Source of the DNA: Heliocidaris erythrogramma
Lineage: Eukaryota > Echinodermata > Echinoidea > Camarodonta > Echinometridae
Reading direction: 5' to 3'
DNA: 64,000 nt
Assembly: GCA_025617745.1 (NCBI GenBank)
Contig: CM046869.1
Coordinates: forward strand, 18,988,994-19,052,993
Part shown: in pieces, positions 1-64,000 of the stretch
Layout: the number at the start of each line of letters is the position of its first letter
Position numbering within the stretch: position 1 is the stretch's first letter
Program-made: the position numbers and the translations under genes
The notes under the pieces: model-generated
Told to the model about the DNA's origin: nothing
Databases searched by the model: none
What the model saw: only the letters and a program-made list of their open reading frames with translations

Positions 1-3000
1 ATGTAGTCGGGCGCACTGTCGACATTGTAGAGGTCATATGTGGTTTGATCTGTGCTGGCATGTCTTTGACACTGACTGAGATGGTGTTGATACTCGAATC
101 CTTCTGAACTGCTGGCGTCTTAGTGTTGGTACTAGACTCAATTTGGTCTGGTGAAATTTGGGCTCCAGTTTCGGAAACTGGAGGAGAGAAAACTGGAGCT
201 GAGAACTGGACTGCTGGAACTTCTTGCTTGATAACTTGTTCGGTCTTTATCTCCACTGGCATATTCACTAGGGAAGCCTGGTCGTGTTGATTCAAAATCT
301 CAGTGTTTACAGAACTGCTGACAGTAGTACTCTCGTATTGTGTTTCACTTGTTGTATTTGTCGGGGCAACTGTTATAGTTGAATCCTCTGTAACGATTGG
401 TCTAGCCATCATGAATGCAATCGAGGTGTCAGACTTGATTTGAGAGGCACTGTCTGCCCTTATAGGAAGTGGTGAGGTATTACTGGCTCCATCTTTTACT
501 TCCATTACATCTGTATTTGCAGCGGCATCTGCGATGTTGGGAGATGGGTCTTCGATCTTAGCTTGTTGTGTGAAGTCTGTACCCTGAGCAATCGCATGGG
601 ATGCTGTGTCAAAAGTATTTGGGAGCACTGTCGACATCGTTGAGGTCATATCTGGTTTGATCTGTGCTGGCATGTCTTTGACACTGACTGAGATGGTGTT
701 AATACTCGAATCCCTTTGAACTGCTGGCTTCTTAGTGTTGGTACCAGACTCAATTTGGTCTGGTGAAATTTGGGCCCCAATTTCGGAAACTGTTGGTGAG
801 AAAACTGGAGCTGAGAACTGGACTGCTGGAACTTCCTGCTTGATGATTTTTTCGGTCTTCACCTCCATAGTTATATTCACCATAGAAGCCTGATCTTGGT
901 GTTCTACAGTGTCAGTGTTCACGAAACTATGCGCCCTCACAGGAAGTGGTGATGTATTACTAGCTCCATCTTTGACAGTGGTACTCTCATGTTGTGTTCC
1001 ACTTGTGGTATCTGTTAGGGGAACTGTTACAGTTGATTCCTCGGTAACAGTTGGTCTAGCCATCATGGACGCAATCGAGGTGTCAGTCCTGATTTGAGAG
1101 GCAGTGTGTGCCCTTGCAGGAAGTGGTGAGGTATTACTAGCTCCCTCCGATGTAGTAGGTTGTACTGTTGACATTTTTGAGGTCATGTTTGGTTTGACCT
1201 GTGCTGGTGTATCTTTGACCTTAACAGAGAAGGTGTTGCTGCTTGAATCTTTCTGAGTTGCTGCCAGCTTAGTGTTCGTGCTGGAGTCCATCTGTTCTGG
1301 GGAAATCTGGGCTTCAGAATTGGTAATTGGAGAAGAGAAAACGGGAGCTGAGAACTGAACTGCTGGAACTTCTTGCTGGATGATTTTTTCCATTCTCACC
1401 TCCATAGGTATATTCACCATTGAAGCCTGATCTTGGTGCTCTACAGTGTCAGTGTTCACGAAACTATGCGCAATAACAGGAAGTGGAGATGTATTACTAG
1501 CTCCGTCTTTAACAGTGGTACTCTCATATTGTGTTTCACTTGTGTTATTGCTTAGGGGGACTGTTACAGTTGAACCCTCGGTAACAGTTGGTCTAGCCAT
1601 CATGGACGCAATCGAGGTGTCAGTCCTGATTTGAGAGGCAGTGTGTGCCCTTACAGGAAGTGGTGAGGTATTACTAGCTCCCTCCGATGTAGTAGGTTGT
1701 ACTGTTGACATTTTTGAGGTCATGTTTGGTTTGATCTGTGCTGGCGTGTCTTTGACAGTGACAGAGAAGGTGTTGCTGCTAGAATCATTCTGAGTTGCTG
1801 GTAGCTTAGTGTTCGTGCTGGAGTCCATCTGTTCTGGGGAAATCTGGGCTTCTGAATCTGAATGTGGAGGAGAGAAAACGGGAGCTGAGAAATGTACTGC
1901 TGGAACTTCTTGCTTGATGATTTTCTCCGTCTTCACCTCCATAGGTATATTCACCATAGAAGCCTGATCTTGATGCTCCACGGTGTCAGTGTTCACAAAG
2001 CTATGAGCCCTCACAGGAAGTGGTGATGTATTACTAGCTCCATCTTTTATATCCGTAACATCAGTGTTTACAGTGGCATCTGCAATTTCGGCTTGGATTT
2101 TAGCTTGCTGAGTAAAGTCTGTACCCTGGGCAATGACGTGGGCTGCTTTTTCCGATGTTGTGGGTTGCACTGTTGACATCATTGAGGTCATATTTGGTTT
2201 GATCTGTGCTGATGTGTCTTTAACGATGGCTGATAATGTGTTGCTGCTTGAATCCTTTTGGTCTTGTGAAAGTTGGGTTCCACTATGCGCCCTTACAGGA
2301 AGTGGTGATGTGTTACTAGCTCCATCTTTTACTTCTGTAACATCTGTATTTTCAATGGCATCTGCCATTTGTCCTTGTATTTTAGCATACTGGCTGAAGT
2401 CTGTACCCTGAGCAATCGCATGGGCTGATGTTTCCGATGTAGTGGGTCGCACTGTTGACATTGTAGAAATCATGTTTGGTTTGATTTGTGCAGGTTTGTC
2501 TTTGACACTGACAGAGAAGGTGTTGCTGCCTGAATCTTTCTGAGTTGCTGGTAGCTTAGTGTTCGTGCTCGAGTTCACCTGCTCTGGGGAAATCTGGGCT
2601 TCAGAATCTGAATGTGGAGGAGAGAAAACGGGAGCTGAGAAATGTACTGCTGGAACTTCTTGCTTGATGATTTTCTCCGTCTTCACCTCCATAGGTATAT
2701 TCACCATAGAAGCCTGATCTTGATGCTCCACGGTGTCAGTGTTCACAAAGCTATGAGCCCTCACAGGAAGTGGTGATGTATTACTAGCTCCGTCTTTAAC
2801 AGTGGTACTCTCATATTGTGTTTCACTTGTGTTATTCCTTAGGGGAACTGTTACAGTTGAACCCTCGGTAACAGTTGGTCTAGCCATCATGGACGCAATC
2901 GAGGTGTCAGTCCTGATTTGAGAGGCAGTGTGTGCCCTTACAGGAAGTGGTGAGGTATTACTAGCTCCCTCCGATGTAATAGGTTGTACTGTTGACATTT

Positions 3001-6000
3001 TTGAGGTCATGTTTGGTTTGATCTGTGCTGGCGTGTCTTTGACAGTGACAGAGAAGGTGTTGCTGCCTGAATCTTTCTGAGTTGCTGGTAGCTTCGTGTT
3101 CGTGCTCGAGTTCACCTGCTCTGGGGAAATCTGGGCTTCAGAATCTGAATGTGGAGGAGAGAAAACGGGAGCTGAGAAATGTACTGCTGGAACTTCTTGC
3201 TTGATGATTTTCTCCGTCTTCACCTCCATAGGTATATTCACCATAGAAGCCTGATCTTGATGCTCCACGGTGTCAGTGTTCACAAAGCTATGAGCCCTCA
3301 CAGGAAGTGGTGATGTATTACTAGCTCCATCTTTTATATCCGTAACATCAGTGTTTACAGTGGCATCTGCAATTTCGGCTTGGATTTTAGCATGCTGGCT
3401 GAAGTCTGTACCCTGAGCAATCGCATGGGCTGCTGTTTCCGATGTAGTGGGGCGCACTGTTGACATTGTAGAAATCATGTTTGGTTTGATCTGTGCAGGT
3501 GCGTCTTTGACACTGACAGAGAAGGTGTTGCTGCTTGAATCTTTCTGAGTCGCTGGTAGCTTAGTGTTCGTGCTTGACTCTGTTTGTTGTGGTGAAATCT
3601 GGGCTTCAGAATCTGAATGCGGAGGAGAGAAAACGGGAGCTGAGAAATGTACTGCTGGAACTTCTTGCTTGATGATTTTCTCCGTCTTCACCTCCATAGG
3701 TATATTCACCATAGAAGCCTGATCTTGATGCTCCACGGTGTCAGTGTTCACAAAGCTATGAGCCCTCACAGGAAGTGGTGATGTATTACTAGCTCCATCT
3801 TTTATATCCGTAACATCAGTGTTTGCAGTGGCATCTGCAATTTCGGCTTGGATTTTAGCTTGCTGAGTAAAGTCTGTACCCTGGGCAATGACGTGGGCTG
3901 CTTTTTCCGATGTTGTGGGTTGCACTGTTGACATCATTGAGGTCATATTTGGTTTGATCTGTGCTGATGTGTCTTTAACGATGGCTGATAATGTGTTGCT
4001 GCTTGAATCCTTTTGGTCTTGTGAAAGTTGGGTTCCACTATGCGCCCTTACAGGAAGTGGTGATGTGTTACTAGCTCCATCTTTTACTTCTGTAACATCT
4101 GTATTTTCAATGGCATCTGCCATTTGTCCTTGTATTTTAGCATACTGGCTGAAGTCTGTACCCTGAGCAATCGCATGGGCTGATGTTTCCGATGTAGTGG
4201 GTCGCACTGTTGACATTGTAGAAATCATGTTTGGTTTGATTTGTGCAGGTTTGTCTTTGACACTGACAGAGAAGGTGTTGCTGCCTGAATCTTTCTGAGT
4301 TGCTGGTAGCTTAGTGTTCGTGCTCGAGTTCACCTGCTCTGGGGAAATCTGGGCTTCAGAATCTGAATGTGGAGGAGAGAAAACGGGAGCTGAGAAATGT
4401 ACTGCTGGAACTTCTTGCTTGATGATTTTCTCCGTCTTCACCTCCATAGGTATATTCACCATAGAAGCCTGATCTTGATGCTCCACGGTGTCAGTGTTCA
4501 CAAAGCTATGAGCCCTCACAGGAAATGGTGATGTATTACTAGCTCCGTCTTTAACAGTGGTACTCTCATATTGTGTTTCACTTGTGTTATTGCTTAGGGG
4601 AACTGTTACAGTTGAACCCTCGGTAACAGTTGGTCTAGCCATCATGGACGCAATCGAGGTGTCAGTCCTGATTTGAGAGGCAGTGTGTGCCCTTACAGGA
4701 AGTGGTGAGGTATTACTAGCTCCCTCCGATGTAGTAGGTTGTACTGTTGACATTTTTGAGGTCATGTTTGGTTTGATCTGTGCTGGCGTGTCTTTGACAG
4801 TGACAGAGAAGGTGTTGCTGCCTGAATCATTCTGAGTTGCTGGTAGCTTAGTGTTCGTGCTGGAGTCCATCTGTTCTGGGGAAATCTGGGCTTCTGAATC
4901 TGAATGTGGAGGAGAGAAAACGGGAGCTGAGAAATGTACTGCTGGAACTTCTTGCTTGATGATTTTCTCCGTCTTCACCTCCATAGGTATATTCACCATA
5001 GAAGCCTGATCTTGATGCTCCACGGTGTCAGTGTTCACAAAGCTATGAGCCCTCACAGGAAGTGGTGATGTATTACTAGCTCCATCTTTTATATCCGTAA
5101 CATCAGTGTTTACAGTGGCATCTGCAATTTCGGCTTGGATTTTAGCATGCTGGCTGAAGTCTGTACCCTGAGCAATCGCATGGGCTGCTGTTTCCGATGT
5201 AGTGGGGCGCACTGTTGACATTGTAGAAATCATGTTTGGTTTGATCTGTGCAGGTGCGTCTTTGACACTGACAGAGAAGGTGTTGCTGCTTGAATCTTTC
5301 TGAGTCGCTGGTAGCTTAGTGTTCGTGCTTGACTCTGTTTGTTGTGGTGAAATCTGGGCTTCAGAATCTGAATGCGGAGGCGAGAAAACGGGAGCTGAGA
5401 ACTGAACTGCTGGAATTTCTTGCTTGATGATTTTTTCCGTCTTCACTTCCATAGGTATATTTACCATCGATGCTTGGTCTTGATACTCCACGGTGTCAGT
5501 GTTCGCAAAACTATGTGCCCTCACTGGAAGCGGTGATGTATTACTAGCCCCATCTTTTACATCCGTAACAGCCGTGTTTGCAGTGGCAACTGCAATTTCA
5601 GCATGGATTTTAGCCTGCTGTGTGAAGTCTGTACCCTGAGCAATCGCATGTGCTGCTGTGTCTGATGTAGTTGGGAGCGCTGCCGACATCGTTGAGGTCA
5701 TATTTGGTTTGATCTGTGATGATGTGTCCTTTACGCTAGTTGGGAGCGTATTGCTGCTGGAATCTTTTTGAGATACTGATGACTGTGTGATAGTGCTAGA
5801 CTCTTTTTTTTCTGGTGAAATTTGGGCTCCAGTTTCGGCAACTGGAGGGGAGAAAACTGGAGCTGAAAACTGCACTGGAGGGACTTCTTGCTTGATAACC
5901 TGTTCGGTCTTTATTTCCACAGGCATGTATACAAGAGAGGCTTTGTCTACATGTTCCACAATAACTGTGTTTGCTGAACTACTGATAACTGAACTTTCAT

Positions 6001-6620
6001 ATTGTGTTTCCTTTGAAGGGTTCTTGATATTTGTAATGGTTGTTCCTTCTGTGACCGAGGGTTTGGCTGTCACTGTTGTAGATGTTGTCTCAATGGACAT
6101 TTGTGATTCGTTATCTGCTAACTTCGGAAGGGGAGAAGTATTACTCGATCCATCTTTCGCCTCGACAATGGATGTAATCGTAGCCCCAAAGGCAACATCT
6201 GGTTTCACCAAGACATTTGCAACAGATGTAGGTGTAGCAATTTGAGAACCAATATTTGCCCTGGCAGGTAAGGGGGATGTATTACTGGCTCCATCACTAG
6301 TATCTGGGGGAGTTGTGTTTGAACTACCGTCAACAGTATCTGCCGGCAAATCCTCTATCTTGACTTGTTGTGCAAAGTCTTGTCCACCTATGAACACACC
6401 AACAGCAGCATTTTCCGTCTCTGGATGTATTGTAGACATGGTGGTACTCATGGCTGGTTGGATTTGGGCTATTGAGTTTGTGACCACAACCAGTTTAGTA
6501 TTGCAGCTCGAATCTTTCTGGTCTGGTGTAACTTGCGACTGGGCATCAGTGAGTGGAGGGGAAAACACAGGAGCAGAAAACTGAACCGATGAAACCTCTT
6601 GCTTTATAATCTTCTCAGTT
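1..6620 (-). repeat. Coding tandem array of Ser/Thr/Asn-rich modules (FSAPVFSPP and DGSSNTSPLP signatures)
   Basis: The motif FSAPVFSPP (or a close variant) is encoded at about 185, 791, 1333, 1871, 2623, 3162, 3626, 4377, 4916, 5382, 5848 and 6560, twelve times. Between copies run modules such as KDGASNTSPLPVRAH, EVKTEKIIKQE, DSSSNTFSVSVKD and AQGTDFTQQAKI. A finer period of about ten residues with the pattern D-x-S-S-x-N-T is visible. Spacings seen (537 and 1,755 bp) are multiples of three, so repeat turnover has kept the frame. Confidence 0.85.
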
Positions 6621-9600
6621 TGAACAGGAGCAGGCATGCTAACATATGATTGTTGATCACGTTGTTCAATCTTATCAGTGTTCACTGATGAAGATACGGC
6701 AGATTTCTCATGTTGAGTAATTCCATCAGTTGAGTTAGGAACAGCCATTACTGAGGAAGCAGTGCTCTTTGGTGTGAACTGGGAGGAAGTATTCTTCCTC
6801 TCTGGTGCAGGAGATGTATTCACTGCTGTGATCTTGATGTTGGGTGAAACTGTGTTGATAGCTGTCATTTTTATTTGGGCGTGCTCTGTATTTATGGATG
6901 CATCAGCGACAGGATTTGTAATATTGACCTGTTCTCCAATTGACGCGGTTGAAGGAATTATCTTTATGTCAGCTGAACTAGACATACTTCTGACTTCCAC
7001 TAGAGATGTATTTGTGGAAAGTTCCTGGACGGTTGCACTTGTCTGTGTCTTTCCTATCGCAACCTCCACACGTGATGTTGACGTCGATGTAGTCCCCATG
7101 TCGGGAAAAGCTGTTGCTGCTTGTGATGACAACTCAGGCATGATTTGCAAGCCGGTATTTGAGGATGTAGGTAAGTTGTCTGTGTTCACAGAAACACTGA
7201 CTACTTCTACTTCGGGCTCAGGAAATGTTGGTGCCATCAGAACAGGCTGAACAACTTGCGGTTGCACAACCTCTTCTTTTGGTTGTGGTATATCTGCTTC
7301 ACTGATTTTATCCGACATCCTTATGATATCTGTGTTTGAAACATTGTCTCTCACATCTTGCGTAACCTGTGTAAGCTGAGAAGTCGTTTCAGCTGGTTTG
7401 ACTGGAACCGTATTTGAACCAGTATTTGCCAAACTCGGCATTGCCTGCGTCGGCTTGGCAGTCAGCTGAGCACGTGAAATCTGTGTCGCATGTGCTGAAT
7501 AAACAGGGTTAACTTGTAAACCAGCATCTCTTGGAATCGTTGGGTCAGTTGACGTATGCTTGTCAAGAACCGATGTACTCATCTGATGAGTAAAGTCGTC
7601 AACAGGACTATGATACTGCAATGAAAATTGCTTCATAGTTGCCGTCCAAGTTGTAGTTTGCTTTTCAGCAGAATGAACAAGCGTTTCTGTGATCTTGTTA
7701 GATTTATCCACACCATCAGTGGATGTACTGGCATTGGTTGTTTCGGTTATCTTTGGAGGCTCACTCCAGGACATGTTGAATTGAGTCTCTTCAGGCGTTA
7801 CAACCTCTGTCATAATTTCCGGTTCAGCCGCTGCTTGTGTTGAAATGTCATGACTTTCAGTTATTGCCAATGCTCCGGATGTTTTCGTGGAAAATATTGA
7901 TTGTGTTGATGAATCTTGTACTTTAGGGCGGACGATGGACAACTGAGTACTGCTATTAGCGACTTTTACTGGGTTGTACTGGGTGCTGTCATTGTCTCCC
8001 ATCGGAGTCATCTGTTGTTGTTGACTGCGTAGATTAGGTCTTATTTCACTAGACACATCCTCTGTTTGGGGAACAAGTAAGTCACACTGAGAAGATTGTT
8101 GATTAACCTTTGGCTTCTTTTTCAGTTGTTCCAAATAATAATTCACAACCTGTTTCTTGGATGATAGGTCGACAGTTATACTTGCGTCCTTCTTCTGCAC
8201 CGCATCCGTTGATGTCTGTCTGTCCATTAGTTTTGTGGATATTTGAAAGTCTTTTGTCGCAGTGGCTGGTCTTGGGGCAGATGTAGATGTTGATGCCTGC
8301 TCGAAACTAACCTGTGCGCCTGAGGACTGTGTTTCAGCGGTGATCTGGAAGGTAGAATCTCTCATATCAATTCCTGTGGTAGAGGTGCTATCATCCTTAG
8401 TTTTCACATCAGGTTTTTTTATTTCTGCCTCAACTGCCACGTCTTCAGTTAAAACTGTGTCTGTATTTGATAATGAATTCATTGTGTCCTTTTTCATGGT
8501 AACTTGCACGGGCGTAGATGACATCTTTGTCTTTTCAATAGATGTGCTATGCGTTTCATAAACCGGTGATACTTGTACTCCAGCAAATCCACGGCTTTCC
8601 TCTATGGTCGCAGTTCCTTTCTCGAGGACCGAAACTGAAGTCTGTTGACTTGATGATATACTTTTTGTTAGTGGGGTATCAAATTGGGTAGTAAAACTTC
8701 GAAGGGATATCTTCCATGCTGGGACCTCTTTTTCTTCCAAAGCAGGTGCAACCCCCAGTGATTGATCTTTTGTCTGTGGTGCATCTGGTGTATCTGTTGA
8801 GGCATCTCTTGTGTCTGGTTTGACTTCTTGGAAATTCATCTGAACATTTGGCGCTTCGACAATAATTGCTGGCTCAGGAATGATTTCCAGCATGGGTATT
8901 GTCTGAGTATTTGATTCAGAGCTCCGAAGTTCTGTTTGCGCCGTACTGTCTTTGAGATGCTTGATGTCTGTGACCTGCACAATTGAGTCACCGGTTGTTT
9001 GCCCGAACTGAAATTGCTTTTCTCGTACGTCGGGGCGTATTTGATGTGATGTGTCTCTTACGCTAACCCCGTCCTCTACAGCAAGGCTTGTTTTTACGCT
9101 TATTTCTGGTTTTACTTGGATAGCTGTATTAGTCTTTTCCAGTTCCATCTCAACAGCAACATCTTGCACACTAGGTGTCTCTATTGCTTTCTGTGAAGTT
9201 GAGTCTCTCGTAGTAATCAAAGTGGATTGGGTTGATACTGTTTTCATGATTTTGTCAATTTGGGAAGAGCTGTCACTTGTTTTCGTGGTCACCTCAGTTG
9301 AACTCTCTGTAACTTTTGGCTGGACCATAGTCTCCGTGTTGTTCCGTCTTACAACTGTAGGTGAGGATGTGCTATCAGTCATTTCAGGCTTTACTTGAAC
9401 GTTCGAATTTGTTCGGTCTACTTCAGGTATTGCATGTTCATAAGAAACTACAGTAGGGGCAATGGGTTCATCAAGGAACAGAGCTGGGATTTCCTCTTCT
9501 GTTTGTGATTCTTGTTGAGAAACCTTGGGTGTCTTCACGCGCCGAGTAAGCTTTCGCTCTGTTTCCTCTTCAATTTTCATCATGAGTTCTGGCCACGACT

Positions 9601-11941
9601 TGTCTGACTGTGTGAATCTTTCGGTAATGATCGGAGTATGATACTGGGTGAAGCTATCTGTTAACCGTTTCTTCTCTTCTCTTGGTGCCTTCAGTGTCAA
9701 AACTCCAAGTGACTGAACAGTTTGTGCGTAATCAGGTTCGTCCTCCTGTGCTGCGATGTGAGCTTCCAGTTCCCGAATGGTTTTCCTATACTCACTCTCA
9801 AGTTCTAGCTTTAAGCCTCTTAGGAGATCTCGCCAAGATCTTTCAGGCTGAGTAAAGCTGTGGGATACGTCAACTTCCTCGGATTGGGTAGATGTTTCTG
9901 TTTTCTGACCAATGGATGGTGCCCTTAATTTGATAACTCCAATTGAAGTGGGTTCAGCGGGCTTCAGCTTCTGCTTTGTAGATGTTTTCTTGAAGGATAT
10001 GATTGCGTTTTCTTCGATTCTACTCAGGATTCGATCCCATGGTGTTCTAGGTTGAGTACCTTGTTCAACCATTCTTGGCCGTGGGACAGAACTGACTTGT
10101 GGTTGCTCTTCCGCTTTCAGTTTGAATATCCCTATCATTGGTGGCTTGTCATCTTTGGGTTTTTTCTTTTGAGAAATCTTCTTAAACTCCTCGACTGCTG
10201 TCTCCTGTATGGTACTGACGACTGTTTTCCAGTCATTTTCAGGCCTCGTGCCCTTTTCGGATGTCGACTTGGTATTCTGCTTCCTCACAATGTTTTCAAC
10301 TTCTTCTTGCACTATTCTGACCAATAACGGCCATGTTAGTTCAGGTTCAGTACTAGCGTCACCTGTTTCCTTTCTTTCTGGCTCCTTTTTGGTCTTAGTT
10401 TTCTTCCGGATGACTTCCTCTACTTCAGTCTGCACCATCCTCACCATTTGCCCCCATGATAACTCTGGCTCTGTTGTTTGATCGTTTTTAAGTCTAGGTC
10501 TATCCTCAGCACCAATCAGCTTAAACACAGCAAGGGGTATCTTTTCAGGCTTTTGACCAGTCGTTGCGGTTACTTCAGTTTCCTTTACTTGTTTTAAGAC
10601 TTCTTGTTGAACGAGATGAATGATTTCAGGCCAATCCATTTCAGGTTGTATGCCTTTGTCATTTCTGTCAACTGTAGGCTCCGTCTTTTGTACGTGTTGT
10701 TTTTTAACCATCTCTTCTGTCTCTTCTTTGATGATTTTGACCATATGCGGCCATGACAGTTCTGGCTGCGTCGCACTATCAAACATAGGTGGTTTAGGTC
10801 TTGATTTAAGCTGAATGGATCCAAGATTGCTAGGCGTCTTCTGCTTTAGTGATTGCTTCCTTTCGACTATCTCCTCTGTTTCACTCTGTATCATCCTGAG
10901 TACTTGGTTCCATGAGAGGTCTGGAGTGGTTCCCGTAGTTTTGGTGGCAGGTGTTGGTTGGTGAGGAGCTTGCAATTTTACAATACTGACCGTACGAGGT
11001 TCAGATCGCTCTGGCCTTTGTTGTGTTTTTCGGATGACCGATGATTCTATTTCTTCTTCCAGTTGAGTAACAAGATGTTGCCAAGGCCGGTCTGGACTTG
11101 TACCCTTAGAAACAGCAGATACTCTCGGTGTCTTTTCTTTTGTTGATTTCAACTTGAAGACTCCAAGAAGCGGAGCCTTCTTGCTTGGGGCTCTGGATGT
11201 CATTGTCCGTTCTTCCTCAACAAGGTCTCTTACGGTGTGGATCAACTGGGGCCAGGTGATAGCAGGTTCAGTATAATTATCAATCATCCTTGGCCTTTTC
11301 GTGGATTGTGTTCTTTGTGTCTTCTGGATGTCAGTTTCATCCCATGATTCATGTCTCATCAGTGAGGACCGGTTAGAGGGTTCGACGTAGCGATTCAGCT
11401 CATTCCAAAGTGGTTGTTTGAGAGAATCGGGACGAACCAACTTTATAACTCCAATCGTCGGGAAGTTTCCTGTCTGTCTATCAGGAGATGGACTTCGTGA
11501 ACGTCGTTTTTGTGAAGTTGATGATGAAGTGAATGTTTCTCTCTCATCGAAAGGTCTTCGAACGCTGGGCATTCCGAGTCGACGTGAAGTTTCGAGATGT
11601 TCGACATCTTCACCGGCCCAACTTACACGTCTTTCCAACGTCTGCGGACGTCTTTGGTCGGGGACAAGTTTAATGACTCCGATAGTTGGTATACCTCCAG
11701 ATTTCGGTTGGTTAGGACGTCCTGATGTGGTACTGTAGAACTGCTCTTCCTCGTCCAGAAACTCTTGTGCATATTGATAGATAGAGCCAGGGTGACGATT
11801 AGAGGGATGGCGGCCGACTTGCGGCGTGGAATCCCCGACGCTGATTCCACTGCTCGAGTCATCACCTCCAGGGGAAGTTCTGGTACCATCTCGTGATATC
11901 AGGCGAATTACACCGATGGTGGGGATGTCTGTCTCGTCATT
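1..11941 (-). CDS. Giant repeat-bearing exon 3 of a transmembrane protein gene (partial, continues past base 1)
   Basis: Not a protein I recognise. The exon starts after the acceptor CTTTTCAG (11942-11949) with AAT GAC GAG and stays in one open frame to the window edge, about 3,980 codons; I checked many stretches and saw no stop. It joins exon 2 in phase 0. The first part (11941 to about 9550) repeats a hydrophobic 'PTIGVIKL'-like motif and a Trp motif of the type 'QPELSW' followed by an acidic amphipathic stretch. The middle (about 9.5-6.6 kb) is rich in 'DSSTQ/DSTSQ'-like signatures. The last part is a tandem array with 'DGASNTSPLPVRAH' and 'PVQFSAPVFSPP'. No catalytic domain or membrane segment is visible, so as part of this gene it should be cytoplasmic. 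The many short plus-strand ORFs over it are shadows. The function is unknown; a scaffold or structural role is only a guess from the low-complexity repeats. Confidence 0.85.
1861..5370 (-). repeat. Near-identical 1,755-bp in-frame tandem duplication inside exon 3
   Basis: Bases 1861-3615 match 3616-5370 at an offset of 1,755 bp with only scattered differences, and identity fades just outside. For example, 2133-2411 equals 3888-4166. The unit is 585 codons and itself contains about four of the smaller modules, so this is a recent higher-order duplication. Collapse or expansion in assembly is possible here. Confidence 0.85.
9550..11941 (-). repeat. Tandem protein module array: IGVIKL motif plus Trp helix motif
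   Basis: Translating exon 3 shows about ten related hydrophobic motifs (PTIGVIRL, PTIGVIKL twice, LLGVFKL, VSIVKL, LGSIQL, LAVFKL, MIGIFKL, SIGVIKL, LGVLTL). They are interleaved with about eleven Trp motifs: ITWPQL, RPWQHL, LSWNQV, LSWPHM, MDWPEI, LSWGQM, LTWPLL, NDWKTV, TPWDRI, RSWRDL and KSWPEL. Each Trp motif is preceded by something like 'T-Q-P-E' and followed by an amphipathic acidic stretch such as VRMVQTEVEEV. Spacing is roughly 40-80 residues. The exon 1/exon 2 junction carries one more IGIIKL copy. Confidence 0.8.
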
Positions 11942-12616
11942 CTGAAAAGAGTAGAGAAAGGAATATGCATCAGTGTGCTGAATCTATTGAAACTGAGGTG
12001 CAAAATTCATTAAGCATTACTTGATTTCAGTCACTGTAAACATCATCTCAGCTATTTTAGTTGAAAAGTACAAGGGCATAACAATTCAATCTATTGGTTA
12101 TATAAATGCAAGTGTTTTACATGCCGATGTCATTCAGATTGATTTACATGCTCATTTGATTGAATACTGGTAAGTTACCAATCAACATATCGACATCAAA
12201 ATTTTATTTAAGATGACTTTCTTAGTTGTATGTATTTGCATAGGAATCTTTGTTATACATTGAATATACTGAATATGTAATAGAAAATCATAATTTCTTT
12301 ATGATTCATAATCGTGTATCACTTTGACTTCAAATTAAGGCTTTTGAAATGTGCTTATGTGTTGGCAGCTGGTATTATTTTAAATCTTAGTCAATTCTGA
12401 ATACAAATATTAAGCTATTGCTAGTCTGAGGGAAGCAAATGCCAGCAAAAAAAACCAAGTTATTCGTTCTTGCTAACAACTGCTTGGTTGAAATGTCTAA
12501 AGATTAATCTAAAAGCCTAGTGAAAGCAATAGCTAGGCCTTTACTAGTTTTTTGGATACGGCCCAAATGTCTCTCTTTAGTATTATACTTCTTTCATTCG
12601 ATGTCATGTTACTCAC
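11942..12616 (-). other. Intron 2 of the giant gene
   Basis: This 675-bp phase-0 intron runs from GTGAGT to TTTTCAG on the minus strand. It is AT-rich and I see no gene or recognisable element in it. Confidence 0.8.
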
Positions 12617-12897
12617 GCCAAAGACTGGTGATCTACGATCTGGTGAGCGCCCTCGAGGTGATCGTCGAACTGGCGAAGACGACCGTGATCGTCGAACAGG
12701 TGATGATGATCTCGATCTTCGAGGTCGACGTGACGTCTCCGAGTACGTTGTTCTTTCCGTGAAAGACGATGTCCTTTCTCGAGGAAGGCTAGACGATCGA
12801 ACTTGGTGCACCTCTTCGTCCGTGCTCCATGAATACCGATTGGTGCTTCGCCGTCTCTGCCCTCTGAATGAATCTGGTCTCATGAGCTTGATGATGC
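12617..12897 (-). CDS. Exon 2 of the giant transmembrane protein gene (Arg/Ser-rich)
   Basis: The exon is 281 nt. On the minus strand it is bounded by an acceptor ending CAG at 12898-12900 and a donor GTGAGT at 12611-12616. The first two bases complete a Gly codon begun in exon 1, so the junction reads PTIG-IIKLMRPDSF and rebuilds the motif that recurs as PTIGVIKLVRPDSL in exon 3. The peptide then becomes basic and Ser-rich, with RSRSSSPVRR repeated twice and ending SPVFG in phase 0. RS-type dipeptides resemble phosphorylated RS segments, but there is no RNA-binding domain, so no splicing-factor role is claimed. Both splice sites and both phases fit the neighbouring exons, which is strong support. 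Confidence 0.85.
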
Positions 12898-13724
12898 CTG
12901 CTCCAAGACAGAGAAATAACAAAGATATTCTGTGAATCAAGCAGGTTTCTCTTTTGTTAGATCTGATATTCTGTGAAGCAACCAGGTTTTCTCTTTTGTT
13001 AGATCTAGAATTTGATTTGCACATTTCAATGATTTTTGGAGTTTCATTTTCTTCTGAAATAACAATATATTAGAAATGACAAATTTTCTATACCTCTATA
13101 TTCTGTATTTTAAAGTAAAGAAACAGTACCCACATAATCAAATAAATATTCTGTATTAAAAAAGGTAATGAGTAACCTATTATATAGTTCATATAGTAAT
13201 ACCATTGTCGATCTTACCAAATCTTCAGAATATAAGCACTTTATCAGGGGGCTCGTCAAACAAAGTTTTGAACACAGTAAATATGAAGGAAAATCTTTCT
13301 TTTTACAAAGAAATTGAAATAATCTGTCTAAGAGGGAGTGTGGACTAAAGACCATGATTCCCCTGTCTCCGGAATTTGATAAAAATCATGAGGAAAAGAA
13401 TGGTTATTTCAGTATAATATTATCCCTGATAGCAGAAAGAGGAAAAAATGACGTGATATTTACATTGTGGTTTTCGTCTTTTTTACGTCCTGTAATTACG
13501 TCAATGAGACGACAACTTGCACCAACGCAAGACGTCAAGAGGACGTCTTATTTTGACGTCATCTGTACACTGTAAAAACTGAAGTGCTGTATATAGCACT
13601 TTTTGAGGGCATGCATAGGGACTGCACTCAGAGTGCTATTGAATGCACACAGCGTGCTATTTCAGCACTTTCAGCGGCTCCTTAAACTGCAAAACATTCA
13701 TTAAAAAATGATTTTGGCGATTTC

Positions 13725-13790
13725 GGCGAGCCTCGAACCAGGGTCCGCTGATCGAGAATTGCTGGCATTACCGCTAGACTAACTCACATC
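13725..13790 (-). repeat. tRNA-like SINE head (left arm of fold-back element)
   Basis: On the minus strand an A-box-like TTAGTCTAGCGG (13771-13782) is followed by a B box GGTTCGAGGC (13730-13739), the pol III internal promoter arrangement of tRNA genes. The body does not look like a functional tRNA, so I call it tRNA-derived. Confidence 0.6.
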
Positions 13791-13892
13791 ATACGATTTA
13801 GAGCAGATCATATTGTAACATAGTGAATTTACGACACCACATAGTTCATGTTATCTACTTGACTCCCATGACTAAACTGGATTGCAAGAAGC

Positions 13893-13958
13893 ATTCGTTA
13901 GTCCATCGGTAACGTCAGCGCCTCTCAATCAGCGGAGCCTGGTTCGAGGCTCGCCACG
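13893..13958 (+). repeat. tRNA-like SINE head (right arm of fold-back element)
   Basis: The A-box-like TTAGTCCATCGG (13898-13909) and B box GGTTCGAGGC (13941-13950) mirror the left-arm copy, with the same downstream GGCTCGCC. The two heads point away from each other. Confidence 0.6.
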
Positions 13959-14487
13959 GTCACATTTTTTTTGCTGGTAAATTAAGGTGCAGTTACTATA
14001 CATGCCCCTAAAAGTAGCACTTTAGTTTTTACAGTGTACAAGACGTAGAGATGACGTCTTGCGTTGGTTCAAGTTGTCGTCTAATTGACGTAATTACAGG
14101 ACGTAAAAAAGACGTAAACGACGACGTAAATATCACATCATTTTTTCCTCTTTCTGCTATCAGGGATGTTATAATTGATATGGATACGCATAATTATGAC
14201 TCAACATGATCAATTTTTATTTCCTTTAAAAAAAATTATTTTCGCATAATTTGTGCGTGTTGACAAAATTATTAAACTGTGTCCGCTTTGATTTAAAGGT
14301 AATGAATTGCCTTGTCAAAAAGTTATAAAATCAACTGATTTTTAGATATTTCCAAACACATAGTAGTTGTAAAAATCGCCTCTTCGCGCCATTTGCAATA
14401 ATTTAGATTCTATGCGTTATACGTCTTAATATCGTAGATCAATAATATCTCTGTCGAATCAATTTGTTGTGGTAGGTTTGTACTCAC

Positions 14488-15985
14488 CGATAGTAGGAAC
14501 ACCTGGATCTGCCCTTGAATGTCTAGAAGACATCGTGTTTGGCCACTCTTCATCGAAAGAAATCTTCGGTCGTGGTGCCAGGAGTTCGCACTGTGTCGCA
14601 GAATCACGCACTACTCTGTTGGGGTTGTTCGGATCCTGTCTCATCTTGTAGGAAGTAGAATGTGCTTCGTTGATCACCGAGTAGGTGGTGTGTCCAAGGT
14701 GTCTGTCCCTTTCAACTGAGTGAGGTCGGACCATCTTGGAGGAACCGACGGTCTTGTGAGGAATGGCATATATAGGCTCACCAGGACCTTGTGGCTGTTT
14801 AAATCCAGTGTGGAAACGGAAATTCCTTGGACTCGTGGGGGAACCCCCTTCCGGCCTGTTCAGGGGTATGCCGCCCATGTCTGCTCTATATCGACCTGGT
14901 GCAAAATGAGCAGAACTCTGTCCGGAGTGTTCGCTGTCTCCGTAATCGTAGAGATCTTCGTCGCTGCTATCTGAGCGTTGTGGATCTCGGAGTGTGAAAT
15001 TTGCATCGAAAGCTCGCACAGAACTTCCTGGCCTGTTGCTGTCTAGAGTAGCCCGGGAGGTGCCACGACGTCCTGATTTATGTTGGAAGCCGTCATCAAT
15101 CGTGATTCTTGCCTCATTGGTGATATGACGTGGTTCCATCTGAACTACCGTCGATTCTCTGAAACCTCTTGTAGGACTTCCTGGTCTAGAGCTAACAAAG
15201 CCCTGGTTGTCAATACCCAAGGTTGGTGAAGATGCACGGCGCTTTCCTCCGAGTCCAGTGTGGTAGCGGTAGGTCATCAAATCGTCGTCAGTCGTAGCCA
15301 TCCCGATGGTCCATTCTTGTGGCATAGGTTGTCGGACCATGCTCTTGAATCGGGCAGAGGAGAAATCAACGTCGACGTCAGAACCCTTGTGCAGACCATG
15401 AAGAATAGGAACCTCATCCTTTTGGCTAACCCTTCGGCTGTTGTATCCACTTCCGTCTTCCGATGAGTGCCATCCGGTTGAGTAGAGATAGTTGCTGCCG
15501 AGGTCTGGTTCGTAGTTGTGTCTTCCGTTCATGATGCTATCTCCCGTCTCCTTGTCAGTTGCGATTGGATAACGGTAGATGGCAGGGCCGTGGATAGCGC
15601 TTTCAGTATCGGTGTTGTCAGAGACACTGAAGACCTCCTGCTTCCTCTCGCTCTTCAAGCCCTGTCTGGTTTCCCTGTGCCGGTCTCGCTCCCTTTCCCC
15701 GCCATCGGGAGCGGCGACCTTCTCCTTGACCTTCACCTCCTTCCCGTCGCTTGTGATGAAGGTGTGCTCAAGCTTCGGTGGTCTTTTCTTAAAACAGTGT
15801 TTATAGCAAAGTATGGCACTGGTCTCCAGAATGATGGCCAGGATGAACGCTCCCATGACTGATCCTGCTAAGACACCATAGCTCACCACATTTGTCGGGC
15901 ATGCACCGGCACCTTGCCCCGACACTAGCGGCGTGAAGACGAGAAGGATAGATGAAGCGAGGAAGAGCTTGACTGATGGAGCCAT
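14488..15985 (-). CDS. Exon 1 (coding) of the giant single-pass membrane protein: signal peptide, TM helix, cytoplasmic tail
   Basis: It encodes 499 codons plus one base. The start ATG (15983-15985) lies in ATCATGG, a good Kozak context. Residues 1-23 look like a signal peptide ending VSG. Only about a dozen residues follow before a hydrophobic segment (about 36-60) and a basic stop-transfer KHCFKKR. The exposed ectodomain is therefore tiny and nearly all the protein is cytoplasmic. Cys60 and Cys64 at the membrane edge could be palmitoylated (inference). The tail is Ser/Arg/Asp-rich, contains two related motifs (YRYHTG at 239-244 and FRFHTG at 389-394) and carries DSATQCEL at 461-468, a first instance of the D-S-x-T-Q signature multiplied in exon 3. 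It ends VPTI plus G before donor GTGAGT (14482-14487). Reading on past that donor gives a short alternative end, EYKPTTTN then stop, which could be a retained-intron isoform. I do not recognise the family. Confidence 0.85.
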
Positions 15986-16088
15986 GATGGAAGGATTTGT
16001 TGTTTTAATCTAGTAACCAAGAGTTCGAATGAAGAAGAGAGCTATTGCAGACCTGATGTCAGTCGAATACAAAAAGTTCCTGGCAATT
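15986..16088 (-). other. 5' untranslated part of exon 1, beginning at a splice acceptor
   Basis: On the minus strand a pyrimidine-rich tract TTGCTTCTTCTTTCAG ends at 16089, a convincing acceptor, and 103 nt later comes the start ATG. So the mRNA probably has at least one upstream non-coding exon. The candidate for that exon is near 40 kb. Confidence 0.55.
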
Positions 16089-17121
16089 CTGAAAGAAGAA
16101 GCAAATAGGAAAATGTCATAAGTCTGGCATTACATTATAACCACAATAGCAAATATGAATTATACATAGTGTTGTTTAATTGGTCCCCAGAAATTCTAAA
16201 AGAATTTTTAAAAAATACACATCCAAAATTCACCTATCCCAACTTTTCTCGTTGAGATTATAGTATTCCTTAAAAATAAGTTTTAAGTAAACATTGAATA
16301 TGGAATTTAAATTGCATTAAAACATTATTTATTCAATGCCATACAAGTAATATCACGTGATGATTCCTATTTGCTTGGATACCTTAGGCTTAGCCGCTAC
16401 CTTATTCATAATTTGTTTACATGATAGCCGCCATCAGGTTGAAATCATGGACCTACAAATCAAAGTAAAAAGAAAAGAAAAATGATTGATGTCACAAGCC
16501 TAACACTGACTACAAGACATTCCAATACGTGCGAACTGAAATACGTTGACATTTCCGGAAGTATTTTTTTTTTTTTTTTTTGAAGAATTGTATTAACAAG
16601 TCTACAAACAGGATGGCTGAAAAGGGTGGGTATTAATGCTAACATTTCCTACAATGCTATCTCATATCCCATGACAATCAGTATTTAAATGCGATTAAAC
16701 GTGATTATCCACTTAAATGTCGATTTTATGTTGATGTGTTTATGAATATATATTATTTTGACCAGCATATATAAGTGTGGGTAACAGAATTTGAAATGGA
16801 CTAAGTTTTTTTTTTGTTAATAATCAATGCCATTCGATATTATATAATGAAAACAAAAGCTGGTAATTTTAGAAGATCGAATTCGTACTTATTGCTCATG
16901 TGAACCATTTTCTTTGTGATACATGTTCTGCAACGCGATGCAAAATACATGAGAATTCATGGTTTACTTAAATGTCTTTAAAAAAGCAGGTGGCGCAGTA
17001 CGTATATATTTTTTGGTTAAATACTTTCACTTACTTCTAGAATTTCCGATACATTTCTCCATGCTATACATGGGTTCTTTAGTTTCCCTAAAGAAAGACA
17101 ACACATATGAATATACTATAA
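16089..17121. other. Non-coding stretch without recognisable gene
   Basis: AT-rich sequence with a poly-T run near 16565. If the giant gene's first exon is at 40 kb, this is intronic. No supported ORF. Confidence 0.5.
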
Positions 17122-17311
17122 CAGGGGCGGATCCAGGATTTTGTAAAGGAGGGGGGCACACAAATCTCCGAAAATTTCCTGACAAGCAAAAAAAGAAAAA
17201 AAAAAGACAGACAAAAGGTTATCAGATTTTTTTGCTCCACTTTTCCTCCAGAATTCTCTGACAAGCAACAAAACCGGAATTGCCCCCCCCCCCCAAAAAA
17301 AAACAACAAAA

Positions 17312-17343
<32 letters not shown>

Positions 17344-17350
17344 CAAAAAC
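17122..17350. repeat. Terminal-motif repeat CAGGGGCGGATCCAGGAT
   Basis: The sequence at 17122-17139 followed by GGAGGGGGGCAC resembles the end of a non-autonomous DNA element. A related motif in reverse, ATCTTTGATCCGCCCCTG, is at 54889-54906. The stretch holds C-, A- and CAA-rich simple sequence. Class not determined. Confidence 0.4.
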
Positions 17351-18917
17351 AATCCGCCACTATACTATATTATATACATACTTCTTCAGAATGATTTTGT
17401 TTTTTGTCCTAACGCTTCCTTCTTGGATTACGATAAATGTACTAACAATTAGAGTAAGGATGTATTGAAATACATGTATACAGGTAGCCGTAAATCAAAA
17501 CAGGTACAGGTAGCCGTAAATCAAAACAGGCACAAGTAGCTGTAATCGTGTCAAGTATGCGGGAGGAAAACAATGAAAATCTCGTTGCAGTTCGATCTGA
17601 CGTCATGCTAAAATTAACATCAACAGAGCAGTTTTTCTCCAGTTGAGGGCACATACATTTCACACAACACAGACACTATTTGTTAAGCAGTGGCACATGA
17701 AGTCACGCTCCGCGGAATGCTTCTGTTTGCACAAAAGTAAGGATAAATGGATGTAAAGAAAATATCTTTATTTACCCTCCTGAATACTGCCACATATTTG
17801 GGAACAAATGTTTTAAAACAAACTCAAAGTATTCAGCAGAATGTCCATCATAACATGCTGAGTTTAAAATGTGCTTTGAACATTATAGGGGAAGTCCACC
17901 CTGCTATTTAGTTCATTGGAATGACGACAAGAGAATGAGAGAAACAGACATGTGAAAGTTTGAGCAAATTCGACAAGAAATAAGAAAGTTGGTGACGAAT
18001 CTTGGGAGCTCCTCTCCCATTCGGTCTGTACAGAAAATTTCACACATTTTCATTTTCTTAGTTGTCGACGAAGTAATACGTTTGTTTCATATAGGTTTCT
18101 TGTAAAAACATAATGTGCAATGATTATATCTAGGATGCATATATGATTTAATATTTTCTTTCAAAAAAGTGAAAATTCGTGATTGCTTTTAGTACAGGGC
18201 AAATGGGAGATGACCTCACATGATACGTCACAGAAATGTCAAGTTGTGTTTGATTGATTACAACGTAAAAGCTTCATAGCTTTATTTCTTCTCGGATTTT
18301 GCTCAAAATTTCATCGATATTTTTCTTTATTTTTTCTCCTTCTTTTAAAATCAACTTAATATCAGGGAGGAATTACCCTTTTCAGAGGTAAATAATTAAG
18401 ATTGATGAGAAGTCAAAAGCCTTCACTCAGGAATAAAGTGTTTTTAAGATTATAACTTATATGCATGTACGGTTAAGATTCTATTACACTTAGAGTCCCA
18501 AATTAAAATCAAAGGAGAAGAATGATTGTTTACGTTGAAAAGAAATGTTGAACATAAACTGAAGTATATATTACATTACATGAAACTTTTCGATGGCAAT
18601 TAAAGATTATATTTAATGCGTTTTTTTTAATTCAGACCGGAGTCTAAAATTTAGCTACCCAGTACCTTCGTTATCTATCCGGTCGCACAGTCTATAACGT
18701 CTCATATCATTTGTTGGTTGTGATTTTGAGATTTACTATAGTGAAAAAAAGAAGTAAATTCGACTTCCCCAAAACACACCTTTTTTTCATTTCTTATTTG
18801 CGAGAAAATATCGTTTACCTTGGCATCCAAAGGTGAAATCATGCTTCCTATGAATTTGTGTCCCTCACCTCCCCCGCCCTCTTTCAATTCCGGAGATCTT
18901 CAAACACTCTTGGCACT

Positions 18918-19265
18918 TGTGGATCAGTGGATCAGTGGATAAGTCCCCGGACTGTGAACCACGAGGTCCGGGGTTCGAATCCCACCGCAGCACTAGCGTC
19001 CTTTGGCAAGACGTTAATCTACATTTGCCACTCTCCACCCAGGTGTTAAATGGGTACCCGGTAGGATGGCGAAAGGTAATGTCCTTTGCTTAGCATGTGT
19101 GCGCTTACAGGCGACTGGCTGGAATGCTCCCCAGGGAGTGGAGAATGTGCATACACTGTGTGCGGGCGTGCCAGAATCCAATGACCGGGGGTAATAATTT
19201 GCGCCTTGAGCATCTAATCAGGATGGAAAAGTGCGCTATACAAGTCACATGTATTATTATTACTT
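18918..19265 (+). mobile_element. tRNA-derived SINE (family A)
   Basis: The head has an A-box-like TGGATCAGTGGATAAG (18928-18943) and a perfect B box GGTTCGAATCC (18972-18982), with the ATCAGTGG segment duplicated. The body is GC-rich compared with its surroundings. The tail GTGCGCTATACAAG followed by ATTATTATTA resembles the L2/V-SINE type of tail that borrows LINE machinery. It is non-coding. Confidence 0.75.
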
Positions 19266-19439
19266 ATAGGTGTATTAAGCTAATACATCATGTTCAAAGT
19301 GAAGGTTGAGTTCTAGGAAAGGTGAAAAATAATCTGTGATTTTTCTCATTCCTTTTATGCCAGTTTGGAAGAACATCCTAGTGGAATGTTCCCTGAAAAG
19401 GATTGCTCTTCAAATGCTCTCATAATCGAAATAGACTGG

Positions 19440-19700
19440 GGGCACCGGGGGGAATCCCCCCCCCCCCCCCCCCCCCATTCAGCCACAAAAAAAGCTAGAG
19501 CGAGAGCGAAAAAGCGGGGGAAGTGAGGGGAAAAGGCTTAAAAAGGCGCTACTAAGCCGTTGTCTGGCTCTCAAAATTTGCTAAAACGTCAAAGTTTTCG
19601 CGCTTCGCGCGGAAAGGGGGGAAATAACTCTCATCTCCCTGCACCCACCCCTGTTACCATGGGTGTCGATCCCGGGGGGATGGGGGTATATATATATATA
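19440..19700. repeat. C-run and GGGTGTCGATCC terminal-motif repeat
   Basis: A long C homopolymer near 19449-19476 is followed by GC-rich sequence and CATGGGTGTCGATCC at about 19658-19672. The same motif occurs at 50285, inverted at 51478-51490, and in a variant form at 56447. It looks like a dispersed element terminus of unknown class. Confidence 0.45.
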
Positions 19701-19829
19701 TGTGTGTGTGTGTGTGCAGTCCGATACACCCATTTCTGTGTGCAGTACATACATGACATATGCTTTTCAGCAAAATTGGGTTAATTTCTTATAACAGTAT
19801 ACACCAATTTTTATGTAGACATAATCCAC

Positions 19830-20025
19830 CTTTCAGACAGTTTCTTTCACAGTGTAAATGCATGACCAGAACTCAACTTTATCTTTAAAATGGACAGATG
19901 TGGGTACAAACACCTTGTCCAAGGATGTAAGCACCAAGCTAGAATCGAACCCAAGACCTCTCATATGAGAGTCAGGAGTCTTCACCAATTTACCACAACG
20001 ATCCCCTATAACTCCCGACAAGTAC
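19830..20025 (-). mobile_element. tRNA-derived SINE (family B), copy 1
   Basis: On the minus strand an A-box-like TGTGGTAAATTGGTGAAG (19980-19997) precedes a B box GGTTCGATTC (19942-19951). A body including AAGGTGTTTGTACCC and GTTCTGGTCATGCA follows. Further copies lie at 24755-24880 and 29948-30060. Confidence 0.65.
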
Positions 20026-20234
20026 ATGTATAAAGAATGCTAACATTTCAGTCATACAGTATGCACGATATAGTCCATCAAATTTCGGGGATAAGTTATT
20101 TAGGCAGAGTTGAAAAAGCCATCCTACTTTATTTGCAATATTGAAAGGAATATCTCACTTAAAACTCAGGTCGAAAAGCTTTACTACATGAAATATATAT
20201 ATTTATATATATATATATATATGTAATTTCTCTA

Positions 20235-20475
20235 GATTCCGCATTTGGGAGACACGGCTTTGTCATTTTAATTGTTCCGCGTGTCTCCCTAAAGCGGTTT
20301 CGTGTCTCCGTAAAGCGGTGGTTTCTAGTATGACGAAATAAACTGCATTGTTACGTGTCTCCCAAATGCGGAATCCAGCGTAATATATACATATTTTACT
20401 GCATTGTGTATTAGGGAGACACGAGGACAAAGAAGCAAGACAAATAGTGTCTCCCAAATACACCATCCAGTGAAA
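20235..20475. repeat. Inverted-repeat cluster built on GGGAGACAC / GTGTCTCCC
   Basis: A perfect 22-bp inverted repeat pairs 20235-20256 (GATTCCGCATTTGGGAGACA...) with 20354-20375. Further GGGAGACAC-type motifs occur at about 20281, 20301, 20413 and 20447, in both orientations. No ORF; it could form hairpins. Confidence 0.7.
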
Positions 20476-20479
20476 ACAT

Positions 20480-21476
20480 GATAATATATATATTATCATG
20501 TTTTATTAAAACTCACGATATTAGAATGTCAATATCATTAAATAATCATGATAATGCTTTTAGAAAATTTAATATCGGGACAAAACTCAGCCTAAAGTTT
20601 AAAGAACTAATGATGACTCATGATCAATATGAATAAAAATCGACAAATTTACATGAACTCACGATTCTAATCGGATTCAGTTCTTTTTCGTTTTTCCTTA
20701 GGCCTATATGGAAAAAAAAATGTTATAATCAATGATTCATGTAGAACCTTCTCGAATCAAATGCAGGTTGTATTTAGTTTTGATAGGAGTGTCTAAGATT
20801 GACTTTTGGAATGTGGTAGTTGGACATTTCATTCCTTCGCCACAACATGTTCTTAACATTATCTTCAACCAAATTCTTGTTTTCCTTTACACCTTCAGGT
20901 CTTTGTGTTCTCTCTCCAACAGAGAAGTAGCTTTTGGGCCCAAACCCGATGTCACTCAAACAAAAGTGAGAGTGCAAGAACTTCTTTGATGAAAAGAGCC
21001 AGTAGGTGCAAGGTACTTTAAGGGAACAAAAAATGCACGATTGCCAAAATGTCACGAATGTCTCCTTTTTTCGGAACACATATTTAGTTTCCAATGTAGG
21101 CACGGTTCCAAAAGTTTTCAAAGAGGGGATAAAAAGGACCCAACCCAGACACGACCTACGCATAACTATCAGGTGCTTGGTTTTGTTTATAATACATGTA
21201 CATAATTATAATTAATATTAATTTCATTTCATTTCATGTCATTTATTCAGTTCTGAATAGAGGTATAAATAAATAATATACATTTTACATGTGTGAAAAA
21301 GGAAACTCATTTCCAACAGAACTTTGAGCTCCAAGATATGCAAAAGCTGGGGCTATACATGTATATATACATAACGTTGTAAATTCCACTTAGTGGATTA
21401 GTGATAGATGAATAACGAGGTGATAATGCATTATTGGCCAACTGAAACTTATGTTCCAACTTCTGATATAAATAGG

Positions 21477-21478
<2 letters not shown>
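20480..21478. other. Non-coding AT-rich stretch
   Basis: No coding signal or recognisable element; ORFs here have no compositional support. Confidence 0.4.
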
Positions 21479-21516
<38 letters not shown>

Positions 21517-21999
21517 TCAATGATGAATAAGACAACCGTTAAGAGATGAAAGAATTCAAATTTTCGCCCATAGGGCTTCATCAGGAATGATGACTTTATT
21601 AAAAAATGCATCCAGCATCAGCAAAGCGCAATGCGCTAAAGGATAAGCGCATAGCGCATCAAAAGCAAAAGTGCAAAGGAGGGAGAAGAGAGAAAGAGAG
21701 AAAGAGAGAGAGAGGGGGGGGGGGGGCGGAGATCGCGCGCACTAGAGAGAAGAGAGAGAGAGAGAGAGAGAGGGTTTTACAGAGGAGAAATAGAGAGAAA
21801 GAGAGGAAAAGAGACAGAAAAGGAAAGAAAAGAAAAGAAAGGACAAGAAAGAAAGAAAGAAAACGTAGAAAATCACACGGTAGGAAAAGAGTAAAAAGAT
21901 ACATTCATCCCCCCAGGTTGGAGAGAGCCGAGATGGTGGATGAGGCGTTCCTCTCTCTCTTTCCTGGCCGCATCTGACTTGAAGTCATTGACAAGGATG

Positions 22000-22032
<33 letters not shown>

Positions 22033-22075
22033 ATTGATTTAGGTTACACAATCATTATTCTCTCATTTCCTTTCA

Positions 22076-22140
<65 letters not shown>
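21479..22140. repeat. Microsatellite cluster: (TA)n, purine-rich GA tract, (TA)n
   Basis: TA repeats occupy 21480-21512, about 22001-22030 and 22081-22140. A GAGA/GAAA purine-rich tract lies at about 21685-21890. The Arg/Glu/Lys-rich and Ser/Leu-rich ORFs here are translations of this simple sequence. Confidence 0.9.
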
Positions 22141-22143
<3 letters not shown>

Positions 22144-22263
22144 GGTAAGTAATATATAATCTAGCGAAGTTCTAGGTTTTTCATTTCTAGATGGAAGCCA
22201 AGAACGTGTTTCTTGTTCCTAGAAAACAATTTCTCAAATAGTCAACATGCCCTTTTTCATTAA

Positions 22264-22683
22264 AGGAGAATGAAGGTCAAAACATTGTAATCAAATGTTT
22301 ACAAACTAAAATTGTACTTGTTTGAATGATCCAAACATGTCACAAATCTGATGTACCATATTTGAGTAAATTCAATCTTAAAACATGGACTTGCGACGAT
22401 CTGGCACGGACATGGGCGCCGCCATGTTATGCGGAAAGTGACGAAATTGCGCTATAGTGTGTGATTGGCTGTTACCATTCATAGCTATCATGTCTCTACA
22501 AAACGTGTACAAAATATAATTTAAAGCAGATCTGTATCTAAAAATATTGAAAAACTGTAATTTACGTATTTAAAATGAAATAAAAATAGTGATAACAACA
22601 ATACAATTAATTTTACACTGATCTTTAGATTATCAAATAGACCTGTTTCTTAATGTTTCAAATGTTTTGACCTTCATTCTCCT
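22264..22683. mobile_element. MITE with perfect 23-bp terminal inverted repeats, TTAA-flanked
   Basis: The termini AGGAGAATGAAGGTCAAAAC... (22264-22286) and the complement (22661-22683) are perfect inverted repeats, flanked on both sides by TTAA (22260-22263 and 22684-22687). TTAA target sites are typical of piggyBac-type elements; a TA target (Tc1/mariner style) can also be read. The 420-bp interior has no ORF, so it is non-autonomous. Confidence 0.75.
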
Positions 22684-22689
22684 TTAACC

Positions 22690-23725
22690 ATAATTATGTG
22701 CTGTATTATTCAATATGAAGAATGCGTATCAAATTTTCCTTTCATACTAGACAACAACATATCAAATTACAAGTATTATGTACAAGTAAAAAAAAAAATA
22801 GGCGCACCCAATCACAGCGTCATCAGGCGAACATTAAAATTCAAACTTTCATGACATACAATGGATGCTATGTCCTGAATAGCAAGACTTGTGGCTAGGA
22901 CTGGTTATGTTTGAAGGCCTTTGACGCTTTTGTGATTATATATGCCTAGTTACAGTAAGGTAAATTTGTCTCCCTTTCATATGTAGACAACAACTAAAAT
23001 ATCAGCTGCTTGGTTCAGCAAATTAAAACTGACATTTTATTGTCTGACAGAATTATAGACATGTATCTGCTGACCTTCCTACTTTGATTGGATATATTTT
23101 TCATATATCCTCATAGTCCCTGATATATTTCATGCATGAAATTGAAAAACTAAGAGTAACCATTTACAAATCTACATGTATAACAATACCTTTTACATGA
23201 GGAAAAATGTAATAATTTCTCATAATTCGTGTTCACTTTTGACGGATGATTTCCGATATTTCCATTAACATTATGTGCCTTTGAAATAAAATGTCCTTCT
23301 TTTTAATTCCAAGGTGTGGTTTTCTTTATTTGCCCACGCCTGTGCTGAGTCATTTTCTACTCATTAAAACTTTTTTTTACTATAGAGAACGAAGGGAAAT
23401 AGACGTTACAATACGCGAAGAAACATATGACAACTAGGTAAGAGCTCAAGGTCATTTTATATAAGTTGCACCCATGTTACTTTTCAGGTTATCCTTTATT
23501 TGTTCCTTTTGCTTAGTTCATATTATAATGCTGTATAAAATGTACAAGACATAAATTCATATTCGATTCGTACATTATCGTATGGATTTGAAATAATCAT
23601 TAATCAATACTATATACAATCATAACATTTGTGGTGAAATGTAGAAATAAAGTTGACTACTCTTCATTCGATTATATTGTAAAAGGAACTGTCTAGAAGT
23701 AACTGAAAGTAATTGATGATGGAAT
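22690..23725. other. Non-coding stretch
   Basis: AT-rich, no supported ORF, no element that I can delimit. Confidence 0.4.
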
Positions 23726-23727
23726 GA

Positions 23728-24060
23728 TAAAAAGTGTTTATATAATGTGAGGTTTTGGAATCCTATAAACGATAAGATAATGACTAACACTTGTTGAGTG
23801 AGAAGCACTGTACACAGAAATGGGTTTATATGGGACTACGCATGCAAGTGGCTTAAAAATTTGGTCCACAGTTTTTTATATTGTTTTGTTTTTATTTTTT
23901 CGAGGCATATTTCGGAGATGAGGGCATTTGAAGAGTAATCCCTTTCCAGGGATATTTCTACTATGGTATTATTCCACAGTGACATAACAAGAATGAGAAA
24001 GCTCACAAATTATTTTTTCACCGTTACAAGAACTCAACCTCCTCTATAGGAGGGAGAATA
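23728..24060 (+). repeat. Interspersed repeat, copy 1 (partner at 30155-30600)
   Basis: Shared blocks with 30155-30600 include GGTTTTGGAATC / GTTTTGGAATC, TATGGGACTA, TTGGTCCA, GGGCATTTGAAGAGTAAT / GGGTATTTGAAGAGCAAT, AGCTCACAAATTATT and AGAACTCAA in the same order. Non-coding, class unknown. Confidence 0.6.
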
Positions 24061-24445
24061 AAGAAATTTTCGGCCTCTGGAAGCAATAATAGCCTATCCT
24101 TGATTGGTACAGGAGTCAAATAGTTTAACACTTAGACCTTTTCAGGGGGTGTTGTATTTGTGTAAGGAGGACGTGGCAAATTGATGAAGGAATGTTTTTT
24201 CTTTCTGTTTGTTTGTTTTTGTCTGTCCTCACTTTGTGTGTACACGATTGGAGATACTCCGATGTTCAAGACTCCCATTTCCAAATAAGGAAATTTAGTT
24301 ATTCCTTACCAAGGATAACCCAAACGATGAAAAAAGTTCGTGAGGAACACCATAGATAAGTAATATCATACCATCAATGGAAAAAGGCTTTTGATGCATG
24401 GCAAATTACCTCAACGTTATAGGTTTTTATCATATGATATATATC

Positions 24446-24506
24446 TAGCGCTTTGAGCCAGTTTGGGAAAGGCGCTTTATATAAATGCGAGGTATTATTA
24501 TTATTT
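24446..24506 (+). repeat. L2/V-SINE-like 3' tail fragment
   Basis: TAGCGCTTTGAGCCAGTTTG, then GGCGCTTTATATAAATG and ATTATTATTA, matches the familiar 3' tail shape of V-SINEs and L2-type LINEs. Only the tail is present. Confidence 0.55.
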
Positions 24507-24754
24507 TGCTTCTGAATTTCAACTCCTATCTTGTAATCCAAAATGTCTTCATCAGTTTCAATCAATTACAAAAAAATATTACGGTAGTACAAACTATGTA
24601 TCACTTGATTTGATTTTTTGATGAATACAATTAAAAATGCTAATTGTGTTTACCCAGGGAAGCCTCATCATTATCAAAGCTGTTCTTCCTGAGGGTCCTA
24701 CAATTATTATTACCCCAGCAATTGCCAGGTAGGCCTACCAGTTTAAACCTGGGT

Positions 24755-24880
24755 GGAGAGGGACAAACGTGGTTAAAACATCTTGTCCAAAGATGTAAGC
24801 ACCCAACGAAAATCCAACCCAGGACATCTCATATATGAGAGCCAAGAGCCTTCAGCAATATACATGTACCACAATACTAT
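24755..24880 (-). mobile_element. tRNA-derived SINE (family B), copy 2, degenerate
   Basis: The plus strand reads CATCTTGTCCAAAGATGTAA, ...CCAACCCAGGACATCTCATA, ...GAGAGCCAAGAGCCTTCAGC, colinear with copy 1 at 19830-20025. The B box is damaged (ATCCAACCC in place of ATCGAACCC). Confidence 0.55.
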
Positions 24881-25687
24881 TGCCGTGTATAGCCTTTAAG
24901 AAATATATAGTATGTTTTACTTTTGTTCTAGAAGCTCCTTCGTGATCCAAGAATAAACTTAAAATGTGTTCATCAAAACCATTTCGATCCTACACATATA
25001 CATCTATATTATATTGGTATTGATGCTGATGTTATATGGGACACATTTTGTTGTTTTTGTTAGTGCTGTTGTTATTACTCAAAGCTGAATTCTAACTGCA
25101 TATCGTTGTCTCTAAAGAAAATCACAAATAAACCTTAAAAATAATAAGGTGAAAAAAAAAATAGTTTAAACTTTTACTGCGTACTATTATCGTTTGACAT
25201 ATCAAACAATTTCATTTTATTTTGGAGAGAAAGTTCCTATACACTTCAATGATCACATAATCATTATTTCTTCAGAAAAAGATGACACCGTGGAACCCAA
25301 AGTGACCAATGTCCGTCAATTTTATCATCTCAACCATACTTTCACTTCGACAAGTTTGAAGTGAAAATAATGACACATATTTAGCCAACCTCTCATTGAA
25401 ATACACCTCCAACAACCTAACTTCATGACAATCAAGTGACAAAAGGAAAAGAAAAAAGGTTGTGGAGCCTAAACAAACCACACGCCATTGTATTTCCTCA
25501 GTCCCATTTGTACAATTTGTTGTTCTTTTGGCCCGTTGCAATATTCTGTTGTTCCAACGTCTATTTCCAACACTATATTGTCAGAGGAAAATGGTACTTT
25601 TTGTCAACCGTGGGAACGCTGTGTAGGAGGACACAGGTTATGCATTTGCCCCTTTTTCAGATATCATTTTTATACTAATTCTCTTTC

Positions 25688-25689
<2 letters not shown>

Positions 25690-25727
<38 letters not shown>
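25690..25727. repeat. (CT)n microsatellite
   Basis: An uninterrupted CT dinucleotide run just before the terminal-like motif CCACTGGCGTAGCG. Confidence 0.9.
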
Positions 25728-25730
<3 letters not shown>

Positions 25731-25960
25731 ATCCACTGGCGTAGCGTGGGTTCAGCCATTGAGGGGGCACTTGCGTCATTTGGGGACACCGGTATTACTA
25801 GGTGAATGAAATGCTAGGGAACAAGGCCCCGATTAGGATGAGGGCGTGGGAGAGGGTTGTGTCATCTTCCTTTTGCTTCCCCCTATCACTATCTTTCTCC
25901 CTCTTGTTGTCAGTCGATGGTGGAAAATGCCCATGTTCCCTTCATAACTACTCCATTTTA
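25731..25960 (+). repeat. Dispersed repeat beginning CCACTGGCGTAGCG, copy 1
   Basis: The order CATTGAGGGGGCACT...TCATTTGGGGACACC, AACAAGGC, GGGAGAGG, GTCATCTTCC, TTTCTCCCT resembles 53070-53290, which ends at the motif ACACCACTGCCCA. CAGTGGCGTAG-type ends are common in hAT-like non-autonomous elements; the class is not proven here. Confidence 0.4.
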
Positions 25961-26690
25961 TGTCTTGGGGAGAAACAGAATGTTTTTGTTTTCTCCTTGA
26001 GCGACAGAGCGCGTATATTTGCTCAAACATAATCAAACATACAACGACCCCTTCTCATTAGAGTCCACCAAACCTCGGTGAACTTGTGGAATTCCCTCAT
26101 GTTATCTAAAAGTACGATCTATTTATCGATATCCGCACCAGTAGGATGTTATACGTTACGATGATTTAAAATGGTGTAACAGGGGCATTCATGTTTAGTT
26201 GTCACATGACTTTGGGGAAGTTGCTTAGTCCCCCTTCCTCCGCCAATATCTAATGTGTATGTTCTGCAGTGCATGCTTCTGATAGATACCCACCCCCCCC
26301 CCCCCCCTTCCCCCATAATCCTAAAAATGCCCCATGCAGTTTCCTCCGCTGTTGTTTTAAAGTTTGAAGAGTTGAAGTTTATTTATTCCGCTTTTACATC
26401 AAAAACAATTCAGATTATACAAGTATAACAGTTATTTACAAAACATACTGGTAAAGAACTCAAATAAGTTACGGTAATAGCAGGGAGGTGGAAGGCTTCC
26501 ACCTCCCTGGTAAATTGAAAGTTTCGAGAGATATAGGTATACGACAGGGACAATTAATATTAAATGTGGGGAACCTAACTAAAAAGTATATCTTGTAAAT
26601 GATTAAGCTTCCGTGTGGAGTAACACCATTGAACATTATAAGGCTATCCGCCACAACATTAACCGCCATTGTGCCCAATATAGCTGTACT

Positions 26691-26812
26691 ATTTACCATG
26701 GGCGTTAATCGTGACGTAACTCTATTTATCATGGGGGGGGGGACGACACAATAGCCCCCCCCCCCCCCATGATGAATAGAGTTACGTAACGATTAACGCC
26801 CATGCTATTTAC
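26691..26812. repeat. Near-perfect palindrome with G/C homopolymer core
   Basis: The arm ATGGGCGTTAATCG...ACTCTATTTATCATGGGG (26691-26742) is mirrored by 26755-26812 with a 12-base spacer ACGACACAATAG. The arms differ at only a few bases. It could be a small fold-back insertion or two abutting element ends. Confidence 0.7.
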
Positions 26813-27954
26813 AAATATGTAACACACACTGCATTTGCATAATTTGCTGACAGAAACATTTTCTAGCTAATAGATGCAAGTCTTACTTCAATTATTTTTG
26901 AAAAATATGTACCAGAATAAGTACCAACATTTGAGGAAGTGAAAACCTCTACTTTTTAACAGGTTCTGTCAAACTTGGATAAATTTGTCTCCCTTTTTGC
27001 TATCAAAAGCCCTATAGGTACAATTAAAAGTTGACAACGTTGCCTAAAATAGTATATTTCATACATAGTCGGAACAAAAAGACAGACATGACTGTAAGCA
27101 GCTTCAAAAGCTCAAACTTTAAATGATGTTGTATCTCGAATTATGTATATGAACATGTCCATGGAATATTGACCGATAGGGTACGAAACTGTCACCTACA
27201 TGATTTTGTTGTTTCTTATCCGCGCAATGATCCACAGAAATCTCAGTCCCAGTATGACAAAGCTTGAACTGATAAACAGCTTCACGAATACTTAAATTTG
27301 ATTTGTGTCAAAGCAGAAAAATCAAAGAAGCAGATTGGTGAAAGTTTGAACGAAATAAACGTTGTAATCACTATACATAAATACGGGAATTTCAAATTGG
27401 CCGTATCGGTACGGTCACTGCGAGGTAGCAGCGGTCAACTTTCCTATTCGCTCTAACACAAAAAAATGACTAAAATATCGATTTTGTTTCCAAATGTTCA
27501 ACTCAGTAGGATTATTTTTTTCTTTTTGGAGGGCCTAGAATTATTATATTTTGAGTACTGCCCCGAGGGAAAAGGCATTCGGGATTTAATGATAACAAAT
27601 GGGAAAATTGACCGTGAATACGTCACAATCGACTCACCAAATGGCCAATATGAGATTCGCATAGATGTAGCGATCTCATTTGTTACAAATTAATAATTTT
27701 TTTAAATTCTTTGTCCAATTTCTTTCAAACTTGCACCATCCTGTTTCTCTTATTTTTATCCTTTCACCGAAATCAGCTTTTTACAAAGGTTGGATTGCCC
27801 TTTTAAACAAGAATATTTTGATGGGCAAACCGAAAGCTCGTCCTACACTAGGCTTGCCTGTCTGTTACTAACCAAAGTTGTTCCCTCTGCTAGAATCACA
27901 ATTTTATTTTTGCATCCTTAGTAGAGATTTAGGGAGTGGAAGGCTACAGATAAA

Positions 27955-29004
27955 GAGACCGACAGCGCACGAGACAGGCGGCCCATGAGACCTGCAGCCC
28001 ACGAGACCGACAGCTTATACAAGAATGTCGGTCTCCAGGCACTTCTGAAAGGATATCAAAGGATTCACGAGACCGATATGCAGGTCTCGCTGACCTTCTT
28101 TGAGGGTTTACTGGTAGACGGACATTTTCGGTCTCGTTTATGCACAACACGAAATCTCACTTCTTGATCTTTGATCTCATTAGATCATCAACGACATCTT
28201 GATTTGCACTGAATGCATCGTCTGCTATAGAGCTAGATTCATTTGATTCCCTTCTGATAGGTAGAGCTCATAAATCTATGTCACTCATCTAATTCCAACG
28301 ATAATGAACTAGTCATTGCTAGTAGAAGTCTTTTCAAAGATGTATAATGGACTGTTTGTGAATGATAGATAGGCCAACCTTAATAACTCTCCTAGGTCTT
28401 ATCAATCACACCAAGGCAAGTTTCTAAATACAAACGTTTCCTTTTTAGCAAGCCTTTTGTTAATATTTATTCAGTCATTGCTATACCGACAATGTGATAT
28501 GCCAAGCTGACGTTCAAAGTAGAGTGTATTTCAATATGGGTATATACTAAACTCATCAAATATCAATATTTGATACTGAAAAATTTATGTTATGATACAG
28601 GGCATTCAAAATCACACAAGTTTCATATTTATCTCAAGAAAAGGCACGAGGAACTGCTAGTATAATTATTATGAAGTCGGCAAAGATGAGCTTATGGGGC
28701 CAATATCTCGAAACCGTCATAAGTTCGTAGACATCTCTACATTGAAAGGCGTGTTAATATACGCATTTCTATGTGATGTCCAAAACATTGGACTTGCGAC
28801 GGTTTAGAGAAATTAGCCCTTGGTATCCAATCAGCTTCTTGGCAACCGTAGACCAACAGCACACCACAATGTCGGTCTAATGACCCCTCAAAAAAAAAAC
28901 CTGCCAGAAGCCCCGCTAAACGGACATGTTAGTCTCGTGGGGCATCGCTCTCGTTAAAGCCCTCTGACAACTTTTATTAAAGACTTTTTCTGTCGGTCTC
29001 GTGG
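27955..29004. repeat. Region of recurring GAGACCGACAG motifs in both orientations
   Basis: CACGAGACCGACAG-type motifs occur near 27955, 28000 and 28065, with their complement near 28025, 28127, 28870 and 28990. The outermost copies face each other, like element termini about 1.05 kb apart. No coding signal. Confidence 0.45.
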
Positions 29005-29947
29005 AGTGTAGCTATTGCGCATTGGCTTGGGTTGCCCAATGAAATAATTTGCTACCCTAAAACGGGTCAACCCCCCCCCCCCCCATTAAACGCCCTACCC
29101 CGTCCCTTTAAATAAATCGACGTTGAATCGCACCTTGTACAAACATGATATAATTATAATCATATAATGGCTACAAGGGCTTGCTTCTGCAAATAAATCA
29201 CTCGAGGCGCCTCGAGACATGTATTATGTCAGATCAAGGGGAAAAAAATTGACTTACCTCTACAATAGCAATATATGTCAGTGTATATTGACTGTATCAA
29301 ACAGACTTTAAAAGAAAAAATATTTCAAATTCCACCTGTTCACAAATCAGTTCTGCGGTATCTCCTTTTCTCGTTTAAACTAGAAAAATACGAATAGAGA
29401 GTGAGTGACTGAGTGTTTGAGTTTGACGTTAGGATGTCAAGCGAGTCGAGAACAAAATTGAATTGTAAAAGTCGCTTTGGCGAGACGATTTCGATAAGCT
29501 GGCTGGCTTGCAGGCACTGCGGCTTGAAGAGCCTGTCTCTTTAGTAGTGCACTTATGCCTAACGAGCTGGAAAATACAAATCAGTTTTCCTTCTAATTGC
29601 TTTTTCCAAAATGACAGATATGCCTCTATATCATGGAGCATCAGTTTTGAGGTTGTATATACATTCATTTCCCCATAAAATGTGTTAAAAGCTGCATTTA
29701 TCAATGACAACCTCAATGTATTTATAACAAAGAGCAACACACAATATTTCAAAACGGCATTGGCTATATTCTGTAGAACTTCAAATATTTTTCTTTTGTT
29801 TGTTTGCAAGGTGAAATAAACAAAAAGATACAAACTTACATACAAAAATATTTAAAAATCTATGAAACATATCTAGATGTTTAAATAACGAAATATGAGC
29901 TGTATGCATCCCTACACATCAACAGAAATCAACTTGCATTTGGGTTG

Positions 29948-30060
29948 CAGTGGACCTTTAATGATAAAATGGAGTTCTGGTCATGCAATTACATTGTGAG
30001 AGAAACTATTTGGAAGCAATTTGGAAAGGTTAATTATGTAGTACATCAGAATTATATTGG
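29948..30060 (+). repeat. SINE family B body fragment, copy 3
   Basis: GATAAAATGGAGTTCTGGTC, ATGCAATTACATTGTGAGAG, AAACTATTTGG and GGTTAATTATGTAGTACAT align with the body of the SINE at 19830-20025 read on the minus strand. The tRNA-like head is missing. Confidence 0.5.
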
Positions 30061-30154
30061 CTATATTACTTATGGATCCTATATTACTTATGGCTATATT
30101 ACTTATGGATACTTATGGATCCTGCTGAGTATCGTCGTAGAAGTAGAAGTAGAA

Positions 30155-30600
30155 GAATTGGTGTATACTGTGATGTTTTGGAATCGTCAAAATGATAAGA
30201 CATTGACTCAGTCTTGTACATGCACTTCACACACACACACACACACACACACACAAATGTATATGGGACTATACACTTTTTTGAGTAGACACGTTTATAA
30301 AATCTCGGAAAAAAGCGTTCGAAAATTGTCATTAATGAGTGAAATGAGATCAGTCCCCCCCCCCCCCCCCTTTCAAAAACGCTCCGCGGCCCCTGATAAT
30401 TATGTGGCATTAAAAGGTTGGTCCAAACCTGTCGGCTATTTCTTGTTTCTCACAGTCTCTCGAATATTAGGGTATTTGAAGAGCAATTCCTTTCAGGGGA
30501 CATTAATTTCTTCTATATTCTTCCAATCTGACATAAAAAGAACGAGAGAGCTCACAAATTATTGTTACCTCTACCAGAACTCAAGGCCTTCTCTTTAAAT
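30155..30600 (+). repeat. Interspersed repeat, copy 2, containing an (AC)n run
   Basis: Colinear with 23728-24060, with an inserted (AC)n microsatellite at about 30229-30254 and a C-run near 30355. An ORF of about 217 codons across 29945-30598 consists of repeats and is not a gene. Confidence 0.55.
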
Positions 30601-30814
30601 TACATGACACATTCATGAGGTGCTCTGCGAAAGGGCGCGGCTTAGATCATCACAGGTAGTTCGTCATCAATACAAAGAAGATTATTGTTTGAAAATATGA
30701 TGCAAGGTCAAAGCATTGAACTTGGAATGGAACAAGTGCAGATCTCAGATCTTAGTGTACATCGAATTGTTTCCGCTTTTTGAAATACAGTCAGTATAAC
30801 CATGCTCAGGCAAT

Positions 30815-31025
30815 CTATCCATCTCCCCCTTTCTCTCCCTCTATAATTTCTTTTATTCCGCTCTCTCTCTCTCTCTCTTTCTATCTCTCTCACTCCATCC
30901 CAAGTCCATTTCTCATAATGACTCACAGTCACCCCCCTCTCTCTCCCTCTCTCTTTCTCTCTCTCTCTCTCTATTCCCCCCCCCCCCCCTCCTCTATCTC
31001 TATCTCTTTCTCTCTCTCCCTCTCT
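30815..31025. repeat. CT-rich simple sequence
   Basis: A pyrimidine-rich low-complexity stretch of CTCTCTCC-type repeats with an internal C homopolymer. Confidence 0.85.
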
Positions 31026-31482
31026 TAGAACACTTTTGTCTCATTACCTGTAGTGGAAGGCGTAAATGTTACGCTGGAAGGCACTCCTATAAAGACTTAG
31101 TTTCTGTAACAGAACATAATACACAAGACACAATTATCTACATCACCGCTGAAGCTTTCGTCTTTTGTCCTTTTTTTTTTCCTTGGTGCGTTTAGCTTTA
31201 GCTTTCAGTACTTGGGTGCTGCATGCATAACAAATCTTATTTCGAAATAAGGTCTTTATTTGGTTCGATAATTATTCACATGAGCGAGCAAAACGACAGA
31301 GATTATCTCCAAACATGAATCGAGAGAGAGAGAGAGAGAGAAAGTGAACTTTTAAGCTATTCAAGGCTCTACTCCGAGAAATGCATACATCGCAGAACTA
31401 TTCATTATTATAGTAAGGGATTGGAATGCTGAATCCCATTCTGCCTTCATATACGAACAAAAAGTTTTTCCTACTGTAGCCT

Positions 31483-31661
31483 AACTGGGCGTTGTGGCGT
31501 GCGCCTGTAATCCAGCTACCAGTGGAAGTTATAAACTGATTCAGCGGACCCAGGTTCGAGACTGAGTCACGTCTTTCGGATGGTGACGTTAAAGGTCGGT
31601 CCCAGACGTAAATAATCATATCTGATTGATACACGTCTGTAAAAACCCAATTACACACACA
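31483..31661 (+). mobile_element. Short SINE with a 7SL RNA/Alu-like head and perfect 12-bp target-site duplication
   Basis: The head reads ACTGGGCGTTGTGGCGTGCG, then CCTGTAATCCAGCTACC, very close to the 5' Alu domain of 7SL RNA (GGGCGCGGTGGCGCG..CCTGTAGTCCCAGCTAC). A pol III B-box-like GGTTCGAGAC follows at about 31553-31562. The unique body includes GGATGGTGACGTTAAAGGTC and ends with (AC)n. The insertion is flanked by CTACTGTAGCCT at 31471-31482 and again at 31662-31673, so it is a complete retroposed unit. The 7SL resemblance is my reading from memory of that RNA and covers about 40 bases. Confidence 0.7.
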
Positions 31662-31914
31662 CTACTGTAGCCTTCTTTCTCCTGACCATAAAACCCACTC
31701 AGGAAACGACCTGTTGAGAGTTTTGAATTGTATGTTTTTTCTTTACACAATTTCAACTTTCATTCATGCATAAAACAGGAATAACCATTGGAGCATTTAT
31801 GTTATCTGCACTGGACGTATAACACTTTTTTCAATAAATTGTTTTATTGTGACAATTAGTAGTGCTATTAGCAGATTAAGGTTCTAGTAGCAGAAGTGGT
31901 ATAAGGAAAAAATA

Positions 31915-31956
31915 GCAGAAGTAGTAGTAATATAGTAGTAGTAATAGTAGTAGTAA

Positions 31957-32006
<50 letters not shown>

Positions 32007-32091
32007 TAGTAGTAGTAGTAGTAGTAGTATAGTAGACCTAGTAGTAGTATAGTAGACGTAGTATAGTAGACGTAGTAGTAGTATAGTAGAC

Positions 32092-32127
<36 letters not shown>

Positions 32128-32182
32128 ATAGTAGTAGTAGTAGTAGTAGTAGTATAGTAGACGTAGTAGTAGTATAGTAGAC

Positions 32183-32232
<50 letters not shown>

Positions 32233-32271
32233 TGCAGTAGTTGTTGTAGTAGTAGTAGAGTAGTAGTAGAC

Positions 32272-32353
<82 letters not shown>

Positions 32354-32405
32354 TGCAGTAGTTGTTGTAGTAGTAGTAGAGTAGTAGTAGAAGTAGAAGT
32401 ACTAG
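31915..32405. repeat. Long (TAG)n trinucleotide array
   Basis: About 490 bp of TAG/AGT repeats with interspersed TAGACG, TAATAG and GTTGCAGTAGTTGTTG units; the last occurs twice, suggesting internal duplication. A minus-strand Tyr/Thr/Leu homopolymeric ORF is its translation. Confidence 0.95.
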
Positions 32406-32439
32406 TGGTGGTGAAAGTTGCTTTCGTTCATATCCATTA

Positions 32440-32480
32440 TACAGGGTGGCCCAAATGCATAATATTTGGGCCACCCTGTA
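32440..32480. repeat. Short palindrome TACAGGGTGGCCCAAAT / complement
   Basis: A 17-bp perfect inverted repeat (32440-32456 and 32464-32480) around a 7-base spacer. CAGGGTGGCCCA next to TA resembles mariner-type termini fused head to head. Confidence 0.65.
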
Positions 32481-32499
32481 TATACCGTAGAGTCTAAAA

Positions 32500-35400
32500 T
32501 TATATCATAGAGTCACTTTCCAATTTTCTTAAATTTTTGTCAGAGGTGTTGCAAAATTCATGCCACATACTTTGTTTTTCAACTTTACTTTTACATTTTT
32601 ACTGTACTTTTAGATACCTGTCTGGTATATATTCTTTTGGGTTGAATGATCTTAAATAAACCTTTAAAATTAGTTGACCTAAATAGAACTATGTCAGTGC
32701 ATGGACCTACTAGTAGGTCCATGGTCAGTGGAATAAAACTTACAGACGCTGCCTTTATGACTCCTGGCGATTTGTCATAAAAAATATCAGTCATTTAATG
32801 AACTCGTTAACACTGCCGTTGTCCTTCCACAAGCACAACCAAGATGGCACAAAAACTTGGTTATACATGCCCTTTCGAAATTCCACTAAATGATTTTTAC
32901 TTTAGTTTATGCATCATTAAAACATGTTCAGATTATTTCCATAAAACATGTTTAAACCTTATCCTCGGGTCGGCTATTAATCATGATATAATTTGTCCCC
33001 CGAGTCGACAGAGGGGCAAAACTGAACGGAGTAAAAGTGATTCATCTTTTACATATTTTCCCCCTTTCTTACTTCTTAATCACCCCTTTATAAATCCTCA
33101 TTGCTATTTTTGTTTCAATATGTTAAATTTAATTTGTGCGTGCATGCACTAATTATATTTCCATAATCTCGATTTTTAAATTTGTTTAATACATGAACTT
33201 GAAGTCCTCGAAAAACTATAGTATAAAGACCTTAATGCTGCAAAGTCAACTGTTGTCTACTACCACGTAATTTTGTTACTTTTTCAATGCTCTGTGAAAA
33301 CCCCGTTTACTGTTGAACAGACCAAGTGGTTACAAAACTGAAATAAATAAATAGTTTTTCTCATCTGTCAGTGAGTACACTCCCGGTCCAGGTTTCACGG
33401 TATCAATAAGCATTATACCCTCGAGGTTGCTCGAATACAATACATGAAAAAGAGACTGATTGTTTGTCAACAATTCGGCCTCATGAAAGACTCCCATTCT
33501 GTGAAACCTGGTCAGTTTAACTGATTGCAAACAATAGTTAGAGTTCTCCCAAAGAAAACAATAAATAGAAGCAAATCTGCTGCATTTTTGTACAATTGTC
33601 CGAATGATCAAAAGCATTTGGTTTGACCTGTGGGGCCAGGGGTTCGGATAGATGCAATTTATTCAATCTTATTGAAAAGAGCGATTATTTAATGACCCTC
33701 ATATATCAGCCTTATACGTGGGTACACTGATTATATTTGATATACTGTTCGTGTGCATACATGGGGCGTCCATCCATTTTTCAAGATGTGGGGGAGGGGG
33801 GGGGGACAAACTCATTGATCAACTTTACATCGGAGACAACTACCCCAGTGCCACCAGAGACCGACGCCCTTGCCTACTCAATAAGTTGAATGAGTAAAAA
33901 CATAAGGTACGATAGTATCTCTATAGCAAAGGAATGAATAATTTCGATATTTTACATACGATTAGATGCAGTTTAGTAAGTAGAGGGTGAGGCTATTTCA
34001 AAGAAATAGGCTGAGATGATCTTGCTGAAAATGACCAAGCGATTCGTATAAAATATTGGCAACAACATGACTAAATGATTATTCCATAGTTTCCGGTATA
34101 TTGTTCGATTTCGGCTTTCTGTTCATTCTTGCGGTATACTCCGATGAGTGCAAAACGAAAAGCTTCAGTATGTCTCTCTTCAACGCCATTTTCCTATTCC
34201 ATAAGAGGCAAACAACATTTCATTATTTCAGTTTTGAGTTCTGACAGCTTTAGGTGTTTAAAATAACAGGTTAATGCAATAACCCCCCCCCCCCCCCCAC
34301 CCTCATCAGACACATATTGTTATAAAAGTGAGACGCTGAAAATAATAGTGTGCTGATGCTTACATAATACAATAGAAGCACTAATACGGGATGGAAGACT
34401 TACACAATCTGTCTTTCTATTTTGCCAATGCCGAAGCCAAACCTATCACGAAATAATAGGTATATGAATAGCCTAAAGAAATAAAACGAAACTATATGAA
34501 GTTCTAAAACATTATATCTCGTAAGATGAGTACAACATTTATATACCTTGCTCAGTCGGAATGAATCTCCCAAAACTTTCGATTAAAAGGAGGAGAAGGA
34601 GGGGAGTCATTGAAGATTGAGGAGCGAACATAAGAACATAAAGCATAAAGGTATCCACAGTACTTATCTAAATTTAAAGTAGAAAACCTAATCTTAATCT
34701 TAAATTTGAGTAACTAAACTTTTAAAGTTCATGAATGATAACACAATGACCCACTTTCCTCGGATTTTCCACCCAATGCATGCTACAGAAATTGAAAATG
34801 CCCTCCACTTCTCAGGTAACGGCCAAAAATCTACAACTCTGTTGGTCTTAAAGCAGAAAAGGTGGTTTGGAAATCGGGGTAAATACAGTAAATATAGTAC
34901 AAAATATATAAGAAAGCGGTTATCATATACAAATTTTCCGTAATTAGATTTGATTCATCATTTTTATGAATGTTTATTATCTTTTAAAATCTTTGTTATG
35001 TGTTCTGGTTTTTTAAATGTGAAATACATGCATGTTCTGTACTTTTTATGTGAATGCAAGGCTCTCTCGAAGAGCAGGTCCAGAGGTGGACATGAAATTT
35101 GACTACCTTGTTGAAATTAAACTGAAATAAATAAATAAATTATCTAATTTCGTGTTCTCTTCATTACTGCTGTTTACTGCAATGAGTAAACCACTCTCTT
35201 TTCAATGCCATTTTTTCATTTCTACATTACCAATCGTCTGTTTAGTTATCATTTTATTTATTTCTTTTTTTGTTGTTGCATCGACTAGGAAATAACCTGT
35301 ACAATTATACAAACAGGTGTATTATTAATTAATGGGGTGCAGCACATAAACAGGTAATGCAACATAAGGCACGCACTGAACCGTTGAAGCGATGTTTTTG

Positions 35401-38400
35401 TTTGGAAATATGTTTGCCTTTTTTTTGTCCTTATTTTGTTTATTGATTTCGTTTTCTCGCTCAATTAAATCATTTAATCTCTAACCACTTTAAAATTAAA
35501 TCTAAGCGTCGTATTCTCTTTTTTTGGCACTAGCACACTTTTCTATTTCCCTTCCATTCATTTCTCCAGATTTATTATTAATTTGATTTCTGTTTTTCAT
35601 AGCCGAGCAGGCAAGTTTAATTGTCATAATATATTCAAATAACGTAAACAAATATTGGGCATAGACTTTCAGAATGTAAATCGATGACTTCCCATACAGG
35701 GAAAATTTATCAGTAATTTTCCAAAACAATGAATTGTCGGGCAAAATGCATCCTACAATAATACTACAGGTAACAAATTGTTCATTTAAATGAACGCGTA
35801 CATTTACACACTAATTAACCATGTTATGCCACAAATCAATATAACTGGACTATTTTTAAGAATTAGGTCTGTTTGGATGATTCATACACATTATGAACTG
35901 GGGAAGTAACTTTGAGGTATCACCATTAAGTAACGTTCATCTATTTCATCAGCACATTTAGGAGTGCAATACTGAATCCGCTAGGGTGCATTTAAGATAT
36001 TTTTGCACCCTTATAAGTGTGCTATTATACCTAGCTTGAAACCTTTGAAAATGTATACTGTAAATAGCTAAAGGCTTTGGAGGTTTCAATATTGCACCCA
36101 AACTATACTGCTAATAATTTTGTCTGCATGTTGTACATTGAAGGATTCATGATTTCACCTGCATAATTTATAATTCCATACCATCGTTATTTGCTAAATA
36201 GTTCTCAAAACACTTTTGAATTATGAGCGCTTTAAGTTTTTTTTTTCTAGGTTATATTCGACTGGATTTAAATATGCTTAATATAAGTTTGATTCAAGAA
36301 CAATACTTGATTTATGTCATGTTTATCTTAAAAAACATCCCTCCAGTAATAAGTTTAACTTATCATTTCTGATAATAGCACCAGAAAAGGCAGTGGGTAG
36401 TTTTTTCTTATGATGTAAACACCAAAGACTTCGGCTGTGGAAACTGGAATATTGACACGCTTTGGTATGTGAATGTATATGTTACAGTCTCTATGGAAAA
36501 GATCTGAATACATCAGAATCCCTGTCGCAATTGTATTGCCACCAGATCTGTACTCGTCAAAAGTCCAATGAAAGAAAATATTTGACAAGGAGATGCCCAA
36601 GTAAACCCATCCTTGAATGATTTTTATAAATACCATTGAAACTTTTATCAATATTGCCAACTTCCACTTCATTTTCAAGAACACTCTTCCGAAGTACTTT
36701 GAAGCCTGCCATATTTGAACGGCCCTTATTCAAATACTGCTCGGGACACTTGTGTTGTCTGTATTTCAATACGTAAAAAATGCGGGGATGTCAGCCCCCA
36801 AATTAAGTCTATTCGGGATTATTTATACAGCGGGGTGTCACTAGATATTTGGTTTGTTTTTTGGAGTGGATGTGTGCGCTTCTGTGCAGAATCTTTGCTC
36901 TTTCAGTGTCATCTGATTTCACTCGAAAATGAGCGAGAAATATTGTGAACTGCTACAATGATTACTCTTGTTTTATTTCCGATACCAAAGTGTCAGTATG
37001 CCAAAGATCTCATCAGAATTAAAGCAAGAATGTTGTTAATTTATCAAGAAAAGATAATATTGCACAAACAAACGTTTCCCATGTCTGCGATCTCATTTAC
37101 TTTGCACGCAGTCCAGGATTTATTGACATGTATATTCTTGCATTTCGAGGCTTGGAAATGTAGGCCTATGGCTAAAAGCATAGTTATATCATTATTGTTG
37201 GTTTGTTTTTGCGTCTGCGTGTATTCCAATAGTGAAGACTGAAAGCTGGTGTTTGTTGTATGTTTTCTTTATCGAAGACATTGATGCTTCTCAGATACAG
37301 GACCTCTAACCATACATTTTCGACCCGAGGGGGGGGGGGGCACTCAACTAATATTGCTGTACACACGCGCGATCAAAAAAAAAACTCGTAAAGAGGGTAG
37401 TTTTTGCCGATTACGGCGCGTCACGCGATTGACGCGTTTAGGCCAAAATATCGGGGGGAAATGGTATGTTTGAGTTTGTCATAAGCATTTGGGGTATCTT
37501 TTCCCGAATACTTGTCTGAATTTTGTTCGTTGAGTCTCTTGTTTAGTGGGTAAAATTTCAAGAAAGCACGCGAAAATACTCGAATGGATGAAACGCGTTT
37601 AGGGGGTGTTTGGAAAACCTGTGGTAGCGCGCGTGCGTGTGTGTACAGCAATATCCCCCGGGATTTTCGATAAGCTTCCAAATAAATATCATCAGCTTTC
37701 ACTGATTTTAATTCAACACCCACATTCTGTAAATTGTAATTTCTCTAAGAGACGTTTCAAATACTTAAAAGATGAAAAATTATGAAGATCCCCTGATCAC
37801 GGTAATTTAATTTACTTTACATTACCCCCGCTTTGTTTTGGAATTCCTCTCATATCAATAAACAGTATTTTCAAACAAAACAGCTTCATGTATTTTTTTT
37901 TTGGGGGGGGGGCATACTTGTAAAATATATAGCACCATCGTCTATTTTCTTTTCATCGTGAATCTTGCTATAACTGCACATAGAATTATATTTACGTGAT
38001 CATGCTCATGTAGAAGCACCTACAAGCAGGTATTTGATTGCCTCATTCAGTAATATGGATAAAAACTATTTGCTTTAAACCCAGACAAGGTAAAAGACAG
38101 TCATAAACCTACAATAACCGAAGGTTCATGGCAAAAGCTCTCTTGCTTGTGTGAGAACATGTGTTTTCTTTCAAACGTGGGAGAGAGCTGAGTTAAACCA
38201 TGCACACATTATGTATTCATGTACAGTAGTATCAACAGTATACTAGGTAATAATATTCTAAAGCTCATACAGCTCAGTGAATAATCATTATGGGTACAAT
38301 GACAGCGACAACATTATGGTCCTATTCTTCTCCTAGGAGTTTCCGATCTTTTCAGAATCAACAGTCGTCTATGTAATATTTGATTAGCGATGCTACATTT

Positions 38401-39390
38401 TAAATTCATATCAGGTACTTTTTAACCAACGATGTGCAAAGTTTAAAGCTGAGACTCACAGTACACCCGTTTACTATAAAACACTTGAGCAAGTCCATGT
38501 CATTTGTTTTTGTGTGGGTCATGTACGTTTCAAAACTCCATGAAATACTGAACATTATCAATATCGGAAGCATTATTATTCCTTATGTTTCCTCTGATCC
38601 AAGCTCGAGGTAGGCTATCAAATTGATACAATAATCAGAAATACTAATATCTTAGTCTGTAACGTATATAAGGGACGAAATATCTTTTTCATTTACATCT
38701 TAGCCACACCTTTGTCACAAAATTTAATCTTGATAACAATAAACATTGTTAGAGGCTTGTCGGACATAGCAACATCGTATAGGTGCAAGGTGGCTTCTAG
38801 GCCTATAAGCACAGGGGAGTTTAATAATTCGTCACCCGTGCCGAGTTCTGGGAAGAAACATAGACAAGTAGGTCAAACCAGTTGGTAATGTCTTCTTTAA
38901 AGTTAGGAAAGAGAATCTCAATTTCCACAAAGAAACTACATAAGGGACATTACTGCATGATAATTATGTACTAAAAAATGGCTTGTTTCTAATTTTACAA
39001 GCTTGACAAGTACACATTAACCTGTCGGCCTACTCAGCCGTATACATTGTATATTGTGAAAATAATAATTTTGCATGCATTCACATTCACCTAGTACATA
39101 CGGTTTGCTTATTGACCGATTGAATTTGGGGCATGCTGGGTACCACAATATTCAATACTCTAGACAGAGGACGAATTTGTGGAAATTGAAATACTGAATT
39201 TCAAATTGTTTTGGTAACATTTTGATCATAAACTATTCTGGAACTACCTACAACTTATCAGATACAGTCATGTACCCATTTACGACTCCCCTCCTTTTGT
39301 GTAAGTAGTACTTTATGAGTTTCGTTATTTAATTTATCGATGACATACGTTTATCATGTTTATATTCACGTCAAAATGCACTTCAAGGGG
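32500..39390. other. Long non-coding stretch without a gene
   Basis: About 6.9 kb of AT-rich sequence with C/G homopolymers (near 33790, 34285, 37330, 37905). The ORFs are short, lack compositional support and match no family I know. Probably intron of the giant gene if its first exon is at 40 kb, otherwise intergenic. Confidence 0.5.
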
Positions 39391-39399
39391 TATATCCTT

Positions 39400-39600
39400 G
39401 CCTCACCCTCTTTCTCTCCCTCCATTCGTATCTTTATCCATTCCTCTCCTTGCTCCATCCCAGTATTTCATCTTATACTTCTATTTCATTCTATACATCT
39501 CTATTACCCCTCCCCCTCTCTCTCTCCCTCTCTCTTTCCCTCTCTCTCCCCATCTCTCTCTCTCTCTCTCTCTCTCTTATTCTCTCATTGTCTGCATATA
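39400..39600. repeat. CT-rich simple sequence
   Basis: A CTCTCTC-rich low-complexity tract; the overlapping Ser/Leu/Pro-rich ORFs are artefacts. Confidence 0.85.
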
Positions 39601-39990
39601 TCTTTATTACATTTCTATTAATCTTTGATTCACTTTGATACAAGCAAAGTTATATTCCCTTCTCTGTCAAGAAGTCAAGATAAAGCTTCAGATACGTACA
39701 GGGGAGAGCACACTGAATGACGGGTGCGGTTATATGGAAATACTATGACTGTTAAATGCATGTTTCATGCAGTCTGATATCTTATAACAGTTTGCAAGAA
39801 CACACAATCGATACATAAAGAAAATGGAGGTCGTATGGGCTTCTACGTCAAGTTATACGTTTACAGAGTACTGAAACATTATAATCGTATCTTCAAAATG
39901 TATGTATAACTCATCATACGTAAGCTCTCTTTCCTTTTCTGACACTACCACCCACTAAGTTTCACAGGAAAGCGAATTTCAAGTATTTAC

Positions 39991-40480
39991 CTTTTGTTAA
40001 AGCAAGGAACAGCGATCCGAAGGTCTGATATAAAGCTCAATCTCTGTTATAGACGCTTGTTGTACACCTGACCAAACATACTCCTTCGATCCCAGTGCAC
40101 TGTCACGATCTCCACCAGAAAAACAGTCAAGATAAAACAATATTCCCGACTTCGTCTATGAATCTCGACTCTCACAAACGCTAAACGATGTCCGTGAGAT
40201 TACGACATTACTCCTTACGAGGTATCCATGATTTGTGATATCAAAATCAATTTCAGATTTGTGTAATCAGAAATGGTAAAGTGCCTATCGATTTGTACAC
40301 GTCTGCAGCATACGTCTACACGACACTTTCTGAAAACGGCGAACGCTCCGAGGAATTGTTACGAACTTCCATGACTAGTTTAGCGTGACGTTCCGCTTTT
40401 CATACAATTGACCAATCAGCGAGCGAGTTGGTTTGCATAGGCGGACAGGGTAGGGCTGGTACGTTCAACGCTCTGGCGCG
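39991..40480 (-). promoter_or_regulatory. Candidate promoter and non-coding first exon of the giant gene
   Basis: The interval of about 40290-40480 has a dense cluster of CpGs, unlike the AT-rich sequence around it. Read on the minus strand it contains a CCAAT-type box (ATTGG, 40412-40416) and an octamer-like ATGCAAAC (40431-40438). Downstream on the same strand lies a good donor, CAAAAG|GTAAATAC, with the exon ending at 39991. The giant gene's ATG exon begins with an acceptor, so it needs an upstream exon on this strand. Linking the two implies an intron of about 24 kb. It is inference, not proof. Confidence 0.35.
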
Positions 40481-41082
40481 GTGATAATGCGAAAGAAAAA
40501 AAATGAAGGAAAAAAAGTTTGATATCTATTGAGTGTTGCGAATTCGTTGCGTTGCAAATAAGTTTTTTTTTTCTTAAAAAGGGGGACATGCTTGGGTGGA
40601 AATAAGGCTTCTCTATTCATTTTCGTGATAGTGTGTTGTGAAAAGAAAATCCCTCTGGCTAAAAGTCAAATTTATGGGTCAACTGTATATTATTGCTGGA
40701 AAAAAGTGCAAAATTAAAAACGGATCAGAGTTCAGAATTTTGTAATTCGTTTTAGATTGATGGATGCATAGATCATAGGCCTGAGTTTTGCTCTTGTCAA
40801 ATTATTCAATGGAACAGATATAATTATTTTTCTGATAAAAGGTCAGATAATAAACTGGTCCCTGTCACGGTCTCTGACAACGTTTTATTCATCTTGTAAA
40901 CCTAAATAGAGAAATCTTGACTTCATTGCCGTGCGCTGATTTGATACGGTGATTGGTTGTTGTTTTAGTTTTTATTCAGTTATCAATATTCTTAATTAGT
41001 TCTATATCAACTCTCTCTAGTAATTACTACTCCTTTTGTGCTATGCATCTATTTTCTTCTTTCTTTCCATTTACCATATATC

Positions 41083-41250
41083 TCTCTCTCTCTCTCTCTA
41101 TCTATCTATCCCCCCCCCCCCCCCCTCTCTCTCTTTCTGGTTTGGTCATATTTTTCACTCTCTTGCATAATTATATATTTATCTTTGTCACAGCTACTTT
41201 TATTTATTTTTGCTTTATATAATCTCTCTCTCTCTCTCTCTCTCTCCAAC
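41083..41250. repeat. CT microsatellites with C-run
   Basis: CT runs at about 41083-41100 and 41224-41246, with a C homopolymer between them. Confidence 0.9.
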
Positions 41251-42194
41251 TCTGTCAATCTGTAGAGATTTTCTTCCATTTTTTTTTCATTCATGAAGTA
41301 TATACACCTTCAAAAATATATATGCATGGGTTAATCCAAGGTGTTTGGTAATTTGGTGTCCCATATACGTTACTACAGTGCGTCCCAGCAAAAAAGTTAG
41401 CAGTTGGAAAAAGTCTCCCCAAATAAATGTTTCAAATTATGTTTAGGAAATGTTCATACCTGTGGATAGCTTAGGGTCTCTTCTATCAAATGACACAAAA
41501 ATATCTTACAATATTTAACGCTTGAGTGAGCAAAATCCAATTTTGTGAAAGGGTGCAAAATCCAGTCTTGACAAGAATTGATATTGGCTCTGGCTGGTAT
41601 CAGTCGAGCTGAGAGTCATGTAAAGGCTTAGAAATTTCCATATTCTGATCAATAAAGGACAATTTATGAAATAACTGGCTATATGTTCTCTGTATATCCT
41701 TACACATCCCATCAACATTTTATGCTTGAGTAAGCAATAAATTGAACAAAGTCTGTTCTTTCATAAATAGTCTTTCAATGACCAGAATATAAAATTTCGA
41801 AGTCTTTTCATGACTCTCAACTTGGCTCATACCAGCCAGAAAATAACAAACATTTGTCAAGAATGGATGTTGCACCATTTCACAAAAGTGGCTTTTGCTC
41901 ACTCAAGCGTAAAATATTGTGAGACATTTTAGTGTCATTTGGTAGAAGCGATCCTAAACTAACCACAGGTATGAAACTTTCCTGAAAATGTTTTGAATAT
42001 TTAATTGGGGAGACTTTTCCCAACTGTCAATTTTAAACCTGTCTCAATTTTGTTGATACCAGTCAGAACAAATACCAATTCTTAATTGTCAAGTCTGAAT
42101 TTTGCACTCTTTCACAAAAGTGATTTTAGATTACTCAAGCATAATAACTGTCAGATTTTGTGATGTTGTTGTATAGGAGGGACCCCTAAACTAT

Positions 42195-42890
42195 TGTAGC
42201 GGTTGGTCGCTACTTATAAGGCGAGATGGGAATAAGAAGCAATCACCACTTACCGACTTTATGCGTGCAGGGGTTAACCGGACATGGATCCTCCAAAATG
42301 CCAAAAGTTTCCAAATATTGCACAATCCGATTCCAATATATATTTACACAGGTATCACCACAGAAATGATCACAAAACTACTTGGCTAGCACAAGCGAGA
42401 TTTGGACTGTTCTCTGAGTGAATTGCAGAGAATAGGCTAATATGATGACATAGAAATTTCTCCAGGTGAGATGATGGAGTATAGAATGTAAAGTAGAGAA
42501 TTGTAGAAATTGCTCCAATTGAAGTGCAGGAAACAAATTCAGAAGTGAAGAGATGACATCCTCAAATTATCGTGTTAACTCGATGAGAAAACTTTGAGAA
42601 GTGTGTCAAGCAAAGATGGAGATGAAAAGTTGTTTTTCTTATCCCTTGCTAGTGTAGCAGGATGAAGAAGAAAGGGAGTATTGTTGAAAGTCCTTGAATT
42701 GAGGGTGAGTCATTAATGTGGGGATGGGCATGGCCATGCAGCTGACCACTTGTTGATAGATAAATGTGATAACATAGGGGTGGTTGTGACTGCTGGTATA
42801 AAGGGCAATGTCCTCTCAAAATGACTTTGTAAAATAAGTGAAAGTGAGAAATTAAAGAAAAGATGAAGTGAGGATGAGGAAAATACTACA
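42195..42890 (-). repeat. 3' LTR of the Ty3-type element
   Basis: 696 bp. In element orientation it starts TGTAGT and ends GCTACA. Nearly identical to the other LTR, differing for example near 42325, 42439 and 42868. Followed outside by the CTAT duplication. Confidence 0.95.
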
Positions 42891-42903
42891 TCAGCCCCCT
42901 CCT
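42891..42903 (-). other. Polypurine tract
   Basis: AGGAGGGGGCTGA on the minus strand directly abuts the 3' LTR, the expected plus-strand primer site. Confidence 0.85.
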
Positions 42904-42969
42904 AGAACGTTGAATAAAATGAAACGGTCGATAATTGAGAAAATAGTCCGAATGAAATGAAATAATATC

Positions 42970-45900
42970 TCATTTGAAATTCCAAACTTGAACAAAACGT
43001 TTGGGAAAGTGTACTCTTCTGCCGGAACGAGTTTGTCTGACTTCGGGCTTGGCAGGAGGAGTGATAGAGGGAGGTTGAGGCTGAGAGGTTGGTGTAGTAG
43101 GCGCTTGTGAAGGTTTAGGGTCCTGTGAGAGTGCTGGGCCAGGGTTGGTAGTAGATTTGACGGGCGAGTCCAAGTAAGCAGGTTTCAAACGGTCGAGACT
43201 GACGCTGTCTTGTTTTCCTTTGAGTTGGATGATGAAAAACTTGTCAGTTCGTCTGATGACTTCGAATGGGCCGTCGTATGGTGGTTGGAGAGGTTTCTTG
43301 ACTGCATCATGTCGCACAAATACATGGGTGCATGTTGTGAGATCAGGATGGACCTGTGGTTTGCGTTGTTGAGCACGGGTGGGTTGAGGTCTGAGGTTCT
43401 GCATTTGTCTCCGTAGTCGGTGGATGTAGTTGCTAGGGTCCAAATCACAATCATTCTGACTAGGCGCTACAAACTGACCTGGCAATCTTATTGTTGTTCC
43501 ATATACCAGTTCAGCTGCGCAACAACCTAAATCAGATTTGACTGCAGTTCGGATTCCAAGCATGACGAGAGGGAGAGTTTCAGTCCATCTCGCACTAGTG
43601 GTAGCTTTGAGAGATGCTTTGAGTTGTCGATGAAAACGCTCTACAAGTCCATTTGATGCTGGGTGGTAAGATGTAGTTCGAATCCGAGAGCTGCCAAGAA
43701 GATGAGTTAGGGCTTGAAAGAGAGAAGATTCAAATTGTCGTCCTCTGTCGGTTGTGATGGTTGAGGGAGCTCCGAAGCGAGATACCCATTGTGAAATGAA
43801 AGCTTGGGCAACAGTCTCGGCTGATATGTCGGGGATTGGTATTGCCTCAGGCCATCGAGTGAAACGGTCAACACAAGTGAGGAGATATGCATTGCCATTT
43901 GAAGGAGGGAGGGGTCCCACGAGATCGATGTGGATGTGGTTGAATCTAGCGTCTGGTGTTGCAAAAGTACCTATCGGTGCCTTGGTATGACGATGTACTT
44001 TGCAACGTTGACAATGTATGCAAGTTTTAGTCCAACTTCTGACATCTTTGTTGATTCCAGGCCATACAAATCGCTCAGTGATGAGTGTTTGAGTAGCATT
44101 GATGCCGGGGTGAGATAGGTTGTGAAGAGCATCAAACACAACTCGCCGAAATTTGGCTGGGATGTAAGGGCGAGGATTTGTAGTTGAAGTGTCACATAGA
44201 ATGGTAGAGTCAGAAGTAGGGAGTGGTAGAGGTTGGAGTTTGAGCGAGGTTGCAGTGAGTTGCTTGAGTTCCTCGTCATCCTCCTGAGCAGTGGCGATGG
44301 CATTGAAATCAATGGTGGAAGATGTTTTGAGCGAGTTGATTTCCATGCGGGAAAGTGTGTCTGCCACTACATTGTGTTTGCCACTAACATGCCTAATATC
44401 AGTCGTGAATTGCGATATGTAGTCTAGATGCCGGACTTCTCGTGGTGAATACCTGTCGGGTCTAGAGTTGTAGGCATGGATTAATGGTTTGTGATCTGTG
44501 TAGACACAGAATTGCCGTCCTTCTAGTGCATGCTTGAAGTGACGAATGGTGAGGTAGATAGCGAGAAGTTCACGTCCGAAAGTGCTATACCTGGTCTCTG
44601 CTGGCTGCAGGCGTTTGGAGAAGAAGGCGATGGGTTGCCAGTCATCGTCAACTAGTTGCTGCAACACCCCTCCGACAGCAACATCTGATGCATCAACCAT
44701 AATGCAGAGTGGGGCATTAGGCTTAGGGTGTGACAGAAGTGTAGCGTTAGCTAATGCTGTCTTGACCGAGTTGAATGCATGGAGGGCCGTTTCGTCGAGA
44801 TGAATTGCCTTGTTTTTCTGCTTGCATGCCAGGAGATCAGTGAGTGGTTGTGTGGTAGCTGCACAATCGGGAATGAAGCGTCGATAGAAGTTGATGAGTC
44901 CGAGAAACTCGCGAAGTTTGCGTAGAGAATCAGGGACAGGGAAATCGTTGATGACTTTGACTTTCTCGGGAAGAGGGCGGATGCCGTTCTCATCAACGAT
45001 ATGGCCGAGAAAGGTGAGGGAGGATGCGCCAAATTCACATTTGGCTGGGTTGATGACAACTCCATATTTCGCAAGTCTAGTGAAGAGAAGTTGCAGGTGT
45101 TGTACATGCTGCTCTGGTGTCTCACTTGCGATGAGGAGGTCGTCGATGTAGGCGTACACAAAGGGAAGACCACGGGTTACCTCATCAATGAATCGTTGAA
45201 AAGTTTGTGCGGCATTGCGTAGCCCAAAAGGCATGCGCACAAACTCAAATAACCCAAAGGGTGTGGTGATGGCTGTTTTGTGTACATCTGAGGGATCGAC
45301 TGGTATCTGATGGTAAGCTCGAATGAGATCGAGTTTTGTGAAAACTCGTTTGCCTGCTAGGGCAGAGGTGAAATCTTGAAGATGGGGGATTGGATATTTA
45401 TCGGGAACTGTATTCCTGTTTAGTGCCCGATAGTCTCCGCACGGTCTCCAGTCTCCAGGGGTTTTCTTGGGCACCATATGAAGTGGGGATGCCCAGTTGC
45501 TGCTGGATGGTCGGATGATACCCAGTTCCAGCATGTGGTCAAATTCAGCTTTTGCAATGGTATACCTGTCGGTTGCTAGGCGACGAGGACGGGCTGAAAC
45601 AGGAGGGCCTTTCGTCTCAATGTGATGGGTGACGGAATGTTTGATTGTTGCCTCCTTGTACACAGGGCGTGTGATGTCAGGAAATTGATTGAGAAGAGAT
45701 TTGTAAGCAGCTTGACTGTCTGGCTTTACAAACATAGGACTGATAGAAGGAGAAGAAGAAAGGATGCCTTTTACTGATAGATTAGTAGTAGAATCGATGA
45801 GTCGAAGATTGCGAACATCAACCAGCAAACCAAAGTGGTGTAGGAAGTCTGCCCCTAGGATAGGCGTGGAAATATCAGCAATGATGAAAATCCATCTGCA

Positions 45901-46200
45901 AGCTCGACGTAAGCCGACGTCGAGAGTCAGGCTTCGCTCTCCATAAGTAGTAATACTTGAGCGATTTACTGCTTGTAGATGAAATTTCGAAGAAGGGTGA
46001 TGTTTCTCCGATTTTGAAGGAGGAAGAACGCTTACTTCAGCTCCAGTGTCTACGAGAAATCGAATTCCAGTTTTCCTATCGGTAACGTAGAAGAGGCGAC
46101 TATTTTGTGTCGTGCCAGTAGGACTTGTCGCTGCTAGTCGCTGGCTTGGTCGTTTCCCTGGTTGGTAGAAGCAGGTTTGAAGGAGCAGGGAGGAGAGCAT
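42970..46200 (-). CDS. pol: Pol polyprotein of the Ty3-type element
   Basis: The ORF is 1,076 codons from its first ATG, though translation more likely enters by -1 frameshifting from gag at 46152-46158. Counting from that ATG: protease DTGAE at 51-55; reverse transcriptase with LDLIRAYHQ (catalytic Asp 291) and YIDD (351-354); RNase H with Asp503, Glu544, Asp569 and Asp614; integrase zinc finger His693, His697, Cys727, Cys730; DDE triad Asp759, Asp818, Glu854, with the classical 35-residue gap between the last two; and a GPY/F-like stretch with PYDGPF near 974-979. All key residues are present and there is no internal stop. The C-terminal 60 residues are Pro/Ser/Thr-rich. Products act in the cytoplasmic particle and then the nucleus. 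Confidence 0.95.
46097..46158 (-). promoter_or_regulatory. Probable -1 ribosomal frameshift signal at the gag/pol overlap
   Basis: The heptamer GGGAAAC (46152-46158) is placed as G-GGA-AAC in the gag frame, the canonical slippery form; slipping back one base enters the pol frame. Six bases further on GCCAG (46141-46145) can pair with CTGGC (46114-46118), and the enclosed CGACTA (46135-46140) with TAGTCG (46097-46102), an H-type pseudoknot topology. One loop is long and another almost zero, so the fold needs testing. Confidence 0.7.
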
Positions 46201-47024
46201 TTCTTGGCCTCAATACCGAACCTCCAGTGATAATAGCAGTCCCCTCCAGCATGGCGTTGTGAGCTGGGGCTTCTTGCTTTTCGGTCTTGTTTTTGACGAG
46301 AACCTCGATCACGGCTACGACTTCGGCCTCGATCAGGCTGAGAAGACAGGGCTTGAACTTGCAATGTAAGCTGTGAAATTTGAGCCTTGAGTTCTTGCAT
46401 CTCAGCAGAAGAAGTAGAAGAAGGAGTAGGTTGGGAGGAAGAAGACAGGTTCGAGATAGCGTGATAGTTTGATGGAGTAGTAGTCTCAATAATTTTATCC
46501 GCCAAATCCGCGAGCTTTTCTATCTCCATAGAGTCCCTACTTGAAGCTAATACAAGTTGCACATTTGTTGGGAGCCTCTGTAGAAAAAATTGCTTCAGAA
46601 TGTTCTCCTCTAGCTTGCTGGTTCCTAAAAGTTGCTTCATTTTTCGGAGTAACTGAGAGGGTTTGCGATCTCCCAGTTCCTCTGAAATGAGTAACTGATG
46701 TAGGCGTTTTTGCTCGGATGCCGAAGTCCTCTGGATAAGCTCAGCCCTTAGTTTGTCGTATGGCTTTTCCTTCGGGGGTGAGATGAGAATATCACGAATT
46801 TCTTGAGCATATTCAGGCTGAAGGGATGCGACAACGTAAGCGAATTTCGTTGCCTGAGCAGTGACGCCTCGGGTTGTGAACTGCGCCTCTACCTGGGCGA
46901 ACCAAATGGTAGGATCATTTGGCCAGAAGGGAGGAAGTTTGAGTTGAACATTTGAGACACATGGAGAGCTAGAAGTTTCAGAAGACGGAGAAGTTGAAGA
47001 ATCAGTCATATTGTCAGTAGGCAT
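46134..47024 (-). CDS. gag: Gag protein of the Ty3-type element
   Basis: The protein is 296 residues from ATG 47022-47024; a longer reading beginning at TTG 47084 is not needed. The N-terminal region contains [20 protein letters not shown], the characteristic start of the capsid-like domain in this group of Ty3 elements. A basic Arg/Ser/Lys tract follows, then C-YY-H-(9)-C-SPP-C, a CX2HX9CX3C nucleic-acid-binding finger rather than the usual CCHC knuckle. The stop TAG at 46134-46136 overlaps the pol frame. Gag forms the particle and packages the RNA. Confidence 0.9.
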
Positions 47025-47128
47025 TGTGACAGTTGAAATGGCAAGTAGATATATGAAGTAAAGGGTGACAATAAATGAAAACAATTTGACGAAGGATGAA
47101 TGCTACTCAGCACGTTGGTCGGGTTTAG

Positions 47129-47146
47129 ATCACGTCGGGGTCACCA
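47129..47146 (-). other. Primer binding site for tRNA-Trp
   Basis: The plus strand reads ATCACGTCGGGGTCACCA, identical to the 3' end of eukaryotic tRNA-Trp including CCA, one base inside the 5' LTR. It primes minus-strand DNA synthesis. Confidence 0.9.
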
Positions 47147-47147
47147 G

Positions 47148-47843
47148 TGTAGCGGTTGGTCGCTACTTATAAGGCGAGATGGGAATAAGAAGCAATCACC
47201 ACTTACCGACTTTATGCGTGCAGGGGTTAACCGGACATGGATCCTCCAAAATGCCAAAAGTTTCCAAATATTGCACAATCCGATTCAAATATATATTTAC
47301 ACAGGTATCACCACAGAAATGATCACAAAACTACTTGGCTAGCACAAGCGAGATTTGGACTGTTCTCTGAGTGAATTGCAGAGAATAGGCTAATATGATG
47401 AAATAGAAATTTCTCCAGGTGAGATGATGGAGTATAGAATGTAAAGTAGAGAATTATAGAAATTGCTCCAATTGAAGTCCAGGAAACAAATTCAGAAGTG
47501 AAGAGATGACATCCTCAAATTATCGTGTTAACTCGATGAGAAAACTTTGAGAAGTGTGTCAAGCAAAGATTGAGATGAAAAGTTGTTTTTCTTATCCCTT
47601 GCTAGTGTAGCAGGATGAAGAAGAAAGGGAGTATTGTTGAAAGTCCTTGAATTGAGGGTGAGTCATTAATGTGGGGATGGGCATGGCCATGCAGCTGACC
47701 ACTTGTTGATAGATAAATGTGATAACATAGGGGTGGTTGTGACTGCTGGTATAAAGGGCAATGTCCTCTCAAAATGACTTTGTAAAATAAGTGAAAGTGA
47801 GAAATTAAAGAAAAGATGAAGTGAGGATCAGGAAAATACTACA
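47148..47843 (-). repeat. 5' LTR of the Ty3-type element
   Basis: 696 bp, TGTAGT to GCTACA in element orientation, followed by one base and the primer site. It would carry the element's promoter. A TTTATACC TATA-like stretch is present but not assigned further. Confidence 0.95.
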
Positions 47844-47939
47844 CTATCTATAATACTTAAAATTTATTGAAAATATTCAGAAATATTTATTTGGGAAGAC
47901 TTTTTCCCAACTGTTCACTTTTTTGGGGGACGCACTGTA

Positions 47940-50280
47940 TATAATGTGGAGTTCTGAACATAACTTGACATCAAACTTACTTTTTTGCCTCCTATTTAAT
48001 CTCATCAAAGCTCTAGGAGGGCAATCACATTCATATCATTATGAGATATAATTAAATCTGAGTTGTGGTTGGTAACGTATTGGACAACAAAGCTTTGATA
48101 TGCCTATAATTCATGTATTAGCCTAATCATGAACGGAATATAAAGTTGATACGATTCAATCTAGTGTGTAATAAGGATAAGATTGTTAAAATATTATGCT
48201 CTCAGTTCATACATTTTATAGTCTCTCTCTCTCTCTCTCTCTACTTCGTTTGCTTTTCATCCCCCTTTTCAAAAGCATCAATCCCTCATCTGCTTAGTTA
48301 CTCACTCTCCTTGCTTTGTTGAGAGTTTGTCTTTCATGCACGTAAAACCCCAGAAATCACAAATTTACTACAAAATGTCTTAAAAGCCACACCACATGCA
48401 GAGGGAGAAAGTATTTAGAAGGCTGCCCCATCTCCCAAGAAAAAATAATTTATGAATGAATGAAGTTCATTGTTATGCCATTGTTTACTCATTCTGTTGC
48501 ACGATCCTGATTACGAAAATATATGATTATTAATTTGTACTTGTTGAATTTGCTTTTGTAAATAAAGAACCCTGTGGAAGGGAAAGTGAAAAAAAAAATG
48601 TTGTTTCTTGTTGTTGGTTTAATATTTATAGATATAGAATGCCAGAGGTTAATACAAACCTGGCGAAAATATACTTTATAACATAAGACTCCTTTTCGAA
48701 AATCATTGCTGTATGTACATTCTACAAATAGAGTATTATAACCTACTAGTCCATATTGGTGTAATAGACCAGTATGAAGGACGTAACCAAAGCATATTTT
48801 TATAACTTATTTGATTTAGGAATGATTAATATCGCGGCACTTATCATTTCTGCTTTATCAAAAGCTCATGTAGAAGCATTAACTCGGTGCCCTATAGCCA
48901 TTGCCCTCCCTCTAAAATAAACCGGGTCGACCATCTAACCGTGCATTAATTTGCAATTTTATCTCCAAATGTTTACATTACTATCACATCAACAAAATAT
49001 GGATTCTTTCCTTTCGTACCACATGCAGCTATCACAACACGTGAGTGTTTACCATCAAAATGTGATATAATATTCACACATTTCGCAGGACTAATCTCCC
49101 GTACAGGTGATGAAAGCTTTTTTGTGGCCCGAAAGAATTTTAGAAATAGGTGCGGCGTGCACTGGCACCTATGACCATTCAATATTGATCGCGCTGTCAA
49201 AATAAGCCGTGACTTTTTTGGCTTGTGATCAAAATAAGGGATGATTGAAAATGACGTTGTAGCTAATCCCCTACGAATTTATTTGAAGACAGGTCCACTT
49301 AGAGTTGAGAATGTAAAATAAAAAGAAACTGAACCTAAATCACATCTATACACGGGCAGCCTGCCAGCATTACATTTGTAATCATGTTAGTGTTGATTGT
49401 ACATCGGTTGTATTTTCTTTTATTCATCTTGAACTATATAAAATATTACCCAAGTTAAATTGCGCATAAAACCGTTTCATATCATTCTTTAAAACATATT
49501 GGAAAGTGGAAAGGGACAAATCAAATTCTTATCAGGTAAGAGTGACCATAAGGTGATGGGGATGAGACTCTTTTGTCTTTCTTGTCTTTAACTTCCAAAT
49601 TAGTTATTATTTAATTAATATAGCAATTGGACGAATTAACTTACCGGATCAAAAATGAGGTTAAATAATGTATCGGGTTTTTTTTCCTTTCATCTTGCAT
49701 ACAAATCTCCATTTTGTACTGTCTTATAATATCAACTTTTTAGTTTCCTTAATTCTGTGAGCGAACGAAGCGAGCAGCAGTGACAATGTAATTTCGTCAT
49801 GAAATATACTGGATAAGATAAAGACTTACAAAAGACCGCCTCGCAACCAGAAAATAAGGTGAAATTTACCAGGATGTGAGGTGACTTTTGCCCAAAATTT
49901 AAATGGTGATTTCAAAATTCTAGAGGTGAGGGACAAGCAGCCTCCAACCCCTGCTTCGTACGCCGATGATCCGATGGTAAATGATATAAGATAAAAGAGA
50001 AAATAAGACGATGGAATAAAACGTTTGATGACGTAATGCAGCAGAAGTTTAAGTATTGACTGCTAATTATTCTGGAAGGGTCATAAGTTCTAGAATTCGA
50101 TTAATAAATGTTAAAGATGAGGAACAACAATGAAGGTGTTATGAGATGAAACATACAAAATTGAATAGCTATAAATCTGTTTAAAAAAATAATAACAGGT
50201 CAAATAGGACATATTAAAAGAAAAGTGATAAGAGATGAATGGGGGTTATTTCGAGCAAGTCATACGGAACATTAGTCCGT
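47940..50280. other. Non-coding stretch
   Basis: AT-rich with a CT run at about 48223-48242. No supported gene or delimited element. Confidence 0.45.
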
Positions 50281-50284
50281 TTAT

Positions 50285-51495
50285 CATGGGTGTCGATCCG
50301 GGGGGGGGGGGGGGGAGGGGTATATATCCCCCACCCCCCCCCCCCCCCAAAAAAAAAAAAAACACACACAACAACAACAAACAAACAAACTAATAATTAT
50401 CCAAACAAACTAATAATTATCCAAACTCAATATGTTTGATCTTGATATATCACATTCTTAAATGATTAGAAGTAAGGGAATAAGAAATGCCATAATTTCA
50501 ATGGGAAAATATCTAAGAAAATTCGTTCGCTCGCATTGTTATTCTCAATTGAGGGGTTCCGTCTATTGGCGTAGATCCGTGCTTTCCTTCTCTTCATTAA
50601 AAACATGGGATGCTCTAAAATGCAAGTTTTAAAGACAGATTTTTGAAAAAGTCGCTGGTGTGGGAGGGGGGTACCCCGCTCGGTCGCTTCACTCAGCGGC
50701 GTATTTAGGGGGCAAGGGGGCACATGCCCCCAGCGGAACTTGGAGGGGGCGCAAAAAACGCAATGGAGAGAAAGAAAAAAAGGGAAATGAAGAAAAATCA
50801 TAACGGATTATGCGCCCCCAAATCCGGAGTGTAAATGCACTAGAAATCTAGTTTTTGAAGGTTTGAAATGTGAAAATTTTTAAAAGCTCGGTCGCTTTGC
50901 TCACCCGCATAATTATTTCTTTCAGGATCTCGTAATTTCGCGCCCAGTAGGCCTATATAGTTCTTAAATAGCTTAAAGGGTTCAAAATTTGAAAAAAATA
51001 AAGAAGTAATTGCTTTGCTCGCTATATCATGTAAGTTTCATATGACTCATGCTAAATATTGCGCCCCCAATTTAGGATAAAGTGTATAATATAGCATTGG
51101 CAAAGGTTCAAGTTTTGAAAGAAATCTCAACTTTAGGTAGCCTTGCTGAATTTCTCGACTCTTTCTCAAGCCTATAGAGGGTTTTCGTTAATTTTGCTCG
51201 CGATTGTAGAAGTGATTGAATAGAAAACCGTTATCAATGTATAAAATTCGAGCTTCTCTACCGGTCAATTGCGGTGGTCAATTGCAAAATGTCCTGGGTC
51301 AAATGCACAAGAAATTGCGTTTTTTAGGGTTAAAAATTGAAAAAAATTGCCGCTCGCTCGCTTTGCTCCCTCGCTAACGTAGAGAAGTTTGGGCACTCAT
51401 TTTTTGCCCCGGGCGCCATAATCCCTAGATACGCCACTGGCTCGCTCCCTCGCCAGTCATCCCCCCATTCGTGAACACGGATCGACACCCCTGCC
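50285..51495. mobile_element. Composite non-autonomous element with GGGTGTCGATCCG ends
   Basis: GGGTGTCGATCCG at 50288-50300 is mirrored by CGGATCGACACCC at 51478-51490. The left end is followed by G, C and A homopolymers and CAAA repeats. The interior holds a second, better-defined element at 50694-51439. No transposase ORF. Confidence 0.5.
50694..51439. mobile_element. Non-autonomous element with CAGYGGCGTATYTAGGG termini, nested in the outer repeat
   Basis: The left end CAGCGGCGTATTTAGGG and right end CCCTAGATACGCCACTG are inverted repeats. CAGYGGCGTA ends are typical of hAT-like MITEs. Flanking octamers GCTTCACT and GCTCGCTC only partly agree, so the target duplication is decayed or misplaced. 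The interior has repeated phrases such as GCTCGCTTTGCTC and GCGCCCCCAA. Confidence 0.55.
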
Positions 51496-51499
51496 ATTT

Positions 51500-52299
51500 A
51501 TATCCTATTGATAGACTGAAACAATGAAATGGTGTCATAGTTATATCAGAAAAAAAAGTTACTGTCTAGCTATTTTCATTTTCCGTATACATAATAGAAA
51601 CTTCGTACGGCATATATTTTAGGGAATCGCCTATAAGAAGTTTACTCATTGATTTGTCGTTCTCTTTTTATTGATAATTCGGAAAACTATTCAGGAGTTG
51701 AAATACCTTTTTCTGTGGACATAATAAGTAAATTAATAGATGATGAAGAAATAAAGGGCAGTCAAAAGTCAAGCGATTTATCGTTCACCTTTTATTTATA
51801 ATTCGGAAAATGTAATCATTTTCGGCTAAAATGCCGGATTCGGGAATATGAATTATTCTTGTAGATGTGGACATGGTTTAAAGTCACTCATAGAAACTAA
51901 ACAATTATATGGCAATTCTGAGCCAAGCAATAGTTTCGGATGCGTAGGCTAAGATTTTTACTTTACATAGTCACGTGTGGAGGCGCACGTTGGGAATACC
52001 CACGCATTGTGAAAATACAGACTAAGTAAAAAAAAAAAAATGATATATTGCACAAATAATTACCACCTCTCTCTCTCTCTCTCTCTTCTTTATTCATCAA
52101 AAACAGCATTGATTTAAATCAATCTTCATAATATCCTACTTGTTTTTCCTCCTAAAAACGGGTGCTACGGTTTTACAATCTACATTTTCCCCTTTTTTCA
52201 GAAGGGTTTAATTACTAAACATCTCGTTTTCTGCCATAATAAGACTACTTATTGAAATATTTACTACACCTTTTTCTTGTTGCATCTCCCTTTCTTTAT

Positions 52300-52340
<41 letters not shown>

Positions 52341-53069
52341 CTCTCGCTCTCTCTACATATCTCCCTTCATGGACTGCCGACCGTGAACCTGTCTTCTGAA
52401 TTCCACTGACTGCATACAATGTGTGTAACCAAATCTCAGTTCTTTTGTGTTCCCAATTCAATGCAACAGCAGTTTTCAAAACAACCTTTTTTATTGCCGA
52501 TGCCCTTGATATTATTTCGGCTACTCGCCCACGTTCAAAAATATCATGCTCAAAAATTTGCAAGGTGTATTCTTTCGTTCTTGGATTTTCCCCATTTTCT
52601 CTCCCCTCCACTCCCTCTCTCTCTCACTCCCTCTTTCTTTGGGCATGTGATGAGGAATTTTTGCGGCACCTCACCTGCATTGATAAAAGCGTTGACTTGT
52701 GGTTCTGCCATGAAACAGTCTCTCGCCTCTCTTCCTTTCTCTCCCCTTCTTTCTTTCTCTCTCTTCTCTCTCTCTCTCTCTCTTTCTTTCTTTGTGTGTT
52801 GAGGCGCCTCTCCTGTATTGATAAAAGTGTTGACTTGTAGTAGTTCTGTTCTTTCACTGCCTGACGCAGGTTTTGTCATGTCTTTCTATGCAGTCCGCCT
52901 TTCGGTGTGACATAGAATTTTCGGTGTGACATAGAAGTTTTCCACTTCCAACTGTAAATTCGTTACAGCTACACAGTACATTATATAGATATACCCAGTC
53001 TCAGCTGGTCGTCCCAACATCTATCCTATCTCCCTGATTGATCTAAGCCCTTACCGCGGGTATAGATAT
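51500..53069. repeat. Non-coding stretch with CT/TC simple repeats
   Basis: CT runs lie at about 52067-52087 and 52300-52345, with CT-rich sequence at about 52600-52800. The segment TGATAAAAGCGTTGACTTGT (52680) recurs as TGATAAAAGTGTTGACTTGT (52818), a short tandem duplication. Overlapping ORFs rich in Ser/Leu or Arg/Glu are translations of simple sequence. Confidence 0.7.
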
Positions 53070-53290
53070 TGAGGGAGTACTGGCATCATATAGGGGCGTC
53101 CTTACTCTGTAGATTAAAAATAAATGCGAATTAACAAGGCAACCGAAAAATGGGTGAGGAAGAGGATCCTGTCATCTGCTTTCCTCGTCCTTTCTCCCTA
53201 TCCCCCTTTTTTCCTTGCTTGTCTCTCTTTTTCTTTCGCCATTTGATTATAGGGCCACTTCTCCCTCTTGCCCCTAACTACACCACTGCC
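53070..53290 (+). repeat. Dispersed repeat ending ACACCACTGCCCA, copy 2
   Basis: Colinear with 25731-25960, as listed there. Non-coding. Confidence 0.4.
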
Positions 53291-53294
53291 CATA

Positions 53295-55375
53295 GTGGAC
53301 TCTAATTACATCGAAGCAGCAGTCCTATCGTGAATAGTTGAACATACATATGTACAAAAAAAATACATGATAGATCAAGAACTTGTCGTATACATAATTT
53401 ATATGCAATATAATTTTCCGCTCTACATTTCAATCACTATTAGGCAATAAGTAAACAAGATGAGCTACAGTAAAAATTAGCAAACAACAACTAACACTTT
53501 ACAGCTTCACATTGCATGCATTAGTGTTTCATTATACCTGTTTAGTCATCGGGTATTAATTTGTTTTATGTGTGTATTTGCGCAAATTATACAGCTCAAA
53601 ATGTCAAATCTGTAAAGAACGCCAACATAGATTGTGTTTGCAATACAGAATCAGTGCCGTATCTCAAATAGCGACCTCTAATGTCGTATGTTCTTCATCT
53701 GCGCGGGTCCCGTGGATGAAAAAAAAAGAGTGAAATAAAAAGATCAATTCCGCATATATTATGTACCATTTCTTATTCCAATCCACTATAAGACAGTGTA
53801 TCGAATAGATCGCTCACTTTGAGCTTGCGTTGGCTGATATGAGTTGACTTAAATTGATAGAAAAATTACTTGTTTGGAAGAAAGTTCATTCTATTAATTA
53901 ATTCTATTAATTTTCAGTTCTACCATCTTGCTGAAATGATTGATTTTTATTTGCTCATCTGGACATAGTTTAATCATTGTGTATATACGAAGTAGTGAGT
54001 TTCACTTTCTTTACGAATACTTTTATGGAAAATTTTTGAAGGAAAGAAATAAGTTACGCCTTGGCCTTGATGGTCTACCGTCAGCCTTAGCAACAGCGCG
54101 ATAATATTTTCTTTGACTAATTCAGTCCATTGCACAAAGCCAACCCCCAACAAGTTCCCATGCCAAGTGTCTCCCTGTAATTGGCCGTACCAACCCTCGA
54201 AAAATGACACAGCGATGACAGAATATAACAATAGAATGTGACAACCAAAAGTGAAAACTCTTACCACTTTGACAATATCTTTGTTATGGTTATGAAAACA
54301 GTGGAAAATAATAGTCACCACTATAGCTGTTCAAGAGGACCGAGGGGTTATTGAGCCCCTCCTTTTTTAGTTTCAAGAAAACGAGTCAACTGAAGAAAAA
54401 ATAAATCTTTATCTTGCTTATAATTTCTAGACGGCAACCATTAAATTAAATCCAATTCCAAATGAAAAATGGAAAGCTCATTCGTCTATCTAAACATTGA
54501 AAGCTAGAGAGGTCTTAAATTTATATTTTAAAAGCAGAAACACGATTATGTTGTCGAAAGTTAATGTGAAATTGTTTATCGAGATCAATAAATGTAAGCT
54601 ATATCGATTTTCATACGTTATTCTAATTAGGTGCATCAAACACCTTTATTCTTCTGGATGTTACCCCATCCTTCTACCCCCCCCCCCCCTATCCAAGTGC
54701 TTCCTGCCTCTTCTGTTCCTCGATCTTAACCCTAAAAAGTCATTGCTTGTAGATCATAATGAAAGCGGAAATAGGGATCCGATCACTACTGGAGGAATTA
54801 AAGGGCGGAGGCGTGATTATGATAACCACCTTTCTTGTTGTTACTTGTGGGACATTCTTTTGTAATTGAAGTATGTCCCCTTTCAAAAATCTTTGATCCG
54901 CCCCTGGTCCATCAATATCATGCATCACGAAACATAGGGAAGGGGTACATACTAAATTTATAATAGGAATTATGGAAAGGGGAACATCAGGTGGATCTCT
55001 CTGTAAATAATATATACTTCTACCACAATAATAAATCTCTTCCCATCACCTACCCCTTTCAGAAATAAATCCCTGGCTACGCCAATTTATACAACTTCCC
55101 ATCAAATATAGAGTGAGCCTGTTTTTCCATCAATAAAATGGTTCCCCGTGATTGGGCAGTATCACAAAGAAACAGTGACGTGTCAGTTCTGGAAAACACT
55201 CGCAGTTTGGAACCAACCATACCCCGTCTTCTCATTGTCATGATTTTTGCCCTACTCAGAAGGAGTCATCAGGGAGTGCACTGTTCTAGAATAAAGAGAC
55301 CCCATTTGCTTGAAAATCTGTTTTGGGAAAAATCACGTCATCTTCTTATTTGTACTAAATTTCTCTGAGAATTTA
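53295..55375. other. Non-coding stretch
   Basis: No supported gene. Contains the reversed CAGGGGCGGATC end at 54889-54906 after a C-run near 54680. Confidence 0.4.
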
Positions 55376-55379
55376 AACA

Positions 55380-55594
55380 AAGCAATCGAGATAATAAAAG
55401 GAAGGCATCGCTCTTCGACAATCAGACTTTGTTTGGCGACCAATCAGATCTGAAGTAAGAGAGTTTCTGTGTGTATCACTTTGCAGATTCCTGCCACGAA
55501 TTGTTTATTGGAACTTTCTGCTATAAGACTGAATAGAGATAGAGATTGACTTGCATTTTCTTAATTGCTATTTGAAGACAAATTTGACACAAAG
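55380..55594 (+). promoter_or_regulatory. Candidate promoter/5' leader of the 55.6-kb gene
   Basis: A CCAAT box (55440-55444, GACCAATCAG) lies about 150 bp before the start codon. No clear TATA box or splice donor. Placement is inferred from position only. Confidence 0.3.
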
Positions 55595-56122
55595 ATGGCC
55601 TCTGTAAATGATAGCGGTACCACAACAACCGTCAACTTCAGCACTTCGACAGAAGCTCAAACGGGGACGAATATCTCCGAAATCAGCACGAACACCGTTT
55701 CGCTCAACCTTCGGGATTCGATGTCACAGGTGGACGGCCCGAAGATGATGAATACAATGGCCCAAGCGAAGCCGCCGACGGACACGGCGATGGCTGGCGT
55801 GGGTCCGATCACCGAGGAAGCTTCGACGTTCATCTCCTCCAACGCGAAGGATTTCTCCACGCAGTCGAACGTGGCATCGTCCGGTAGCGACTTCGGGACC
55901 AGTACAATGTCGACGTCCGTGAAAACTGCGGGGATCATGACGTCACCGACTCAGAAGACTAACGCGACATCGCAATTCCATTCGACCACGAGTTCGTCGT
56001 CTACGATGTCGGCACCACAGATGCAGGATGGTGGTACGTCGCCGAATATGACGGGGAGTTCGACCAGACAGACCCAGTATGAGTCCACTACCGTCACCAA
56101 GTCGATGAATACGAGAGAATGA
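55595..56122 (+). CDS. Small Ser/Thr-rich protein homologous to one repeat unit of the giant gene
   Basis: The protein is 175 codons from ATG 55595 (AAAGATGG, strong Kozak) to TGA 56120-56122, without introns. Its GC-rich codons stand out from the AT-rich surroundings. It has no signal peptide, membrane segment or cysteine and is dominated by Ser, Thr, Met, Asn and Gln. It aligns colinearly with the giant gene's array: STNTVSLNLRDSMSQ against SSNTFSVSVKDTPAQ; then a Pro-x-Met...Thr-Met...Pro block; AKDFSTQ against GTDFTQQ; STSVK against AVTDVK; and TQYESTTV, identical in both. So it looks like a single-unit relative of that array, on the opposite strand about 40 kb away. Function unknown; it could also be a single-exon retrocopy or an exon of a larger gene. 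Confidence 0.7.
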   Translation: MASVNDSGTTTTVNFSTSTEAQTGTNISEISTNTVSLNLRDSMSQVDGPKMMNTMAQAKPPTDTAMAGVGPITEEASTFISSNAKDFSTQSNVASSGSDFGTSTMSTSVKTAGIMTSPTQKTNATSQFHSTTSSSSTMSAPQMQDGGTSPNMTGSSTRQTQYESTTVTKSMNTRE

Positions 56123-57855
56123 TGGGATGAAGTTCGACTTTAATTATTTCAATTATTTTATTTTGATTAATAATAATATTACTTATACTTCTGTGAGGGA
56201 AGGGACTGGATAGGAAGCACAACTATGCATTCTAAATATGTAGGTAAACAAATGTTATTGTAACAAAGAATCTGTCTGTATAGATATGCCTTTTTCTTCC
56301 AGTGCACGAATCTTATATTGTTTACGTGCGTATATATTTAACGCTTGAGCAAATCTTGTCTTTCTTAATAACACATCAAAATATAACATGTATATATTAG
56401 TGTGGTCTTACCATTATGTAGACTATCTTTAAAATTGCTTTCTTTGTCATGGGCGTCGATCAGTATTCTAAGGGAGAGGGGGGAAATGCTTTAATTGTAT
56501 AACTGAACTTTCCATATGCAGTTAATCAAGCAAATAATTATTGGGAACCCCCTCCCGAATACGACGTGGGGTTTTATTATTAGGTAAAAGACTTGAAAGA
56601 CTCTTCATCCTGATGCATTTATATGTTTGTAGCAACATCGAAGTCCTACACCAACGACGTGAAAGAAGGAGGCTGATCATAGTGTTATTTCCATAATTTA
56701 CAGTGACAACATGTGCGAAAACAGTATAATGTAAAGTAATGTGATAAATGCGGAACTTCTTTGTTTTTTGTTGTTGTTTTCTTAAATCTATATATTGAAC
56801 TTAATTGAACAACGATACAACATATTCTGTTATCTTAGCAGTCTTTGAGTAATTGTGATGCTTACAGAATCAAGATAATTTGAGACGCATTCTTTATTTT
56901 TGAAACTAGTCATGTTCTCGAGAATTTATTCACTGAATATGGATTGTGTATACCCTTCCATAAGCCTAATTGTCATAAACTTTCCCTAGGCAGCGAAACG
57001 TTGATATTTCTTCAAACATTACTCTAGTAGTGATAAGAGGAAAAACAATTGGACCTTGGGCGGTGATAAAATAGCAGAAGCCTGTGAAAAGGCATGTTGG
57101 TTTAGTAGCTATAGGGTTGCTATGTATATTCCAGCCTTTTTTTTTTCTTTTTTTTTTGTTCTGGACATGGGAACTATTTTCATCGTGTAGCTTGCACATG
57201 TGTATGACCAGGCAAGCTTCCTTTTTTTTTTTTTTTTTTAATTTATAGATACAATGTACATCTATTATTCAGTAGAATATAGGGCAAACGCTTGAATTTC
57301 CTCTCTTTTTTTTTTCTTATGCGAGGTACAGTCAGCCAGTCTATATTGTACAAGTATTGATGTATAATTGGACTCTTTAAGTGTTTTCCGAGCATTACAT
57401 TAATTCCAATTAGACAATACGATGCTTGTCTTTTTGATTTTCAATAGTGAATTTCGTAAATCTTCTTTTCTTTTGGCCCAGGTATTACATTGACTCCAAG
57501 ACGTTACGATGCTTGTCTTTTTGATTTTCAATAAGAATAGTAAATTTCGTACATCTTCTATTCTTGTATTCCTATAAAGTATATCATTGTTTTCTTCATT
57601 GTCTCTGAATATCTCATTCCCCCAAAAGAACGCAGTATACATATCAATATATCATTCTTCAATAAAACTGTAATAAATTTCATTAAGCGATGTACTACGT
57701 AGTGATTTGATTTATTTGACTGTGTGATAGAATGATAGGTAAATTGTAAGAAATTGTTAATTTGGAATGACTAATTTCATACAACTTCCCAATCAAAATA
57801 ATATATTTAACGAGTACTTATGAACCATTAGCGTGAAAAGCGTATAGATGTTTGA
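56123..57855. other. Possible 3' untranslated region, then non-coding
   Basis: No ORF with support. The first clear AATAAA after the small gene is at 57661-57666, which would imply a 3' UTR of about 1.5 kb; this is uncertain. A variant of the CATGGGCGTCGATC motif lies at 56447. T homopolymers occur near 57140 and 57220. Confidence 0.35.
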
Positions 57856-57889
57856 TGACCGGCCGAGAAAAGGAGTGAGTGCGTGGGGT

Positions 57890-58190
57890 GTGTGTGTGTG
57901 TGTGAGAGAGAGAAAAAAAAACTACATATACATTCCTCCATCAGAGGGGAAAAAATGAGAGGTGGGAGAAACAGCACTGTGGAAATGGCAAGAATGAGAA
58001 TCACGAGAGAATGAGAGAGAAAGAGAAAAAGAAAACTTGCATACTGATACCAGATAAAAGCAACTGCGGCAGCAAACGCATAAACATATAGGAAGTGAGT
58101 GAGAGAGGAAGAAAGAGAGAAAGAGAGAGAGAGGAGGAAATATATCACTTGGGAAGAGAGGGGGAAAGAAAACGAAAAAAAAAACCAAAG
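57890..58190. repeat. GT and GA-rich simple sequence
   Basis: (GT)n at about 57888-57905, then GAGAGA/GAAAGA purine-rich sequence to about 58150. Ser/Phe/Leu-rich minus-strand ORFs are artefacts. Confidence 0.8.
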
Positions 58191-58486
58191 AGAAGATGGG
58201 ATGTCATTAAACATAGGAAATGAAAAGGAGTATCATTAAAGAGTGATGAAGAGATGGTACGAGGCACAGAGGGGTAGAAGTTAGATTCGTTTTCATCAAA
58301 TGAAAGTGTAAATCAAGCAACAGCATAGGTGAATCAAGGAGTGATAACTCCTTGGGTGGATTAAGGATTGTTCCTCCCTGCTATGCATTTTCTCTATAAA
58401 ATGAACATACATGGAGATTTATGCATAGTTATAGTTACATCACTTTCATTCTATACTCAAAATGTTCCCTGCTAACAATGCTAACC

Positions 58487-58562
58487 CATTAACTGCTGAA
58501 TTCTTTAACTCTCATAGGCTTAATACAGGAGCCACCAAGTTCCTGTAGTCTATGGGTTAATC
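58487..58562. repeat. Short repeat, copy 1 (partner at 61535-61608)
   Basis: The block with CTTTAACTCTCATAGGCTTA, ATACAGGAGCCACCAAGTTCC and ATGGGTTAAT resembles 61535-61608 (CTTAAATTCCCATAGCGTTA, GTACAGGGACCACAGGTTCC, ATGGGTTAAC). Non-coding. Confidence 0.5.
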
Positions 58563-58684
58563 AAAGTTTGGGTGTGTTAATCTTCAATGAAAACTATCAA
58601 GTAATACCTTGGTCATTTGATTCAGTAACATTTACTTTGATAATCACATTCAATCAATTCATCAGACAATCAATCAATCAATAA

Positions 58685-60445
58685 ACTGTCAAAGATATAT
58701 TACGTAAGCATGGAAATATTGCTACCCCAGAAAAGTTCACTCATGAAGGAAAAGAATTTACTTCACCAAGAGATATTGCAAATGCATTTAACAGCTATTT
58801 TACTAATGTTGGTACAAATCAAGCAAAGCTAATAGATACAAATGGTACCAATTTTAGGAATTATTTACACAATTCATCCCAATTTTCTATCTTCTTCAGG
58901 CCAGCTAACTATCTAGAAATCTTCAATGTAGTATGTTTGCTCAAGAATAGTCACTCATGTGGCCATGATGAATTAAGCACATCCCTGTTAAAGCAGATTA
59001 TTGGCTCAATTATAACCCCAGTTGTACACATTTGTAATCTCTCATTGTCGACAGGAGTGTTTCCTTCTAGTTTCAAACTAGCCAAAGTGATCCCGATTCA
59101 TAAGAAAGATGATACAAAGTTCATCTCTAATTATAGACCTATTTCAGTATTACCTAGCTTGTCTAAAACTTTAGAGAGAATTGTTTATAATAGGCTTTAT
59201 GAATTTTTGGATAATCACAAGTACCTAAATTCTGAACAATATGGATTTAGGCGATGTCATTCTACCGACCTTGCATTGTTAAAATTTTACGACCGTGTGT
59301 CAACTGCCCTAGCAGCTCGGGAGCATGTGGTTGGCGTATTTATGGATCTCAGTAAAGCCTTTGATACACTTGATCACTCTATTCTTCTTTCTAAATTGGA
59401 GCACTATGGAATAAGAGGTATTGCGTTACAGTGGTTTTCAAATTATTTATCTATGAGAAGCCAATATACCCACTGCAATTGTACAAATTCAGATGTTACT
59501 TTTCTAAAATGTGGCGTCCCCCAAGGATCTATTCTAGGTCCGCTATTATTTCTCATCTACATTAATGATATTTGTGATGTTTCCGCAGATTTGCATTATA
59601 CTTTATTTGCGGATGATACAAGTGTCTTCTTGTCACATTGTAATATCCAAACGCTTGAACAAAAACTGAACTCAGAACTGCCAAAGTTGACATTATGGTT
59701 CAGGAGTAACTTGCTCTCTCTAAATATAGGAAAAACCAATTTTATTCATTTTCAGGGAAGGAAATCTACAGGCAACAAACAATTAAATATTGAGGTGGAT
59801 GGTATAGAGTTAGAGCGAAAGACATGTACAAAGTTCCTTGGTGTGTATATCAATCAGAAGCTTGATTGGAGTGACCATGTGGCTCACATTGTTACCCCGA
59901 TTTCTCGAAACATAGGTGTATTGTACAGGGTTAAATGTTTTGTTGATAGAATTTTATTGATATTATACAATACTCTTATACTACCATACATTTCATATTG
60001 CAATGTACTTTGGGCTACATCCAAGGTTTTAACTAACAATATCCTTCTCCTGCAAAAGAAAGCCATTCGCATATGTACTGGTTCTGGTCCCCGAGACCAC
60101 ACAAAGCCTTTATTTGTTAAGTTGAAGTGCCTGAAGGTCGATGATATAAACTACCTGCAAACCGCCTTATTCATGTTTCGTTTTAATGCCAAACTTTTGC
60201 CCGACTCATTTTCTTCTATGTTTCAGCATAACAGCACCATTCACTCCTATCCCACCAGGCAGGCATCAAACATACATTTAGTCAATCCCCGCACAGCATT
60301 AGCACATAAATCAATCAGACATAGCGGTCCAGATATTTGGAATTCTCTTCCGCAAAATATCCGTAATTTGCAAACCCCACATTCGTTTAAAATGGCCGTA
60401 AAGCAAATTCTCCTTTTAAAGATGCATGAATTCCAAGGTACATAA
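58685..60445 (+). CDS. 5'-truncated non-LTR retrotransposon ORF2 with reverse transcriptase
   Basis: The frame is open from just after TAA 58682-58684, about 586 codons; the first Met is not the biological start. It opens with a linker typical of this group (AFNSYFTNVG) and then the reverse transcriptase: YRPISVLP, EQYGFRRCHSTDLAL, FMDLSKAFDT (catalytic Asp at about 59345), CGVPQGSILGPLLFLIYIND, and FADD (59612-59617). The thumb region includes LGVYINQKLDW. The C-terminus has YPTRQA...GPDIWNSLP. This pattern is that of the Jockey/CR1 assemblage; I cannot name the clade. The endonuclease domain is missing, as expected from 5' truncation. No internal stop, so the copy is fairly young. Confidence 0.85.
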   Translation, partial: TVKDILRKHGNIATPEKFTHEGKEFTSPRDIANAFNSYFTNVGTNQAKLIDTNGTNFRNYLHNSSQFSIFFRPANYLEIFNVVCLLKNSHSCGHDELSTSLLKQIIGSIITPVVHICNLSLSTGVFPSSFKLAKVIPIHKKDDTKFISNYRPISVLPSLSKTLERIVYNRLYEFLDNHKYLNSEQYGFRRCHSTDLALLKFYDRVSTALAAREHVVGVFMDLSKAFDTLDHSILLSKLEHYGIRGIALQWFSNYLSMRSQYTHCNCTNSDVTFLKCGVPQGSILGPLLFLIYINDICDVSADLHYTLFADDTSVFLSHCNIQTLEQKLNSELPKLTLWFRSNLLSLNIGKTNFIHFQGRKSTGNKQLNIEVDGIELERKTCTKFLGVYINQKLDWSDHVAHIVTPISRNIGVLYRVKCFVDRILLILYNTLILPYISYCNVLWATSKVLTNNILLLQKKAIRICTGSGPRDHTKPLFVKLKCLKVDDINYLQTALFMFRFNAKLLPDSFSSMFQHNSTIHSYPTRQASNIHLVNPRTALAHKSIRHSGPDIWNSLPQNIRNLQTPHSFKMAVKQILLLKMHEFQGT

Positions 60446-60973
60446 TTCAAAGGATGCTTTTATTTACGTTTACATTGTAATCGATGTTCTATGTATTGTA
60501 CTTTACTATTACTTACTCATCGAAGACTTGATATATTATTTGTCAACATTAGGGCGCCCCTTCATCTCTCTGATTCCTATTTTCTGCTTCTCTTTCCCTT
60601 GTAAATAAACTCTCTCTTCTTTTTTTCTATTCATATTTTTGTTGGTTTTTTTATTCTATGTTATTCTGTAAATAAAGTTTGTTGTTAGTGTCATCATTAG
60701 TTATTTTAATTTTATATGTATTATTTACAAAATGGAAAGGTATTGCAATGCTTCAAGCTTTAGCTTATATTGCCATACCTCTGCATGTTACTACGTTATC
60801 CATATATTGTACCTGTATTATGATCATATTTGCCTTTTAATTCTGTTATTGAGTTACTCATACTTATTCTCATTTTTTTTTTTTTTTTTTTTTTGTCATA
60901 ATGATCATTCTATGCAATACCATGTACCATGCAGAAATAATAATAAATAAATAAATAAATAAATAAAATAAAT
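60446..60973 (+). mobile_element. 3' untranslated region and A-rich tail of the non-LTR element
   Basis: About 500 bp follow the stop, with AATAAA at 60604 and 60671 and a T20 run at 60873-60893. It ends in an AATAATAAATAAATAAAT tail (about 60935-60973). The element interrupts a degenerate (CAATCA)-like tract seen on both sides. Confidence 0.6.
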
Positions 60974-61250
60974 TAAGGAATCAATTATTCTACCAACCAT
61001 TCAGCCAATCAACAAATGAGCAGGCAACCCACCAGCCAACCAACCAATTAGTCAATCAAGCAATCGTACAAGTAACATGCATGACAGAGGTAAACAACTA
61101 ATTGATTAATTCAATCAGTCAATCAGGCCCAACTAAAAAAAGGCAAGAAAGTAACCAATTAAATAATTAATAAAATATTATAGCTATCAATCCACTACCC
61201 AATAAAGCAGCAGTCACTCATTATTCCAGTATCAATCATACATCCACTCT
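60974..61250. repeat. Degenerate CAATCAA/CCAACC simple tract
   Basis: Irregular repeats such as GCCAACCAACCAATTAGTCA continue the pattern found at about 58655-58685 before the LINE. The LINE probably split one tract. Confidence 0.5.
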
Positions 61251-61534
61251 TACATCCAAATAACACAAACATCCATTTCTTCATAGTCATTTGAAATATA
61301 CAGCGTACACACACAAAAAAAACAGAAGTAATATCATTTTAAACAAAATTTAATATCTATTATCATAGAATTTCTTGACAACTTGTTTTTTCTTACAAAA
61401 TAACGCTACAACATGCATATTGTACATACAAATAGAAAGCATATATAATCAACCTTGTAACTCATACCGGGAACTCGTATAATCAAGCCTCATTAGAATA
61501 AGATCAGAATGGTCCATGCATACATTTTAAGCCG

Positions 61535-61608
61535 TCGGCTACTGAGTGCTTAAATTCCCATAGCGTTAGTACAGGGACCACAGGTTCCCATAAACAATGG
61601 GTTAACAG
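61535..61608. repeat. Short repeat, copy 2 (partner at 58487-58562)
   Basis: See the partner copy. The two copies sit on either side of the LINE insertion. Confidence 0.5.
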
Positions 61609-62155
61609 ATATGCCATAGTTTAAATGAATGTCAAAGAAGTTGGACTGAAATATAAAGAAGTCAACAAAGATAGACCAAAAATATCCTTTCATGGAAAAT
61701 AATTGAAAAAAAATAATTGAAAGATTATGTGGAGCTGTGAGATACATGTATATCCAGGAAATCCTAATAATCTAAGCATTAGATGGATTTCAATAACTAG
61801 CTTGAAAGTACCGGTAGTCATTTAAAAGTTTGAGGAATGAAGCAATGAAACACAATGATACTGATGTACAAGATATCCCTTTTCAAAACAGTGTTATCTT
61901 TTACTTTGCAGCATATATTTTCAAATTATTCAGAATTCAAGGTAGAAGAACATTGTCGTTTGCATTTTTAAAAGTAAAAATAACAATCATACATCAAAAT
62001 AAGTGGATTAAGATAAATGGAATTGTCAGTCATATGGCCAGTACTAGGCCCAGTCTTCAGGCTTCAAAAATTGCAAATATTGGATATCATATGAGGGCAA
62101 TGTACCAATGCAGGAATTCCATATTACATGTAGGCAGCCTACCATTACTCTTTAC

Positions 62156-62769
62156 TAAGCCTGAGTCGAATCGATTGGTTAGCCGGTGTTCGATCGAAGA
62201 CATCGAATCCCGAATACGTTTTGGCAAATTCGGTGCATCGATTTGTAGTCCGCCAGATTTTTGACTACCGTAGCCACCATGAAAAAATCAAATAAAAAAA
62301 GAAACTCTGTAACGTACAGCATATATACTAGCAGAGAACGTGAAGGCGACTTCAAAGTTCAAACTGTTGGCTAACTTTCGCTAATTCGCTCGCGCAGGAC
62401 TTCGCGCTGTACCTGTGCTTTCTCTATGGAAAAATCGTTTTGTCGTTACGAACTGAAGTTTACGATAATTTTCTTGCACTCTCTCTAGACATACGGACTA
62501 GAAACTTAAGATTTTGGCTCGTCCGCTCACTCCGCTGTGATTTTTACTAGCCATTGGCTAGCGGGCTATCGTTAATTTCGAGCAGCGAGAGCCCATACAA
62601 CATATGCCCGCGATGCCAGCGGACCGGTCACCGGTGCATGGTGCATGCACTGCGTGCAACTGTGTGCAACTCTGTTTTCACCGCACATCATTTATCGATT
62701 AACCGGTATTCGATCGAATCAAAGCCGTCGAATCCCGGTTTATGAAATATTCGATATGACTCAGGCTTA
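62156..62769. mobile_element. hAT-like MITE with 12-bp TIR and 8-bp target duplication
   Basis: The ends TAAGCCTGAGTC (62156-62167) and GACTCAGGCTTA (62758-62769) are perfect inverted repeats. Outside them is CTCTTTAC on both sides (62148-62155 and 62770-62777), and 8-bp duplications are the hAT hallmark. Subterminal GATCGAAT and CCGG motifs are shared by both ends. 614 bp, no transposase. Confidence 0.8.
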
Positions 62770-62777
62770 CTCTTTAC

Positions 62778-63940
62778 ATCAATTTAATTTTAGATTTGGA
62801 AGGGGCATGATTATCAAGTGCAACTTTGCAGAAAAAAAAAAAAGAAAAAAAAAAAACCCCAGGATAAATGGCAGCCCTGTTACATTTAAACTGAAATACA
62901 GGCAAAGTCAGAGGCATGATCACTTCCATCCAGCAACCATGCTCTTGCTCTACTAGTTAATCCAATCACGAACATGTGATTCAGGGTTCCCAAAGAAATT
63001 TGAGAATCATCAAATTCCATGATTTGCCATGAGTGACTTTCCATTCACCATTTTGGGTTGCAGCATCCAAGCAGATTACAAATATCATTCAGTGAGTGAT
63101 ATACATTATTTCACGTTTGTGATGGAAGGCTGCCATAGCCACACAAGTCAAGGCCTACAAGCATGATCGATTTCCATGAATGTGTGAGATTTTTAAAATT
63201 TTCCATGACTTTCCAGACTTTCCCATGACCGTGTGAACCTTGTGATTCCAAAAGCACATCATATTCTTGAATTCTCCAAATGATGATGACTGGAACATCC
63301 TGAACAGCATCTGCCATCTAGGATCCAACAATTTTCCAGGTCTTTCGCTCAGTGGCTTCAAGATCAAAGAGTGATATTCTGGGATTTCTGCACTTGTTTT
63401 TGTAGATGAACAGAGAATCAGACCAGCTGTCATCAATGGAAAAGATGTAGATTATTGTAAATGATCCTTGAAAAGCAAATTCTATTCATCCGTCATCTTT
63501 CGTATTAAACTATTATTGTAGATTCTACCTCTCAGCAATCTTTCCATGTAAATTACAGCAACAAGCTTCAACTGAAGTTTGAACAGAGCTTACTTTAGTT
63601 TAGAGGGACTGCAAGTCTAAGACCTAGGCCCCTAGACCATAATCAATTTTCGTTTATCCATGTTCATGTGCTGGACATACTTTTCAATATTCATGTCGAT
63701 CATAATTCAGTCTGACTAGGTCCGCAGCCTGCTACTTAATACTTATGCTAGGCCTGCTAGCAGACATGGCAGAAATCAGATCCATCCACATGTCCACTCC
63801 TGCCAATGTCATGTCTCTGAGTCTGCAGCTAGTTCATGAACAGGTCTTCAGAGCAGAGTCAAAATAAAAATGTAGGTCTAGTTGGACTTTGGATGATCAT
63901 TCACCACCTCTAAATTCTCCAATTCGACTTGACGTGGATG
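62778..63940. other. Non-coding stretch with TTCCATGACTTTCC-type motifs
   Basis: Around 63000-63240, phrases such as TTTCCATGAATGTG, TTCCATGACTTTCC and TTTCCCATGACC recur irregularly, which suggests an old repeat. Minus-strand ORFs over 63111-63436 have no family signature. Confidence 0.4.
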
Positions 63941-64000
63941 GAACAGGCCTGGGATCGAACCCAATTCGTGTGCGAATTCTCTCATCTCGAGTCCTCGCGT
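63940..64000 (-). repeat. Partial tRNA-like SINE head at the window edge
   Basis: On the minus strand a B box GGTTCGATCC lies at 63952-63961, preceded by GAATTCGCACACGAATT. The A box would be near or beyond the window end. Confidence 0.4.

What the first reader, a model, noticed from the sequence alone, without database searches (positions are those of the whole stretch)
55595..56122. Stand-alone single-unit homologue of the giant gene's repeat, 40 kb away on the opposite strand
The 175-residue ORF aligns colinearly with one module of the array, with shared NT-x-S, D-x-x-x-Q and DF-x-x-Q positions and the identical TQYESTTV. A local pair of a giant multi-copy and a minimal single-copy protein could be a functional pair, such as a partner, competitor or capping unit, or the evolutionary seed of the array.
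Basis: partly seen in the sequence, partly recalled or inferred. Interest (0 to 1): 0.8.

Follow-up and report, generated by a model that had tools for sequence, protein, structure and literature searches.

The report
Small disordered cousin of giant protein
In what looks like an animal genome, a 175-residue disordered protein matches one unit of a much longer repeat protein encoded about 44 kb away; it is very likely a real, separately conserved gene, and the idea that the two work as a pair is plausible but unproven.

Summary
The 175-aa ORF (55595-56122, +) aligns, about 30% identical over about 145 residues, with one unit of the giant minus-strand ORF (2-11638, open at the window edge); BLASTP E 1e-7. 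Its score, 152, is reached by none of the shuffled or Markov controls, and each half of the ORF matches on its own (0 of 500), though the register of the N-terminal half is ambiguous. A second sequence, P0001, is also 175 aa, 83% identical without indels, and scores 168. The shared TQYESTTV uses other codons than the giant: an old split with peptide-level retention, not a recent stray copy. The ORF lacks the giant's IKQEVP/FSAPVF segment. Its model is disordered. I read it as a low-valency paralogue that presents one set of the short motifs which the giant presents many times, perhaps competing for the same partner. Partner, expression, synteny, species and direction of descent are untested: the genome search did not complete in 8 of 8 attempts. 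The giant's D-xxx-Q spacing resembles LC8 dynein-light-chain sites, but TQYES is not a good LC8 anchor.

The parts
55595..56122 (+). 175-aa single-unit ORF (stop included)
   Evidence: relative P0001, 175 aa, 83% identity, no indels; AlphaFold2 mean pLDDT 45.9, no secondary structure; no Pfam family at E<=1
55394..55401 (+). TATA-like ATAAAAGG about 200 bases upstream of the ATG; candidate core promoter (inference only)
   Evidence: string match; not tested for function
55715..55732 (+). codons for residues 41-46, D-S-M-S-Q-V (D-xxx-Q-[TVI] motif); D-S-T-S-Q-I in P0001
   Evidence: coordinates computed from the ORF start
55850..55864 (+). codons for residues 86-90, D-F-S-T-Q, identical in P0001, opposite DFTQQ of the giant
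56072..56095 (+). codons for residues 160-167, TQYESTTV (TQYESTTI in P0001); holds the only tyrosine of the ORF; Ser is TCC here, AGT in 6 of 6 giant copies of the peptide (4 exact, 2 variant)
2..11638 (-). giant ORF, 3879 aa in the window, open at the window edge; repeat landmarks from about residue 1686 on
299..760 (-). giant residues 3627-3780, the unit that best matches the whole ORF

Best explanation
The ORF is an old, stand-alone paralogue of one unit of the giant repeat protein. It makes a small, probably intracellular, intrinsically disordered protein that carries one set of the short linear motifs which the giant carries many times: STNT, D-xxx-Q-[VI], DF-xx-Q, TSP...SQ, and TQYESTTV with its lone tyrosine. 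Shown: a full-length relative of the stand-alone form, similarity to one giant unit beyond composition, the TQYESTTV peptide in different codons, low predicted order, absence of the FSAPVF/IKQE segment. Inferred: the shared motifs are docking or modification sites for the same partner(s), so that the giant is a multivalent scaffold and the small protein a low-valency ligand that can occupy the partner without cross-linking it (microProtein-like logic). The partner is unknown; LC8-type dynein light chain is one candidate for the D-xxx-[Q/N]-[TVI] motif, not for TQYESTTV.
For: P0001, 83% identical over all 175 residues with no indel. Scores 152 and 168 to the same stretch of the giant against control maxima of 100-123. 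Both halves match separately, 0 of 500 shuffles each, in both sequences. Profile test 0 of 2000 and 0 of 2000. Ser TCC versus AGT in 6 of 6 giant copies of the peptide. D at -4 from Q in the less repetitive giant residues 1-2000: 21 against shuffle mean 7.2, 0 of 1000. The single ORF tyrosine lies in TQYES; 5 of 16 tyrosines in giant residues 1001-3879 do too. AlphaFold2 mean pLDDT 45.9.
Against: No binding, expression or synteny data. The register of the N-terminal half is ambiguous. D-xxx-Q is not clearly enriched in the ORF or P0001 on their own (2 sites each, reached by 45 and 57 of 1000 shuffles). ORF/P0001 differences are fewer at unit-identical positions (4 of 50) than at other aligned positions (16 of 94), but Fisher p is 0.21, so selection on exactly the shared residues is not shown. 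The profile score of P0001 only just exceeds the shuffle maximum (8.4 against 7.2). The copies of TQYES in the giant are not independent of each other, being array duplicates. No relative of a giant piece was found, so the giant's own conservation is unproven. P0001 could be a paralogue from the same species. A two-sequence alignment gives AlphaFold2 little to work with.
Confidence: 0.4

Rival explanations
1. Independent paralogue: the ORF and the giant descend from one ancestral motif-rich segment but now act separately, in different tissues or with different partners. The 44-kb proximity is residual from a local duplication and inversion, with transposons inserted since.
For: Old divergence (blastn best E 0.21); opposite codon preference (GC3 0.69 against 0.39; CpG observed/expected 1.42 against 0.51); reverse-transcriptase ORFs lie between the two genes and beyond the small one; the ORF lacks the giant's IKQEVP/FSAPVF segment (ORF read).
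Against: The TQYESTTV peptide and the overall segment order are kept despite codon divergence, which suggests some shared function.
Confidence: 0.35
2. Evolutionary seed: the ORF preserves the pre-amplification single-unit gene from which the giant array was built.
For: As a whole it matches the one unit with all five landmarks in order better than the amplified copies: 152 against 123 or less for 200-aa windows that do not overlap that unit. Part of the array was recently amplified (98.4% identical block 1755 bases apart).
Against: The giant has a long degenerate stretch with the same motif vocabulary upstream of the tandem part, so the array can have grown from its own sequence; a unit copied out of the giant long ago would look the same; residues 1-80 alone match another unit best (3439-3501).
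Confidence: 0.12
3. Convergence: both proteins are Ser/Thr-rich disordered sequences that acquired the same short motifs independently.
For: Different codons for the identical 8-mer; low complexity of both; identity only about 30%; without the 8-mer the ORF's score falls to 111, reached by 1 of 500 shuffles; ambiguous N-terminal register.
Against: Composition and Markov controls never reach the full score; both halves pass apart; P0001 with the shared peptide masked still scores 129 against a maximum of 105; 0 of 300 Markov giants share any exact 8-mer with the ORF.
Confidence: 0.1
4. Not a gene: a chance open frame in a GC-rich patch.
For: The patch is GC- and CpG-rich, which favours open frames, and other frames are open in part of it.
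Against: P0001 has the same start, stop and length at 83% identity; 1 of 2000 base shuffles of 55495-56222 gives an open frame this long; GC and CpG fall off near the ORF ends.
Confidence: 0.03

Closest known systems
[quoted passage not shown]
   Same: A small protein that is sequence-related to a much larger one in the same genome and could act by occupying the same partner.
   Different: The three papers in that listing are on plants, and the domains involved there are folded as far as I recall; here both proteins look disordered and no complex or partner is known.
LC8-binding multivalent disordered proteins such as ASCIZ/ATMIN (passages of PMC6607443; passages of PMC5963919)
   Same: Disordered sequence with repeated short motifs; Asp at -4 from Gln, and Asp at -4 with Val/Ile/Thr at +1, occur in the giant more often than in shuffles (21 against 7.2 and 9 against 1.8 in residues 1-2000, 0 of 1000 each).
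   Different: Only 2 TQT in the 3879 residues and none in the ORF; many sites have Asn in place of Gln; TQYES has Tyr at +1, where PMC6607443 describes buried, branched residues; [TSAVIG]Q[TVI] alone is not clearly enriched in residues 1-2000 (23 against 17.1, 88 of 1000).
SQ/TQ cluster domains (definition recalled, no call)
   Same: The ORF has 5 SQ/TQ sites.
   Different: No more than its composition gives: 305 of 1000 shuffles reach 5.

Membership tests
Repeat family of the giant protein | Similarity to a unit beyond composition, in order along the unit | tested here: met
   register of the N-terminal half ambiguous
Repeat family of the giant protein | Presence of all unit segments, including KxExxIKQEVPxxxFSAPVFS | tested here: not met
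   10 and 12 copies of the two landmarks in the giant; the ORF as printed has neither, and 0 [VILMF]KxE sites
MicroProtein-like competitor | Small protein, sequence-related to a larger one in the same genome | tested here: met
MicroProtein-like competitor | Binds the same partner and blocks complex formation | not testable with these tools
   no binding data
LC8 client | TQT-type anchor (Gln flanked by buried Thr/Val/Ile-like residues) | tested here: inconclusive
   ORF has 1 [DE]xx[TSAVIG]Q[TVI] site, reached by 113 of 1000 shuffles; giant 7 in residues 1-2000 (5 of 1000) and 22 in 2001-3879 (0 of 1000, but inflated by tandem copies)
LC8 client | Direct LC8 binding | not testable with these tools
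   LC8Pred and binding assays not available here
SQ/TQ cluster protein | More SQ/TQ than composition predicts | tested here: not met
   ORF 305 of 1000, P0001 198 of 1000 shuffles reach the count

The most novel reading that the evidence does not exclude
A locally encoded pair in which a giant disordered scaffold, built by repeated amplification of a motif module, is regulated by a free single-unit protein that presents the same motifs at low valency and so titrates the scaffold's partner: a motif-level microProtein working by valency rather than by a folded domain.
Probability: 0.15. Interest if true: 0.75.

Novelty: new variant of a known kind. Interest (0 to 1): 0.45.

Why it matters
If the two proteins share a partner, the pair would be a natural test of how valency in disordered scaffolds is regulated: one gene supplies many copies of a motif set, a neighbour supplies one. 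Even without that, the ORF is an outside reference for ordering the growth of a giant repeat exon, and TQYESTTV is a candidate functional peptide, picked out by its presence in both proteins across a change between the two serine codon families.

Tried and rejected
Protein searches (3 of 3 used): the ORF gave 1 relative, P0001, among 70 candidates; giant residues 1500-2010 gave none at E<=0.01 (the 7989 candidates sharing most words were scored); a profile of ORF, P0001 and the giant unit gave only P0001 at E<=1 among 6263 candidates. The rest of the giant was not searched there. Viral contigs: 32 pattern matches, no relative. Genome contigs: 131 pattern matches, 1 called a relative (L001, an uncultured Tenericutes bin, 34% identity at query residues 49-107, E 2e-6 relative to the candidate stretches only); none of its 9 listed ORFs of 100 aa or more lies over the matched stretch on the matched strand, and by eye (no call) its ORFs are ordinary bacterial proteins, so I set it aside as chance. 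Rfam found nothing in the window at gathering scores. PDB gave one marginal match for the ORF (E 0.49) and none at E<=1 for giant residues 1-700. Pfam had no match at E<=1 for the ORF or for the 508-aa ORF (searched without its first residue), and only sub-cut-off ones for the giant and the 12533-13024 ORF. The SQ/TQ cluster idea was rejected as composition only. The fold comparison was not run, since no residue of the model reaches pLDDT 70. Two literature searches aimed at giant or tandem-repeat proteins listed 1 and 3 papers, none on point by title and abstract start; I make no claim that nothing is in print.

Full report
What is there. The window (64 kb, 39% GC, no N) looks like animal genomic DNA (inference): retroelement ORFs with reverse transcriptase, RNase H and integrase domains, many simple repeats, no tRNA or Rfam match. 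The species is not known. The ORF named in the finding is at 55595-56122 on the plus strand, 175 aa with an ATG at 55595. The giant ORF is 2-11638 on the minus strand, 3879 aa within the window and still open at its edge, so the window does not hold the whole giant, and its start and splicing are not established.

Is the resemblance real? The best local alignment runs over about 145 residues at about 30% identity, with a single-comparison BLASTP E of 1e-7, and points to giant residues 3627-3780. The score, 152, is not reached by 500 shuffles (max 110), 500 block-shuffled ORFs (max 107), 500 Markov sequences of the ORF (max 117), 500 of the giant's residues 1000-3879 (max 123) or 300 Markov giants (max 112); the reversed ORF and the reversed giant each give 79. 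Part of the margin comes from TQYESTTV: with it masked the ORF scores 111, which 1 of 500 shuffles reaches. The relative P0001, found without using the giant, scores 168, and 129 with the shared peptide masked (0 of 500, max 105). Tested apart, residues 1-80 and 81-175 of both sequences each beat 500 of 500 shuffles. A profile of the 6 units ending in TQ[YH]ES scores the ORF 18.4 bits (0 of 2000 shuffles) and P0001 8.4 (0 of 2000, but the shuffle maximum is 7.2). Giant residues 1-900 score only 62 and the neighbouring 508-aa ORF 37. A search of the whole window with the ORF found, besides itself, only stretches of the giant.

What is less firm. The N-terminal half has two possible registers. 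The ORF's alignment pairs STNT with SINT and RDSMSQ with KDMPAQ; the full-length P0001 alignment pairs STNT with GTNT, RDSTSQ with RDSSIN and AQAKP with AQIKP; and residues 1-80 alone match giant 3439-3501 best. Residues 81-175 fall on giant 3684-3779 in both sequences; without the shared peptide (81-159) they are weaker: 81 (0 of 500, placed at giant 1595-1650) and 71 (2 of 500).

Is it a gene? P0001 comes from a 1231-base contig in the protein database (source label 'lgn', 4 member sequences, no name). It is 175 aa, 83% identical (29 differences) and aligns without a gap from start to stop. I cannot tell whether it is another species or a paralogue, and without its DNA I could not measure dN/dS. 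GC, GC3 and CpG are high inside the ORF (0.55, 0.69, observed/expected 1.42) and CpG is low in both 500-base flanks (0.54 and 0.76) and in the giant (GC3 0.39, CpG 0.51); the contrast roughly follows the ORF boundaries. A TATA-like ATAAAAGG lies at 55394, and no AATAAA or ATTAAA was seen between the stop and 57600. These are string matches only.

Age and relation to the array. There is no DNA-level similarity between ORF and giant (best blastn E 0.21). The shared peptide uses TCC for Ser in the ORF and AGT in 6 of 6 giant copies (4 exact TQYESTTV, one TQHESTTV, one TQYESSV; these copies are array duplicates, not independent); 3 of 8 codons agree with the nearest unit. Moving between these serine codon families takes more than one base change, so the peptide has been held, or regained, at the protein level. 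Part of the giant's array was amplified recently: a block of 1926 bases recurs 1755 bases on at 98.4% identity (window 3551-5476 and 1796-3721). The ORF as a whole matches best the unit at 3627-3780, which lies outside that block (152 against 123 or less for windows not overlapping it) and is the only one in the window with all five landmarks in order. The ORF lacks the giant's IKQEVP...FSAPVF segment (landmarks 10 and 12 times in the giant). The split is therefore old; its direction is open.

How it may work. AlphaFold2 on the two-sequence alignment gives mean pLDDT 45.9, no residue at 70 or above, no secondary structure, and there is no Pfam family. With no hydrophobic start (MASVNDSG, read directly) it is probably not secreted (inference). 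Such proteins usually work through short motifs (established knowledge, no call). In the less repetitive part of the giant (residues 1-2000), Asp at -4 from Gln occurs 21 times against a shuffle mean of 7.2 (0 of 1000) and D-xxx-NT 7 times against 0.4 (0 of 1000). The ORF has two D-xxx-Q sites, both kept in P0001, but two is not clearly more than chance (45 and 57 of 1000). This spacing is that of LC8 sites, where position -4 is often aspartate (passages of PMC6607443), and ASCIZ is a disordered multi-site LC8 client (passages of PMC5963919). Against LC8: only 2 TQT in the giant and none in the ORF, and Tyr after Gln in the shared peptide. The only tyrosine of the ORF is in TQYES, and 5 of the 16 tyrosines of giant residues 1001-3879 are in the same peptide, which makes it a candidate docking or phosphorylation site (inference).

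Verdict. The functional-pair reading is reasonable but rests on inference; an independently acting paralogue is nearly as likely. The nearest named concept is the microProtein (search listing and start of the abstract of PMC7584889); what would be new is competition by valency of disordered motifs. Synteny, expression and genome-wide copy number could not be examined because the genome search did not complete (8 of 8 attempts).

Noticed in passing
window 3551-5476 and 1796-3721 (-): Higher-order duplication inside the giant array: the same block 1755 bases on, 98.4% identical, a sign of recent amplification.
   Followed up: partly
giant ORF, window 2-11638 (-): 28 [VILMF]KxE (SUMO-consensus-like, label recalled) sites against shuffle mean 3.75, max 13 of 500 shuffles; many lie in the KTEKIIKQEVP segment, which is itself tandemly repeated. 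None in the small ORF.
   Followed up: partly
giant residues about 100-700, window about 9539-11341 (-): N-terminal part with recurring TQPELSWPxxV-like and GVIKLxxP-like patterns, seen by eye; no PDB relative at E<=1.
   Followed up: partly
window 12533-13024 (-): Possible upstream exon with an Arg/Ser-rich stretch and GIIKLMRPDS, resembling GVIKLVRPDS near the start of the giant ORF; acceptor- and donor-like sites at 12901 and 12616.
   Followed up: partly
window 14459-15985 (-): 508-aa ORF with a signal-peptide-like and membrane-span-like start (by eye) and a DSATQCELLAP stretch resembling SSQCDLLVP in the giant; no Pfam family at E<=1.
   Followed up: partly
window 42970-47084 (-) and 58937-60445 (+): Retroelement ORFs on either side of the small gene: RT, RNase H and integrase plus a DUF7041 ORF in the first, RT alone in the second.
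   Followed up: partly
window 55595-56122 (+): CpG observed/expected 1.42 largely confined to the coding sequence, with preference for TCG, ACG, GCG and CCG codons, unlike the giant; unexplained.
   Followed up: partly
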